Positions 1 through 64,000 of a stretch of DNA of 64,000 nt are shown piece after piece. Origin of the DNA: Paramacrobiotus metropolitanus (lineage: Eukaryota > Tardigrada > Eutardigrada > Parachela > Macrobiotidae); contig NW_026570231.1 in NCBI RefSeq assembly GCF_019649055.1, forward strand, positions 372,001 through 436,000. Reading direction: 5' to 3'. Made by a program: the position numbers and the translations under genes. Position 1 is the stretch's first letter; each line of letters starts with the position of its first letter. Under the pieces are notes generated by a model. It saw only the letters and a program-made list of their open reading frames with translations, did no database searches and had not been told where the DNA came from.

Positions 1-732
1 CGGCTTCTGCGCTCGCGAACAGTGCAAAGGGATATAACGGACACACTGGCACAGTACTGTCCATTCGCTGAGCGCTCTTGTTCCTTTTCGGTCCAGTGCA
101 CCGGGAACATCTGACCCGCTTTGTATACACTCCGTGCACTGGCTGCACTGGATGCAACGGGCGCGCGCACCGCCCCGATAATACAGTCGGTCTCCTTAAC
201 TTTCTGACTTTCGGGAATGGCATTGTTAACACACACACAGATGTACCACCCTCTACGAAACGCGATCTCTGACTGCACGGATAATTAATCAACCGGAAGA
301 GAGCTAGCGAAAACGATGCTTATTTGATGCAGTTGGTCCAGGCAAAAGGGACACACAGCATTAATAACCTATTTTCCCCTTGCATGTCCACCGATACAGA
401 CCCCTTTTGTGCGAGCTGCGGCCAGCATCGAATACACTGGCCGCAACTAATCAATTACCTCCGCTACTGCACACAACGAATCCCTTCCAAATTCTCCGGC
501 TGACTAAGCGAACTAATAGATTAAGATTAACATGTTTACCCGTTGAGCCTTTTCAAAGAGATAATCATGGACGCAGAATATTTTAATTACCCACTGCACT
601 CCATCCATTAATAATACCGTATAGTGCGTATAATATCAATACTTCTGCACAATATCCACTAGCATCTGTTTTATCCAGCAGTTGCCTTCCTGCTGATAAA
701 AAGCCCTCATGGTGATTGTTGGCTTATTACAG
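1..732. other. Upstream stretch with no gene I can support
   Basis: No coding exon is convincing here. Two open frames (78-272 and 380-586) have no recognisable protein character and no matching splice sites. The stretch probably holds intron or upstream sequence of the plus-strand gene whose exons begin at 733, since that exon starts in mid-codon and needs an upstream exon. Confidence 0.4.
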
Positions 733-1893
733 GTACTCTGCCGGGACACAATCATGATGAGGAAATGATGGAAAAAGCTTTGTGCTCGACACAGGCGCTG
801 CGTCTGCAGATTTTCGTATCGTGTTCAGGTATACACAACCAATAAGGCATAAATAATATGGACACCGCTATGTTATATTAACCTTAAGCGGATTACGAAA
901 GAATAATCAATGTGAGAATTGTGGCTTAACATGACGGGAGCTGGTCAAGCAAGACTAGGATGAATTTACAGCTCACTGAGAAGACTAGCGTATAATTCAC
1001 ACAGATAACTCAAATTAACAAAGCAATCTTATCAAGCGAAGTTGATTTTTATTGTTTTTTACAGCTCTGCTGCATCTGACAGCACTGTTTTTTGAATAAT
1101 GCCAGTTTATTAGAATTAAGTTATTAATGTGCTATTTGAATGAACTGAAAAGTTTTCCTTGTCCGCCGAATGCGTTACGCTACAGAAGCACATCTGTTAC
1201 GACTATTTTTACACAGATATTCCAAGTCGGCATCTGTTGGACTCGTTCTCCTCACCCAACGTAATTCAGCTCGACAGGCCCGCTCAACCTTTAGAACTGC
1301 AAAGTGATGCATCAACAGCGTCGTCAAAAATTCCGTCATCATCATTTAAACCGGATCTATCCGTCCGTGTAACAACAACATCCACCGCCGTCGCTGCAGC
1401 AGCATCCAGTCCAGATGAAAAATCCCAACCACCACGCCCAGCTGATCATGTTCCTTCCCATAGAAAATCTCATTCCCGTGGATCGTCCACCAAATCTCCT
1501 CCCGGAAATGGCGGTCTTTTTATTGCCGCCAGCGATAAAAAGATCATGCGCAGTGAAGGGAACAATAACCGGCATTCCACATTGCGACGGCAGCAGCAGC
1601 AGCAACGTCACTCCACAACAGTGAAGCCAGCGGCGGTGTTCACAATCAGAAGTTCCCCAGTTGACGATAGTGATCAGGATGATGATTTTCTCAGTGCCAC
1701 CACAGTGGCCAATATCCCGATACAGACAACGTTGAAATCAAAACCGTCCATCAAAGCGCCGGCTGCGTTTTTTGGCAGCTCATCTAACAGCGCTTTACGA
1801 CCGCGTTCCGTTTTGTTAATATTATGTGACGCAAAGTATTGTATAAATCCTTTATTCGCACTTATAATATTTTTTATATGGCTCAACCGAGTA
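733..1893 (+). CDS. Two 3' exons of an unidentified Ser/Pro/Gln-rich protein (5' end not found)
   Basis: Exon 733-828 follows a cag acceptor and ends at GTATAC. It reads TLPGHNHDEEMMEKALC and onward, open throughout in that phase. Exon 1217-1893 follows a pyrimidine-rich acag acceptor and continues in matching phase (G plus AT gives Asp), reading DIPSRHLLDSFSSPNV and onward. The second exon is low complexity: runs of Ser and Thr, an Ala run, a five-Gln tract coded by CAG repeats near 1590, and an acidic DDSDQDDD patch. This suggests a disordered regulatory or scaffold protein. The last 20 or so residues are hydrophobic and AT-rich in codon use, so the true end may be a missed splice near 1810 rather than the stop at 1893. 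No domain is recognised. The start lies upstream, possibly outside the window. Confidence 0.5.
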
Positions 1894-3593
1894 TGACTAG
1901 AAGTACTTCTAGTGCGGTTTAAATATTTTATTTGTTGTTTCTGACATTTTCCGCTCAAAAATATTGCACGACTGCCGCTGTATCTCATCATGTTAAGGTT
2001 ACGATGGACTTTTAATGGCGAATGTAAAAACTGATAAAAAGAGTAAATGGAACTATATCCTATTTCTTTGTAAGAAAATTGTAAGTAAATTCTGCGCGTC
2101 ACATAATGACATGCATAAACTTCCGCCGCAATAATAAGTAATAATTTACCCGTACTTCTGAACATCAACCAGCAGATTTCACTGAATTTGTTTACTTCAA
2201 ATTGCTGTTTGCGTAAAGGATTTTGTAATGAAAACAAGTACAGCATTATAAGACAGCTGGCGCAAGAGGAAGTTTACACATATTGTTTTAAAAAGCAGTA
2301 TTAATTAATGTTGATTTGTAAAACATAAATTCGACTTTAAAACAAAAAGTTTTTTTCTTTGCTGTAAAATTGCAACGCACATCCGCTTTAGGTTGTAACG
2401 TACGAGAGTGCGAAATCTGATATTAGCCAAAGCGAAAGTTGTGATGGGTTGTTTATTAATCAAGTAGAAGCACAACGAAAACAACTGCAATATTCATCTT
2501 GCTGATTAGTTAGCCCAATCAATACGTACGGTACTGTACAACCTATATGCTGCATAAGCTTTTATTTCCGTGTATGGATTTCTAACGAGATTGCGATCGA
2601 TCATGGATACTGTAGCTGCTTCGAAAACGTTTAACTGAATAACAGGATCAAGTAATTTTGGTAAATAATTTGCAAGACACACCACATACGTATTCCTCAA
2701 AAGTCTGCTCAGTTTCTCCAGTTCTCTTGTTTTTCAATCCACAAAATTAAAATTTGTGGCGCCCGATTGCGTTTGTATAGTGATTATGAATTCCTTTCGT
2801 CCAGATGATACAAGATCTCAACCAAAATTTATGTATATCACATAAAATGAAGAATTGGGTAAAAATAAAGAATGAAATGAATATTTGAGTATGTGAGTCT
2901 CATTATTTGCAACGAAAAACTTCAGGATGAAGCGTTTTTGTTTCGCAAAAAACGGTTCTTGCAGAAAGGAAACAACAGAGAGGAGTGTAGCATCTGCATG
3001 AACCGTGCAGCGTGCAGTATGCATGGGTCAGTAAAATAAGATTTTGCATGAAACAACATTATACATTTCGACGGAATAGTACTCTGTAGGTGAATCGTTT
3101 GAGCAATTGATTCTATGAACATTGTATAAACAAATACACAAAGTAATTTCTTGTTTTACTACTCGCACTCAGAAATATGTATCAAATCGAACAAACTTAC
3201 ATGCTCTGATAAACTGTTAAAATTTTTTGAAAGCTCACAGCGCAAGCAACATATGCGTCATCTACAGTACATAACGGAAGATATGTATACGTATATCTGC
3301 AGTATATCCAAACCATCCTTGTCCAACGCCATTGAAAACCAACCTAAAAACCTTCACAATCGCAATTATGGTACGCTCAAGTGCATAATGCAAGGCAAAA
3401 CAACGTGAGTGAATAATGTAGGACAACCGGGTACTTGCAACTGTCAAAAACATGTAGCCATTAAAGGTCACATACAGGTGAAAAGAGGACGCTGTCATAA
3501 AAATGACAATTGTCGATATCAAGCGCGACCGGTGCTCATTTCCGGTCCACAAACAGCAACGCGTGCAGCAAATCAGCGATTATGTCTAATATT
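1894..3593. other. Intergenic, convergent 3' ends
   Basis: AT-rich sequence between the 3' end of the plus-strand gene ending near 1893 and the stop of the minus-strand Ig gene at 3594. Open frames here (for example the minus frame 1674-2246) mostly overlap the coding exon or read as random AT-rich sequence. I see no gene; 3' UTRs of both neighbours probably occupy parts of it. Confidence 0.5.
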
Positions 3594-6500
3594 TCAAATC
3601 AGTAGATCCCAGTCTGGTGCTTGACTGAGCGGAATGTCCTCGCCATTCTCCTCCGGGGAGGTCTTCTGGTCGGCATCCGTGTGCTCAACATGACCACTGC
3701 TTTCTTCCTCCGTCGCCGGGTGATCGTTACCATTGGTCAATTGCTCACCGTTATGGTGATGATTTTCCGGCATTTCGGGCTCATCTTCCGACAATTCATT
3801 TTCATGTGCACTGCTGCGCTCATGCTGGTCGGATGTCGAATCATGATGCTCCGTCTCTTCGTCCAGCGAGTCATCGCTGCGAATCACTCTCTCCTCCTCC
3901 GCCACGTGATAATGTCCATTGTGTTTCAGTGGCATGCTTTCCACTTCATGAATTCCTGAGTCTTCATTTACACTGTTCTTAAATTCATCATGGTTTTCCT
4001 GTACAGTTTCGTATTGTTCTTCATGCGCTTCCATGAAGGGATCTTGGCGGAAACGGTTGGGTCGCACGACCTTTTCATAGCTGACACCGGATTCGTTCTG
4101 GACGTCGGCGGTGCGATTATTGCCATTCGGTGTACCACCTTCAGCCAGAAATAATTCCTTAGCCTTCGCTGCGCGCTCGGGGTCGTATTCTCCATGCTCC
4201 GACGTCATTATGTTGGACCGGAAAGCCCCGATTTGTGGACGGGAGATGCGTAGCTGCTCACGCATTTCTCTCGACAGACTACGAGCAGTCAGACTGGCGT
4301 GGATCTTCGGCCGGGGTAGTGCCCGATTAGCCGCCACATTCTCCTGGAATTTGGCCTTATTGAACACCGGCAACGGCTTGCGGTCTTTGTCGGGACTGGG
4401 CGTGATGGCGCTGTCCGAACTTTCTTCGGAAAACGCTCCACCTATACAAACAGATAAATGAAATTTGAAAGGTTTGTGTGGGTAAAACGCAACAGTGTAT
4501 ATACTATTACAGTACAAAATATCATTTCAGATGTCTGTCTTTGTAATCTACTCGTAAGCAGCAACTCCGAAATTCCAAATGAATAGTTTAACGTGTTCGC
4601 TCATGCGAAATTTGCGAAAAGGGAATATTAATGCCAGTTATCGTCGGTAACAGATAACGAAGAAAAATTGTTACAGTTTAGTTAATTTACATATCGAGCA
4701 ACATCACGCTCTAGCCGGTTGAACGTGTACAGTACAGTTGTAGATGGATGGCCTTTCCGCTTGATTGGTAAAATCAGACTGCTTAATTAGCAGATCAATG
4801 TTCGATTACGCATGAGAAGTTCAACGAGGTATGAAACACGAGATAGACCTTCGTCTACCGGTAGTCAGCTTCCGGATACCGCGAGACAAAACGCGGTCGC
4901 CCAATCATAACACATATGGAGGAAACTGAGCGATACAACCAATTAAAGCCTAACATGGAAGCGGTAATAAAAATATATAGAAAATATTTAACACTTAGTA
5001 ACATAAAAGTACACATATGTCTTATAACAAATTAAGTACGTCGCCGTAGAAAAATCTTTAGTGATGATTGCAAGGCTCGGATACAAAGAAATGTACAAAC
5101 GAAAGATTATCTTGACTGTGAAAATCTTTATTAGATTCCTTGTGGGAATACGTATTGAAAAACAATGCTTCAGATGCAGACAGTACCGAAAACAGCAGAC
5201 GATGTAATCTCGTTAATTAGAATTAAGTCTATAGATTTATAAACGCCCAAGTTCTGCTAGAACCACATATACGCATCAAACTAAAAGGTATGCGCGCAAG
5301 GTATGCTTATATCACTCAACTTTAATTTACAATTAACAAGTTTATTAACTACTCGTACATGTACCGATGTACGTACCCGGCTATATTGTAATTATGCCTA
5401 CAGACGACTTACTCAAGCGGCGTGGCTGACCATTTTCGCTTGGCTTGGGCTTGTCATTCTGAAAACGTGACATCAGTGATTTAACGGATGGTCCATCCTG
5501 CGGGAAGTCTTGGGGTGTGGAAGTCATATTGGCATATGTAACCACGGTTGACTGCTGAACAACAGGAAGGGATATTCCAGAAGCCGGGAGCGAGGTGGGC
5601 TTTCTGCTATCGGGCGATACTAAAGGACGTTGTGGGATGAAATCCTGCTGGACGTACAATCGAGTCACTAACGATTCGACCTGCTTAGTCTAAAACAACA
5701 GACAAAACACTGATTTGTAATACTTCCACACATGGCTGCAGCCGACAAGGAATGCCGCCTGCTGGGTCTAAAAAGTCATAGTGCGCCTAACTGATAGAGG
5801 AAGCACATTGTCTGAACAAAGTGGACAACAGTTGAAATTACACGCCAACACATCAAAACATCAGCAACAAACTCGCACTGGTAACATCCTCACGATAAGG
5901 TCGACCCCCAAACCTGAACAAGCCCGGCCCGGCGTCTACATCTGCTCCGATTTCACGGTCAGCAACCTCGGTTTACATATATTACTGCTGAGATGACCGC
6001 TCATTATTTCGGGCAGCTTAACTGTTTTATCACCTGTTTAGCTAGCGCTTAATTGGATGAAATACTAAAAAACGATTTCTGCTAGACAATAAACTAGATC
6101 GCGTTGTATACCAGCTCAGATGCATTTGTTTCTCTAATTAGTCCTGATCAATCGCCAAGCAGATTTACAAAACGTGTACAAATTGTAACAAGAGCCGGTT
6201 TCGATATAGTTTATTAGTGCCGATATTAACATTTAAAAATTAATTTTCTTGGGCATGGAATATTTTTGGTAAACAGGTTTTTATTGCACTACAAATATTT
6301 GGACGTTGAATCGAGTAAAACTAGGGCAAAACGTCATCAGAGTTAGTTATTAAAATTTAATTTACTTAGTTATTTAATTGTTCAGTTACTGGAATGCTGC
6401 ACGACCCGATTAGTGTGTTCGGGAGAACCGTAGAATAAATACTCAGCAGCTGAATGGAGCTATCAAAATGTTTCCGTGCAGTAATAAAACACTGTTGGTG

Positions 6501-9500
6501 CTCAGAAAGCTAATAAACTAAAACTAAATAATTACTTACAAATACAAAACAAAGCTCCATGAGGGAAACTACGTTACGGTTTTGACTGCACTTTCACCAA
6601 CAAAAAAGCAAAAAAGCAGTGACTCCTCAAAACTTTTTCGAAAAACTCACCGATCGTTCAGTGGCATGGATTTCCGATGCTGTTAGGATAACGGCAGACT
6701 CTAGCCGTTTTAAATCGCTTGGAGTGCACTGCTGAACCTCCTTTAGTTCCCTGCTTAAAATATCAATACGGCTGTCCAACTGTTGTAGCCGGTCGGCTGT
6801 GCGATTTACCTGTTCGAGACAAATAATTATCTATTCAGAAATATCATGTTCGCTAACAATCGCCACTGTATTAATCCCGCCGTATGAAGGTCAAAACGAT
6901 AATAGTAAAGTATAATCTCATCATATCGAAATGATAGCATATAAATTCACTACAACGGTTTTTATATTCCTTCGTCACGAGCGCATAGAATTCGTATCGT
7001 ATGCTGAATTGCGCTTATCTTTCTGCGAGTAATTTGTGCGCGTAATTGTAATTGTACACACAAATTTAAATCTGACATGAATCGATGGCAGCAATATAGG
7101 TGAAAAATGCCGCACAAGCTTACAGGCTGCAGGCTTTAAGTGCCTCCCGTTCTATCCGCAAAGTGCGGTAAAAGAATTTAATTTTTGTGCAATAAAAATT
7201 AAAACAGCAAGAGCAGTCAGCATATGCTGCATCAAATACAAATACCTCATATATTCGCATAATAACTAAAAAATTAAGATTTCGGGTTTCCGTTTCCATA
7301 AAGCAACAAAAATGCATTGACTTCCGTTTATGTTGCCATTTCATGTGAGCGCAAGAATTAGATTCACCGAAAACGTGTAAGGTGATAAATTTAATGTTAT
7401 CGTGTACACTTTACTTTTCTTTAGCAATAATAATAGCGCGTTTTCTACCGGTACTTCACCATGCTGCAGCACAGGGACGATTAAATACAATTACATTCTT
7501 ATAGGTCTGCCTTAAAATGTAACTGAACGTACAAAAAAACCGTACAAACCTTTGAGCGCGATAACACCAAGCAAAATAATCAAAATATCTATTCAAATGT
7601 TATAAACGACGACTAAAAACACGAACCAGTATATAAATATTTATCCGGCATTTAACGCAATGCGATTCCTAGTCCCCAGATGTAAGTTCGGTGTATCGTG
7701 TATGCAAGGCAGTTATAAGTTCCCATAAGCAACCATTAGGCAGATGAACTGCCTCTGGATTGGCAAATTATGCGCACTGCGATTAAGTAATTTCCAATCA
7801 GTAATTAATTGACAATAAAAAACGTTGTTTATGGCCTTAAACGTATGCGTTATTTTAGGTGGTCAACAGTTAGTGGAACGGCACATGGTCAAATGTACAC
7901 GCACATCCTTAGCAGCCACCTGCGAGCGCACTGTACAGTGTACACAACACGCGTACTAAAATGCCTGATAATTTCGTTAATGAAGCAAGTCCGTAGCACA
8001 GATAATTCTTCCCAAACAAGTTGACGTCTTTCGTTGTGCGCAGACACAACAGTAAACAAGGCAGCGAACTAGACTAAACGCTCAGTGTTGTCAGTTGTTG
8101 TTTTTCAATTCAACTGAACTGTTTATGCCATTTCGGACATATTCGTACACATGGGCTACCGCCTGATAAACATCGATATCGATATTTTACTTATTGTTAG
8201 AACAACTCACAATGCTTTTAAATGCATTTTGATTCTAATCATCAATGAACAGCGGCGGTGTACATATCTACAGTTACATTTGAGATGTTAAGATGGATCT
8301 TGCACGACGGGCACACAGTAAAATTAAATTACTTATTCAACGCATTTCGAATACAAACTTTGGACAGTACTTTTTTGAATATTTAATGTTAATGACACCG
8401 AACACCGCAAAAATCATACCTTCCGCGATCCAGATACATTACGGAATGTTCTTTAAGATTTCTGTGCGTATGTGCTGTTCTTAAACTCGGATTCTTAACA
8501 ATGCCGCAGTTTCTTCTAAACACTGTACATCGTTTAAAAAATCGTGCGTGCAAAAGCGGCAAAGCCTGTTATTAACTTATAGACTACGAGTACATATTTG
8601 CAAAGGCTGGTCAACGGGGAAACGCGACATCCATCCTGGGAACGGCACCAGCCTCGGCTAATTAATTTAGATCAAATGTTTTCTGTAATTCGGCCGCCTG
8701 TTTCCGCTGTTTGTTAAATTTGTAATGTAATGTTTCTTTTGTGGCTGTTAGATATGTTTGTATTCGCTCATCAATAAAAACCAACATAGCGAAAAAAAGG
8801 CTGGTATACAATAAGTTTTTCATAGATTTTATTCGCTACACTGATCACACTGCTTTGCGGCTACCGCGCCTACCACCGAATTTAAAATTAGCTGAACTAG
8901 TGTACTGATTAGAGTATCTAAACTAATATACTAACAAAATACAGTAATTATTATGTTGACTATTTCATACTTGGTAAACATCTTGCAGCAAAAACAGTCA
9001 GTAGTATATTAGAACAAAGTTATTTCATGAATCCAGCGCAGATATTACATCTATTACAAGTTAACTTATTGGTGCCAAAAAACTTTGATACTTTAGCCAG
9101 TGAAGCACAGATCGAAGCTGCCCGACACAATAAGTTTCCTCAGGAAACTGCAAGCCACCAAAACGAGCAGTCACAGGGTACATACCTTTTCGTCAATGAC
9201 ACTGCTTGGTGGGACAAGCGCGTTTCCGGATCGTCCCGTCAATACACTTCTGCTACTCTCATTGGCTGTAGCATAGGTAATATTCCCATTATAGTACGCT
9301 CCTTTCCCCAAATATTCATTTGTTGCAACACCGGGATCTTCTTCAGAAAAATCTCTTAATCCATTTGCCAATACGGCATCGAGCGTCCTCGACCGGTTGT
9401 CCAAGCGGCGGCTCAAATTGACGCCCGAATACGGATTATTATTTTCATCCATCACAATAGCTTTTGTCCATTTGGTCTTCTCCCGGCTAGCAACTGATTC

Positions 9501-12500
9501 TCGGCACTCCACATCAGTCGTCGGTGGCGACGGCGGCTTCGGACAGTACGTATCAAAACTAATAGTTTCCGGTTGATAACTGTTTTCACTATCCGACTGG
9601 CCGAATGATTTTTTAAACACCACGTTGATTTTTTCCGAATTGATTTGTCTGGACAGGACGGTGATGCTAACCGAGTGTCGATTAGGAGGATTATCATCCG
9701 TACGGCATTCACTTGGACACGGATAAGATGTTCGTTGCGGCGTGTGCTGCTGTGGCGAAGTGTCAGGATACGATACCTCAATAACACTCAAATGTGCGGG
9801 ACTCCCCACCGGTGCCGCACGGGGATTACTGTCCACTCGAGTGAATTTACTTTTTCGAAATTTGCTTTCGATACGGTCAAGATATTCATCGACGATGGCT
9901 AGCTGCCGCTCAAGCGACGACATCTGTAAAATATACTAGCGACATTATATTATGGAAATGGAGATATAAAAAATGTACGGATTATCTCAAGGCACCACTT
10001 GCGCGTTCGTTGAGGGGGAGGATAAAATGCTAATTTCGGCTAAATACCTGTGTAGCATTATTCAGCATCTCTTCAGCGTTATTCAATATCTGCTCCTTAG
10101 TGTGGGCCAGCTTTCTATCGAGATTTTTCAATCTTCCATCCACTGACAAGCGATTGTTGGCTAATTCATTAGACGACAGGACAATGACGGATGCTGAACA
10201 TGTCGTTTCACCCAATGGATTTGTGGCCAAACAGCGGATATTGCAGGAGCTGAGCAGGCGACTTCCGTCAATAAGCAGCAACCATTCTTCGTTGCCAATA
10301 TGCTCTGTGAATGAAATTAAGCTGTTGGTGATCGAATTCGATTTACGTGAAACAAAACCGCAGAAGACTTGCGCTTTACGCCTGTTTTATTACAACATAG
10401 CATTTATGAATGACCTATCTCAAAACCAGAATCCATAGGGGATATTTTTCGGCCATCCACGAAAAATGTTAGGATAGGAACCGGATGTCCACGCACGCGA
10501 CAACTCAGTTCGGCGTCGTCTCCACGGATAATCTCCAATGGTTCGAGGCAGAAAACGAATTCAGGAGATCTGGGATGCAGACGAGATTCTAAATTGACAA
10601 AACCAAGGAACTTTTATTTCGACTAAACGATAATTAATGTAATACTACTTGGTACATACATATTTAACCTTTTATAAGCAACCTCACGATAACTGATTAT
10701 GTATTAATATTCGACCTGATAACTATGTCTAGCAAGGTGCAATTAAGCTTGTGCGGACATTTGTATGTATAGATCTATCATACATTGTGCAACACAAGCA
10801 GATAGTAAAACAATACCGGTATGTAGTACATTTACATTACACTGCCGCAAAATGCTATGGAGTCTTAGAAACAAAAGCATATAAACAAAACATAAGAATT
10901 CTTTCACAACATAAACCCACATCCAAAAGATTTACTGTTACAAATGCCACTTTCGACAAAACAGCGGTTTGACGCAATGAAATCGATGTCAATAGCTTGC
11001 ATAAAATTTTAACAGGGTTTGCCAGGGTGTTACAAGATTACAATTAGTTCATTAGCTTCGCTTTCTACGATCCATTTTTTACGTTACTGTGAATGGTTGA
11101 GCGCGATTTTACAGCGCCTCTTTGTTTAAAATGATAAACCTCAGCCTCTTGCGTTTACAAGCATAAAACTTCCAGTCTCGTTGAATTAGATTATAAGAGT
11201 AACCCAACAGATACTGTGATACATTAGCTGATCCGTCCTGCATGCAGGACGGCATTTCTTCTAGACTTGCGCAAGTCTAGAAGAAATGCTAGGCATTTAA
11301 TTAATGTAAGCGTATGCCAAACTTAACAATAGAATATTTACTATACCGGCGCTGATTATTATCAGTTATTTCTTTTAAAAATTTGCTTTAAGCTCGTTTT
11401 TCCCCGTGTGCGAGTTCTAAATGCAAATGTAAACGCACACGTTTATAATTTCTCTGCATATTTATAATTATATGCAGAGTAGTGTATGTTTTATTCTTTG
11501 CAGCAAGTACAGGCAATCTTAAACCTACAATTAAAAAAACTTTTAATTTTTCTTTTATCATTTGTTTTACCACACTGTAAGATGGTCCAAGGTTGGTTTA
11601 AATATTTTGATCAACCAAACGGTTTTAGTATTTAATCGATTTTATTTGCCTTTTCATTATTTTTAAATGAACGCGACCAGGATTATACCCGATGTCCATT
11701 CAGTTCTGCATGTTGCGATGATGTTGGGTTACGCTACATATATGCATTTGTTTATCTCTAACACAGACGTCATTTTAACATACCTCGCACCCGTAGCTGG
11801 GCTCTACTTTCCGTAACCACATCTTCGGTGTAGGCAACACAGCGGACGGTAGCTGAATCAGCGAACGAGGTGAAGTAAATTTCCAGAGTGTGCTTGGTTC
11901 CCTGTCGGTATGTCCGATAGCGACCGGTATTGTCCACACTTTTTTTCCCATGAAACCAGGATACTGCTAAGGCACTTCGTCCCATCAATTGACAACTGAA
12001 GCGAGCCACTTTCCCAACACCAACCGTACAGTCGGTCAGTTCCATAAGAAAGGCAAGCTCATGGAGGGCCATGTTTTCGGAATGACAAATCAGGCTTGAC
12101 TCGGAAGATACTATGGAACATCCATCAGAGAGATCCGACATTGCGTCCATATCCCTACAGAATAATCCCTTACATTATTTTACGAAACAATACTTTTGAA
12201 AAATCCTAAACAAAAAACTCGATGCCAGTAACTGTAATAATAAGTACTCGTACTGATGCTCATGCTATTCACCTTACACTTTATTTTTCTTTCATTTGCT
12301 ATGTTTATTAACGAAACAAAAGAAAAATTTTAGTACTCTGTAGAAGCCGTCTAATATTTTTCTCCTTTCTTTTAATTTTTCCCGTTTTATATTAATTTTA
12401 ATTCCACATACTGTAAAGCTATCGCAGGAAGAAATTAGAAGTACTGACTCAGGTAATCACGCTGATATTACGGTATGCTTTCCCTTCAAGTTGCATGTGA

Positions 12501-13542
12501 ATCGTATCTCTCCTCCGCCTAACAATAAGGTAGTTATCGAGCCAGGAACGATGTGAATATGTTTTCTATGACCATTCCAATGTGTGGGAATCATAATTTT
12601 ACTGCAGTTTTTTCGTAGCAGAACATAAAGTTGCACGATAAGTTGCTATCTGCCTAGCTGTAATAGCAGGTTCACATGTAGCGGAAATCAGATAGCAACG
12701 TTATAATCATGGTTTGTCGCTCGTATTGATAGGTATTTCTTTTTTTGGCAATATGTAATAATGCCCGTATAATCCGGACAGTTACTTTGTAGCAAAAAAC
12801 TGCGTGCATGCAAATTGCAAATACTGCGCTTCTAATTGTATGGCGCAGCCGAGACACTTACCGATAGCCAAGGCGTGGCTTCATGGGAACGCTTGGTACT
12901 GGTATAACCATTGGAACCCGATTGACGTGCACATTCCGGATATTAGGTCCCCACAGCCAGTTGTCATATTCCCACTGATTTTCCTGATCCTTGCTGTGAT
13001 GTGTTTCTTCTTTTGAAAGACAGTCACTCACGTCGTTATATCTCAGAAAGTCGTTGTCTGGATCCGATGCACTGTCCGGATTCGGTGTACAGCAATCCAC
13101 GAGTCGAGAAAACAAGTCAATTGGTTCTTCAGAACGACTGCCCTCCGGACTGAAGTCATCCGAATGGAAAGCTGAATCTGTCGGACTTTCTTCGAGTTTA
13201 GTGGATTTTTTTACACGACCATCGACAACCGTGTCGCCGTTAATACTGTCCACTTCCCCGTCAGAATACTGATCGAGCGGTAGTTGTAATGCCAAACGTC
13301 CATTAGGATTACGCTGACTGGACAGCCAAAGATCCGCGGCACCGCAAACTGGGTTCAACTAAACAGACAAAGAAATAAAAATCTGTTTGACCAGGCCGGA
13401 TTAAGAGCCGGTACTGTTAGGTTAAGCTCATAATTTTCCAATATCCAAATTTACTAAATTCTACCTGTTGAGCCAGTTCGTCTAATGAGGCGGAATTAGC
13501 ATCCCGACAGGCAACCACGATTTCTGACCGCAAGAGAGCCAT
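3594..13542 (-). CDS. Ig (I-set) and coiled-coil protein, 1128 aa, nine exons
   Basis: Coding exons, 5' to 3' on minus: 13542-13465, 13358-12862, 12154-11784, 10588-10427, 10304-10048, 9923-9186, 6809-6651, 5689-5413, 4441-3594. All junctions are GT-AG and every phase matches. The start is ATG at 13542 (MALLRSEIVV). Ig domain 1 (about residues 228-315) shows FSCQL, SWFHG and TVRCVA, the two cysteines and core Trp. Ig domain 2 (about 323-420), split across two exons, shows LSCRVRGHPVP, EEWLLLIDG and IRCLATNPLG, typical of I-set domains. Heptad-like stretches follow at about 420-480 and 702-754. The rest is disordered; the last 150 residues are rich in Glu, Asp and His. There is no signal peptide or membrane segment, so it is probably cytoplasmic, like many cytoskeletal or muscle I-set proteins. 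That role is inference; I cannot name the orthologue. Confidence 0.8.
5690..6650. other. Intron 7 of the Ig gene, with a GC-richer block
   Basis: Intron between exons 6809-6651 and 5689-5413. Positions 5781-5996 are richer in G and C than the surrounding intron and hold a 71-codon plus-strand frame with no recognised domain. It could be an alternative exon, a promoter or old repeat sequence. Nothing else is seen. Confidence 0.3.
6810..9185. other. Intron 6 of the Ig gene (2.4 kb)
   Basis: The largest intron of the gene. It holds one recognisable item, a retroelement 3' fragment near 8600-8712 on the plus strand. The remainder is AT-rich with no supported coding sequence. Confidence 0.6.
8600..8712 (+). 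mobile_element. 3' stub of a non-LTR-like retroelement ORF
   Basis: The sequence encodes RGNATSILGTAPASAN, then after a small frameshift LDQMFSVIRPPVS and a stop. This matches the last 30 or so codons of the longer copies at 22250-22643 and 53028-53555. A short repeat around the TTAATTTA bases breaks the frame. It lies antisense inside an intron of the Ig gene. A severely 5'-truncated copy like this is what non-LTR (LINE) insertion usually leaves. Confidence 0.7.
11233..11252. repeat. Perfect 20-bp palindrome
   Basis: CCGTCCTGCATGCAGGACGG is its own reverse complement with no spacer. Its last base is the first base of the 38-bp palindrome that follows. Confidence 0.95.
11252..11289. repeat. 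Perfect 38-bp palindrome
   Basis: Each half is 19 bases with no spacer; the first half begins GCATTTCTTCTAGAC and the centre is GCGC. Every base pairs on folding, so it could form a cruciform in DNA or a stem in the pre-mRNA. It sits in intron 3 of the Ig gene. Confidence 0.95.
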
Positions 13543-16500
13543 ACTGGTGATCAAATTTCATCTATTCCATTCATCGGTAGGACTTAATTCTGCAATCACG
13601 ATAATGTTTCCGGTTTGTGGGCAATATTCGAAATCTGCCTTTGTTAATACAAAGTCTAATTGTTAATACAAAATAGCTTTGTCCTATGTATTGTACGAGT
13701 ATTCCAGGCATATGCGAAGCAAGCACAGTTCGTTGATTCAATTAATTAACAATACCGAAATACGCACTATGAATAACTAACTTGCGGTTTAACAGTGATC
13801 TCAGCTAAATTTATCGTAGTAAACAACTTTTATGGAGATCCATTAACCTTATGAATAACTTATATAGAATACACAGAAGGCACGATAAAATTACACTTCG
13901 CAAATGCCGACTGACAACAACAGATTGAGGATAGCACTCAAAGGAACATGAGTATCTGCGAAACACCGAACAAAAAAACCATCTTAGTAAATGTCAAGAA
14001 CCAGTAAGCGATTTCATGTATCGCACCACCTAATTCATACCTTTATGACACCTGGAGATTAAAATGATCGAAACTTATTAGGATATTGAATAGGCATCAA
14101 ACTGCGCGATTAAGCATACAAGTAGGGCATGGCGTGAGCCGATATACAGTATATGTTCTCACATCTGCCGAAAAACACTTTACTCACTGCACCGGAACTA
14201 CGGAAACATCCATAAATTACAAAATTCACTTACCGCTCACTCTTACAACTACGATTCAGACACTGAAAATGCACACCATAACTCTAACGAACTCAATAGT
14301 AATAAAATATTCAGGATATCGTGAGAGCGCGGAGGGAGAATCGTCATAGTTAATATTGTCGAAATCGATCTATATAAAAACAGATACCATAATGATTCGT
14401 GATAGGAGCACAATGTTTTTATATTTCGCCGACAGATTTCCAATACATATTGCGAGATGCAGAAAAATGCAATACGAACCTAGCTAGCTACGCAGAAAGT
14501 GAATGCAAGGATCAGATTGTTATGCAATAAGTCCGATATATAAAAACTCCATAAAAATGAAATATTTTATTTTGTTATCTCTTAACTTCCGTAGTGATGT
14601 CAAAATGCCAACGAGCGCGGTATTATCAAAAGCATCTTAAAGTCAGGTAGTGGGTTATGATGGATACGGCACCAGAGTGATTACTTTGTCAACACTCCAA
14701 ATGATCAGCGCGTACTAAACTACGAACTGTGAATACACTAAAAAGGTACCGGCGGTAAACTTGACCGTCAAAAATATTTATCCGAGTCGTACAGCTGCCT
14801 AATGAGAAATGCTAAAAAGATGACTTTGGGCAAGAAGATTCTGAAAAGAGGTGCTGCCTGCTATTAATAAAGCAATACCAAAGTATACCAATGAAGTGCC
14901 GCTTTTTCCGTCTTTTATGAAGTGTCAGTTAATAGCTTGGTCATTTGTTAAAGCTGCCGTAAGCATAACCGCATACTCGAAGCACACCGCGATTCGAGCA
15001 GTCAGTTGCAATAAGCAAATAAAAACGATCAGACGATGAAAACTTAAAAAAATTGGTACCTTCGACATACCATTTTAATGGAAGGTCGCAGATTGCTGTG
15101 ACTGCTGCGAAGCGGTGTATTGCTGACCACTTTTTCATGTCGTCACTTCAGTCACTCAGGTACTTTATAGCTAGGTACTCACTCTTTCTCGTCAAACAGT
15201 GTTTTATGATTATGCCTGTAACTCTTATTGACAATAACAAAAAACCATGACAAAACATTATCAGGAAAGAGTTTTCAGGACTGCAATACATATAAAACCA
15301 TCAGTTATTTATTCATAGCATTTTGTATAGCAAAGTGTGTAATTGTTGTGTGACATTCAGCGTGCCAAAACATAATCTTTAGATGTACGTGTCAATGCAA
15401 TTTAAGCAAATTTTTTGTGTCTTCGCTTGAAAACATTTATTATTTTTATTTTATCGAGTTTTTTTCAAAAACGTTGTTGCGTTATAACGGCGAAAAATTT
15501 TACACTCAACAAATAGGGTAGTTGCGGAGTTGTAATTAATGTTTAGGCAAAGAGCGGAGCATGAGAAGCTCGAGCAAACTAGATCAAAGAAAAAATAGAG
15601 CAGAAAACTTCCCAAAATTGACTATTCTGCTTAATGTAACTACGAAAGACTGCAATGGGCGTACGTCGTGCTGGCATCATATGCTTAATGTAATGCATTG
15701 GCATTAAATCAAAGATAAGAAAAAAACAGAGCTAGGAAAGAGCTCCCATAAAAGTTTGGATTTTTTATTATATTAAAGACATGCGATCCCGCAAGTACTT
15801 ATTTTTTTATTAGACATTTTTTAAAAAGGAAGGAAATAGAAAAACGCACAAATCGCGCATTATTTTTCAAATGCCTTTGTGGCAGTGTTGGTGTCGTTTA
15901 ATAATACCCCACGTACAGAGTACAACAGGCGTATATCAACAACCACGAAATGTCGAGCATTGGCATTATCCAACCAAAAACAGTAGTAAGTCCATCTGCG
16001 AAACTTTTGCATGACGCACACTTGAAAGGCCTTGGACAACCCTTTTAATTACTCTAAACCGGACTGTTATGGCGGACAACAGCACTGGCGACGCTTTATA
16101 CTGGAAATAAGCTAATAAAGGTTGCAACACCGCGTCTCTTGTAAGGAAATAACGTTTCATGTTGCCGGACTTTGCCGTCGAACATTACGAGATGTATGGA
16201 AATGCTAATAAATTTATGCGACGTACCGGAAACTGTTCTTGACAGCAGAAACATGCGTACCGTGCATACGACTTGCATGCATGGAAAACACCGTAGATGT
16301 ACCGTATCCTAATGCATACCGCGCACAAATGGCAACGAGATAAATTTAAGTACTTATCGTATTCGTAGTTTCGTACATAATTACTGTATTCGTACATGTT
16401 ATTGCTTATGGTATAATTCGCGTAACTGTAGTGCAAAGACACGGATATTATATTTTTAAAATGGTGCAAGATAGTCCATTCCTCTAACGATAAGCAAACG

Positions 16501-18925
16501 TCAAGCCATTTCCAGTTTAAAATGTTTTACAAAAATGTTTAATCAAAAATTAACAAGATGTACTGCATATAGCTATGTACATGTACACCAAGAGCAGAAC
16601 TATATACTCGTTAATGCAATAGTACATGTAGGAGTACGTCAAAATTTATTTAGATTTCTCTATAGAGTTATAACTCCATAATACGGATAGGCATAACCGT
16701 TATACGACATACATACACTCAAAGCAACGATCTCGGTTCACACATGCAGAAGAACGCTTGCGACATTAGTAGAACAAGTCGAAATAAACTTCAGGACTTC
16801 CAGAAAATCAAATTTTATTCGAACTATATGCTTAAAACATTTGACATTTCTTTACCTGGATGAACTGAGATCGCGTAATTAAACGCTTTCGTCGAAGGAG
16901 ATGCGAGATAAAAACTGCAGAATTCAAGCGAAGCAGCATATGGAACCGGCAGTCAGCGTATAAGGTTTTCAAATATAAGGGTCGAAAAACTCGCGTTCTG
17001 CATTTAAACATCCAAACACTTGAAAGAAGAGCCCAAGGAACTAGAAAACCCAGACAAGAGAGCGATTTTCGTTGGGTACACACTTGTACCCATTTAAAGT
17101 ACAGCCGGAACGTAACGGTCGTAACCGGCGGGCAGAACTTGACATGGTTGGTTTGCTGATATTGTTGATTGGGGGGAAAACAGGAGAGATAATCATTCCA
17201 GCTCACGCAGGAAGGGTCCGCAAAGTTCAAAAGCTCTCAGGCATTGATCCCGGCTGCCTGAGGCCGCGTCCAGGCAATCGATGACGCTATACAAAACGAA
17301 GTTGCCAAAAAAGAAAAGCGACTGTAATTTGCCGTCTACGTATATAACGCAAACGCACAGCCGGACTGCATCACTGCTGCCATCAGCGCAGCAGACAATC
17401 TAGCCACGCACCGGATCGACACTATCTGAACAATCAAACGGAAAAGCTCCGGAAAAATCACTGCAAATCGCTACCCATCATAAATCAGAGGAAAGATCCC
17501 TCTTAATCCAACACACACTGACTCGCTCAAATTTGATAGAATATAAACGCTGCAGCCCGGGCCAGAAGCAGTTCTCTTCCCGTGGGAACCATTACGCCCA
17601 GGCAACGCCCGTCGTCGCTGGTTTAAATTTGTTGCTGAAGGGAAATGAGATTGCAGGCCTATATCGGACCATCCAGTGTTTGTTCGCTATGGTAATTTTA
17701 TCTAACCATGCCAACATGTCATCCGGTAGTTACAATAATAGCCATTCCCGAATGCGATAACTGACAGAAAACTGTATCCATTACCATCAAATATCGTGTT
17801 GTCACTGCAAACAATGTTGTCACCTAAACAAACCCAACCATTTCTCCCATTTTTTTGGATTTCATATTTCCTTGTTTCTACTTTCCTCGACATTCTTATA
17901 CAGCCAGCTTCTATTTGATATGTAAATATTTTTGTTTTTCTCATCACAAATTTAAAGCACAGACTATGTAGCGACACTGACCCTTTCGAAGTTCGAACCC
18001 CCACCAACGTCAGATAGCGAACTTTTTTGGGCAAAAGATGTCATTATGCTGTACGTCTTTTCGCATTCAAATTTATCAAAACGAAATACAAGCATCATTT
18101 AAAAAAGCGAATGAAGGACATTCCTAGAAAAGGTTCAAGTAAACTGCAGCAGTCTTTCTAAATCATGTAAATGAAAGAGGCATAATGGCACAGAAAAAGA
18201 CTGGACACCAATAAAATCGATATTCAAGCAATTTATAACTATACAGCTCAAACTGGACGAATTAAAAATTCAAAGGCGGATTTCAACGATTTTGTAGTTT
18301 CGATTTCGGAAACAAGGCAGCAGAAAACCCGGACAAATTAATAAAACGTTTGTATCACTATATAGTATGCAGTTGCCACTGAAAGTAATTTCCAAGGAGA
18401 AATCACTGCTTTTGCTTGGAATTAACGGTCGGTGGTGCACCATGCGGCGAATACTGCAAAAAGAAAATTAAACCTTTAGAATAACAGCTTTGGGTAAAAA
18501 GTAAGTTACGTAACCAACAAATGTTTTGAAGAGAAGCCCCGAAAAAAATTGATTTAAAAACGCTAAACGCACTCAACCGACGCTTCAATTCTGCACCAGA
18601 GTTACGGCCTGGTGAGTTATCCCTTAATAAACATAAAAAATAAATCATCGTATTATCATAAAACAGGAACCGCATAGGCGCATACATACTGAAGCTCAGT
18701 TTGAGTGATTTTATTTGAACTACAAAATTTTAGCTGCATACAAATCTGTCAAAAGAGGTTTCATCCAAAACAATGGCAACAGCCATCAATCAGCGTTCCA
18801 ATAGGACCATGAACATTCGATAACCTTTTAGTCCAAAGATTACTTTAAACCATGCCCAGCTGGATCTCGATTAGCTCTCACGTCAGCAGCAAAATCACTA
18901 TAATTATGATCCTCATCTGGAAAAA
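13543..18925. other. 5.4 kb intergenic stretch without a supported gene
   Basis: This lies between the start of the Ig gene and the stop of the beta-trefoil-like gene. It should contain the Ig-gene promoter and 5' UTR. A direct repeat of TTGTTAATACAAA lies at about 13640-13670. A GC-richer patch at 16900-17760 has several modest open frames on both strands, but none shows a known domain or consistent splice sites. It may be old repeat sequence. Nothing else is seen. Confidence 0.45.
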
Positions 18926-20734
18926 TTACCCCTTATGTCTACGTACTATCAAGCGGATGGCGAAATAGGCATCCTTATCGCCTGGTCGCGTAGCGAGAGC
19001 AGACTTCAGTGCTCCATTCACGGTCACTCCCACTGTGTTATTCTTCTCCTGAACCGACTCCAGGCTGACGTACTTATCCGACGGTTCATGCAGACGTAAA
19101 CGACAATGCTGCAACATGGCGTTATAAGGAAGCCCAGCAGAATGAACAAAATAATAATTTTAAACTTACCAAAGTAACGTGGCCTTGTTCCGCCTGTTAA
19201 AAAAAGTTGAAGTTAAAGTAACCAGTTTGAAAATAAACAAATCAGTCACAGGTATGGTCTATCATTATTTAAGCGATGCTTCTCCACATCATACTCACAC
19301 TAAATCACGAAAGTCAAAATTACAAAATCCAAAATACGAAAAAACACCCATCTTGCATGTTGGCAGTTACAATTAACCAGCAAGGAACATACGCAAGTAC
19401 GTTATCAATCATGAATCCAGTTAGATGAAAACCAGCAAATGGTAAATCTCAGTTTAAAAAAAAGAGAAAATAGAACAATTATCGACTGCGTTCAGTACTA
19501 TTGCCCAGACAAAAAAACGCGAACACATTTAATGGTTGGTGCATACAATGATACAGATACATGTATTGTACTTACAGCTCGGTGTATAGTGGTATATCCG
19601 TTGACAATGGCAATATAGTTGTAGTTGTTATGCAGCGTGACAATATTGTCGGCTTCTCGGTTCACGATGAAATGCGCTAAGGCAAACCAAAATTTTATCA
19701 AGGAGCTCGACTCAAACTTCCACAAGTATTTAAACAAGAAAGTACACACTATGAAACGCTTGAGGATCGTCAGGCCCATTGGAATCCAGCACTAGCTGCC
19801 CGTTAGGGGCCTGAAGAATCTCCAGTGTTCGGCCAGTAGTTTTGGATATAAGCTGCACAACATTTCCTGTTTGGAACAGATTCTGAAATGCAAAACATGC
19901 AATGATGTTGGTTATCGGCCGCTAAGGAATGCCCATCCATGCACTACTGCGCGCGACAAAACAATGTGACAGAATAGTTTTAAAATCTACGAAATTTTAC
20001 AATCACGCGTTTATTACGCCAAAAATAAAATTAAAATCCAAAAATCAGGAACAGTCATGGGCTAGAGCAACATTACTGTATCAAAATCTGGAGAAGCAAA
20101 ATTTCGGTATCCAGACTCCGAGCACGAAATAATTTGAAGAATAACCACCAACCGCAACAATCTAAACCACGAAATGCAAAACAGTACGAGTGCTTACCAT
20201 AACGGCACTGCCTCCGTAATGTTTCTGGATAGTTTCATCCAGTTTCCCAGCCACGAAGTCTACAGCTTTATTTGTGGCGACCAGTCCCTTCGCCACTAAA
20301 TCCGAGCCAACTTTTGAAATGGATCCAAACAGTTTCCCGCTTCCCTATGGTACAACAAGAAATCAATATTATCATTGTCCCATTATTTTCAGAATCTCTG
20401 CACGTTAAACACGTTTCACAACAACCCTCATACAAATGTCCTTTCAGCAGTGAGCACAACCTCAGCACAAGTGCACATTAAGAATACAGTCAGCATAACG
20501 AAGCGTTACCGTTTTAGACTGTTTGGATCCGGACCCCTCGACGACGGTAGTCTTCTCATAAGTATACGAATTCTTCGAATCCGGAGGAGCGTGAACGTGC
20601 TGGGTATGCTGAACCTGAACGTGTCCTGGAGGAAACGGCGCTATGGTGGCTGGAGATGAAGGATAATGATAGGATTCAAAAACAGGGCGAGCATCGGGTT
20701 CGGGAGGAGCATGAGGATGTTTCGCAGCGTCCAT
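18926..20734 (-). CDS. Small protein with a putative beta-trefoil domain, 262 aa, five exons
   Basis: Exons: 20734-20510, 20344-20198, 19882-19750, 19676-19576, 19108-18926, all GT-AG and in phase. Residues 1-75 are Pro/His-rich (MDAAKHPHAPPEPDARP) and probably disordered. Residues 76-124 (LFGSISKVGSDLVAKGL) look like an amphipathic helix pair. From about residue 125, repeats of roughly 40 residues recur with the rhythm of a beta-trefoil: VVQLISKTTGRTLEIL, then HFIVN..NIVTLHNNYNYIAIVNG, then CRLRLHEPSDKYVSLE..TVGVTVNG. There is no signal peptide, so it is probably intracellular. The fold is inferred from pattern only. FGF-, ricin- or fascin-type relationships cannot be told apart by eye. No orthologue is recognised. 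Confidence 0.7.
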
Positions 20735-22249
20735 GGTTAACAAAACTTATACTATATAGACAGAATTTCAAACCAGGTAAAGTACTGCGTTTTCGTCCGT
20801 TCTAAGATTTCGTGCACAGCAGCAGCCCGTATCCAGTTCGTGCGCGAAAAGGCTTTTAGACGAAAAGGAATCAAATCAACGAAAGACAAGAACGATTTTG
20901 AAATTATTCACTGCGATTATCAGAATTTCAGTTCGTCTTGAGAACTAAAAAATTAATGATCATCCAAGCGAAACCACAATAGCACTGACTTGTGAGCTGC
21001 GGTTTAAACGCCACAATCAGTGTTATCATTTCTTTCGGATTACACATACTGTACCTGTAAGCTGTTATTACGTAAATCAGGTGACGCATACAGTATCGGC
21101 AATCGGCATAATCCCATAGAAAAGGTACACCGGTCTAGTACATAATTATTAACGATTTTTGTACGAGTGTTGACTGTTGAGAAGAAAGAATACCTATGTA
21201 TTGTACATTGTACAGACACAGTACAGTATCTGTACATTACAGCACTCGCAGACGAATCATAATCGCATCTCATACGAAAATTTTGTAAATTAATGCAAAA
21301 TGAGTACTGTACTGCAATAATTATTTTGATGCATTGTAAAATTAATTGTAACTAAAGTTTCACGGTAACTCTCTAATGCAATAAGGTAAATCAGATAATA
21401 ACTGATTTTTTCAGTTACCAATTTGAAAATGTTCTACAATTGCGAACCACACAGAATATTTCTTCTGGCCAGGGGCGTCAAAGGGGGGGTGTCAACCGGC
21501 AAATTTTCGGAGTTTGACTCCCCCTGTTTTTCGAAACCGGTTGCCCCCCGTCAATTTTTTAGATGTTCTGGAAGCCAGTTGCCCCCCTGTCAAGTTTTGA
21601 CTCCCCTGTCAAATCATTTTGCTTCAGCTGCTGCTATTTAATTTTCTAAATTACGATAAGAAATTTACAAATTTACAGTACGACTAGGAAGCAACCGTGC
21701 TCAAATCTAAGTACTGAATCAAAAACTTTTAGGCGTCGTCTAGAATTCGAAGCAATCTCGTTATGGTACGGTTGCTCAACCGCACGAGGTAGCTGTACCC
21801 AGTGGCCACTCCTACAGATACGGTACGCGAAGCCACCTCGCGAGGTGGAGTTGCTGTATCGCAACAATCTTCGCTGTGAACGCGGGACGAGGCCTTATTA
21901 ATCAGTAAACAATCACAAGACAGGACAGATTTAAGTCGATTTCTCGTGAACATTTAATCACTTTAATGTTTAATGCATTTCCGTACCAAAAAAAACTAAA
22001 ATGTACAGTAAAATTTTGAAAATTTCAAACTTCAAAAGCACATTATTGTGTGCTCACAAGTCACAAATATTCAAAATTTCAATTACTATTCATACACACT
22101 AACACTGTCCACTGATAATCTCATTACTGAAAATCACAGTCTGCTACACTTCAAACGAGTTCTGGCTATAAGTAGCTTATCATAAATTAGTAATGGAACT
22201 AAATTTTTTTCAGACAGAAGATTATCAGTTTTTATTTTAATTATGTTGA
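20735..22249. other. Intergenic with repeat-like blocks
   Basis: Positions 21181-21245 are dense in GTAC and TGTAC motifs. Positions 21470-21625 hold G-run and C-run segments (CCCCCC next to GTCAA) repeated in both orientations, like a decayed mobile element. Near 21833 there is a perfect 16-bp palindrome, CCACCTCGCGAGGTGG. No gene is seen. The promoter of the beta-trefoil-like gene should lie just above 20735. Confidence 0.4.
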
Positions 22250-22643
22250 CCTGGGATGCTGACCTGGGATGCTACATGTGTGTGCACAGTAGCCTTGTCG
22301 CACATCGTGGCAACATCGAAACAAGCGGGAGCAGCCGCGGCGCGCGCAGAGCAGGATAAAGTGGCGAAGTATCGTGACATCACACAGGACTACATGTTCC
22401 GTGCAGTAGGCGTCGAAACACTCGGACCTTTGGGACCAGACGCTTCTCGCATGGTCACCGAACTCGGACAGATGATACGCGCAGAAACGGGCGAGATACG
22501 GGCGATTGAGTATCTGCGCCAGAGGTTCAGCATTGAAATTCAACGCGGGAATGCGGCCTCCGTCATGGGAACAGCACCAGCATCGGCTAATTTAGATGAG
22601 ATGTTCAGTATAATCAGACCGTCTATCTCTGTTGTCGGTTGAG
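22250..22643 (+). mobile_element. 5'-truncated retroelement ORF end with nuclease-like domain
   Basis: An open frame reads LTWDATCVCTVALSHIV, then RAVGVETLGPLGPDASR, then EYLRQRFSIEIQRGNA, then a stop at 22641-22643. The same family has three other fragments in this window. I recall this segment as the C-terminal part of reverse-transcriptase polyproteins common in invertebrate genomes. The longer copies show KRPDG followed by LxWDxT, reminiscent of a PD-(D/E)xK nuclease; that reading is inference. The copy begins abruptly after a 13-bp tandem duplication of TGACCTGGGATGC, so it is 5'-truncated and cannot be autonomous. Confidence 0.75.
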
Positions 22644-22838
22644 ACTGTAGATTACATCTTTATTATGAAAGATTACAGTGTATTATGTGTTGAAGTGATG
22701 TAGTTGAACCAATGGATTAAAAGTTTTAATTATTGTATATACGCAACTTAATGGACCTTTAATAAGTATCACGTGAAAGTACAAACTAAGTACTAGAAAA
22801 CAGAAGTTTGATTAAGTATGCAAACGAGACAGCGGCAA

Positions 22839-23242
22839 CTACTGCTCCTTAGGGGTGAACTGCCATTCACGCACCCCGATGTTAGGGGGCCAGTTGTCTG
22901 CCGTGAACATTTTTTCAGACTCACTGGCGTAAGAACCAACACGTGCGAACAAACTATTCTTACGACCCTTTTTAGCAGAATAAATTGAGACGAATCTGAC
23001 AGAGATCCCGATGGATTCGATGGTTGCCTTCAAATCCCTACTGTAGTCGTCAGGGGTCTGGTGCTCAGTTTACTCCAGCGGGGGGATGCCGTGTAGACAG
23101 AAATCCTTTTTCTCTCTTTCCTTGTCGGTTTTAGAGGCACGCTTAAGCTGTAGGGTCGACATGATGATGTCATTTGAAGCGTTAGAAGCCTTCTCGCGAG
23201 TACCGCGAACCACTTTTCCTTTTTTAACGATGGTTGTCGCAA
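22839..23242 (-). pseudogene. Retroelement ORF1-like fragment with a premature stop
   Basis: Read on minus from 23242, the frame gives VATTIVKKGKVVRG, then KDFCLHGIPPLE, an in-frame TAA at about 23072-23070, then TEHQTPDDYSRDLK, then KMFTADNWPPNIGVREWQF and a stop at 22839. A G-I-P-P turn, a charged helix, and a terminal W-P-x-x-v-x-V-R-x-W element resemble the C-terminal half of LINE ORF1 nucleic-acid-binding proteins. It points toward the ORF2-like fragment at 22250-22643 but on the opposite strand, so the two come from separate insertions or from rearrangement. The premature stop shows it is dead. The family assignment is inference. Confidence 0.5.
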
Positions 23243-25141
23243 CTTAATTATTGTATATACGCCATTATATATAATATGTGTCTATAACTAGAGAATCCCG
23301 GATTTGAGGATTTTCAATGATTTTCATTACCACCAGTACTCGCATCGTGAAATTGATCAAGTAAGTATCACAAAAGTAGTATGAAAATTAAGAAGAAGTT
23401 CTACCGTGTTCGCTATCTGAGCGGTAGAATCGCTTGCGCGCAATGCGGGAAACGCTGATAACAAAACCGATGCAATTAATAACAAAAAAAATGGTTATAC
23501 TACACAATTCAATGAAAGAAAAAAATTGTTTGTATGGTTTAAGCGAAAAAACTGCGGTTATTCACTATGATTTTTTAAACCGTTATAAAAAATTTCATTG
23601 CTTTCAAAAAAATTTAATTTTAACGCAAAAGCAGCGTACACGGGAATAGGAAAAACTTTGTGAAGAGCTTTTTCAATAAAGTTTAAAATGCGTTTAAAAT
23701 TTGCATTTTTTTACACCCAATGACACTTTCATTTTTATGTACGGGGTTGGGAGACAATAATCTATAAAAACGCTCCACAAAGTTGTTAGCAAATGTTTTT
23801 TTCACGTACTGATCAAAGCTGGGAATTTTCTTAGGTTTTCTAAATTAGCTATAGATTTTACAGATTAAATTTATGAAATTGCTCAGTATTCGGCGAAGAA
23901 CTTTCTTTGTTCTACACTTTCGCGGAATGCTTCAGTTTTGCGCCTGCAGTGCCGCCACAGTTATATGAGCGGAGAATGACCACTGGCGCTCACAGAACAG
24001 TGTTAGGCCTATCCCTTTGTCTCGCGGGAGATGTTATGGCTTGGTGTCCTCACTGAGTACACAAGATTTTGGTCTGCTTCCTATTACACTTGCCATTCGA
24101 CTGTTATTCTAGACGCCATTCTCCTTGTTATATTGCCAGTTATGGTCATTCATTCGACTGTGCGCTTTTGGCCACAGGTGGCCGCAGAAAAGAAAGATCG
24201 CCAGTCCGCCAAAAGAATAAGCGCAGCTATCACAAAAAATTTTATATCATTTTAAGTTGCAATTTTGATTAACCGAACTTTCGTCTGGAGGTAGGCCAGA
24301 CCATGTTGATTGCAGTTACAAAAGTTTCGAAAATTAAAATTTTGGTAACCCAACATGGTAGAACCTCTTCTTAATAATAGACCATGCAGTAGTTCTTGAA
24401 GTACTTACAGAAAAAAACTTTACAGAAAAATGCCTGTCGCGTTTTGCAAATGACATAACATCGAGAATCCAACAAAATGCCGCGAAGTGAAGCAGCAGTC
24501 ATATTAGAGTAAATTTGATGTTGTTTATTCAAAAGGTTAAACGCAACTGCCCTTTCTTAGTTTGTAAAAATGTATTGCATTTATGCAGCCATTTCAGTTT
24601 AAAGACGTGCAACCGACAACCTGAAATTTTGTCAATTTATTTAAAAGCTGTGTCCATGGCCTATCCACACCAAACATACGAAACTCTTGTACCTTGTTTG
24701 CACTGTTATGCACCGCAAGCAACATTGATAATAAATGAAGATCAGCACTGCAAAGTTTTTAAGCATATTCAGCAATTACAGTACAATAATCATCAATTAA
24801 TAATTAAAACACTAGTAACTCCACACTGACCAGACAAAAAAGAATACAAACAGCGAAGGTTGATCAACCAAGACGACGTTTTTGACCGACAAACCAAGAC
24901 GACGTTTTTGACCAACTATTCGCAATCGATAGAAGTATCATTAATGCTAAATCTTTAAACTTCACTGATGACCTTTTCAGTGATGAAACACCATATCCCG
25001 ATGACCAGAATGACCTTTATGTATTCGTTCTGTAGTAAAAGAAGATTTTATACTATTCTGCCGTGCATAAAATCATTTGATTTTGCTGAAACCTTGGAAC
25101 ACGTTAATTATGCTTTCGGTACCTTTTATTCGGAACAGGTG
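23243..25141. other. Intergenic, AT-rich, with a short tandem repeat
   Basis: The unit ACCAAGACGACGTTTTTGACC occurs twice in tandem at about 24867-24912. Open frames at 23434-23649, 24031-24272 and 24515-24829 show no known domain and AT-driven composition. The 3' UTR of the FOXN gene should lie just below 25142. No gene is supported. Confidence 0.4.
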
Positions 25142-27660
25142 TCATTTCGCTTCGTGGACAGTTGCAGTACGTTCATCAGACACCTTCCAGGTAGACGATT
25201 CAGGCAATTGAACGCTACCCCATCCAGTCTCGCCATTCAGTTCTCCATACGAGCGCAAATGACTTGTTGCTCGTGAAAAAGCTGCCCCGGCACCCTTTTT
25301 AAATGTTGGATTGGCTGCTTCCAAGAATTCGTCCACGCAGGTCATGAAGGGACTGTCAGGATTATCCGTAACATCGCTTCCGGTTAAACTCTGAAGCAAT
25401 GTTAGGCATGCAGCGTAATCCTGCTGGATCAGCATACTAACCAGTACAATACGAAGAGTCAGACATCTTTCTCTGTTAGCTGGTATACGGCCAGTGCAGC
25501 GCATCATGGTGCACAAGTTATGATTCATAGAGATAAGAACGGGTATGTTAAAAACGGAGCTGTGCAGCGCGGTATCTTGAATACGTGCGGTATAGGTGCT
25601 TTGACCATTCAGAGCGTAGATAAGCTCCGGATCGTGATGAGTCACGATACCAGTCGTTTCTACCGCGCATAATGCACAAAAAACCTACATAGGCGTTGGA
25701 AGATACCCGAATGTCTGAATCTGAGCAATAATTTATTTGTTTTTCCCAAAACACCAGCCGAAAAATGAATAAAAAAAATATACATTACCGATTTTGAACT
25801 TTTTCGACGATTGTTTCCCAAATTTTTCTTTTGGATAGTCACACCTTGCACTGCTAGACGGAAATCTACGCCCGAGCCTTTTTCCAAACTGCTTAATAAT
25901 TCTGAAAAAAAAAGTTATTTATAATCTGTCAGTAATCGACCAACCACCGTTGATCGACCAACCACCGTTACAAATACTTCTGCGCTATCAGCGTTAAATT
26001 TACATAGCAATATTCGTATTCGAGATGCTATCACATCCTCCCGGAAAAAAAGGGGCTATAAATTTAAGTAAAACTTGTTCTAATTACGCGACATGGCATT
26101 AGGGGAAGATAGACAGTGTCAGTACCTGGATCTCTCATGCTTCGCTTTATTAGTTCCAAGTTCTTTGCATGCCATTTTAAAACGTCTTCGTTCAGCTTGG
26201 CATAACGATCCGGATTTATAGCCCAGCGACAAGCCGTTCTCGCCTACAACAGTACCTACTATAAGTATGAAACTTTTTTAAGTAGGAAAATTCCTGTTGT
26301 TATGGATTATAATAAAGGTGATGGTGTACGAGACTTATCTGAAAGTCGTCTTAGAATTCTGTAGGCAATATGGCAATAGATGATTACTGGTTCTTCCTGA
26401 AACAGGCAACAATACGACCTCCTCACCTTTGCTGGACCGCTTTCCGTAAAAATTTTTAGAAATCCTGGATTCAAGGACAAATTGTGTCGTACAGAATTCT
26501 GCAAAACAATTTCTCGTGCAGCAATGAAGGGGATATATATATATATATATATAAGTTGTAACTAGACCCATCCAGTTGCAAAATTCTAGATCGTTTATTT
26601 TATAAAGTGAATACAAACCTTCCAGCCAGCCGATGCGGTTCTGAAGTACGGATAATGTTTGCTGCAAAAAGACATTTTCATTAATGCAATATGTAAACAA
26701 GTTTCCCAAAAACTTTGATTTCCAAGAATATGTGAAACGTAAATATATATGCCACATTCCACAGCCACTTACAGAAATTTAAGAATGCGCATGTGATAAG
26801 TATTGTGAGTTGCAAGAAGTAAGAGGCAATTACCACATAAAATTATAGATGTCTCGCACTGTCATCCTTCCGTTTTTACTATTTTTCAACGCAATAGTGA
26901 CCATCGCACTGTACGAATATGGCGGCTTGGGATAATCGCGGTCTTTTTCATCGTCATCCATTGCGTCTAACTCAGGAAATTCCATGTCCATTTCTTCACA
27001 GTCACCATTGTAGTCTTCCTCAGTGATTCTAGTAATTTTAGCAGAAGATATGCTGGTGAAAGGAAGATCACAGTGTCCTTTTTGCAGTTTAACGAACGGC
27101 AGATTCTCTTTCTCTTTAGGCATAGTACGACCTTTCTCGTTGACCAGCAATATTGGACCCGAATGGGTTCCGTGTTTTGGTGGACGACCGCGGCGGGGTG
27201 CGGTTATGTGCAGCGTTCGCGGTATGGTCCGTTCCGTGGGGCCCGGTCCGGACGGATGATCAACCACATTTAACATTTCGGCAGGGCATGGTATGCTCGA
27301 GTATTTGGATTCCGAATGATCAATCTTGGGTTCCGTATAGGGCATGGCGTATTCGTTGACGTTTTCGGCTGGCGACTGAAATACCGGCAGCCCTGACTGC
27401 GTATAGACCATCATGTATTCAGGATAAACAAGTTGGTCGGTATGGGGAAAGGTCGGTATCGTTAACTGGTTGAGCAACGGATACGTGGGAACACCGGTAA
27501 AGTCCCGTTCAACAGGATGATAAACCGGACGAAAATTTGCCATAGTGGACACGAGGGCGGGAAGCATTGTTTCGCCCGTTGGATTCTCCACCATATTGAA
27601 TGACTCTTCCGTTACATCACTTAACTCATACATTTCGCATAATGCCCGCACTTCATCCAT
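25142..27660 (-). CDS. FOXN4: Forkhead transcription factor, FOXN1/4 type, 571 aa, six exons
   Basis: Exons: 27660-26834, 26661-26619, 26498-26427, 26243-26126, 25901-25789, 25684-25142; all GT-AG and in phase. The first ATG is at 27660, just after a splice acceptor, so an upstream UTR exon exists. The forkhead domain (about 243-335) reads YPKPPYSYSAMVTIALKNSK, IYNFMCKHYPYFRTA, WKNSVRHNLSLN. The next exon gives CRWAINPDRYAKLNED and LIKRSMRDP, the FOXN1/4-specific extension. An AT-hook-like core, RRGRPPKHG, lies at residues 156-163. The last 180 residues (VFCALCAVETTGIV to HEAK) are not recognised; in family members this region carries activation function. It is a nuclear DNA-binding regulator; FOXN1/4 proteins act in progenitor and neuronal fate. 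Whether it is nearer FOXN1 or FOXN4 cannot be decided by eye. Confidence 0.9.
25938..25972. repeat. 17-18 bp tandem duplication in a FOXN intron
   Basis: The unit ATCGACCAACCACCGTT is present twice back to back within the intron between exons 4 and 5. Confidence 0.85.
26532..26554. repeat. (AT)n microsatellite
   Basis: About ten AT dinucleotides in the FOXN intron between 26498 and 26619. Probably length-polymorphic. Confidence 0.95.
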
Positions 27661-27884
27661 CGTTGCGTGACTAGAATCGCTACGAATAGAATACCAAGAT
27701 AAAGAAAAACCGATGAGAAAAGTACTGCCCGGGATGATCAAATTAATGCAGTATCCGCACTACAACTCCAGGCGACTCCATCTAAAACAGGATCAAAAAG
27801 CAGTTGTAAGTAACAAAGGCGCTTTCAAACTGCTAAAGCAACATTTTGAAATTATATACCGTATAGTGTTGACCAGTTAGCTCA

Positions 27885-27910
27885 CATGATGTATTGTACA
27901 ATACATCATG
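27885..27910. repeat. Perfect 26-bp palindrome upstream of FOXN
   Basis: It begins CATGATGTATTGT and is exactly self-complementary with GTAC at its centre. It lies about 225 bp upstream of the FOXN start codon, where the promoter or 5' UTR region is expected. Confidence 0.9.
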
Positions 27911-28893
27911 AACAGTAATCCTGCAAAAATGCTCATTTTACGTGCCCTTTTCGTATTTATTTATTCACTTATCCAAATTTTCGGGGCACCATGTACTGTC
28001 AATTAATAATAAATCGGAGAACGATAGCATCACGTTATTCTTAAGCAGAATTAATTTTACCGATATCAGTAAAGAAACATGCTGTTACTCGATCGTTACA
28101 AAATTTCCCTTGCAGCGAGTAATTATCATAAACTTAACAGAAGTAAATTCTGATCCATGGCATAAAATGTGGACGTTAATGTACCTGTTTTACTTACTGA
28201 ATTTCTCTGCTTAATTTGAGAATATAGGAAACGCAAACGTGTAGCCATGAAGTCAAATGCCCATAAGTATCGGACTGATAACACAAAGTTTCATGTCGAT
28301 CCAGACTGATATTTTAATATTAAAACCGTTAACAGTGCGAAAAATTATAAATATTATGGATATAGCAAAAATAATATGTGTTCCTATTTTGCTGTAGCCG
28401 TTGCAACGCCTATGGAAGTGAATCCACATAGTCTGGACACGATCAGGCCAGGCACCACTCGCCACCTGGTTGGTTTATCACGTTGCGGACAGCGAATGCA
28501 TGCTTTACTGTGCTAGTCAAAACGAATAGGAGAAAACAGGGATGTCTCTATCAAGGACCAAGGGACAACGAAAGTGGGCCGTGTGTAACGCCCTGTCAGC
28601 CATACATAAAGAGTAACAAAGTTTTCTTTAATATTAAACATACATTTCTTTGGTTTCATGCATCAGCTACTCGTGCCTATTCAGATAATTACAAAAAGTA
28701 GTTAAATACTTAAATATTTAAATAAAAATTGCAGATGTAAGTGCTTATTCTAATTATAAATTCTAAATGGGAAGGCAGAAGTGTTCTTGCTATGCTACTG
28801 TACGCATATTTACAGGTTTTAAGTTTTATATTTTTGCAATGCATCAGGTTATTTTTGGCAGCATCTTGGTACCAGTGTTTGGACGGCTAGCTA

Positions 28894-29931
28894 CCCGTAT
28901 AGTCGCTTAAGTGAAACACTATGTTAAGTGAATAGGCGATGGTCGTTTAAGTGAAACACCCGAAATATTTTATTCCACAAACCGATTTCCTTCTGGTTTT
29001 CTTCTTTACCCGATAGAGCTAGGCGTGCTCTTCACATAGTACTTGAAATTATTTAAAAAACTTGAATCGTTTTCTTGCAATTGCGTCGGTAAAAAAACAG
29101 TGACGAAACGCTTAAGCCACGCCACCCGAGCCACTGCACTACGCCATGATAATTACAGTCACTACCTCACATGTGCGGCTGCGCTATTTAGTTCAGATTT
29201 GTTTGTTTCTAATGCGAGTTATTTCTTTATTTCTTAAAATTATGCTTTCTGGAGTGTGATACTGAATGATAAACAGTAATATGGATAAACGTTTAATATC
29301 AGCTTGTTCTGACGTGAAAGAAAAAGGGCTTTCGCTTTCGCTGTCCGAAAGAGCCAAGAAGAAAAAAGCAGCACCAAAATCCAAACCAAAGAAGTCCCGT
29401 TAATCACCGCCCGCCGTCTTTCCCTGTTATGAATTTTTAGCCTGTGTTCACTAACCTGTGATTTTTAATATTAACCTGCGATCCAACTAACCGGTGATTT
29501 GTTTTACTCGCAGAAGTTTTTTTGTTGCCGTTGATTCAGGATTTTATAAGTACAATAAAAATTTTATTGAATTAGCTGCTCTGGCGCAACACTGTCTTCG
29601 TATTTAAGTATTGTGTACATATGCAGTCTTCATAAGGGTGGCGCAGCCGCACGTGTGAGGCAGTGACTGTAATTATCATGGCGTAGTGCAGTGGCTCGGG
29701 TGGCGTGGCTTAAGCGTTTCGTCACTGTTTTTTTACCGACGCAATTGCAAGAAAACAATTCAAGTTTTTTAAATAATTTCAAGTACTATGTGAAGAGCAC
29801 GCCTAGCTCTATCGGGTAAAGAAGAAAACCAGAAGGAAATCGGTTTGTGGAATGAAATATTTCGGGTGTTTCACTTAAACGACCATCGCCCATTCACTTA
29901 ACATAGTGTTTCACTTAAGCGACCATACGGG
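28894..29931. mobile_element. Non-autonomous DNA transposon with 291-bp terminal inverted repeats and TA target duplication
   Basis: The left arm 28894-29184 and the right arm 29641-29931 are near-perfect reverse complements (a handful of mismatches in 291 bp). Both ends start CCCGTAT(A/G)GTCGCTTAAG and are flanked by TA (28892-28893 and 29932-29933). Near each end GTCGCTTAAGTGAAAC recurs as GTCGTTTAAGTGAAAC, a sub-terminal repeat. A TA duplication with CGCTTAA-type ends is typical of Tc1/mariner-pogo (Tigger-like) elements. The 456-bp centre has no transposase, only a 40-codon frame at 29281-29403, so it needs a transposase supplied elsewhere. Near-identical arms mean recent insertion or gene conversion. 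Confidence 0.9.
29281..29403 (+). CDS. 40-codon basic mini-ORF inside the transposon
   Basis: ATG to TAA, reading MDKRLISACSDVKEK, then SLSLSERAKKKKAAPKSK, then PKKSR. The C-terminal half is almost all Lys, Ala, Pro and Ser, like a nuclear localisation signal or a histone-like tail. It sits in the centre between the long inverted repeats, and an AATAAA-like signal follows near 29553. It may be the stub of a transposase N-terminus, a captured fragment, or chance. No expression evidence is visible. Confidence 0.3.
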   Translation: MDKRLISACSDVKEKGLSLSLSERAKKKKAAPKSKPKKSR

Positions 29932-31089
29932 TAGGCCTCACCGAAGCATAGTAGGATCGCGGTACAGTAAAATGATAAAAAAATAAATAGATTATCGCTG
30001 ATGGTAATACGATTACAACTACACTATTTTGTTTGCTTCAGAGCAACATAAGTTTTAAAACTAGATGGGGCAAGTACAACAGGTGTATAATGATTTCTTT
30101 ACGGTCACACCCCATGGTGCTCCAAAGTCGACAGGAAATTTGAATTGAATACGCGCCACATTTACAGAATGACCATGGTCCAGCCTACTAACTGCAACAG
30201 CTTTTAATTCTGGCATTTAAAGATCGAAGGATACGGCGCACTATTCGCGCATCCACAAAAGCATAAACCGATCAGGAGATTAAATTTTGAGATGGACTTA
30301 CAAGTCTTACATTAGTACTAATTTTTCCCGTTTATTTCTGCACAAATTGTAAATTAATGGGATCAAATGGAGATTCGTGTAAGATCCGCGGAATATTGCG
30401 TACACTTCATTAGCCGTATATAGAAAGATGTTCACGAGCGTTCTTAAAAACAGCAGTGCATTTTACCGTGCCCGACCGTTTCGACATTGCAACATATTTA
30501 ATGATTAACCAAATGGAATACAGGTTTTCAACAAAAAATTCGCAGACAGCAAATCTACCAATCCTGAAAACATGACAAACGAGATAAGCAGCAGTCTAAA
30601 AGACAGATTCCCCACATGTTGCACAAACTAGGTCACTGGTTATAACATTTCGTAATAATTATAAGATGTTCTCCCTGTGCCGAAATAGCTGCGTACCGCT
30701 CTTCCAGTTTTGGGCGCTTTGGTACGGGTTAATTAGGACCTTTTTGCAGCGTAAATTAGTTACTGCTTTGTAACCGATTTTCAGCATCAGCTCAGCCTAG
30801 TAAAGGTAAACGGCACCATGTATAAAATAATATTTTTCAGCACGTCGGTCGATCGTATTGCATAAGTAATAAATCGCTGCTTGATTGCATTGTTTTATTT
30901 GGCAGGGTCGTCAACTATGCCGGTAGACGGTAGTCGGTACTTTAATAGTGCGAATTCATAATTCGTTACATCTTGTACTTTTAAAGGTAAAGTCTTATAC
31001 CAGCACCGCTCTCAAGGAGTACAGAAGGAATGAATCAGCATTCCTTAATGACTGTGGGCATACTTTAATTCTATAGCGAATTTTAGATT

Positions 31090-31440
31090 TCACAAAACAA
31101 GTTCCGTCCAGTTCGACTTGCGGGTAGAAGTTGGCGTTACGGGTCGATTTACGTCCGTTCGCGACGTAAGGCGCCGTAACCTAACGTCGTTGGCTGACGC
31201 GTAAAAACTATCTGCCTTGCGTGGATCTGTGCAACGGCTCAGCCGTATGGCTGAGCCACAAGCCAGCGCATGCTGCCTGTGGATCTTTTTTATGTGCTCT
31301 AACCGCCTCCCCGAGAGCAGGTTGGTCACGCTCTGGGCACTCTCGACTCAATTTATTTTTCAGCTGTACGTTACTGCAAGTGTGCATCCGTACAAGCATT
31401 TTAAACGCTATTCAATCTGGTAACGTACTGTTTATGTGAC
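31090..31440. other. GC-rich island with a 9-bp hairpin
   Basis: This segment is clearly richer in G, C and CpG than its AT-rich surroundings. It contains the inverted repeat GGCTCAGCC (31236-31244) and GGCTGAGCC (31249-31257). Frames on both strands stay open for 60-80 codons but have no domain. It could be a promoter, first exon or old repeat. Confidence 0.35.
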
Positions 31441-33167
31441 GCAGTAGTTTCTAGTGGACGGAGCCTGAACCATGTGAAATCTAAAATTCCCTTATAATCT
31501 AGAGCCTACGTACGGGTAGGGGATTTTTGGAAAGTATGGTTCTGAGCGGACATTTGGGATTGCAGTCGACGTCAAACAAGTATCGCAGCGAGAAAATCAA
31601 AGCTCCCGGGCCAGCAAGTGACTTACAATCGCTGTTCCTATTGTACTAACAACGCAGCCTGCGCCTTAATATGCCTTACGTAATCCTAATCGACAACCGG
31701 AAGTAGCGGAGAGTCTGGCCGGCTTCACGAGCAGTTCTCACACGCATGCAGCATGGCCACCGCCTTCCCCGTGTCTGCTTAGAGGCTTTATGTACACAGT
31801 TCTTGCACAATATGATACATTTAGTAGAGCTATAAAATAACTGACTGTGGAAGTTTACTATCGTAAGAACAGGGATCGAACGCGAGCATGGATGAAATAT
31901 ATGTACAGTGTACCAGCCCCACGGCGCACAGGAGCAGTGAATTGAGTGAAGTACGTACAGCAGCGCAGTGCCATCTGACGCGCTAGCGCGCTTTATGTTC
32001 GCTAGACATGGACACACACGGTCAATAAAGTCTGATTGGGAAGTAGGGATAATCGATTCGCACCAAACACGGGGCACAAGAAGAAGCCGCAATGCGGACG
32101 GAAAGTAATTCCCGGTACAGAAAGGGATGAGGGAGAACGCACTGACAGCGATATTCAGTGTGTTCAGAGTCCAGGCAGTTCACTACTGTCTAGTCAGCAG
32201 CTGTCAGCAACACGGCCATACAGGGTATTACAGTGTCACCGACGTTTTTGCAAAAAATGGTCAAGATTAGGAATAGCCGATAGCGCCCGTGGATTCATCG
32301 CCTCATAGAAAGAAGCAAAATTTTGTTTTTATTTCGGCCACCTTGAGGACAGAGCGTCACTAGGTACATCACAAGATTGCGCTCCATAGGAAGCAAACTA
32401 GCTTAAATTATTTACGGTTAGACTCGTTTGTATTTTTTTCATAATGCTTCTTTGCATTACGGCAAAACCGAGCGGAAATTTGCACTTACACTGTACACTA
32501 CTGTACAGCGGCTATGGCCACATCCGCTTTACTTTAAATTATTTTGCCTTTGCCTCAATCATAAGTGTTCTGCAGCGCCTTCGTTTCATTTCCCAGCTGT
32601 CAAAGACATTACTTGAAAGTTGAATAATATATTTCAAATCTCGTTCCTAGTGATTTTATCATCCTGGACACAAATCAAAACTTTTTTGGTTTCTTCTTGT
32701 ATTTTTCTGTGGGAAATCAGTTGCTCTGACTGCTGCAGTGAAGTTGAGGTGCCATACTTTTGTCAACGATAATTGAAAAGGATTAAAAGCGCGAGAAAGG
32801 CAGAAGAAAAAGGAGAGCCCCTAGGATTTCGCTGGTGTTTGGAGAAAGGTACGCACCATGATCCAAGACCTTGAAGCAAACCATTGATTTAAGGAAAATG
32901 GGTTGACAAATATGTAGATCATTTGCGAAATTTACAATTTTGGAAGTCTGTCCCTGTTGTATCTGAACACCGCACGGTAATGGTTGACGACAGTGCTTTA
33001 CCAAAACGCACTGATACGTTTAAATAAGAGGCTTAACTCACAAGTTCTTCTGTCATCTGGAAGTTTTTGTATTATGGTCGGCTGTTTTTGTTTTATTGGG
33101 TAACCGCCACTGTTAGTCTGGCTGATTGCTGACTGTGATTTATCCATGAAATTGTTTCGGAAAATCT

Positions 33168-33209
33168 ACAGTAAATTCATATGTAGCAATGTACATATGA
33201 ATTTACTGT
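33168..33209. repeat. Perfect 18-bp hairpin with 6-nt loop
   Basis: The left arm ACAGTAAATTCATATGTA and its exact reverse complement are separated by GCAATG. The pairing continues imperfectly outward (CTAC against GTAG). Confidence 0.9.
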
Positions 33210-34435
33210 GTAGAGAAATATGAAAGGTGTGTGTATAACTCATCATATGTGTTATTTCGGATTGTGAATTGGGCGTCGTTTTTCACTATTTTTGTTAAGT
33301 AATATAATTTGTTTTGCAATGGTAGTAAGCGTTTGTTGAACGATGACAAACCAAGGAAATAATACTGCACTTCAAATAGCTGCACTCGCGCTATACACTC
33401 GTACCTAATAATGTGATCAGGTACGGAGCATTTTTTTGTGGATTTTCGCGGTATTATTTGCCGTATTAAGCGCCGGTGTTACCAGTTTATCGCAAGCTCT
33501 CCGCATAAAAAATTTATGAATTTTTTCTTGAAGAGTACTTCCGATTAGTCAGCGTAAAGCGGTCCGTGTTAGTCATTCTGGTCTGCAGTTTTGTCTGGCG
33601 CACTTCTGCTGCAGCCAACTTCATCGAATGACGAAGTGATATCGATATTTTAATTTGCTTTCCTTTCCGATTTTGTCATTCAGAACCAAAAGGGCCTAAC
33701 TATGCCGGTTGTACACGGTAGTGGCGTGGCATTTAAGCAAACTTTAAGCTCTGCCGTAGAAGATGCTGTTGTCAGCAGCTGTGTTGTCGTTTGATGCAAG
33801 CAGAGCGGCGCAGTAGTTGCTTTCGCTTTCATTTATAAACCGGTTACGACGATGGATAGCAGATATATAATTTTCCAAAGCAGCGCCGGGTATACTGTAT
33901 AGTGTATACTACCGTCACCACTCATGAATTCCGTCTAATTTTTGCTAGACGACCTGATGCCGCAGGACTGAAATGAAACATTAAGCAGACCGATCGCGAG
34001 TGTGTACTGTGTGCATTCTATTCTGTTCCTAGATCCAGCGTGATCAGCCTGCGCGCTTCGCGAAGGCAAATCTGTTCGTGACACGGGGGAAAAGCCGAGT
34101 ACGCAAATCGTTTTATCGTGTGGAAAGTCGGATTTTTGTTATTGAGCAATTTTGTCAGGAACGAACCGGAATGACCTAGTTGGTAAGTTTTGTAAATGAT
34201 ATGATTTCACCAAATATGTCAATAATCTTTCACGAAAACGTGTGAGGATGATGTATGTATTTTGTGACCTGTTTACGGGGATTCCAAAATCATAATGATA
34301 AAAACCAGTATTAAAAATGTTTGAAAAAGTGAACCCAGCACTTGGGTTTTATTTTCAACATTCAGAATAATAAATTCTAGAACGCGCAAGTCTACTTAAT
34401 TTTGCTGTAAACTGTTAACGTTTTGAGTTGTTGTA

Positions 34436-34577
34436 CTGTAGCCGCCCGCACAAGTTGCCCCACAGAGTGAGGTATACGGATATTTGGCCTCACATTGCTC
34501 GCTGTTCAGCGCAGTGTGTGCAGGGAGAAGGCAGCGGCCGGATCTGCCAATGGAGCAACTTGTGCGGGCGGCTACAG
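34436..34577. mobile_element. 142-bp MITE with TA target duplication
   Basis: The terminal inverted repeats begin CTGTAGCCGCCCGCACAAGT and match exactly for 23 bp, continuing with one mismatch for a few more. TA dinucleotides flank both ends (34434-34435 and 34578-34579). There is no coding capacity. A Tc1/mariner-type MITE is the simplest reading. Confidence 0.85.
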
Positions 34578-35511
34578 TAATAAAGATATAACTTTGAGTT
34601 GCAACTTGCAGGGTATTTAAGTTATATTATATCGCTGAAATATTGCCACACGATTGTTCGTTTTGATACTGCAGTTTATACTGGTGTTGCGTAATTATAT
34701 TAGATAATCACGATTCTTTAGCATAACATGAATAAAGAATTTTCCCCTTTGTACTCTGTTATGTAACTGTTGATAAGATATTATAGCAGGTCCCATGCAG
34801 AGTACTCGTATTGCGGATACTATAGTATTCGTAGTACAGTAACTACAAGTACAACTGTAACAGTAGTTTACATTATGGCGTGTGCATTCAACCAGTTTAT
34901 TCATTTGAGCTCTTGTTTTCTCCGGTTACTTGGAGTAATTACAATCAATATTATTGCTGAATCCGCTGTTGTTCAAAACTCGTAAAAGAAACTTTAATTT
35001 GTGAACCGAGCTTAAAATACAAATAATATGGTAGAGGTGCTACCTTCGTTGCATTATGGCTTGCTATCTTCGTTAAATTTGCTCTTATATAGATATTTGA
35101 TCTTTAGAATAGGTTGCAAAAATTTTGCGTAACCAGAATGAGTACATGCGTGATAACTCCAAATCATTTTAGCGTGCGTTACCAAAGAAGAAATGAATAG
35201 CAGCTTAGCATTGATGCAGTTCTTTACCCACCAGATATTGATATGGAGAAAGCACCTTGTTTACTTGGTACAATCAATTGTTTTGTAGGGTTTTGTGTTG
35301 TGGTCCATTTGGCAGACATTCATTTATGTCCCACCAATGTAATCACTTTCCCTTGATCTTTCGTTCCAGTCTGTGATTCCTTTGAAAGGACGTCAGCTAC
35401 ATATCAGCACATTTTGTTTTGGCAAGGAAGAACCATTTAACTACATATTTGATCTCCGTCTTTATCGCTGCATTTCACATCGTTTTCCAAGCCCCAGCGA
35501 TAACCATTATT

Positions 35512-37213
35512 ATGTCCACCTTCAGTATCCATCACGTTGGTGGTAAGTGAAGCCACAAAAATGCGTGTGCACGAAACTATGCACCGACACTTATTTGTTT
35601 GTTTGTCATAATTGTACGCACACACACATGTGACTGTTTGTGTGTTTGTCAGATGTGCAAGTTCGAGAGAACTTCATAACCGATCTAAACCAGTCGCGCT
35701 GGGATAACGAATCGCTCGATCCGTATTGTTCGGAATTTGTCGATTTGGCCAAAACATTTGAGAAGCCCGTAGCTGATCTGGGCATTGGCAATGGCTTCAC
35801 AACGAAAAAGTTGCTGGAGACAGGCGCGCATGTGATTGCCAATGATTTGAAACCTGAACGCGTGGATCAACTGTATCGATCGGTGTCGGCACAGGAGCGC
35901 GAAAAGCTGACCTTGAAGCCCGGGGATGCCCTGCAGCTGGTAATAGGCACCGGCTCACTGGATGGCATACTGGCCACCCGGTGGATCAATGTGCTACGGC
36001 CCTACGAGTGCCGGCTATTGATGAATGATTTCTACCGGTGGTTGGCGCCCGGCGGAATTATGTGCATTACGGCACATACTCCCTACTCCAACACCACCAA
36101 AGGTAATTATAAATGTTGCAGTTCCAACAAAATTCTCGTAATTGTTTTGCAGTATTTGCCGTCATGAATAAGCTTATTTTCGGTTACTACTAAACTGGAA
36201 TATTTCTCTCTGTGAGATGCCAGTATAGACGGAAAAATTTCTTCTCCGTTTATCCGATTACCAAAACATTTCTGGTATTTTGAGAAGTTGCTGGTAAAGG
36301 GGTCAGCTGTGGGCCGTGGCGTTCAGTAAAGAAAATTGCAAGCGCCTTGACAGGAATCCGATAAAGTTTTTTGTGCAAAATATAAAGTATGGAAGAATGT
36401 GCTTAGTGCGTGAGCAACTATGAAAAAATTTTATTTACCGCTTAATGTTACTCTGGTCTTTAGTTGTACAATTTTCATCTTCAATTTTCGGAGTTTTGGA
36501 TTTTTGTTGTAACTGATGGTACCTCTAATGGCAAGCGACAGACCGAAGATTTTGCATTACTGTACTCAAGTTTTGTGCTATCTCAGAAGTCAAATACAAC
36601 CGTAGTAATACAACCATGTTGAACATGAGCATTTCTGAATCACTATTTTGATCGAAGCACATTTGCGGCGATTTGCCTAACGGAATTGTTTTAGTCCAAT
36701 TTTGTGTTTGATTTAATAATTGTCTATCACTCAAATGCATAATGCCAAGAAGTTTAATTTGTTCCCGTCACAACACTATTAGCGCACTCCAGCCATCTAA
36801 ACAATATAGTTGGTGGCCGGCTGGCAGCTAATAAGCCATATGACAAGTCCGTTTGTAAACTGACCCCCGGAGGGCTTTTTTCTACATTGTTGAGTACGAC
36901 TGTTTGATTAGTCTATATACGGTGTGTTTTATTCGTTGATCAAACAGAAGCGGTCGACACATACCATCACCGGAAGTACATTGGCGATGAATGGCCGGGA
37001 GTTGTGACAGAGGATATGTTTGTTGATGCACGCCGAGGTCGGCTGTGGGCCAACGACTGGATTTACGGCTACGACCCTGACATTCTGGCCCGTGAAGCCA
37101 TCTTAGCCGGTTTTAAGGTAAAGCGTTGCTCCTTCTATGGGACACCCTACATGAACTCGGAGGAAGATTTGGATGAGGCCTGTAATCTCGTGGGAATCAT
37201 TGCGAAGAAGTAG
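35512..37213 (+). CDS. Class I SAM-dependent methyltransferase, 248 aa, three exons
   Basis: Exons 35512-35542 (MSTFSIHHVG), 35653-36102 and 36948-37213; GT-AG and in phase. Motif I is VADLGIGNGFTTKK and motif II is VIANDLKPER. A core DGILATRWINVL strand and a WLAPGGIMCITAHTPY segment follow, so all the Rossmann-fold SAM-binding landmarks are present. The C-terminal part (GDEWPGVVTEDM, then LAGFKVKRCSFYGTP) completes the sheet. It has no signal peptide and is probably cytosolic. The substrate is unknown. The layout (GA-VIANDL, WLkPGG, -WPG-) reminds me of small methyltransferases common in Legionella-like bacteria more than of well-known animal enzymes. The two introns show it is now a eukaryotic gene. 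The 5' UTR probably begins in an exon upstream of 34180. Confidence 0.8.
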
Positions 37214-40200
37214 AAGGGTTGATGGCGGGAGAATTCGGGACGTCGTGTGTTAAAAGAAAAAATGGCTGTAACTAATTCGTAAGGTTTGCTGTGGATTTCA
37301 TCACTGCCCGCTCGTATGCCGCATTCAACCCCACAGCTACATAAGCGTGATGCTGGTCTTGTTGCATTTTACGTGTGGTGTAAGAACATAAATTAAATGT
37401 ATAAATATTATCTGAGTTGCACTTTTTTTATTTTGTTCTCTTTTCCGTTGAATGCATCTCTTTCTCTTCCGCTCTACACACATACTGTAATCATTTGCTA
37501 CATTCATTGTTGCGTAAATCAGTGGTATAATTTTTTGGTCAGAATTTCTCGCGCGCGAATCTTTTCCGTTTCTACTGCGCACATTGTTGTGGTCAGTGGA
37601 GACCTCTCAGTATCCATGTTTGGCTTCTTTACTTTACTTTCTGCTAAGTGTGCGGGAATTCGAATGAATCGTGCAATTACGAAGTCTTACGGAAAATGTA
37701 ATCTGAGTATTTTACGCCCGAGTAGTGTTCGTGTATACGATTCCGTTTCCTCTTAACGATATCCAGATGGAACAATAAATACAATTTAAGTAGTTGGTCT
37801 TGAATTACATTGGTGCGTCGTGCGAGTACCGGTCGTGTTGAAGTGCAAGAAAGTTAACAAGATGCTGTATTTAGAAAGCGGTAAGTAGCAAGTACGGTAC
37901 GTGGTAGAGTATACGTAGGCTACAAATAGTAGTCCAGGTATACTTACTTCTACTGACAATTAATCAAGCACTCATAAATATGATGCAATTAATTTTAAGT
38001 ACATCCACATTTTCCCATCCCCGAAAAAAGCGCTATTTATTTCAATGGCTTTCAGTTATATCACGTACCAGCAAAACTATATAACCCGAAAATTTGTCGA
38101 CATGAATATGCAGCGCGGGGCAATTATAAGTTTTAAAACTACTAACGATGGACAGTTCTATAAACTCAAGTTTTGTTGTATAGTATGTATTTAATATATG
38201 GGTCCCGCTTCCCGTAATACAATGGTAAAAATGTTTTTTAAAATACAAGTTTTAATCACATAGAAGATATGTTTCTTTCAATCTTACCATTTTTAGTTGT
38301 AGCTCATACTGTACTTGTGAAGTAGCTACAAGCAAGGTTGAACTTGCAGTATAAAGCCAACATGTGTAGCGTGCAAATTTGCTATAAAATTTTAAAGTAT
38401 CTAGATCAGATGCTCGGGATCGAGCAGACATAAGCCGAATCATTAATTTTCTTGCGCCGTCCATGCAACTCATGCTAACCAGTAAGCTCGAAAAAGAAGC
38501 GTTTTATTTATAGATTTTAGGACCGCTCTGTCTTACCACACCCGAGCCTGGGTACATACGTAATCTTCTGAAAATTGACTTCGTTTCCGTTCTGGCACAT
38601 GCCCTGCACACGTGTCTGGTGCAAAAGTTCTGAAATCGGATCGGAAGAATTTGGCTATATTTCGGTAACACATTTCTACCACACGACACCGTAATATACT
38701 TAGGTTAGATGGGTGCACACGTTCGCGATCAATCAGCAGTTTCAGAAAGTTACGAAATCAAACGCGTTCAGTGATTTAATTAGGCATTACATAAACATTT
38801 TCGGCACAATTAAACGTACTCTGGCATGCGAGCTCCAGTGTGCATAAGGTAATATAGCGCGAAACTCCCAAAGACAGATATGCTACAGTGTAGCTACAGT
38901 ATTGATACTGCAAAGTGGAATATTCTGATATATCTACGCAACTACTTATCATTTAATTTTTCAAATCAAGTAGATTTTTTGGTGCGTATTGCTGCAGCGC
39001 CATACAAAGATTTGATTCAAAAGACGTCAAAAGGTCACGACGTGCGACGATGTGAAAAAAGATGCGAATATTATTGAGTAGTCGCAAGCTACCCTACTTA
39101 CCTTAGAAAGTTAGAGTAGTACGTTAACAGAACTCCACTGTGAATTCATGGGCAGACAATTTTAGTGCGTATGGTTTGTAATTGGTCTGTAAATATACGG
39201 TATAGCATCCGTATCCCTTCTACGATCACCAGGAAGTTTCTTAGTGCCAATGTTTAAATTTTTAACTGCGAATTAGTGTGCCCGCGCTTGCAATTATTGT
39301 TACTTTGATGACTGTTGCCTATTTAAACAATTTTTATGTGCTAATTTAACATTTAATTTTATATGCACAGTATTTAGTATTTTGTACGAAAAGTTTCCGT
39401 GTCGCTAGTAGATTCATTTAGTTAGTTATATTGCTTACACTCAAATGTGCTATCTGCCAATGCCAAAGCATATAAAGCATTTTTATATTTGAGTAACTCC
39501 GTAATAATAAGCAGAACCGAATAATAAAGACATCCTTAGTGAGACTATCTGAAAACAAAGATCAAAGCAATCGCGAAACCCACGATGGCACCTAGTGAAT
39601 ATTTATAGCTGCGATAGGTTAATAGTTTTAACCTATCGACATAGAACAGTTACAGAGAACTTATTTATATCCAGTGTCAGAAACATTTTTATTTTCATTT
39701 TAAACTCCATGACTAGCAACGGATCGGACAATCTAGCGCACCGCACAGCAACGATGTTTTGACTAAGGCCTCTCCACTCATGTGTCTTCATAGAAAAATT
39801 TTTGATTCTAGTTCAACCATCTGGATGTTGACAGCCGCCGATCACCAGTTCGATTATTTTCGGTTGTGCGGTGCTGTACAATATACGTAAATAGCAACTG
39901 GTGTGGAACTCCTTGAACCCAGCCGAGATCGACTGACGTTGATAAACCAATCAGTTCTTTGTGTAAATTCTCCTTCATTACATATAAGTATATGGAAATA
40001 CAATATATGTGTGCACACGTATACTGGAAGCCGGAACAAGAATTTCACGTCAAGCGTCCACTAAAGTAAGCACGATAGGGAAAGTACTGGTTTGTATGTA
40101 TGCAGATCACCGAGTTTCCTGTATACAACGGTTCCAGACACTTGCCGAAGTTCGGTTCTTCGATATTTAGCTGTCGCGTCGCATACGAATCCTGACCTTA

Positions 40201-41716
40201 TACTGCATTACCGTGAAAAAAATCGCGCCAACTGCTGGATAGATGCTTCTGTTCCCTTAATTATTATATCGTGAAGACTGGAACGCTATGACTGATAAAT
40301 GTATTAGATCCCGATCCGCCTTCCTTAATACTTTATGTGGCACGGGATACAGTTGTTGGGTATCCAGAAAATTAGATCCGGCATGTATTATTGTTAAGTG
40401 ATCGTCCTGCGTGGAACACGTTGGCGAAAGGCACTGTCTGCCTTTATTTCTGTTTTCTGTTTATTCTCGTCACATTCCTTTGAGTATTGCCCATTACTCA
40501 GACGGCGCTAATTCACTGGGACATATTCACCCAACCACAGCAGCTGCGCCTACGTCGAACGAACCCTGTCCATTTGCAACATCCAGACCTCATCATATAA
40601 TCATTAAGCAGAGCGGCCATAGGAAGCGCTACATTTTCTGGACGTGGTAAGGCCTTGCTAATCATTTTGCAGTTTTTTTTTTATCAGGACGAAAAACTGG
40701 AATGCCTTTCAAGAAAAAGCGAAAATTCGAAAGGTCATGTTATGCGTGTGCGATATATATGGCGTGCATACAGTGGCAAGAACAATTCAATTCTAATTTA
40801 AACTATTCGATAGCTGATGACAAACCAACAGACAAATGCATTCAATACAGATGAAGTCGTGTATAAAAATCAGATTTCTGTTGCGTGTGTTAACACTCCC
40901 TCCACCTCTTATCGTCAGAGATTGGCTAAATTAATGGTTGCACATCGTTAGCTAACAATAAGGGAATGAAGCCGCTAGGGAAGCTTTAGGAAAACCGTTA
41001 ATACTAATCTGATACATTTTGACAGTATCGCTTTGATATTGACGTAATCGGGATGGGGAAATACAACTGGGAGTCACACGGATCCCCTCCTCGAAATTCA
41101 AGAACGATCTCAGTATTAATAATTGATTATGTACGGCCGGGTGAACTGGACTGGTATTGTCTGTATGTATACCGTTGTACGTATAATGATATGACCACCC
41201 TGGATTCAAAGGAGGAGCAGGAATTGTTGTACTTACATTGATGTAACCGAACAGTACTTAATAAGGGTACCATACTCTGGGCATGTGTCCCAGTATAAAA
41301 TACGTAAGTGAGTTTTATGACATCGTATCTGTTTAAATACACAACGCCAGCTGCCGACATGCACACTGATTTGCATTGTATTGTTTCTTTTTCGTTTTTT
41401 CGTTATGTGATAAACCTCTTTCAAAAGTTGAGTACAGATTTTTGATACCTGGATGATAAGTGACTGCGATACATCTGGCGAGGAAAAACAGCACGAGACC
41501 AAGAGCGTTAACACTGCACTTACAAAGGGTGACCTTTAGCCCAGATCACCATCGTGGGACTGTGAGGGTACTGGGAAATCGCAAACTGAGGCCATTAGTA
41601 AAATACTGTCAATTCATTGCGTCGTACAACAAATACGGACTGATCAAGGCCACCTGACCTTTAAACCCACGTTACGCTTTGCTGCAATCGCTTGATCTAT
41701 GTGTATTTTCGCAGAA
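37214..41716. other. 4.5 kb intergenic, includes probable 5' UTR exon of the CHH/ITP gene
   Basis: Likely methyltransferase 3' UTR lies at the left. A short hairpin (GATAGGTTAA with TTAACCTATC) lies near 39613. A GC-richer stretch at about 40400-40646 ends at a good donor, GTGGTAAGG, and could be the first, non-coding exon spliced to 41715. I see no other gene. Confidence 0.45.
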
Positions 41717-42889
41717 ATGCGGACGTCCATGTTCTCGCCGTCGACTTTATTTTTGCTGAGTTTTGCCGCCATTACCTTGGTTTATGCCGTTGCTGGAAAG
41801 TCCATTATTCGAGAACTGATCGAGAACACACCGCAGTTCATGCCCGATGGAAAACTAGCCTCCCGGCCTGGACGTCAGCCAGAGGATATTCCAATTGAAA
41901 ATTGCCGCATTACTCAACACAACAAGGAACTTTCCGGCAAGCTAGACCGTCTGTGTGATGAATGTTTTCAGACATACCGTGTGGCCAATTTCTACGTCAG
42001 TTGCCGGTGAGTGTGTGACAAAACAAGAGCGTCGACAAATTGTACGAATATGCATGTTTGCGGTTTTACAACCCTGACTTCTTTGAACGCAACGATAAAA
42101 TGTTAACGATGTGACAGGAAATTCAATATGACGGTCTGAGCCGGAAATCATATATAAAAGTTAAGCCGCTACAGCTTATGGCAGTGCTAGCAGATGTCGC
42201 TAGAAATAATAATTGCCTTCTGGCTTGGCTTTGATTTCCCTCCTGATTTTTTATTAGTTTGAAAACTACAGATAGCAAGTGCCACCTTTAGATTTTAAGC
42301 ATATTTAATCTTCTCTGCTACCATACCTTAATGTTTACAATACAAAATTTTACTAGAATTAACATGAGATACTAATACATGTTTTCGACTGCTGTACAGG
42401 AATAGACAGATCTATATTTCTACAGATCTTATGTTTTACCGGCTTTTTGTTAACTTTAAGAATAAATGCGGCACGTTAAGTCAACTTTTTCATATAATTA
42501 TTGTAACATGAGCCAGCAGCAAGATTACTGTATTTCTAACTTTTATATATTCGTTTTTTTATTATACGACAAGAAGTGTTTTCGTGTAAACACAAATATT
42601 GAATAAAGGTATTTGATGCTTTCGTTACCGGGAACATAATTCGCATTTCTTATACTTTCATATTTTTCATTGCAGTGCCGGGTGCTTCAACAACGACATC
42701 TTTCGCGGCTGCGCTATGGCTATGTTCCGGCAAGCGTTAGTGCAAGACCTGGAGAATTTCGTCAAAACGGAGGAGGCATCGGTAGCAAAAACCACCACAC
42801 CAACCGGAAAGACTACAGCTAACTTCAAGAAGCTGGACAGCCTAATTCCATCCGAGAATGACTACAATCTTGTTGTTATGCGTCAATAA
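41717..42889 (+). CDS. ITP: CHH/ITP-family neuropeptide precursor, 167 aa, two coding exons
   Basis: Coding parts are 41717-42006 and 42676-42889; the ATG follows a cag acceptor at 41714. Residues 1-26 are a signal peptide (LFLLSFAAITLVYAVA). The peptide domain has six cysteines at 63, 80, 83, 96, 100 and 109. The C2-C6 spacings (3, 13, 4, 9) equal those of crustacean hyperglycaemic hormone and ion transport peptide; C1-C2 is 17, as in type II (MIH-like) members. Diagnostic text: LDRLCDECFQTYR and GCFNNDIFRGC. The intron splits the Arg codon right after Cys4, the place known for arthropod CHH/ITP genes. The peptide should be secreted, bind a GPCR or guanylate-cyclase-type pathway, and act in ion, water or metabolic control (family knowledge). 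Odd points: no dibasic site before the domain and an unusually long 58-residue tail with no amidation signal. Confidence 0.88.
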
Positions 42890-44045
42890 ACCGTTTATCC
42901 CACTAGCTTTAAGCGAAAAGCGGAAACATGAATCTATCTATATACCTTAAGCAATGTTGCTTAATCCGAGCAATTAGGGCTTATCCTCGCTTCCGCAAAA
43001 CCGATGATTGTAAGCAAACACGAATAATGTTGTACCACCGCCCTCTGCTGAATTACCCACAAAACGCTAAATCATCCTGTTTTTGATTTCTGATGGGGTC
43101 TGCTAGATTGGCAAGGATTCGCTTATACTGAATGCATCATGGTGCAAGGTGTGGCAGCTACTGCATACGCTACGTAATTTCCTAAATCCTGTCGTATTTA
43201 TGGCGAGAAGACGCTGTAAAAAGAATCTCACAATAAAGCATTTGCATGCCAAGATAAACTTCACAATTTTTGACGCCAGACGATCTACATTTAATAGCGT
43301 TTTCACCCAATTGTTAAGCGAAATGGAAATTTATGGGGGTATGGGTGAAAACATCGTAGCTCATCACAGGAGACTAATATTATTATTATCAAATAGTGTG
43401 ACTACTTGATAATAATACACCACAGGACTACCACCGTGCAACACTTGTACCGTACTTAAACAAAAAAGCGCCAATCTCTATTTTTGGAATTTATTTCTCA
43501 ATATGTACAAAGTGAGCTTCGCTCAGCAGTTATAATCAAATGAAGAATTTGTCCCAATTAACGTGCGAAGGGACTGTGCACAACACACTCATAGCATTAC
43601 CGCGCATAATCTCTATTATTACTCTCTAGTCACGACTCTATATATTAAACGAATTATACCTTTCCACGCTATAAAACAATCAAAGGAATTTAGTACGCAG
43701 ACCGAGGCACTACATAACATCAAATTTAATTGAAATCTTTGACTTCTTTAAACTAACCGCTAAAGACCTTTTCAAAACATCTTTTTCTTTTACAAAGTGG
43801 AAGTCTTTTGCAGTATAATCAAAACAACGACTCGAAGATCTGAAGGTAACACTACCAAATAACAAAACCGCACTCCAACTATAACAACAACGAGACCAAA
43901 TCGAACCATATCATGACTGAGCAAAATAAATACGTTCAACACAGAAGCACAAAAAGGCAGCAAACGATCACACAACAACATTGGAATTCTTCGCGAAACA
44001 TTCTGGCGTGATAAACTGACCAGTGAATAATAATAATACTCTATG
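42890..44045. other. Intergenic between convergent CHH/ITP and FBXW7 genes
   Basis: This holds the 3' UTRs of both genes. One 86-codon frame at 43149-43409 has no recognisable features. Nothing else is seen. Confidence 0.5.
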
Positions 44046-47000
44046 CTAAGTTTCCGTATCAAAATTGAACAACAACAGCTTTGTCTCTTGAACATCCGCT
44101 ATCGACCGATCGCGACTACCCACGGCACATACCAACGTGCTATGATTAGCTGTGATCCGCCAAACAACACCGCCGATCTCGCGAGTCGGCAGCCGAACAA
44201 TATCGCGGATAAACGAACCCGTCCGGCGATCCCATAACTTGCAGGTACCATCATCCGCCGAGCTAACTACATAGGTCTCATCCAAATACACGCTAGTGAC
44301 ACCACTGCTGTGCCGAGTCTCAACATCTGCAAAAAGTAATGGCAAAATTAGCAGTGTAACTCGCGGTCCAAACATATGAAGAATTCTGTAGAAGTATAGC
44401 ATGAAGTCATCAGAACTACTATAATATCCAGAACTGCATCAATTTTACATTATTGCACATAATACTCACGAAAGTGATGCCTTAAACGCGTCTCCTTGCA
44501 CAGAGTACTACTGCAGTGTAAACCAATAAAACGAATGGTAGATTACCACCACAAAACCGAATTACCACAAAACGTTTACATGACTACTTCTGTTGCGTTA
44601 AAACTGCCATACCAGATCCCATAGTTAGTATGCAAGCTCCCGTCTGAATGTTCCAGACATGGATTTCAGAATCCGGGGTGGCTGTAATCACCACATGTTC
44701 ATCCTGACGGGCTTTACAACTAAGCATCTGATGTCCAACCAGCAAATGCTTCAATGCTCCGGTCTTGACATCCCAGATTCTGTGTACGAAAAATTTACTA
44801 CCTATGAGAAAATTTAAAGTGGTTGTCCTTTCACCTGATCGTATTCCCCAGAGAGCCACTGACAATATGGACGCCGTCGAACTGAAAACAGAAACATTCA
44901 GCACCGAGACAAACAAATTATTAATAAACAGTTACGTTATACTATCATTATACCAGTACAATCCCGCTATTTCGGTGACCTTGCATCGCATCAACATCAC
45001 GTGCCATTAGGTAATGAAACCAGCTCAGCTCAAATGAGCTGCGTTTTGACGAAATCAAACGCTACTCTAGCTGATTTCCTCAGTTATCAATTTATGCTCA
45101 ACAACAAGATGCCACCTCGATTAAGCTATCAATTTCATTAGTATGCGGAGCGTAGAAAATCAGGCATTTAATTCAAGGTCATAATTCAATTTCTTCATTT
45201 AATGCCGCAAACAGGGCTAAAACACCCACGGCTGAAATACTGTATATACACCAAAAGATGCTGTAAAATCGTGAAATATATAGCGCTAATGCTACAGCTT
45301 ACTATACTACCGTAACAAACCTGTAGGGCATATAGTCGTTCCGCGTGCCCAAGTAGTACCATAAGGCAAATAAATTCTTTTGGATGCCAAACACGGACAT
45401 GAGTATCATAAGATCCGCTGACAATATAGATCCCATTATAACGGACACAGCGTATGGCTCGCGTATGTCCCATCAACACTCCTAAGCAGCCGTTCATACG
45501 CTTGTTGCTGGTCCAATCATTGCAGGCATCCAGACCGACATTCCAAACGCGCAATGTACAATCCCGAGATCCACTAACACATCTAAAGATATAACCCGTC
45601 GGACGAGAAAAACAAACTGACAACACAAACGGCACACGGCGAAGCAACATAGTGAACAACAACCTCAGAATTCAAATAACCGATACGTATCTTTAATGAA
45701 ATCAGTTCGCGATTAAAATGCTATGGGGAACTGAATGAGAAAAACGAACGAGCTGAGAGGAAGCAAAAAAAAACAAGCGTATAATACAACGTGCAACATA
45801 CATCCCATCTTTCAGCGCCAAACAGCGGACAGTTTGTGCATGGCCGACCATCACGGTATCCAATTCGCCAGTTTCCAAGTTCCATATCCGAACGGTACGG
45901 TCTACACTGGCACTAACAAGCAGAGATCCTTCGACTTCCATCGCCCAGATACCAGCTTCATGGCCGGGTAAGGTGTACAAACACTGAAATATATCAGAAA
46001 ATCTGAAAAACTGAAACGCGAAAAAAGCTGAACTAAAAATTTAGAGCATAGACACATTACAATACCTGTCCGCGCTGAACGGACCACACTTTAATTATTC
46101 CATCGTCAGAGCCACTAACAATTCTGTTGTCATCTGTCAGTAACAAACAGGTTATCATGTGGCCTTGGTGCGCTGGTAGCTCCTAACAAAATGTTAGTAC
46201 CTCATATTACTATTCAGAAAGATCTCAAAATGTTGCGTAAATTCCGCTAACGTACCTTGACTGGTCGAGTGGAACCGTATCTCCAATTGCGAGATACCAC
46301 AAAATGCCGTGCAAAATTCACTTTCCACAAACTCCTGGTTAATCTACGCACTAAACTATGTTTCAGCAGCGGAAGGTCTGCACGTCGATCCGAGAATCCT
46401 TGCTGCCTGTTTTTATTTCGCCACAAAAGATCACTCTCTCCAAACCGACACCAAGAGAGACACACTTGCGACGCTCGACAAATGTCTTTGGCTTCCAAGT
46501 ACGCAAAGATTCGAAGAGTCAACTACGACAATCCATTGACCAAAAACATATAACGGCAGAATCGGCAGAATTATCACAGCATATTAGTTTATTGTATTAA
46601 ATTTCTGAACAACGAAATAAAAAATTATCATAATTAATTAAGTACAGAAACTGCTTCTATAGGTGACTACTCGTACCATAATTATCGTCACTATACAGTA
46701 CTCGTACCGATTGAATTCTATTATTAGGTAGTATATTGTAAGTACTGCATATTTCAATTTTTCGAAATTTTTGCAGACTTAATTTAGACCAGAGCTTATC
46801 AAAACCAAAACAAGTCAGTAAAAAAATTATTTATTGATGACTTGTTTTGGCTTTTAATTTTTTAATTATTTATATATTTTATAAATTAGCATACATTAGT
46901 TTCTATATTTTAAACGCTTTAGTATTTTGTCAGCAGCATTCATGCACCAAGACCCTCATCACAAACAAAACCAATACGGACGAAACACGAACGCACATAC

Positions 47001-47159
47001 CTCTTCAGGCAGCAAAGAGATCAGATCAAATGCTTCCAAAGCGTTCTCACAGGCGTCTTGTAAAATTGAAGTCGAAGCCTCTTCGGAATCACCAAACATT
47101 TCTCCAGAAGACTGTGCTTCGTCCATAATTTTCGAAGCACAAATCAACGACATACGCAT
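44046..47159 (-). CDS. FBXW7: F-box/WD40 protein FBXW7 (Archipelago/SEL-10), 493 aa, eight exons
   Basis: Exons: 47159-47001, 46522-46256, 46182-46066, 45983-45802, 45582-45321, 44881-44835, 44779-44613, 44326-44046, all GT-AG with matching phase. The F-box (about 45-90) reads DLISLLPEELTLRIFAYL and KDICRASQVCLSW. Eight WD40 blades follow, e.g. DDGIIKVWS, DRTVRIWN, RDCTLRVWN, YDTHVRVWH, ending GGVVWRI and LVCAVGSRD as in human FBXW7. The three arginines that bind phosphodegrons (human R465, R479, R505) are all present, in TVRC, SGSRD and AIRC. It should be the substrate receptor of an SCF ubiquitin ligase for cyclin E, Myc and Notch-type targets. The N-terminus is short (about 44 residues before the F-box). 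Blade 3-4 carries an insertion (DWTSNKRMNG). Upstream exons may be missing; the start at 47159 is the first in-frame ATG of the exon. Confidence 0.93.
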
Positions 47160-48449
47160 TAAAAAACTGCCACTTTCCCCGTCCGTTGGGAGAATCCAAA
47201 TGTTTAGTCGTTTCAGAAACACTCTGCTTAAACAATCTCCTAAAACAAGCACACCACCAGAAGGTCGTGGAATCCCAAGATAGGTCTGGTACTCTCCATT
47301 TTAAAGTAACATTCTAAGGAGGCAGCGCATCGCGGAAGGCAATCTTGGAACATCAACGTTCGCTGTCTTAGTTTCTGGATATCAAGCCGTCCGAAAGGGG
47401 AAACCGCAAAAGCGAAGCTGAGAGAGCCTAAAAAAATGGACAGCAAGACTGCAAGAGATAACTAAAAACCCGAAGACTGAAGAGCAATAAAACTCGTTGC
47501 TGAATAAACGGCGTCTACTTACTGAGATAGTAGCTTACTAGGTAACTAGTGCGATATTTTTATTTGCACAAAGTATGGTAATAATTATTGAACTTGCTTG
47601 CTCAACTCACCCTTTTGCTTGAGAGTGACAAGCCAGAATCCAGAATCCTGCCAGATCCATGAAAACGGAAGCCAACTTCCAAACTGAAGTTTTGAGTTCT
47701 GGACTTGATTCAAGTCATACTGATAGGTAAAACAACAAATAATATAACGCAACAAATAAAACAGGAAAGAACTCGACAGTATGAACTAAATATTCGATTT
47801 CACAAAATATTGCTGACGTTTTACTTGTTTAAAAGTTTAAAATACTAGTACTGGTAGAACTACACTTACTGTAAATTACTTTTTTACTTTGAAAAATACT
47901 TTTACGAGTAAGTTACTGTAAGTAATTTGATCTTTTTCAAATTGAAATATTTCGGGGTTCGGGCACGGGCAAAAATATAATCGATGCGCATTGGCGCATG
48001 CAATAAAACTGTGGGCATTTTGGAAATAAAAATAAATTCGATGCGCACGTATGATTGGCTGATGCTCATGCGACGACCATTCCCAGCTTTGGTACAGCCC
48101 ATAATATGGCATTGCGGATCGTAGATACATTAGAGCACGAGATTTGTCCCAGAATACGCAAGGTCGGCACTCGGCACTCGGTAGTGGTAACTCGCAGTTC
48201 TCCGCACAGAAAATACCTTTGCAGTTTTGATGCAATATTAACCTGATTTTTTTATTCAGCTTGGCTAATTAAGCTAAGTTTAGTTTGTAAGTGAGGTTAA
48301 TATCCATTTTCGCAGTTCTCTTGACATCTTATACTGCTATCGTTTTTCAAAGTAAGACTTTCGAACTTGAAAGCAGCGCCTTCTTGGCGCTTTTCGAAAT
48401 AGATGTGATGCAGATCTTGACGGATATTTTCTCTTTTCAGTAAACCAAA
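47160..48449. other. Intergenic between divergent FBXW7 and SRSF3
   Basis: This is probably a shared promoter region. A CAG acceptor ends at about 48440, just before the SRSF3 ATG, so a 5' UTR exon of SRSF3 lies upstream, perhaps in the GC-richer part near 48060-48240. No other coding sequence is supported. Confidence 0.45.
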
Positions 48450-48986
48450 ATGGCACGATCTGGGAGTAATTTTCGTGGGCCGTGTCCGCTTGATTGCAAA
48501 GTGTATGTAGGTGATCTGGGAACCAATGGAGATCGGCGTGAGCTTGAAGATGCGTTCGGCCGTTACGGACCTCTGCGGAATGTGTGGGTTGCCCGTAATC
48601 CACCGGGTTTTGCCTTCGTCGAATTCGAGGATCCGCGCGATGCCGAAGACGCTTCCCGTGAATTGGATGGGCGAACGCTATGTGGGCGTCGTGTGCGCGT
48701 GGAAATGTCCAGTGGACGCAGCAAGCCGAAGCGTTTTGGAGAAGGTCGCCGCGATGATCGCGATCGTCGTGGCGGTCGGGATCGGGATGATCGTCGAGGA
48801 GGACGAAATGGTCGCGATCGTGATTCGCGCAGCCGCAGTCGGGACCGTGATCATCGACGTCGTTCGCGGAGTCCGCGCGATGCCAAACGTGAACGTTCCC
48901 GTTCGGGATCCCCGCGCAATGATGACAGTCGTCGCCGAGGACGAGCTGGATCGGAGGAGAAGAATGGCGTTAAAAGCGAAGATTAA
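48450..48986 (+). CDS. SRSF3: SR splicing factor, SRSF3 (SRp20) type, 178 aa
   Basis: A single coding exon; the ATG lies a few bases after a cag acceptor, so the 5' UTR is spliced. An RRM covers about residues 14-88 with RNP2 VYVGDL and RNP1 GFAFVEFE. The run [18 protein letters not shown] is nearly identical to vertebrate SRSF3. The C-terminus (90-178) is Arg-rich with RD, RG, RS and SR dipeptides ([15 protein letters not shown]). There is no CCHC zinc knuckle, which argues against SRSF7. It is a nuclear protein that binds exonic enhancers and helps mRNA export through NXF1 (family knowledge). The tail has more RD/RG than RS repeats compared with vertebrates. Confidence 0.93.
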
Positions 48987-51014
48987 GCCCTTCATTTTAT
49001 CCAACACCAGCCGAATCAGTGGCGCGTGTTTGTCTTGTTTATTTGTTTTCGTTATTTTGTTTAGCATTCCATTCCACTTGGTTTTAATCCAGCGCTCTAA
49101 TATGTAGGTCGCGTCTCATCTGTCATCGCAGACTGTTACTACTTGTCATCGGTACTACCGCTCTTCTGCTCTTCACGCACCTTTGTGTTTGAAAATTCAT
49201 CCAGTTTTACTACGCTGCTCTTACTGTCACCGCGTCTTCATTTTCCAAGTGTGAATGATTCAGTGGCTCTTCTGTATCAACAGCCTCCCCCTCGTCAGTG
49301 TGTTCTTCTGTTCTCCTCACCTGTAGTACAGAATGATCGAAACTGACTGCAACACCATGCAAGGGCGACTAACGAACCTGTCTGCGATTGTCACACCGTT
49401 AACACAGAGCACCACTTCCGGCCGTGATGCTACCACCTCACAAAGCTACCATCAGCCAGTAGTAAAATCAACGCATCATGGTGTGCAGCGATCGCCAGCA
49501 GCTGTGCGATTAAACGTCTTAATTGCTGCCAAATCAGGTACTGATATGGTGAGGCATTAAATTGTAGAAATTTAATTTATTGCTGAAATTACAGGTTTGT
49601 TTTAAAATGTTTAGCTGTGCATGACAGTAGAGAGCCGAGAGTCAGGGACTAAAATCGACGAATGCGTCGCATTCGCCCGATCAGTCCTCGTATTTTCGAT
49701 GCATAAAACCATAAGTAGCATCTGCTCTCCGGAGTATAAAACAGAAAGTGAAAAAGGGAAAACGAGACAAATCGTAAGGGGTATCCAGCTGATGCGATTT
49801 TTCGTTAGACTAATAGAGCTAGCCAGAAGATTCCTGACTGGTGAGTGGTGAGTTACAAAGCCTGCAGCGCAGACAGCTTCCGGTCGTGAAGGAGCGTTTA
49901 TAATCAGATTCTCGTCGTTATCATTAGACGTGGGGTCGAGTCTGACTCAGCCGTTCAGACACTTAGTTTGTAAACTGCATCAGCAAAATTTTGCTATATA
50001 ATTGGCTGATTTGATTGGTCTTAGTAGTATCGAAAAATTTTAAATTGGCTGAAATTCTTACCAGCTAAAAGAACCGGCAACTATTTAATCTTGTGGTTTT
50101 GTTATAAAATACAGACGATATATCAGTATTTGTGAATATTGCGACTTTTGCTGGATGTTTAAAAATTGCCTTTTAGCATTGTGGATCTTTTAACATCAGT
50201 TTTTTACCGAAAAGATCGGAAAATGCGGGAATTCCCCCGGCTCATTTTGCAGCATCAAAACGAGCAGCACGACATGGACACTGATTGGATAAAGCTGCAA
50301 AGTTGAAATAATTACGGAATACCAATTCTGAATTTTCTTACAGGACGAGCGTAGGCTTTATTTAGTGCAGTACAATTTTCATTTGGAAGATTTTGCAGTG
50401 TGCACGAACTTTTAGTAAGCGTCCTTACTTAATTGTCTTCATACGGTATGCAGTTTTTTCATACGGTATCTTTTTTTTGTTACTTATTGCTCACGATATG
50501 GTGGTGTTTGCCACTGTTTGGGTATCGTTTGCTGTTGTCGTTTACATTCATTACAAGTACTGGTGGTATGGGCGGTTTTCTGAGAATCAAATGCTTACTG
50601 TTAATGAGTTTTCTAATCTCCTGACATGTTGTTGTTTGGGATTTATAGTCGCTGGCCGACTCACTGCGAGACCAGACAAATAAAATATTACTGTCATATG
50701 TGTATCAGCTGAGACTTCTTTTGCATTTGTAGTACGCGTGTACTGTAATCCCGTGCAGTTTTACTTTAGGATCCTTTATACGAGCACAGATGGCCGTGCG
50801 TTATTTTTGCAATAAAATAAAGTTAAATTTGTACGAAAAAACCAGAAAAATGGATACTCATATCTTGCTTAAATGATTATGTCCGTAAGCAATACACGCA
50901 AACTCTCAGAGGGCGCGGCACATTGCTCATTGTCCAACTTACAGTTAAAAACCATACTTCACAATTATAAGAAATTTATTCGTATAAGAAAAACGTCAGC
51001 CTCAGTCGAAGGTA
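48987..51014. other. Intergenic / 3' UTRs between SRSF3 and THOC7-like
   Basis: Convergent genes. The SRSF3 3' UTR probably covers the first several hundred bases. Open frames at 49333-49560, 49621-49851 and 50393-50683 show no domain; the last is hydrophobic but T-rich, as expected of random sequence. No gene is supported. Confidence 0.45.
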
Positions 51015-52100
51015 TCACTTCTCATTGCTCCTTGCCTCCTTAGAAGACTTCTTTGGAGATTTTTTATGGCGCAAGGAATCCTTCTTTGAATGTTCTCTAC
51101 TAGAAGCCGCCGCCAATCGCGCTTTCGTTCGGCTGGTGTCCAACTTCTTTCCCTCAAATTTCACATTGTGCAAGGCCCAATTGGCAATGACCAAGAAGGG
51201 ATATTTATCCGCCTGCTGACGATCCAGGCCGTCCTTTTCCTCCTTCAGCTTATTAGTTTCTTCCCGAAGATTGTTGCGTGACTTGAGAAGTTCCTCGTAG
51301 GAAGGCAGTTTGCGGATACTGCTGGCCATATCGAGATACTCTTTAAATCGTGCCTCCGTCTTATTCGCCTGCTCCAGTTTCTTTTGTTGGTTGGCGATCT
51401 GGTTCTTCACGTCCTCGATGGCCAGCGCCAATTCATCGGGCAAACGAGCATCCGTCTCGGCGTTTCTCCGCACTGATTCAGCACAACAGGTGAGTCTAGT
51501 CAGTGTCAGCTCCTCACAGCGCAAAAACATCTGCACTTTCTCAAACAGCACTTCCAGTTCCCGGCGTGTCTGCTGCTCTCGCACGGCACTGACAAAGGCA
51601 AAAATATTCGCTGTTAATGTTTTGATGCCGCGATGACTGCTGGCAATGGGATTGCCCGCTTCAAACATGAGTTTGCGCCGAATGATTGCGTCGTCCGTGT
51701 TGGAAAGAGAGGTCTTCTTTGGCATGGTAGCAATAGCGAGCGGCGTCCATCGCGCCAACTCAGTATCGCGCACCGGCGGGCCTTTAGATTCTTCTTCTTT
51801 CGTAATGGTCGGGGGTTCTGCGGACGCAATAAGCAAAGGCTTGAGTGTTGCCAGAACAGGTTTACTACTGCTGGAGGAGTCTCGCAGGCTGGGAGATGGA
51901 CGCACTGTTTCGGCAAGAGCAGGGAGAGGATCGACAATTTTCAGCTTGGGAGTATATGGGGCAATGGAGGATGAGGATGATTCTGAAGTATTCGATGGGG
52001 AACCGAGTTTGGGCTTTTTAGAAGGCGACGGGTTGACTATCTCTTGTTCCGAAGCACGTACTGGAGACACAGGCTCAAACAAATCCTTTTTCGATGACAT
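51015..52100 (-). CDS. THOC7: THO complex subunit 7-like protein, 361 aa
   Basis: One uninterrupted reading frame. The ATG at 52100 (MSSKKDLFEPVSPV) is preferred; an upstream in-frame ATG at 52169 would add 23 residues. Residues 1-155 are Ser/Pro-rich and disordered. From about residue 157, TDDAIIRRKLMFEAGN matches the start of THOC7, then helices (LEVLFEKVQMFLRCEE, IEDVKNQIANQQKKLEQ) form a long coiled coil, with RKLPSYEELLKSRNNL and a final LVIANWALHNVKFEG. The tail is basic (KKSPKKSSKEARSNEK). THOC7 pairs with THOC5 in the THO/TREX complex that couples transcription to mRNA export. The long N-terminal extension and lack of introns are unusual; a retrocopy origin is possible. The assignment rests on the helix pattern and the DD-IIRRKL start. 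Confidence 0.75.
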   Translation of the reverse strand: MSSKKDLFEPVSPVRASEQEIVNPSPSKKPKLGSPSNTSESSSSSIAPYTPKLKIVDPLPALAETVRPSPSLRDSSSSSKPVLATLKPLLIASAEPPTITKEEESKGPPVRDTELARWTPLAIATMPKKTSLSNTDDAIIRRKLMFEAGNPIASSHRGIKTLTANIFAFVSAVREQQTRRELEVLFEKVQMFLRCEELTLTRLTCCAESVRRNAETDARLPDELALAIEDVKNQIANQQKKLEQANKTEARFKEYLDMASSIRKLPSYEELLKSRNNLREETNKLKEEKDGLDRQQADKYPFLVIANWALHNVKFEGKKLDTSRTKARLAAASSREHSKKDSLRHKKSPKKSSKEARSNEK

Positions 52101-52289
52101 AGTGTGAGGTGTAGGAGGAGAAGAACTTGTCAAAACCACAAGATTCAAAGATATCCAATCATCGCACATACAGAAAGCAAGTTGCTGCGTTGCAGTACTT
52201 CTATAATAAATTATTTTAATGCTGATAAGTGATAGATGATATTATTACTACTCTGAATCACGGTACGCACACCCGAATGCGGATTGTAT

Positions 52290-52840
52290 GGAGGCACTGC
52301 TGTTATATTGCTATACTCGTAATACACTCACCTGAAGGCGGTGTCAGTCCCGGGGTCCGGCGCGCACTACCCGCACTGGTCCCGCAGCATGTCTTGGTAA
52401 CAACGCCTTCCGTATTTGTGTTGCGGTGCGCCTGGGAGCACTAATCGTTACTCCCCACGTTTGGCGTTTGTGTTTGTGACGGGCTGGTGACGATCTGGGC
52501 CGGCACGGGCTTCGCTATTAACGTTCAGCCGGAAGATTGCCGCGACACGATGGTATCAGCAGGGAGTTTACCTGCGCCTGAAGGCGGCCGGTTTCCCAGC
52601 CAGAATGGAGCCCATAGGTCTGTCTGTGAAAGATCTCCAAATTCCGGCTGTGATTTCTCTTGTACTATGGAAGCGTGGAACGCCGCTGGCAGTGGATGTA
52701 ACCTGCGTGGACACTGGATGCCTTGTACACTGGCCGTACGTACAGCTGTGATCGAAGAAACAGCAGCGGTGCACGCGGAAAGAGGATTAGTTAATCAAGC
52801 ATCGTTGGCTGCAGCGAAGATGTTACTTTATACCTGAATT
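52290..52840 (+). mobile_element. Decayed copy of the nuclease-domain retroelement
   Basis: Read across several frames, the sequence gives VYLRLKAAGFPARMEPIGLS, then VLWKRGTPLAVDVTCVDTG. This lines up with the better copy downstream (LASAGFESELEPQGI, then LTPWER, then LAWDATWVNTM). Many stops and frameshifts are present. It lies head-to-tail just upstream of the second copy. Confidence 0.6.
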
Positions 52841-53027
52841 CTACGGACCATGGGGAGATGGAACTAAATAAAACGCTATAGTGGAGAAAGTTGGAAACGG
52901 CATAGCTACCGCCACAGTTAGCGACCAAGCAACGGGCAAAAGAGTTTTGTAAATTTGTTAAGCAGCGGCTGTCTTAATTACTGTTGTAATACGCATAAAT
53001 ACTGTAGTAATACGCCCTACGCTTAAA

Positions 53028-53555
53028 TACCTGAACGCCATTGTGAAGCGCACCCTCGCATCGGCCGGCTTCGAAAGCGAACTAGAACCACAAGGTATCT
53101 TCCCTACAGACAGCAAGCGCCCAGACGGCGTTACCTTGACACCATGGGAGAGACCGAGAGAGGACGGATGTTGGCATGGGATGCCACTTGGGTCAACACA
53201 ATGGCCATATCGCACATCGTCGCGACATCCGCACGAGCGGGAGCAGCAGCAGCACAGGCAGAGAGCAGGGCAAGATCGAGAAATATCGCGATATCGGCCA
53301 GGACTACCTATTCCGTGCTCTGGGTTTTGAGACGCTCGGACCGCCCGGACCGGAAGCTGTCCGCACAATAACGGAATTCGGACAGAAAATACGACAGGAA
53401 ACCGGCGAAAAACGAGCCACGGAATATCTTCGCCAGCGGATCAGCATATAAATCCAACGAGGAAATGCGGCATCGATCATGGGGACGGCGCCGATGGGAG
53501 CTAATTTAGACCAACTTTTTTCTGTGATTAGGCCGCCTGTGTCGATTGATGCTTA
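53028..53555 (+). mobile_element. 5'-truncated, frameshifted copy of the nuclease-domain retroelement
   Basis: Segments, in order: VKRTLASAGFESELEPQG, SKRPDGVTLTPWER, (frameshift near 53155) GRMLAWDATWVNTMAISHIV, (frameshift near 53270) KIEKYRDIGQDYLFRALGF, ETLGPPGPEAVRTI, EYLRQRISI, an in-frame TAA, then IQRGNAASIMGTAP and VIRPPVSIDA with a stop at 53553-53555. At least two frameshifts and one stop show it is dead. It is the most complete of four family fragments in the window. The KRPDG...WDAT pair resembles a PD-(D/E)xK nuclease core (inference). Confidence 0.75.
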
Positions 53556-55122
53556 ATCAGTGATAGTTTCCGAAGCTTTTGTTAAAACTACTCGTGTTGT
53601 TAATGGTGATGACTTTAATAAATGACACTGTAGTAATTTCTTAGTAACAGAACGAGGAAATGCGATATAGAAGTATACCGTATGTGTGATGGGTACAATC
53701 CTTGAAAAGGAGAGCATAGACGTGTTTTGGTTAAGATATTGTTGTAGTACGGTTTGTACTTGCTTCAAGCCAGGCACAGTTTTTACACAGTTTGTATTTT
53801 AAGTGATACCCGGTCCTGGTGATACTTATTAAAACGTCAATATTTTTCTAAAAAACGTGAACACAAAAAACACTCTAATAAACTTATTGTTAGGTACTTC
53901 TACATCTAAATGACTGGGTAGATTATTTAGATTATTTAATGTAAGTAATAAGAATAAAGTTATTCGTTAATCGAGTACAGTACTGCCTGTACTGGGTATC
54001 GTAGTGGTTATAGCCGTTAAAATGAAAATGCTGATACATACTACGGTAGTACATAGGCTGAAACATAAACCCCGTGCAAGTTGCAACCCAGCTAATTTAT
54101 CTTTTGCCGGGACTGGAACCCGTGCGGAATTCTGGGAAAATCTGCGGATCGCGGGAGTTTGTGAACTACAGTTTCTTATTGTTCAAGCACAACACGTATT
54201 TTTGAACCACTAAGAAACTAGCTGCACAATGCGCCTTTATTGTTTTTCAACTTTTGCCCGGCCTGGCAGTATCTATTAAAAATTGCTACTTAGTAATGGA
54301 AATAATCATCTAATTAGCACCCAGCTCCGATTCAGTCTATAATTTTGCTTTTCGCAATCACAGTGATCATTTGGAATGTTTTCGAGAATGTATAGAGAGG
54401 TTCCCGAAACAATGTACAAGTAATGTACTCGAGTACAAGGGCACCTCAAATTGTGCTCCAGGTTTTAATCGTCCACAATTAAGTTCCACTGGATGTTAAC
54501 GGAAGCAGTACTCTTACCCTCGAGTTACGACCGTTTTTCCTCCTGTTACTGTTCTATCACTTCTATGTAACCAGCTTTAGCTGGTGCTCAACTGGTCGCC
54601 CGTTATGATTTCAACATAAACACCGTATCGTATAAGCACTATATCGATTTTTGGTTTTTGTTATCGTTTTTGCCGGGAAAACTTGTGAGCGCCATTTAAT
54701 TACATTCGTGGTAAACATTCAGTGCATCTCAGGCATGAATGGAGCATCTGGCTGCACTTGAATTTATCGCAATCACAATGACCTTTTAACCACAGGGCTT
54801 CATTTAGCTGTTTTCAATTAATAATCGCAGCACTGAACAGTAATCTTAAGTGGGAGTAACAGAATGGCCATAAAATGAATCGGCACATTATGTGATCTGG
54901 AAGATTTGTTATAGTGATTTGTTATTGAACACGATCACGATGGTAATTGACGTAACGCAGCAATTCAAATTTTACAGCCACTAGCGGCATCGGCATTCGA
55001 AAGGTTAATTAAAGCCAAACTGGACGTGGCAGTTTGAGGTTGGTTAAAGGAATAACATGGCTTTTGACATCTTTGTTATAGCTGTTGGATACAAAAACTA
55101 ATTGCGCAAAGGTGTTCTCGTT
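53556..55122. other. Intergenic below the PDF gene
   Basis: The PDF 3' UTR should lie just below 55123. Short GTAC-rich clusters occur near 53968 and 54415. No coding sequence is supported. Confidence 0.5.
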
Positions 55123-56277
55123 TTATCGACCTTTGTCCTTCAGAAGCCGAGGAAGACCGATCAGACTGAAAAAGGGAATCGCGTGAATCGGTGAACGGTT
55201 GAATGCGCGAATGCACGTGCTAATGATCGGGAAATTGTTGCGTACTAAGTCAGGTGAAGTTACCTGTTCAACACTTCGGCATTTCGTTTTTCGGTAGACA
55301 GATAATCGCTGTAGTCATTCGAGCTTGCGATCTTCAGGATGTAGGTAGCCAAACTGGCAATTGCCTATAACAATATTTCGAAAAAAACTGAAACGGGACA
55401 GGGCGTATTTGGTAATGGTCATCTTTTGTCGTTACGGTCATCTACAGTTACGCACTGCAAAGATTCTTTAATTTTTGCTACACCTGTAGAGTTCTCCAGT
55501 TTGAGTGCAATCTGGGCTTTGCTGAAGCCAACAAACATATGGAAATTTTCCATCGCAAAAGAAAATTACGACTTCCTTTGATGCTTATAAAATCTTTAAT
55601 TATATACTTATGTTTTCGATTAGAGATCTTTATTCTGAATTACAAGTTTCACTATTTAACCGCTTTGTACTCAACCGAGAACAATTAACTTTCATTGAAA
55701 AGAGATTTCTAATCCAGCTGACGAAATTTATGCATTTGCATTTAATGTTGACACTAACCATTATAAACAACTTCGAACTTACACGAAGTAAGTTTACAAA
55801 ACTCTAACGTTTCTATAATTGTTTCAAACTTTGGCCGGAAATTAATTAATTACACCTTGTTAGTACCTGGGCAATAATCAACACAAGTAACAGAACGATA
55901 GATAACACTAAAAATATTAAAAAGTGAAACAAACCGAAACAGCGACGTTTCGGAACATCAGGTACTATAATACTTCTAACAATATGTACTTATACCGAAA
56001 ATCAGGTGCCCTACAGGCTACAGACAGTTAGTGTGGTGTCTAAATAGAGGTATTTCACTGGCTTGTGAAATGTACAAAATTACTGTACATTCATGTAAAT
56101 ATACAATAATTAGAATAACCAACATAGATACATGAAAAATAATTTCAAAATACGTTAAGCTGATACCTGTCGCTGGCTGGTAGAAAGGTCACCATTTCCA
56201 TCTCCAACAGGCGACGCCGCAATCATTTGGGACGCCAGCACGCAAACAGCAACCAACGCAAAGAAAACAGCCTTCAT
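55123..56277 (-). CDS. PDF: Pigment-dispersing factor (PDF) neuropeptide precursor, 84 aa
   Basis: Coding exons 56277-56167, 55364-55264 and 55165-55123, all GT-AG with matching phases (0, 2). Exon 1 is a signal peptide (MKAVFFALVAVCVLASQ). Exon 2 gives a spacer (AIASLATYILKIASS), then STEKR and NAEVLN. Exon 3 completes SLIGLPRLLKDK-GR and a stop. Cleavage after KR and amidation from the Gly give NAEVLNSLIGLPRLLKDK-amide, 18 residues. That is the length and pattern of arthropod PDF/PDH (N-S/A-E-xx-NSL-x-G-LP-xxx-x-D-x-amide); the NAEV start is like nematode PDF peptides. It should be secreted from neurons and act on the class B receptor PDFR; in insects it synchronises the clock network (family knowledge). 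An intron splits codon 7 of the mature peptide. A TATA box lies upstream. Confidence 0.92.
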
Positions 56278-56529
56278 GGTAATTGTTTTTTGATATTTCA
56301 CCCTGCAAAATGCGCATGTTTATTTCTAACCGGTTATCAAGCAACATGAAAATGAATGACAAAGATCGACATAATCTATTTTGGGAAGATATTAATGCTA
56401 CTGACACGATGAGCGAACAAAGTGATAGGAATCTGCCATTTCAAGCCGGAAGAGCATGGAGATGTAGAAATTAGCCACTTGCCACAGCAGATGGACAGAG
56501 AAATTAAATGGAAAACAAGCATCACTTAC

Positions 56530-56650
56530 CCGTTAAAACTTGTCAGCGATTTCCGGCTTGTACAGGATGGAAGTAATAGTGAGAGTGTAATGTCACTATG
56601 ACTATATCGTGTCTACGTCCCAAGTGAACGCGGTGGCGGTCTTTATATAT
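56530..56650 (-). promoter_or_regulatory. TATA promoter and 5' UTR exon of the PDF gene
   Basis: On minus, TATATAAAG at 56649-56641 is a good TATA box. A transcription start about 30 bases on would give a 5' UTR exon ending at a GTAAGTG donor at 56529. The acceptor TGCAG before 56302 brings the UTR to the ATG at 56277. TATA promoters are typical of tightly regulated secreted-peptide genes. Confidence 0.7.
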
Positions 56651-59532
56651 TAAGTATTGGTCTGGTGCGATAATGGTTGTGATTTCGCTGTATTATGCAT
56701 TAGAAATGTGACTGGGAATTAGCTGATGACGCTGATTTCCGGTGCGTCAGCCAGCCCAATTGTGGCATGGTTAATCTCTGGATGAGCAGGCTGCTGTCAC
56801 TTTATACACTACACTAACTTTCTGTAGGGCTTCCACTTGGCTTTTCTTGATTCAATTCAGTCAGAATACTGAATTTACTAAGGTGGAAAAGTGAAACGCG
56901 TTTGGCGGTTGGCGTTCTCAGGGATAGGCTTGATTTTCAACATAGTTCGCTACCGGCACACTGCAACAGCACTTTCTGGGTTTGCGAATACTTTACAATG
57001 AATGACAGTAAAGAATATTGATTTGCATTTACTGTACTTAGAATTTACTATTTATTTGTAAATAATATGGAAATCATATGGAAATGAAAAACGAATTCGT
57101 AGTAAAATGGATGCCAAGATCATTTAACCGTTTTTTAAATCACAGTCACATTAAACCAGATTTTCTAGGGATAAATCAAACTAGTCCTGTCAAAAACTAA
57201 TGCACTTAATAAGGATGAATCTACTCTATAACTATAATGCTCGCTATCGCCAGCCGCATACCTATCAGTTTCCGGTCAGAGTTTTCACATTTGCATTATT
57301 CTGCCGGTGCCTGAGAACTGACACAACGGTTCGCAAATATCTATGTTACGCAACTAAACCTGACCATTACAAATCAAGTTTTGGTTTTTCATGTCTTACT
57401 AAAAAGTCGCTTCACTTGGCAGTGTTTTTTGCAACGAAAAGACTCTGATCATGAATTCTTAGCCAAAGTACAGATATTTTATGTTATGTATTTCAGTTTT
57501 CTATGGATACCGATGCTGTTGAATTTTGGGTATTATACTGTAATTAAATTTTCATGGCATTGTACACACACAGACAGTCACCGCAAGCGTGTACTAGTAC
57601 TATGCCCACTATATGTTTTTATTATTATTAGAAAATGTGTGACTTGTTAGGAGTTATACTAGCAAAACAATGGGAACTTTTTGGAGTGCAGCTAATATAA
57701 CGAGGGAATGTAGGCCTTTTTAAGTGCTTTCAGCCGTTATTTTACTGGGAATCAGTTATTTTGACGCACAGCATCTTTTAGGGAATGTATAATAAAATAT
57801 TACAGTTCGTGATAGGCAGAATTTTGGAAAAGGGCTTACAGTTCTTTTGTGATTTCGGTCATGCCGTCTCACGTGTTTATTCACAGGGTCAACTGAATCA
57901 TGTTTTCTGATTTACAACAGACCACGCTACACGGTAAAGGGATACCACCATAATGGCTTCGGTTTCTTTGTGTCAGAATCGTATTATTTTACCAAACGAT
58001 ACAATGTCATACTGTGCCCTTTTAGGTGTGGTGGCATCCCACACCATTTTACGCGTGGTAGAGGAGTATTCCTGAGTGTGAGGGTGCCGATCATTGATTT
58101 CCGCCAGGGCAAATACATAATATATAGACACGAAGGACGTTGAAACACTGCTTTAATGTCCGTAACCTAAATATGTTCATGTAGCGAAGCTAATCTTAAA
58201 ATATGAATATAGAAGGTATCTTCGGGTAAACTGTCATGCCATTCGTTTTTAAATAATTTGCATTCAGAATCAAACAGAGCTATTAATTTATTACAGTACT
58301 GAAACAAAAGATGACGAGCGTATATTCGATTACGCATGGCAGTACTAAATAATCTTTTTAGTACCGCCATGGATTACGACATTGCTAGTGCCATAGTTGC
58401 ACAAGGCATCCAAAAAGTAATACTGTATTCAGTGTATTGTACTAATAAATATTGGAGATATACAAGTATGTACTGTATTTGATCGTGAGATCAATATGTA
58501 CCAGCATGCTGAACCTGAACTCTTTGTTGACTAGCTAAACCATGGACATAATTTGCTCATGACCTTTGGTAGTCCCTACGGTTAACAATTCAGGACACGC
58601 GATAGTCAGCTGACGATGTATCCGCTGTCAGTGTTGCTGCATCTTCCGAATCGAGTATTGTTGCATTTATAGGACGTTACCCGTATGGCGCTTGAATGCA
58701 CATGCACAACTGTAAAGTTCCTCCGGAAAAGGAATTAAGAATAATAATTCGCGCTGACACTGATAACCAGAGCTCTGGCATGATGACAGAAAAACTATAG
58801 TCACTTATACTTAGTCCTTTCACAAGCATACATTTCAAAAGTGCGGTTATGCATGTGCATTGTGCAGTTATGCGTTGCATTTTAAAGGTCAGGAAATTCA
58901 TCAAAATTCCATGGCGTAAATAAGTCAACATCATATATACAGTGTACAAGTACTATATCAGTGTTATGCAGATGGATATGAAAACATTTTCATCGATTAT
59001 TACGATTGTCTACATAAATTATTCAAAATGAGGATTGCTGTGATTATCTGATTTAATTGCTCGGGATTCTTGTATCGGTACGATTAATATTAGCGTTCTC
59101 TTGTTGAATAATTATTATGTATTTTCGTTTCTAAATGGGGATATTTCCGAGCATCCCAACAAGCGTTGCAATAGTTGAAGTATGCAAACAATAGAAGAAA
59201 TACGTTCCGTGCTTTCTCTATAATAGAAAATCACTTTGGTATGGAAAGTGTACTGTGTTTCACAGTGTTACTGCTTCGACAGACGTTAAGCATATTTTAG
59301 CAAGCCGCTGTAACGTTTGCCGACTAAAACGGTCCGCAGGCAAAATATATTTTTGGACAAACCTTCAGGGTATACACGACAACAAGCCAGTCATTGTGAA
59401 CTGCACTACCGAACAATTATCCTCGTTTGCCTTGCTATTACGTACTTCTTGGCCAGAAGTCGAGAGAAAAAGGCGCTGATAATACAGTCTCTGCTGCAGA
59501 ATAACACAGCTTAATTAATTCACGCTAGAGAC
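56651..59532. other. 2.9 kb intergenic between divergent PDF and CYB561 genes
   Basis: The upstream regions of both genes lie here. An imperfect hairpin (GGCAGTACTAAA against TTTAGTACCGCC) lies near 58338-58370. No coding sequence is supported. Confidence 0.5.
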
Positions 59533-60932
59533 ATGGGATCGTACACTAGAGTCTCGGAAACCCGTGAAGTCCGGACAACCGGACCCAATGCGGCCGGTCT
59601 ACATGGTTCCGGACATGGATCCGGCCAGCATCGACCGAAGTGGCTGTGGGGATGGGTCGGTGTCTATGTTTTATTAGGCATTCTGGCGCTGGTCTTCATT
59701 GGCCTGTGGATCAGTGCCGATAACGGTGTACAATGGGAAAACCCGGCTGAGCCCCGACTGATGTTCAACTATCATCCGCTGTTCATGATTCTGGGGTTTC
59801 TCTTCATTTCTGGCATGAGTACGTACCGAATAGTTGATACTTATTAAGAAGAATTTATCAGACTGTCAGGAAAGTGATGTAGTAGGCATGTTGTTTAAAT
59901 TTAACGTCTCTTGATTATAGCTAATCTAATCTACCGCATGTTTCCGGATGGCAATGTGACCGCTCTGAAAATAACTCATTCCCTTCTCCAGTTGACCGCC
60001 TTCATTCTGATGTGCTGCGGCGTGGTATGTGTGTTTTGTCGGGCAATAAAATTTGTTTTACACTGTTACCTAAACGATGGAAATAATTCTAATATAATAT
60101 TCTGTGTGGTTTACTTGTAGTATGCAGTCGGATGGTCGAAAGATTATGGACACACCCCCCATGTAGGATCCTCTTGTTGTAATAACAAATTTAAATAAGC
60201 ATGCTGAATTTTTTCTGCTCTCCATTGACGCTGTAGGTGCCCCGACATTTCACATCCGTTCACAGCTGGTGCGGTTTGACTGTCCTGATCATTATGGCAC
60301 TGCAGGTAAAGTTTCCTTGTCCTAAATTCATGATAGTTAACCATTATTTATTTAGGAAAATGCCCATTTATGTGCCATATATTCTCCGTAATAGCGGAAT
60401 TATTTAAAAGTTTCCTTGTTCGTTGTTGCGTATTCTTTTATTTTGCCGAGATTACTTCGTGGAGTCCTAACATCAGTGACATGGATATCGTTAACGATTC
60501 ATCTCTTCATTTCAGTGGGTCTGTGGATTTTTCGGGCTGCTTGTGCCTGGATGCCGCGGTGAACGGTACGTTTAATATTATTAAGCCACCATCAGCCATA
60601 TTTCAGAGAACATGGGTTTCTTTTTTTGAGCTTTTTAAATACTTTTTCTATTTACCAGTCGCCATCAGTACCGCACTACCCACATTTTTACCGGCAACTT
60701 GATCTTCCTGCTGGGAAGCGCGACTGTCTTGATCGGCATTGACTCACTCTCCAAAGCCGACAGCACACTGAACACCTTAGCATTAACCGTGATTGCTTAC
60801 GCCATTCTGGGAGCGTGGTTTCTGTCCACGGGAGCCTTCAAACCAGGCCGTCCTGAACATGTAGATGCCACTACGGAAGAGCGAGCACCACTGACCTCCA
60901 CTGATCGCGCATCTGCTGGATATCTGCCATAA
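59533..60932 (+). CDS. Cytochrome b561 family transmembrane electron carrier A, 274 aa, six exons
   Basis: Exons: 59533-59818, 59921-60024, 60121-60162, 60237-60305, 60516-60565, 60659-60932, all GT-AG and in phase. After a 36-residue soluble start there are six hydrophobic helices, e.g. VYVLLGILALVFIGLWI, LFMILGFLFISGM, LTVLIIMALQWVCGFFGLL. The four haem-binding histidines are all present: H81 (NYHP), H115 (KITHSLL), H153 (SVHSW) and H192 (TTHIFTG). These give two b-type haems, one on each side of the membrane. Family members pass electrons from cytosolic ascorbate to ascorbyl radical or ferric iron in vesicles, lysosomes or at the cell surface. The C-terminal tail is short and acidic. It is the first of a tandem pair; the next gene starts 1.3 kb downstream on the same strand. 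Confidence 0.92.
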
Positions 60933-62247
60933 AAAGATTGATTTATTAAACCGAGGGAATATTTTTGGTATAAGCCTGGTGTATTGGAACATTATATATG
61001 CTGCTTGCTTCGTAGATTGTTTTAGAAAATCAGTGAAGCGGTATAATTTGCTGTAGTATGAACAATTGGCGTTCTTTCTTCGATACGTGCCGTATACCTT
61101 AAAAATAAAACAGCATATCACATGTAACTGGCGCCGTAACCTTTAATTAATGGGATGTGTTGCAGTAATTTATAATTTTTCCATCTTCAAACTAGTACAG
61201 TACATGATGTGGCGTAAATGCACTGCTAAGAGTTCACTGCCAATTATAGTTGTGCACAGAGGATCATAATTACTATTACGAGTACTAATACAAAAAGCAC
61301 AAAAGCAACAGTAAATTAGCGATGGAAAGACAAAATCGAAATTATAGTTAAGAAAAAGCCGCAGAGAACGAGTTCCTATAAGTTTAAAGTAAAGATGTTC
61401 ACAACAACCTTTTTATCGCTAGGTTATTCAATTTTTGTCTTGCGGCACGCAAAGACACATTTAGCAACAAAACATTTTGCTGGAAGCCATTGCCCTTATA
61501 GTCTGGAAAGGAGCACACTAAACAGGGCGTTTGCTGAACTTCTGTACATATAGGAATTACGAAATCTACGACCAGAATTGAAAATATTGCATCTCATATT
61601 TAGTCTTAGCGAATATTACCCTTATAAAATAAAGTCAGATAGGTCGCGCTCTTGATGTTCCAATAGTACAAGTGTACAGTTGCCGCTCAAATACACCACC
61701 ATCATCGCAGCCTTGCTGTAATAATAAACTGTACTTAGTGCAAACATATATATTTTTTCATACACTCAGTATAGCTATCGTCGTACATAATTATTTTTGT
61801 AAGTGCAGTTCTCCGGCTGACGGTTTTTTCATTCGTAGCAAAAGCGTAAACAAATTTCGTTTTAAATAAATCTAATTTCTGCGATTTCCGGGATGAATTT
61901 TTTTTGACTCGCTTGATTTAGAATCTTGGGAATTTATTTTTCAACAACAAAAACTTTTGGGGTTTGCCGTAACATCTAGAGATGAGCTGGCCCCAAGCTC
62001 TTAACGTGCCTCGGAGCAGTTAACAATATTTGCGAAGAAAAACGCCGTTGTCTGCAGCAGTGCCGCAAATCGGTGAAATTCAATGTGTATGTGTCCTAAG
62101 GCCATTGTGAACAAATAAGCCAGTCGAAAAAGAATTCAGCATTCTCGGCTTGCGAGTGTGTGTGTCAGGGCCCAGTTCCATACCGTTTTCCGCTACAGAT
62201 TTCATTAGGGCGACAAGCGCCGCATTGATTTTCCACTTTGCTGTATA
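60933..62247. other. Intergenic between the tandem CYB561 genes
   Basis: No gene is seen. The left arm of an inverted repeat pair lies at 61932-61983. The CYB561-A 3' UTR and CYB561-B promoter should be here. Confidence 0.5.
61932..61983. repeat. Left arm of an inverted repeat pair spanning CYB561-B exons 1-2
   Basis: About 50 bases including CAACAACAAAAACTTTTGGG and GCCGTAACATCTAGAGAT recur as reverse complement at 62857-62908 with only a few mismatches. The two arms bracket exons 1 and 2 of CYB561-B. Confidence 0.85.
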
Positions 62248-63943
62248 ATGGCTCGCTCGCGGTTTTCCCATGAAGAAGTGGTCAGGGAACGGGTGGATGT
62301 CCGTGTCAATGATGAGGGACATGGCACACGTGGACCCGACAGCAGCTTCTATAAACGTCTGGTCTGGTGGTGCGCCACATACATTTTCTTGGCCCTGTTG
62401 GCGCTGATTCTCATTGTGGCCTGGTGTATCCGCTCCAACATGGGATATGCATGGAAGGACTTCGCCCATATGACCGGCTCCATCAACTACCATGGAACAT
62501 TCATGATTGTCGCCTTTGTTACGCTGAACGGCATTGGTACGTGCAAAATATAACGAACTGACCTTTTTTCCAGAGCTGGATGATGTGTGTTATAACATCG
62601 ATACTGTGTGTCTTGCAGCCGATGTGCTGTATCGAATGTGCCGCAATAGCAACAGGTTGTCGGTGAAGATTGCCCACGCTACCATCCAGACATTCGGTTT
62701 CTGCTTCATTGTCACCGCTCTGTGTGCTGTCTTCTGGTGGCACGACGCCAGGAATCGCCCGAATCTCCAGTCCACTCACAGCTGGATTGGTTTGCTGATC
62801 GTCCTGCTGTATGCGTTGCAGGTAAATGGTTACTGATTTCTACTACTGCAACACTATCTCTAGATGTTACGGCGAACCCCAAAACTTTTTGTTGTTGAAA
62901 AATTAATTCCAAAGACTTTTTAATTACTCAAGTTAAAAATTCTTATTTGTCTTCTGAACGTTTTAATAATTTTAGTGGGTTGTCGGCTTCTTCGGCCTTC
63001 TCTTCCCCGGCTTCCGCGCTCCTCTGCGTGCAAGTTACTTGCCTTATCACAAATTTACCGGTCGCAGCATCTTCTTGTTGGCGATGGCCAATACTTTAAT
63101 TGGTCTGAACAAGGTCAGCGCCGGGTCGAGTTTGATTAACTGTTTAGCACTGATCATCATCCTGTACACCATTAATGGCGGCTACCTGTTGGGACGAGAC
63201 GATTACGATATCAACTACGGAGCGCCACCGGGCTACAATGAGGACGAAGTGCGACGCTCATCCGGCGGAAGCCGACACAGTGGCGGACATGTCGTGACCA
63301 GCCCGGACGAAGCTAGTAAGTACTCTAGGTTCCAGAATTAGTTTAAGTTAATTAAATATATACAGACGCGTTGCAAAAAAGGTTGGCTGTTGTTATATAT
63401 TATTTAATGCTGGCGTTAAATCTGCAGGCAATATGTACATCAATATTGCAGGAACGCAAGGCACCGGTCACTATCAGGCCATGGCAGAGGATCCAGCCAT
63501 TAAAGTAAGCACGACTTTTTTAGTACAGTGATACTGGCATCAAACACTACCTGCATAATTGACATAAAAAAGAATTCAAATTTAAACGGAGTGAATACGG
63601 AACACGTAGTATCTTTTGGGTATGCGCGCTGCTGTTCATTGTATCGCATTTTTACGAATAAACTGCACGGAATTCTAAACCAATGCAGCATATGCATAAG
63701 TTACCGTACTGTGACCTTTACTGGCCGAAATTAGAGTAGAAAGATGAAATGCGTTATCTATATAAAACCGTTTCTTTTCTGATCGAGAATTGCTTTTCGG
63801 CTTTTTGTGAAAACGTTTTGCTGTTACAGGAAGCTATGGCTGTAGGCCGGGACACCTTCAGCAAATTCCATGATCGTTTGGAGCGCAAGAAAAATCTTGA
63901 TTTGGATGAAGTTGTACACACCAAAACAGTGGTTACAGAGTAG
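62248..63943 (+). CDS. Cytochrome b561 family protein B with long C-terminal tail, 340 aa, five exons
   Basis: Exons: 62248-62536, 62619-62821, 62976-63315, 63428-63504, 63830-63943, all GT-AG and in phase. Six hydrophobic helices match paralogue A in order and spacing (ATYIFLALLALILIVAWCI, GLLIVLLYALQWVVGFFGLL). The haem histidines are H82 (INYHGT), H116 (KIAHAT), H150 (STHSW) and H189 (YHKFTG), so it should bind two haems and carry electrons across a membrane. Unlike A, it has a tail of about 100 residues after the last helix, Gly/Ser/His-rich (SSGGSRHSGGHVV) then charged and helical (FHDRLERKKNLDLDE). The tail is coded by two extra exons and is probably cytosolic. The shared exon boundary just before WVxGFFGLL supports tandem duplication. 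Confidence 0.92.
62857..62908. repeat. Right arm of the inverted repeat pair, in CYB561-B intron 2
   Basis: Starts ATCTCTAGATGTTACGGC and continues as the reverse complement of 61932-61983. It lies wholly inside the intron between exons 2 and 3. Weaker similarity extends about 15 bases further out. Confidence 0.85.
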
Positions 63944-64000
63944 AAATTTGTTTGAGAGTTCAACCATGGGTTTGTTAACAGTTTTTCGGGTAGCATGGTT

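Follow-up and report, generated by a model that had tools for sequence, protein, structure and literature searches.

In the tardigrade Paramacrobiotus metropolitanus, a three-exon pdf-1 gene encodes a mature peptide identical to He-PDF-1

The window, the whole 64,000-nucleotide stretch of Paramacrobiotus metropolitanus DNA analysed here, carries on its minus strand a PDF neuropeptide gene, pdf-1, which is real and was correctly read. Genes of this kind and the peptide itself were known before, and so, going by the published gene count, was its occurrence in this species. The preliminary description had proposed a PDF precursor gene in three small exons; its layout, coordinates and peptide proved exact, and the mature peptide NAEVLNSLIGLPRLLKDK is identical at 18 of 18 positions to He-PDF-1 of Hypsibius exemplaris, as printed in the cited portion of PMC11879619. 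We are close to certain that the locus is P. metropolitanus pdf-1, the orthologue of He-pdf-1, with an mRNA of three coding exons, a processed amidated peptide and signalling through PDFR and cAMP.

Exon structure and flanking signals of pdf-1

The coding sequence consists of three exons of 111, 101 and 43 nt (minus strand, 56277-56167, 55364-55264 and 55165-55123), giving 255 nt when joined. The gene and its candidate upstream signals are arranged as follows, in window coordinates:

56643..56649, minus strand: TATA-like box, candidate core promoter with a putative role; the sole TATA[AT]A[AT] match in 56277-57300
56530..56620, minus strand: predicted non-coding first exon with approximate start; putative GTAAGT donor at 56529-56524 and TTTTGCAG acceptor at 56310-56303
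56167..56277, minus strand: coding exon 1, 111 nt; begins with Met and a signal-like leader that covers roughly residues 1-21, then the first part of the spacer; equal in length to the first exons of He-pdf-1 and Rv-pdf-1
55365..56166, minus strand: intron 1, 802 nt, phase 0, GT..AG
55264..55364, minus strand: coding exon 2, 101 nt; end of the spacer, the KR site (55289-55284), the first six residues of the peptide and the opening two bases of the Ser7 codon
55166..55263, minus strand: intron 2, 98 nt, phase 2, within codon 7 of the mature peptide, GT..AG
55123..55165, minus strand: coding exon 3, 43 nt; completes the Ser7 codon with its final base, followed by LIGLPRLLKDK, the Gly that donates the amide, Arg and stop

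A frame break between the exons had been named beforehand as one observation that would speak against the gene, and none occurs in the 255 nt. The joined exons translate into an 84-residue precursor, MKAVFFALVAVCVLASQMIAASPVGDGNGDLSTSQRQAIASLATYILKIASSNDYSDYLSTEKRNAEVLNSLIGLPRLLKDKGR, followed by a stop. It comprises a leader, MKAVFFALVAVCVLASQMIAA, which is signal-like as judged by eye, a spacer, a dibasic KR (residues 63-64), directly after it the mature peptide (residues 65-82), which starts with Asn (NAEVLN), and a terminal GR-stop. The coding limits, the KR site and the GR-stop had been given exactly at the outset. Both introns begin with GT (gtatca and gtaact) and end with AG (ttatag and tttcag), the second cutting Ser codon 7 of the mature peptide as AG/T in phase 2, as first described. 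The prediction that ORF finding would miss the gene also held, since none of the 29 ORFs of at least 60 aa overlapping 50-60 kb is in the pdf-1 frame; a 72-aa ORF does overlap exon 1 but reads a different frame.

Computed products of altered splicing differ from the precursor. Retention of intron 1 yields a 40-residue leader product, retention of intron 2 yields a precursor ending in KRNAEVLNR-stop, and the pdf-1 product thus needs the removal of both introns. Skipping of the middle exon breaks the frame.

Upstream of the coding exons, the TATA-like box, the GTAAGT donor and the TTTTGCAG acceptor, all of them consensus matches, suggest a putative non-coding leader exon. Downstream, the first AATAAA lies at 54241, 882 nt past the stop, and nearer polyadenylation-type signals are variants only (AATGAA at 54804, ATTAAA at 54700 and 54469). 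This lack of AATAAA within 880 nt would fit a decayed or unexpressed copy with the functional gene elsewhere, but the reading frame, the splice sites and the peptide are all intact, which leaves that explanation very improbable. Moreover, in the genome of 169,799,020 bases on 533 contigs, the only DNA match of the 1,221-nt pdf-1 region is itself, and no second PDF-1 copy was found with the gene DNA or the peptide as query, a search that a weak or split copy could escape.

No direct or inverted repeat of at least 30 nt was found within 50-58.5 kb of the window, and Rfam and tRNA scans of the 64-kb window gave no matches. Two related plus-strand stretches (22250-22642 and 52962-53371), alike over about 300 nt in pairwise alignment and both with SHIVATS in translation, look transposon-derived and degenerate, a guess from appearance; the second lies about 1.8 kb past the pdf-1 stop. 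The nearest downstream domain match among ten frames scanned is a 408-aa open frame with a THOC7 domain (51015-52241, minus strand, E 7.5e-11). On the other side, 59515-63341 (plus strand) holds exons of maybe two adjacent cytochrome b561-like genes, of which the 62976-63341 frame matches PF03188 (E 3.5e-8) and the 59515 and 62209 frames, without Pfam match, were judged by eye. Elsewhere in the window are exons with a partial forkhead domain (26830-27759, minus), a methyltransferase domain (35634-36167, plus), WD40 repeats (45195-45671, minus), an RRM and RS-rich tail (48444-48986, plus) and an I-set domain (11770-12174, minus).

Identity with He-PDF-1

According to the cited portion of PMC11879619, NAEVLNSLIGLPRLLKDK-NH2, KDK end included, is the printed form of He-PDF-1, which was seen in brain extracts by mass spectrometry as the most abundant PDF ion signal and located in eight brain neurons and two ventral extracerebral cells. 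The synthetic peptide activated He-PDFR-A and He-PDFR-B with EC50 values of 56 nM and 21 nM, respectively, and tardigrade PDFs share 33-44% identity with beta-PDH (PMC11879619). The KDK ending of P. metropolitanus PDF-1 therefore belongs to a known tardigrade peptide: the preliminary description was right that it is present, whereas the novelty it implied does not stand, given the H. exemplaris peptide in print (PMC11879619). In a full-text literature search, NAEVLNSLIGLP, IGLPRLLKDK and NSEILNTLIGLP occurred in PMC11879619 only, and EILNTLIGLPA and LIGLPARLKLK were not found.

The Pfam model PF06324 (Pigment_DH) scored 12.3 bits on the precursor (E 0.19), below its gathering cut-off of 20.3, with model positions 1-13 aligned to residues 65-77. 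The gathering score is a detection threshold rather than a defining feature of PDF, and we take it as too strict for tardigrade PDFs, because the proven He-PDF-1 has identical mature letters. The sub-threshold score and the distant AATAAA do not outweigh full identity with a proven peptide.

Splice models and a second query bear on how readily such a peptide could arise. Two-intron models were enumerated from the pdf-1 ATG over 1,500 nt (GT[AG]...[CT]AG, introns of at least 40 nt, middle exon of 15-300 nt); 2,114 three-exon models stay open, and just 2 of these finish with a KR...G(K/R) peptide, which in either case is NAEVLNSLIGLPRLLKDK, the first donor being the sole difference. He-PDF-3 served as a second, independent query, with a single intron of 45-1,000 nt allowed. 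On the minus strand of the window, the spliced 18-mer that matched it best was PDF-1 (11/18 identities), compared to a best of 5 identities on the plus strand and a maximum of 7 in 100 first-order Markov simulations of the minus strand (He-PDF-3 query only). The idea that a PDF-like peptide was put together by eye from unrelated sequence, which the very short exons and the Pfam score under the cut-off might invite, can be given practically no credence against 11 identities versus the simulated best of 7, and the 18/18 match to a proven peptide refutes it for practical purposes.

Predicted processing and action of the peptide

The pdf-1 mRNA would be spliced from the three coding exons, probably downstream of a non-coding leader exon, and the precursor is expected to enter the secretory pathway with removal of its leader. 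Cleavage after KR, trimming of the C-terminal Arg and conversion of Gly to the amide would then yield NAEVLNSLIGLPRLLKDK-NH2, with a calculated [M+H]+ of about 1992.20; the signal itself, 18 residues followed by G-R-stop, is present, and amidation is predicted from it. For enzymes of this kind, the genome contains 8 exon matches to the proprotein-convertase P domain, and 14 exon matches on eight contigs to the Cu2 monooxygenase C domain, not all of which necessarily represent the amidating enzyme. Once released by brain neurons, the amidated peptide may serve as both neuromodulator and hormone and may raise cAMP via the class B receptor PDFR, for which the cited portion of PMC11879619 gives two putative homologues in P. 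metropolitanus. The presence of the peptide in brain and its action on the receptor are others' data from H. exemplaris; by analogy, the same events would probably take place in P. metropolitanus.

Paralogues and comparison with known PDF genes

Two further pdf genes are present in the genome (C5:317514-317576 and C16:426812-426874), making three with pdf-1. This equals the published number for P. metropolitanus, and Paramacrobiotus richtersi and Richtersius coronifer also have three each, as given in the cited portion of PMC11879619. The genome further contains five DM domains, two of them on C5 at 2.135 and 2.163 Mb, in agreement with the five DMRT copies of P. metropolitanus described in PMC11191345, of which two lie on scaffold 5 in a region drawn at 1.96-2.37 Mb. 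The C5 peptide NSEILNTLIGLPAKLRLR and the C16 peptide NSEILNTLIGLPARLKLK are identical to PDF-1 at 10/18 and 12/18 positions, respectively. Like pdf-1, these PDF-2/3-type genes encode KR, an 18-residue peptide of the form N-x-E-x-L-N-x-L-I-G-L-P, and then Gly; unlike pdf-1, they have this Gly immediately before the stop and the mature peptide in a single exon. The favoured two-exon models, chosen among 21 (C5) and 20 (C16) models passing a crude leader filter, have first exons of 111 nt and 108 nt, respectively, and a phase-0 intron before the peptide exon. He-pdf-2 and He-pdf-3 likewise have two exons each, yet share a common scaffold (PMC11879619, cited portion), compared to the separate contigs found here.

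On the two paralogue peptide exons, PF06324 gave 11.8 bits for one and no match for the other, and its genome-wide profile search missed both genes. The sole genome match of that search, on C118 (E 6.26, under the cut-off), reached at most 4/18 identities when read both ways. The pattern K-(R/S)-N-x-E-x-x-N occurs at five places in the genome, pdf-1 being one of them, versus ten for the reversed pattern, so that matches are expected by chance. None of the others (C1, C7, C14 and C58) runs on unspliced into a PDF on either strand; when a single intron no longer than 1,500 nt was permitted in the fetched loci, their best was 7/18 identities, the level of simulated sequence, and the C14 match is out of frame with an apparent exon of another protein. 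A fourth pdf gene, diverged or split, may exist.

Compared to pdf-1 of P. metropolitanus, He-pdf-1 (KP266565) has the same number of exons (three), 255 nt of coding sequence and 111-nt first exon, whereas its introns are 126 and 193 nt instead of 802 and 98 nt (PMC11879619, cited portion). Its exons of 111, 109 and 35 nt place the second junction 8 nt further 3' (109/35 versus 101/43), in phase 1 rather than phase 2 by exon sums (220 mod 3 = 1; 212 mod 3 = 2). These printed lengths imply that the mature peptide is split in He-pdf-1 too, apparently in Gly10 if the same GR-stop tail is assumed. An intron in Ser7 is excluded by the print, since LIGLPRLLKDK, Gly and a stop need at least 40 nt and the printed exon has 35 nt. 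Rv-pdf-1 of Ramazzottius is printed with two exons only, of 111 and 147 nt (PMC11879619, cited portion), and is therefore without the second intron.

H. exemplaris and Ramazzottius belong to Hypsibioidea and Paramacrobiotus to Macrobiotoidea. Together with this phylogeny, the differing introns suggest one of three histories: loss of the intron in Ramazzottius combined with an 8-nt slide in one lineage, two separate gains, or a misprinted exon boundary. That the intron truly slid 8 nt or was gained twice within a 54-nt stretch, with the protein sequence unchanged, we consider a real possibility that falls slightly short of an even chance. The case is a small and easily checked possible instance of intron sliding or repeated gain.

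Altogether, pdf-1 bears out that raw sequence can suffice for a correct reading of a small neuropeptide gene with several exons, and an exon map is now available from a second tardigrade superfamily. The unchanged peptide between Macrobiotoidea and Hypsibioidea suggests strong constraint on the KDK-ending form.

Arthropod PDF/PDH peptides have an 18-residue amidated layout and usually end in NDA or TEA. PDF-1 of P. metropolitanus has the same layout as these members of PF06324 but, with a score under the Pfam cut-off, replaces the usual arthropod ends by the charged KDK.
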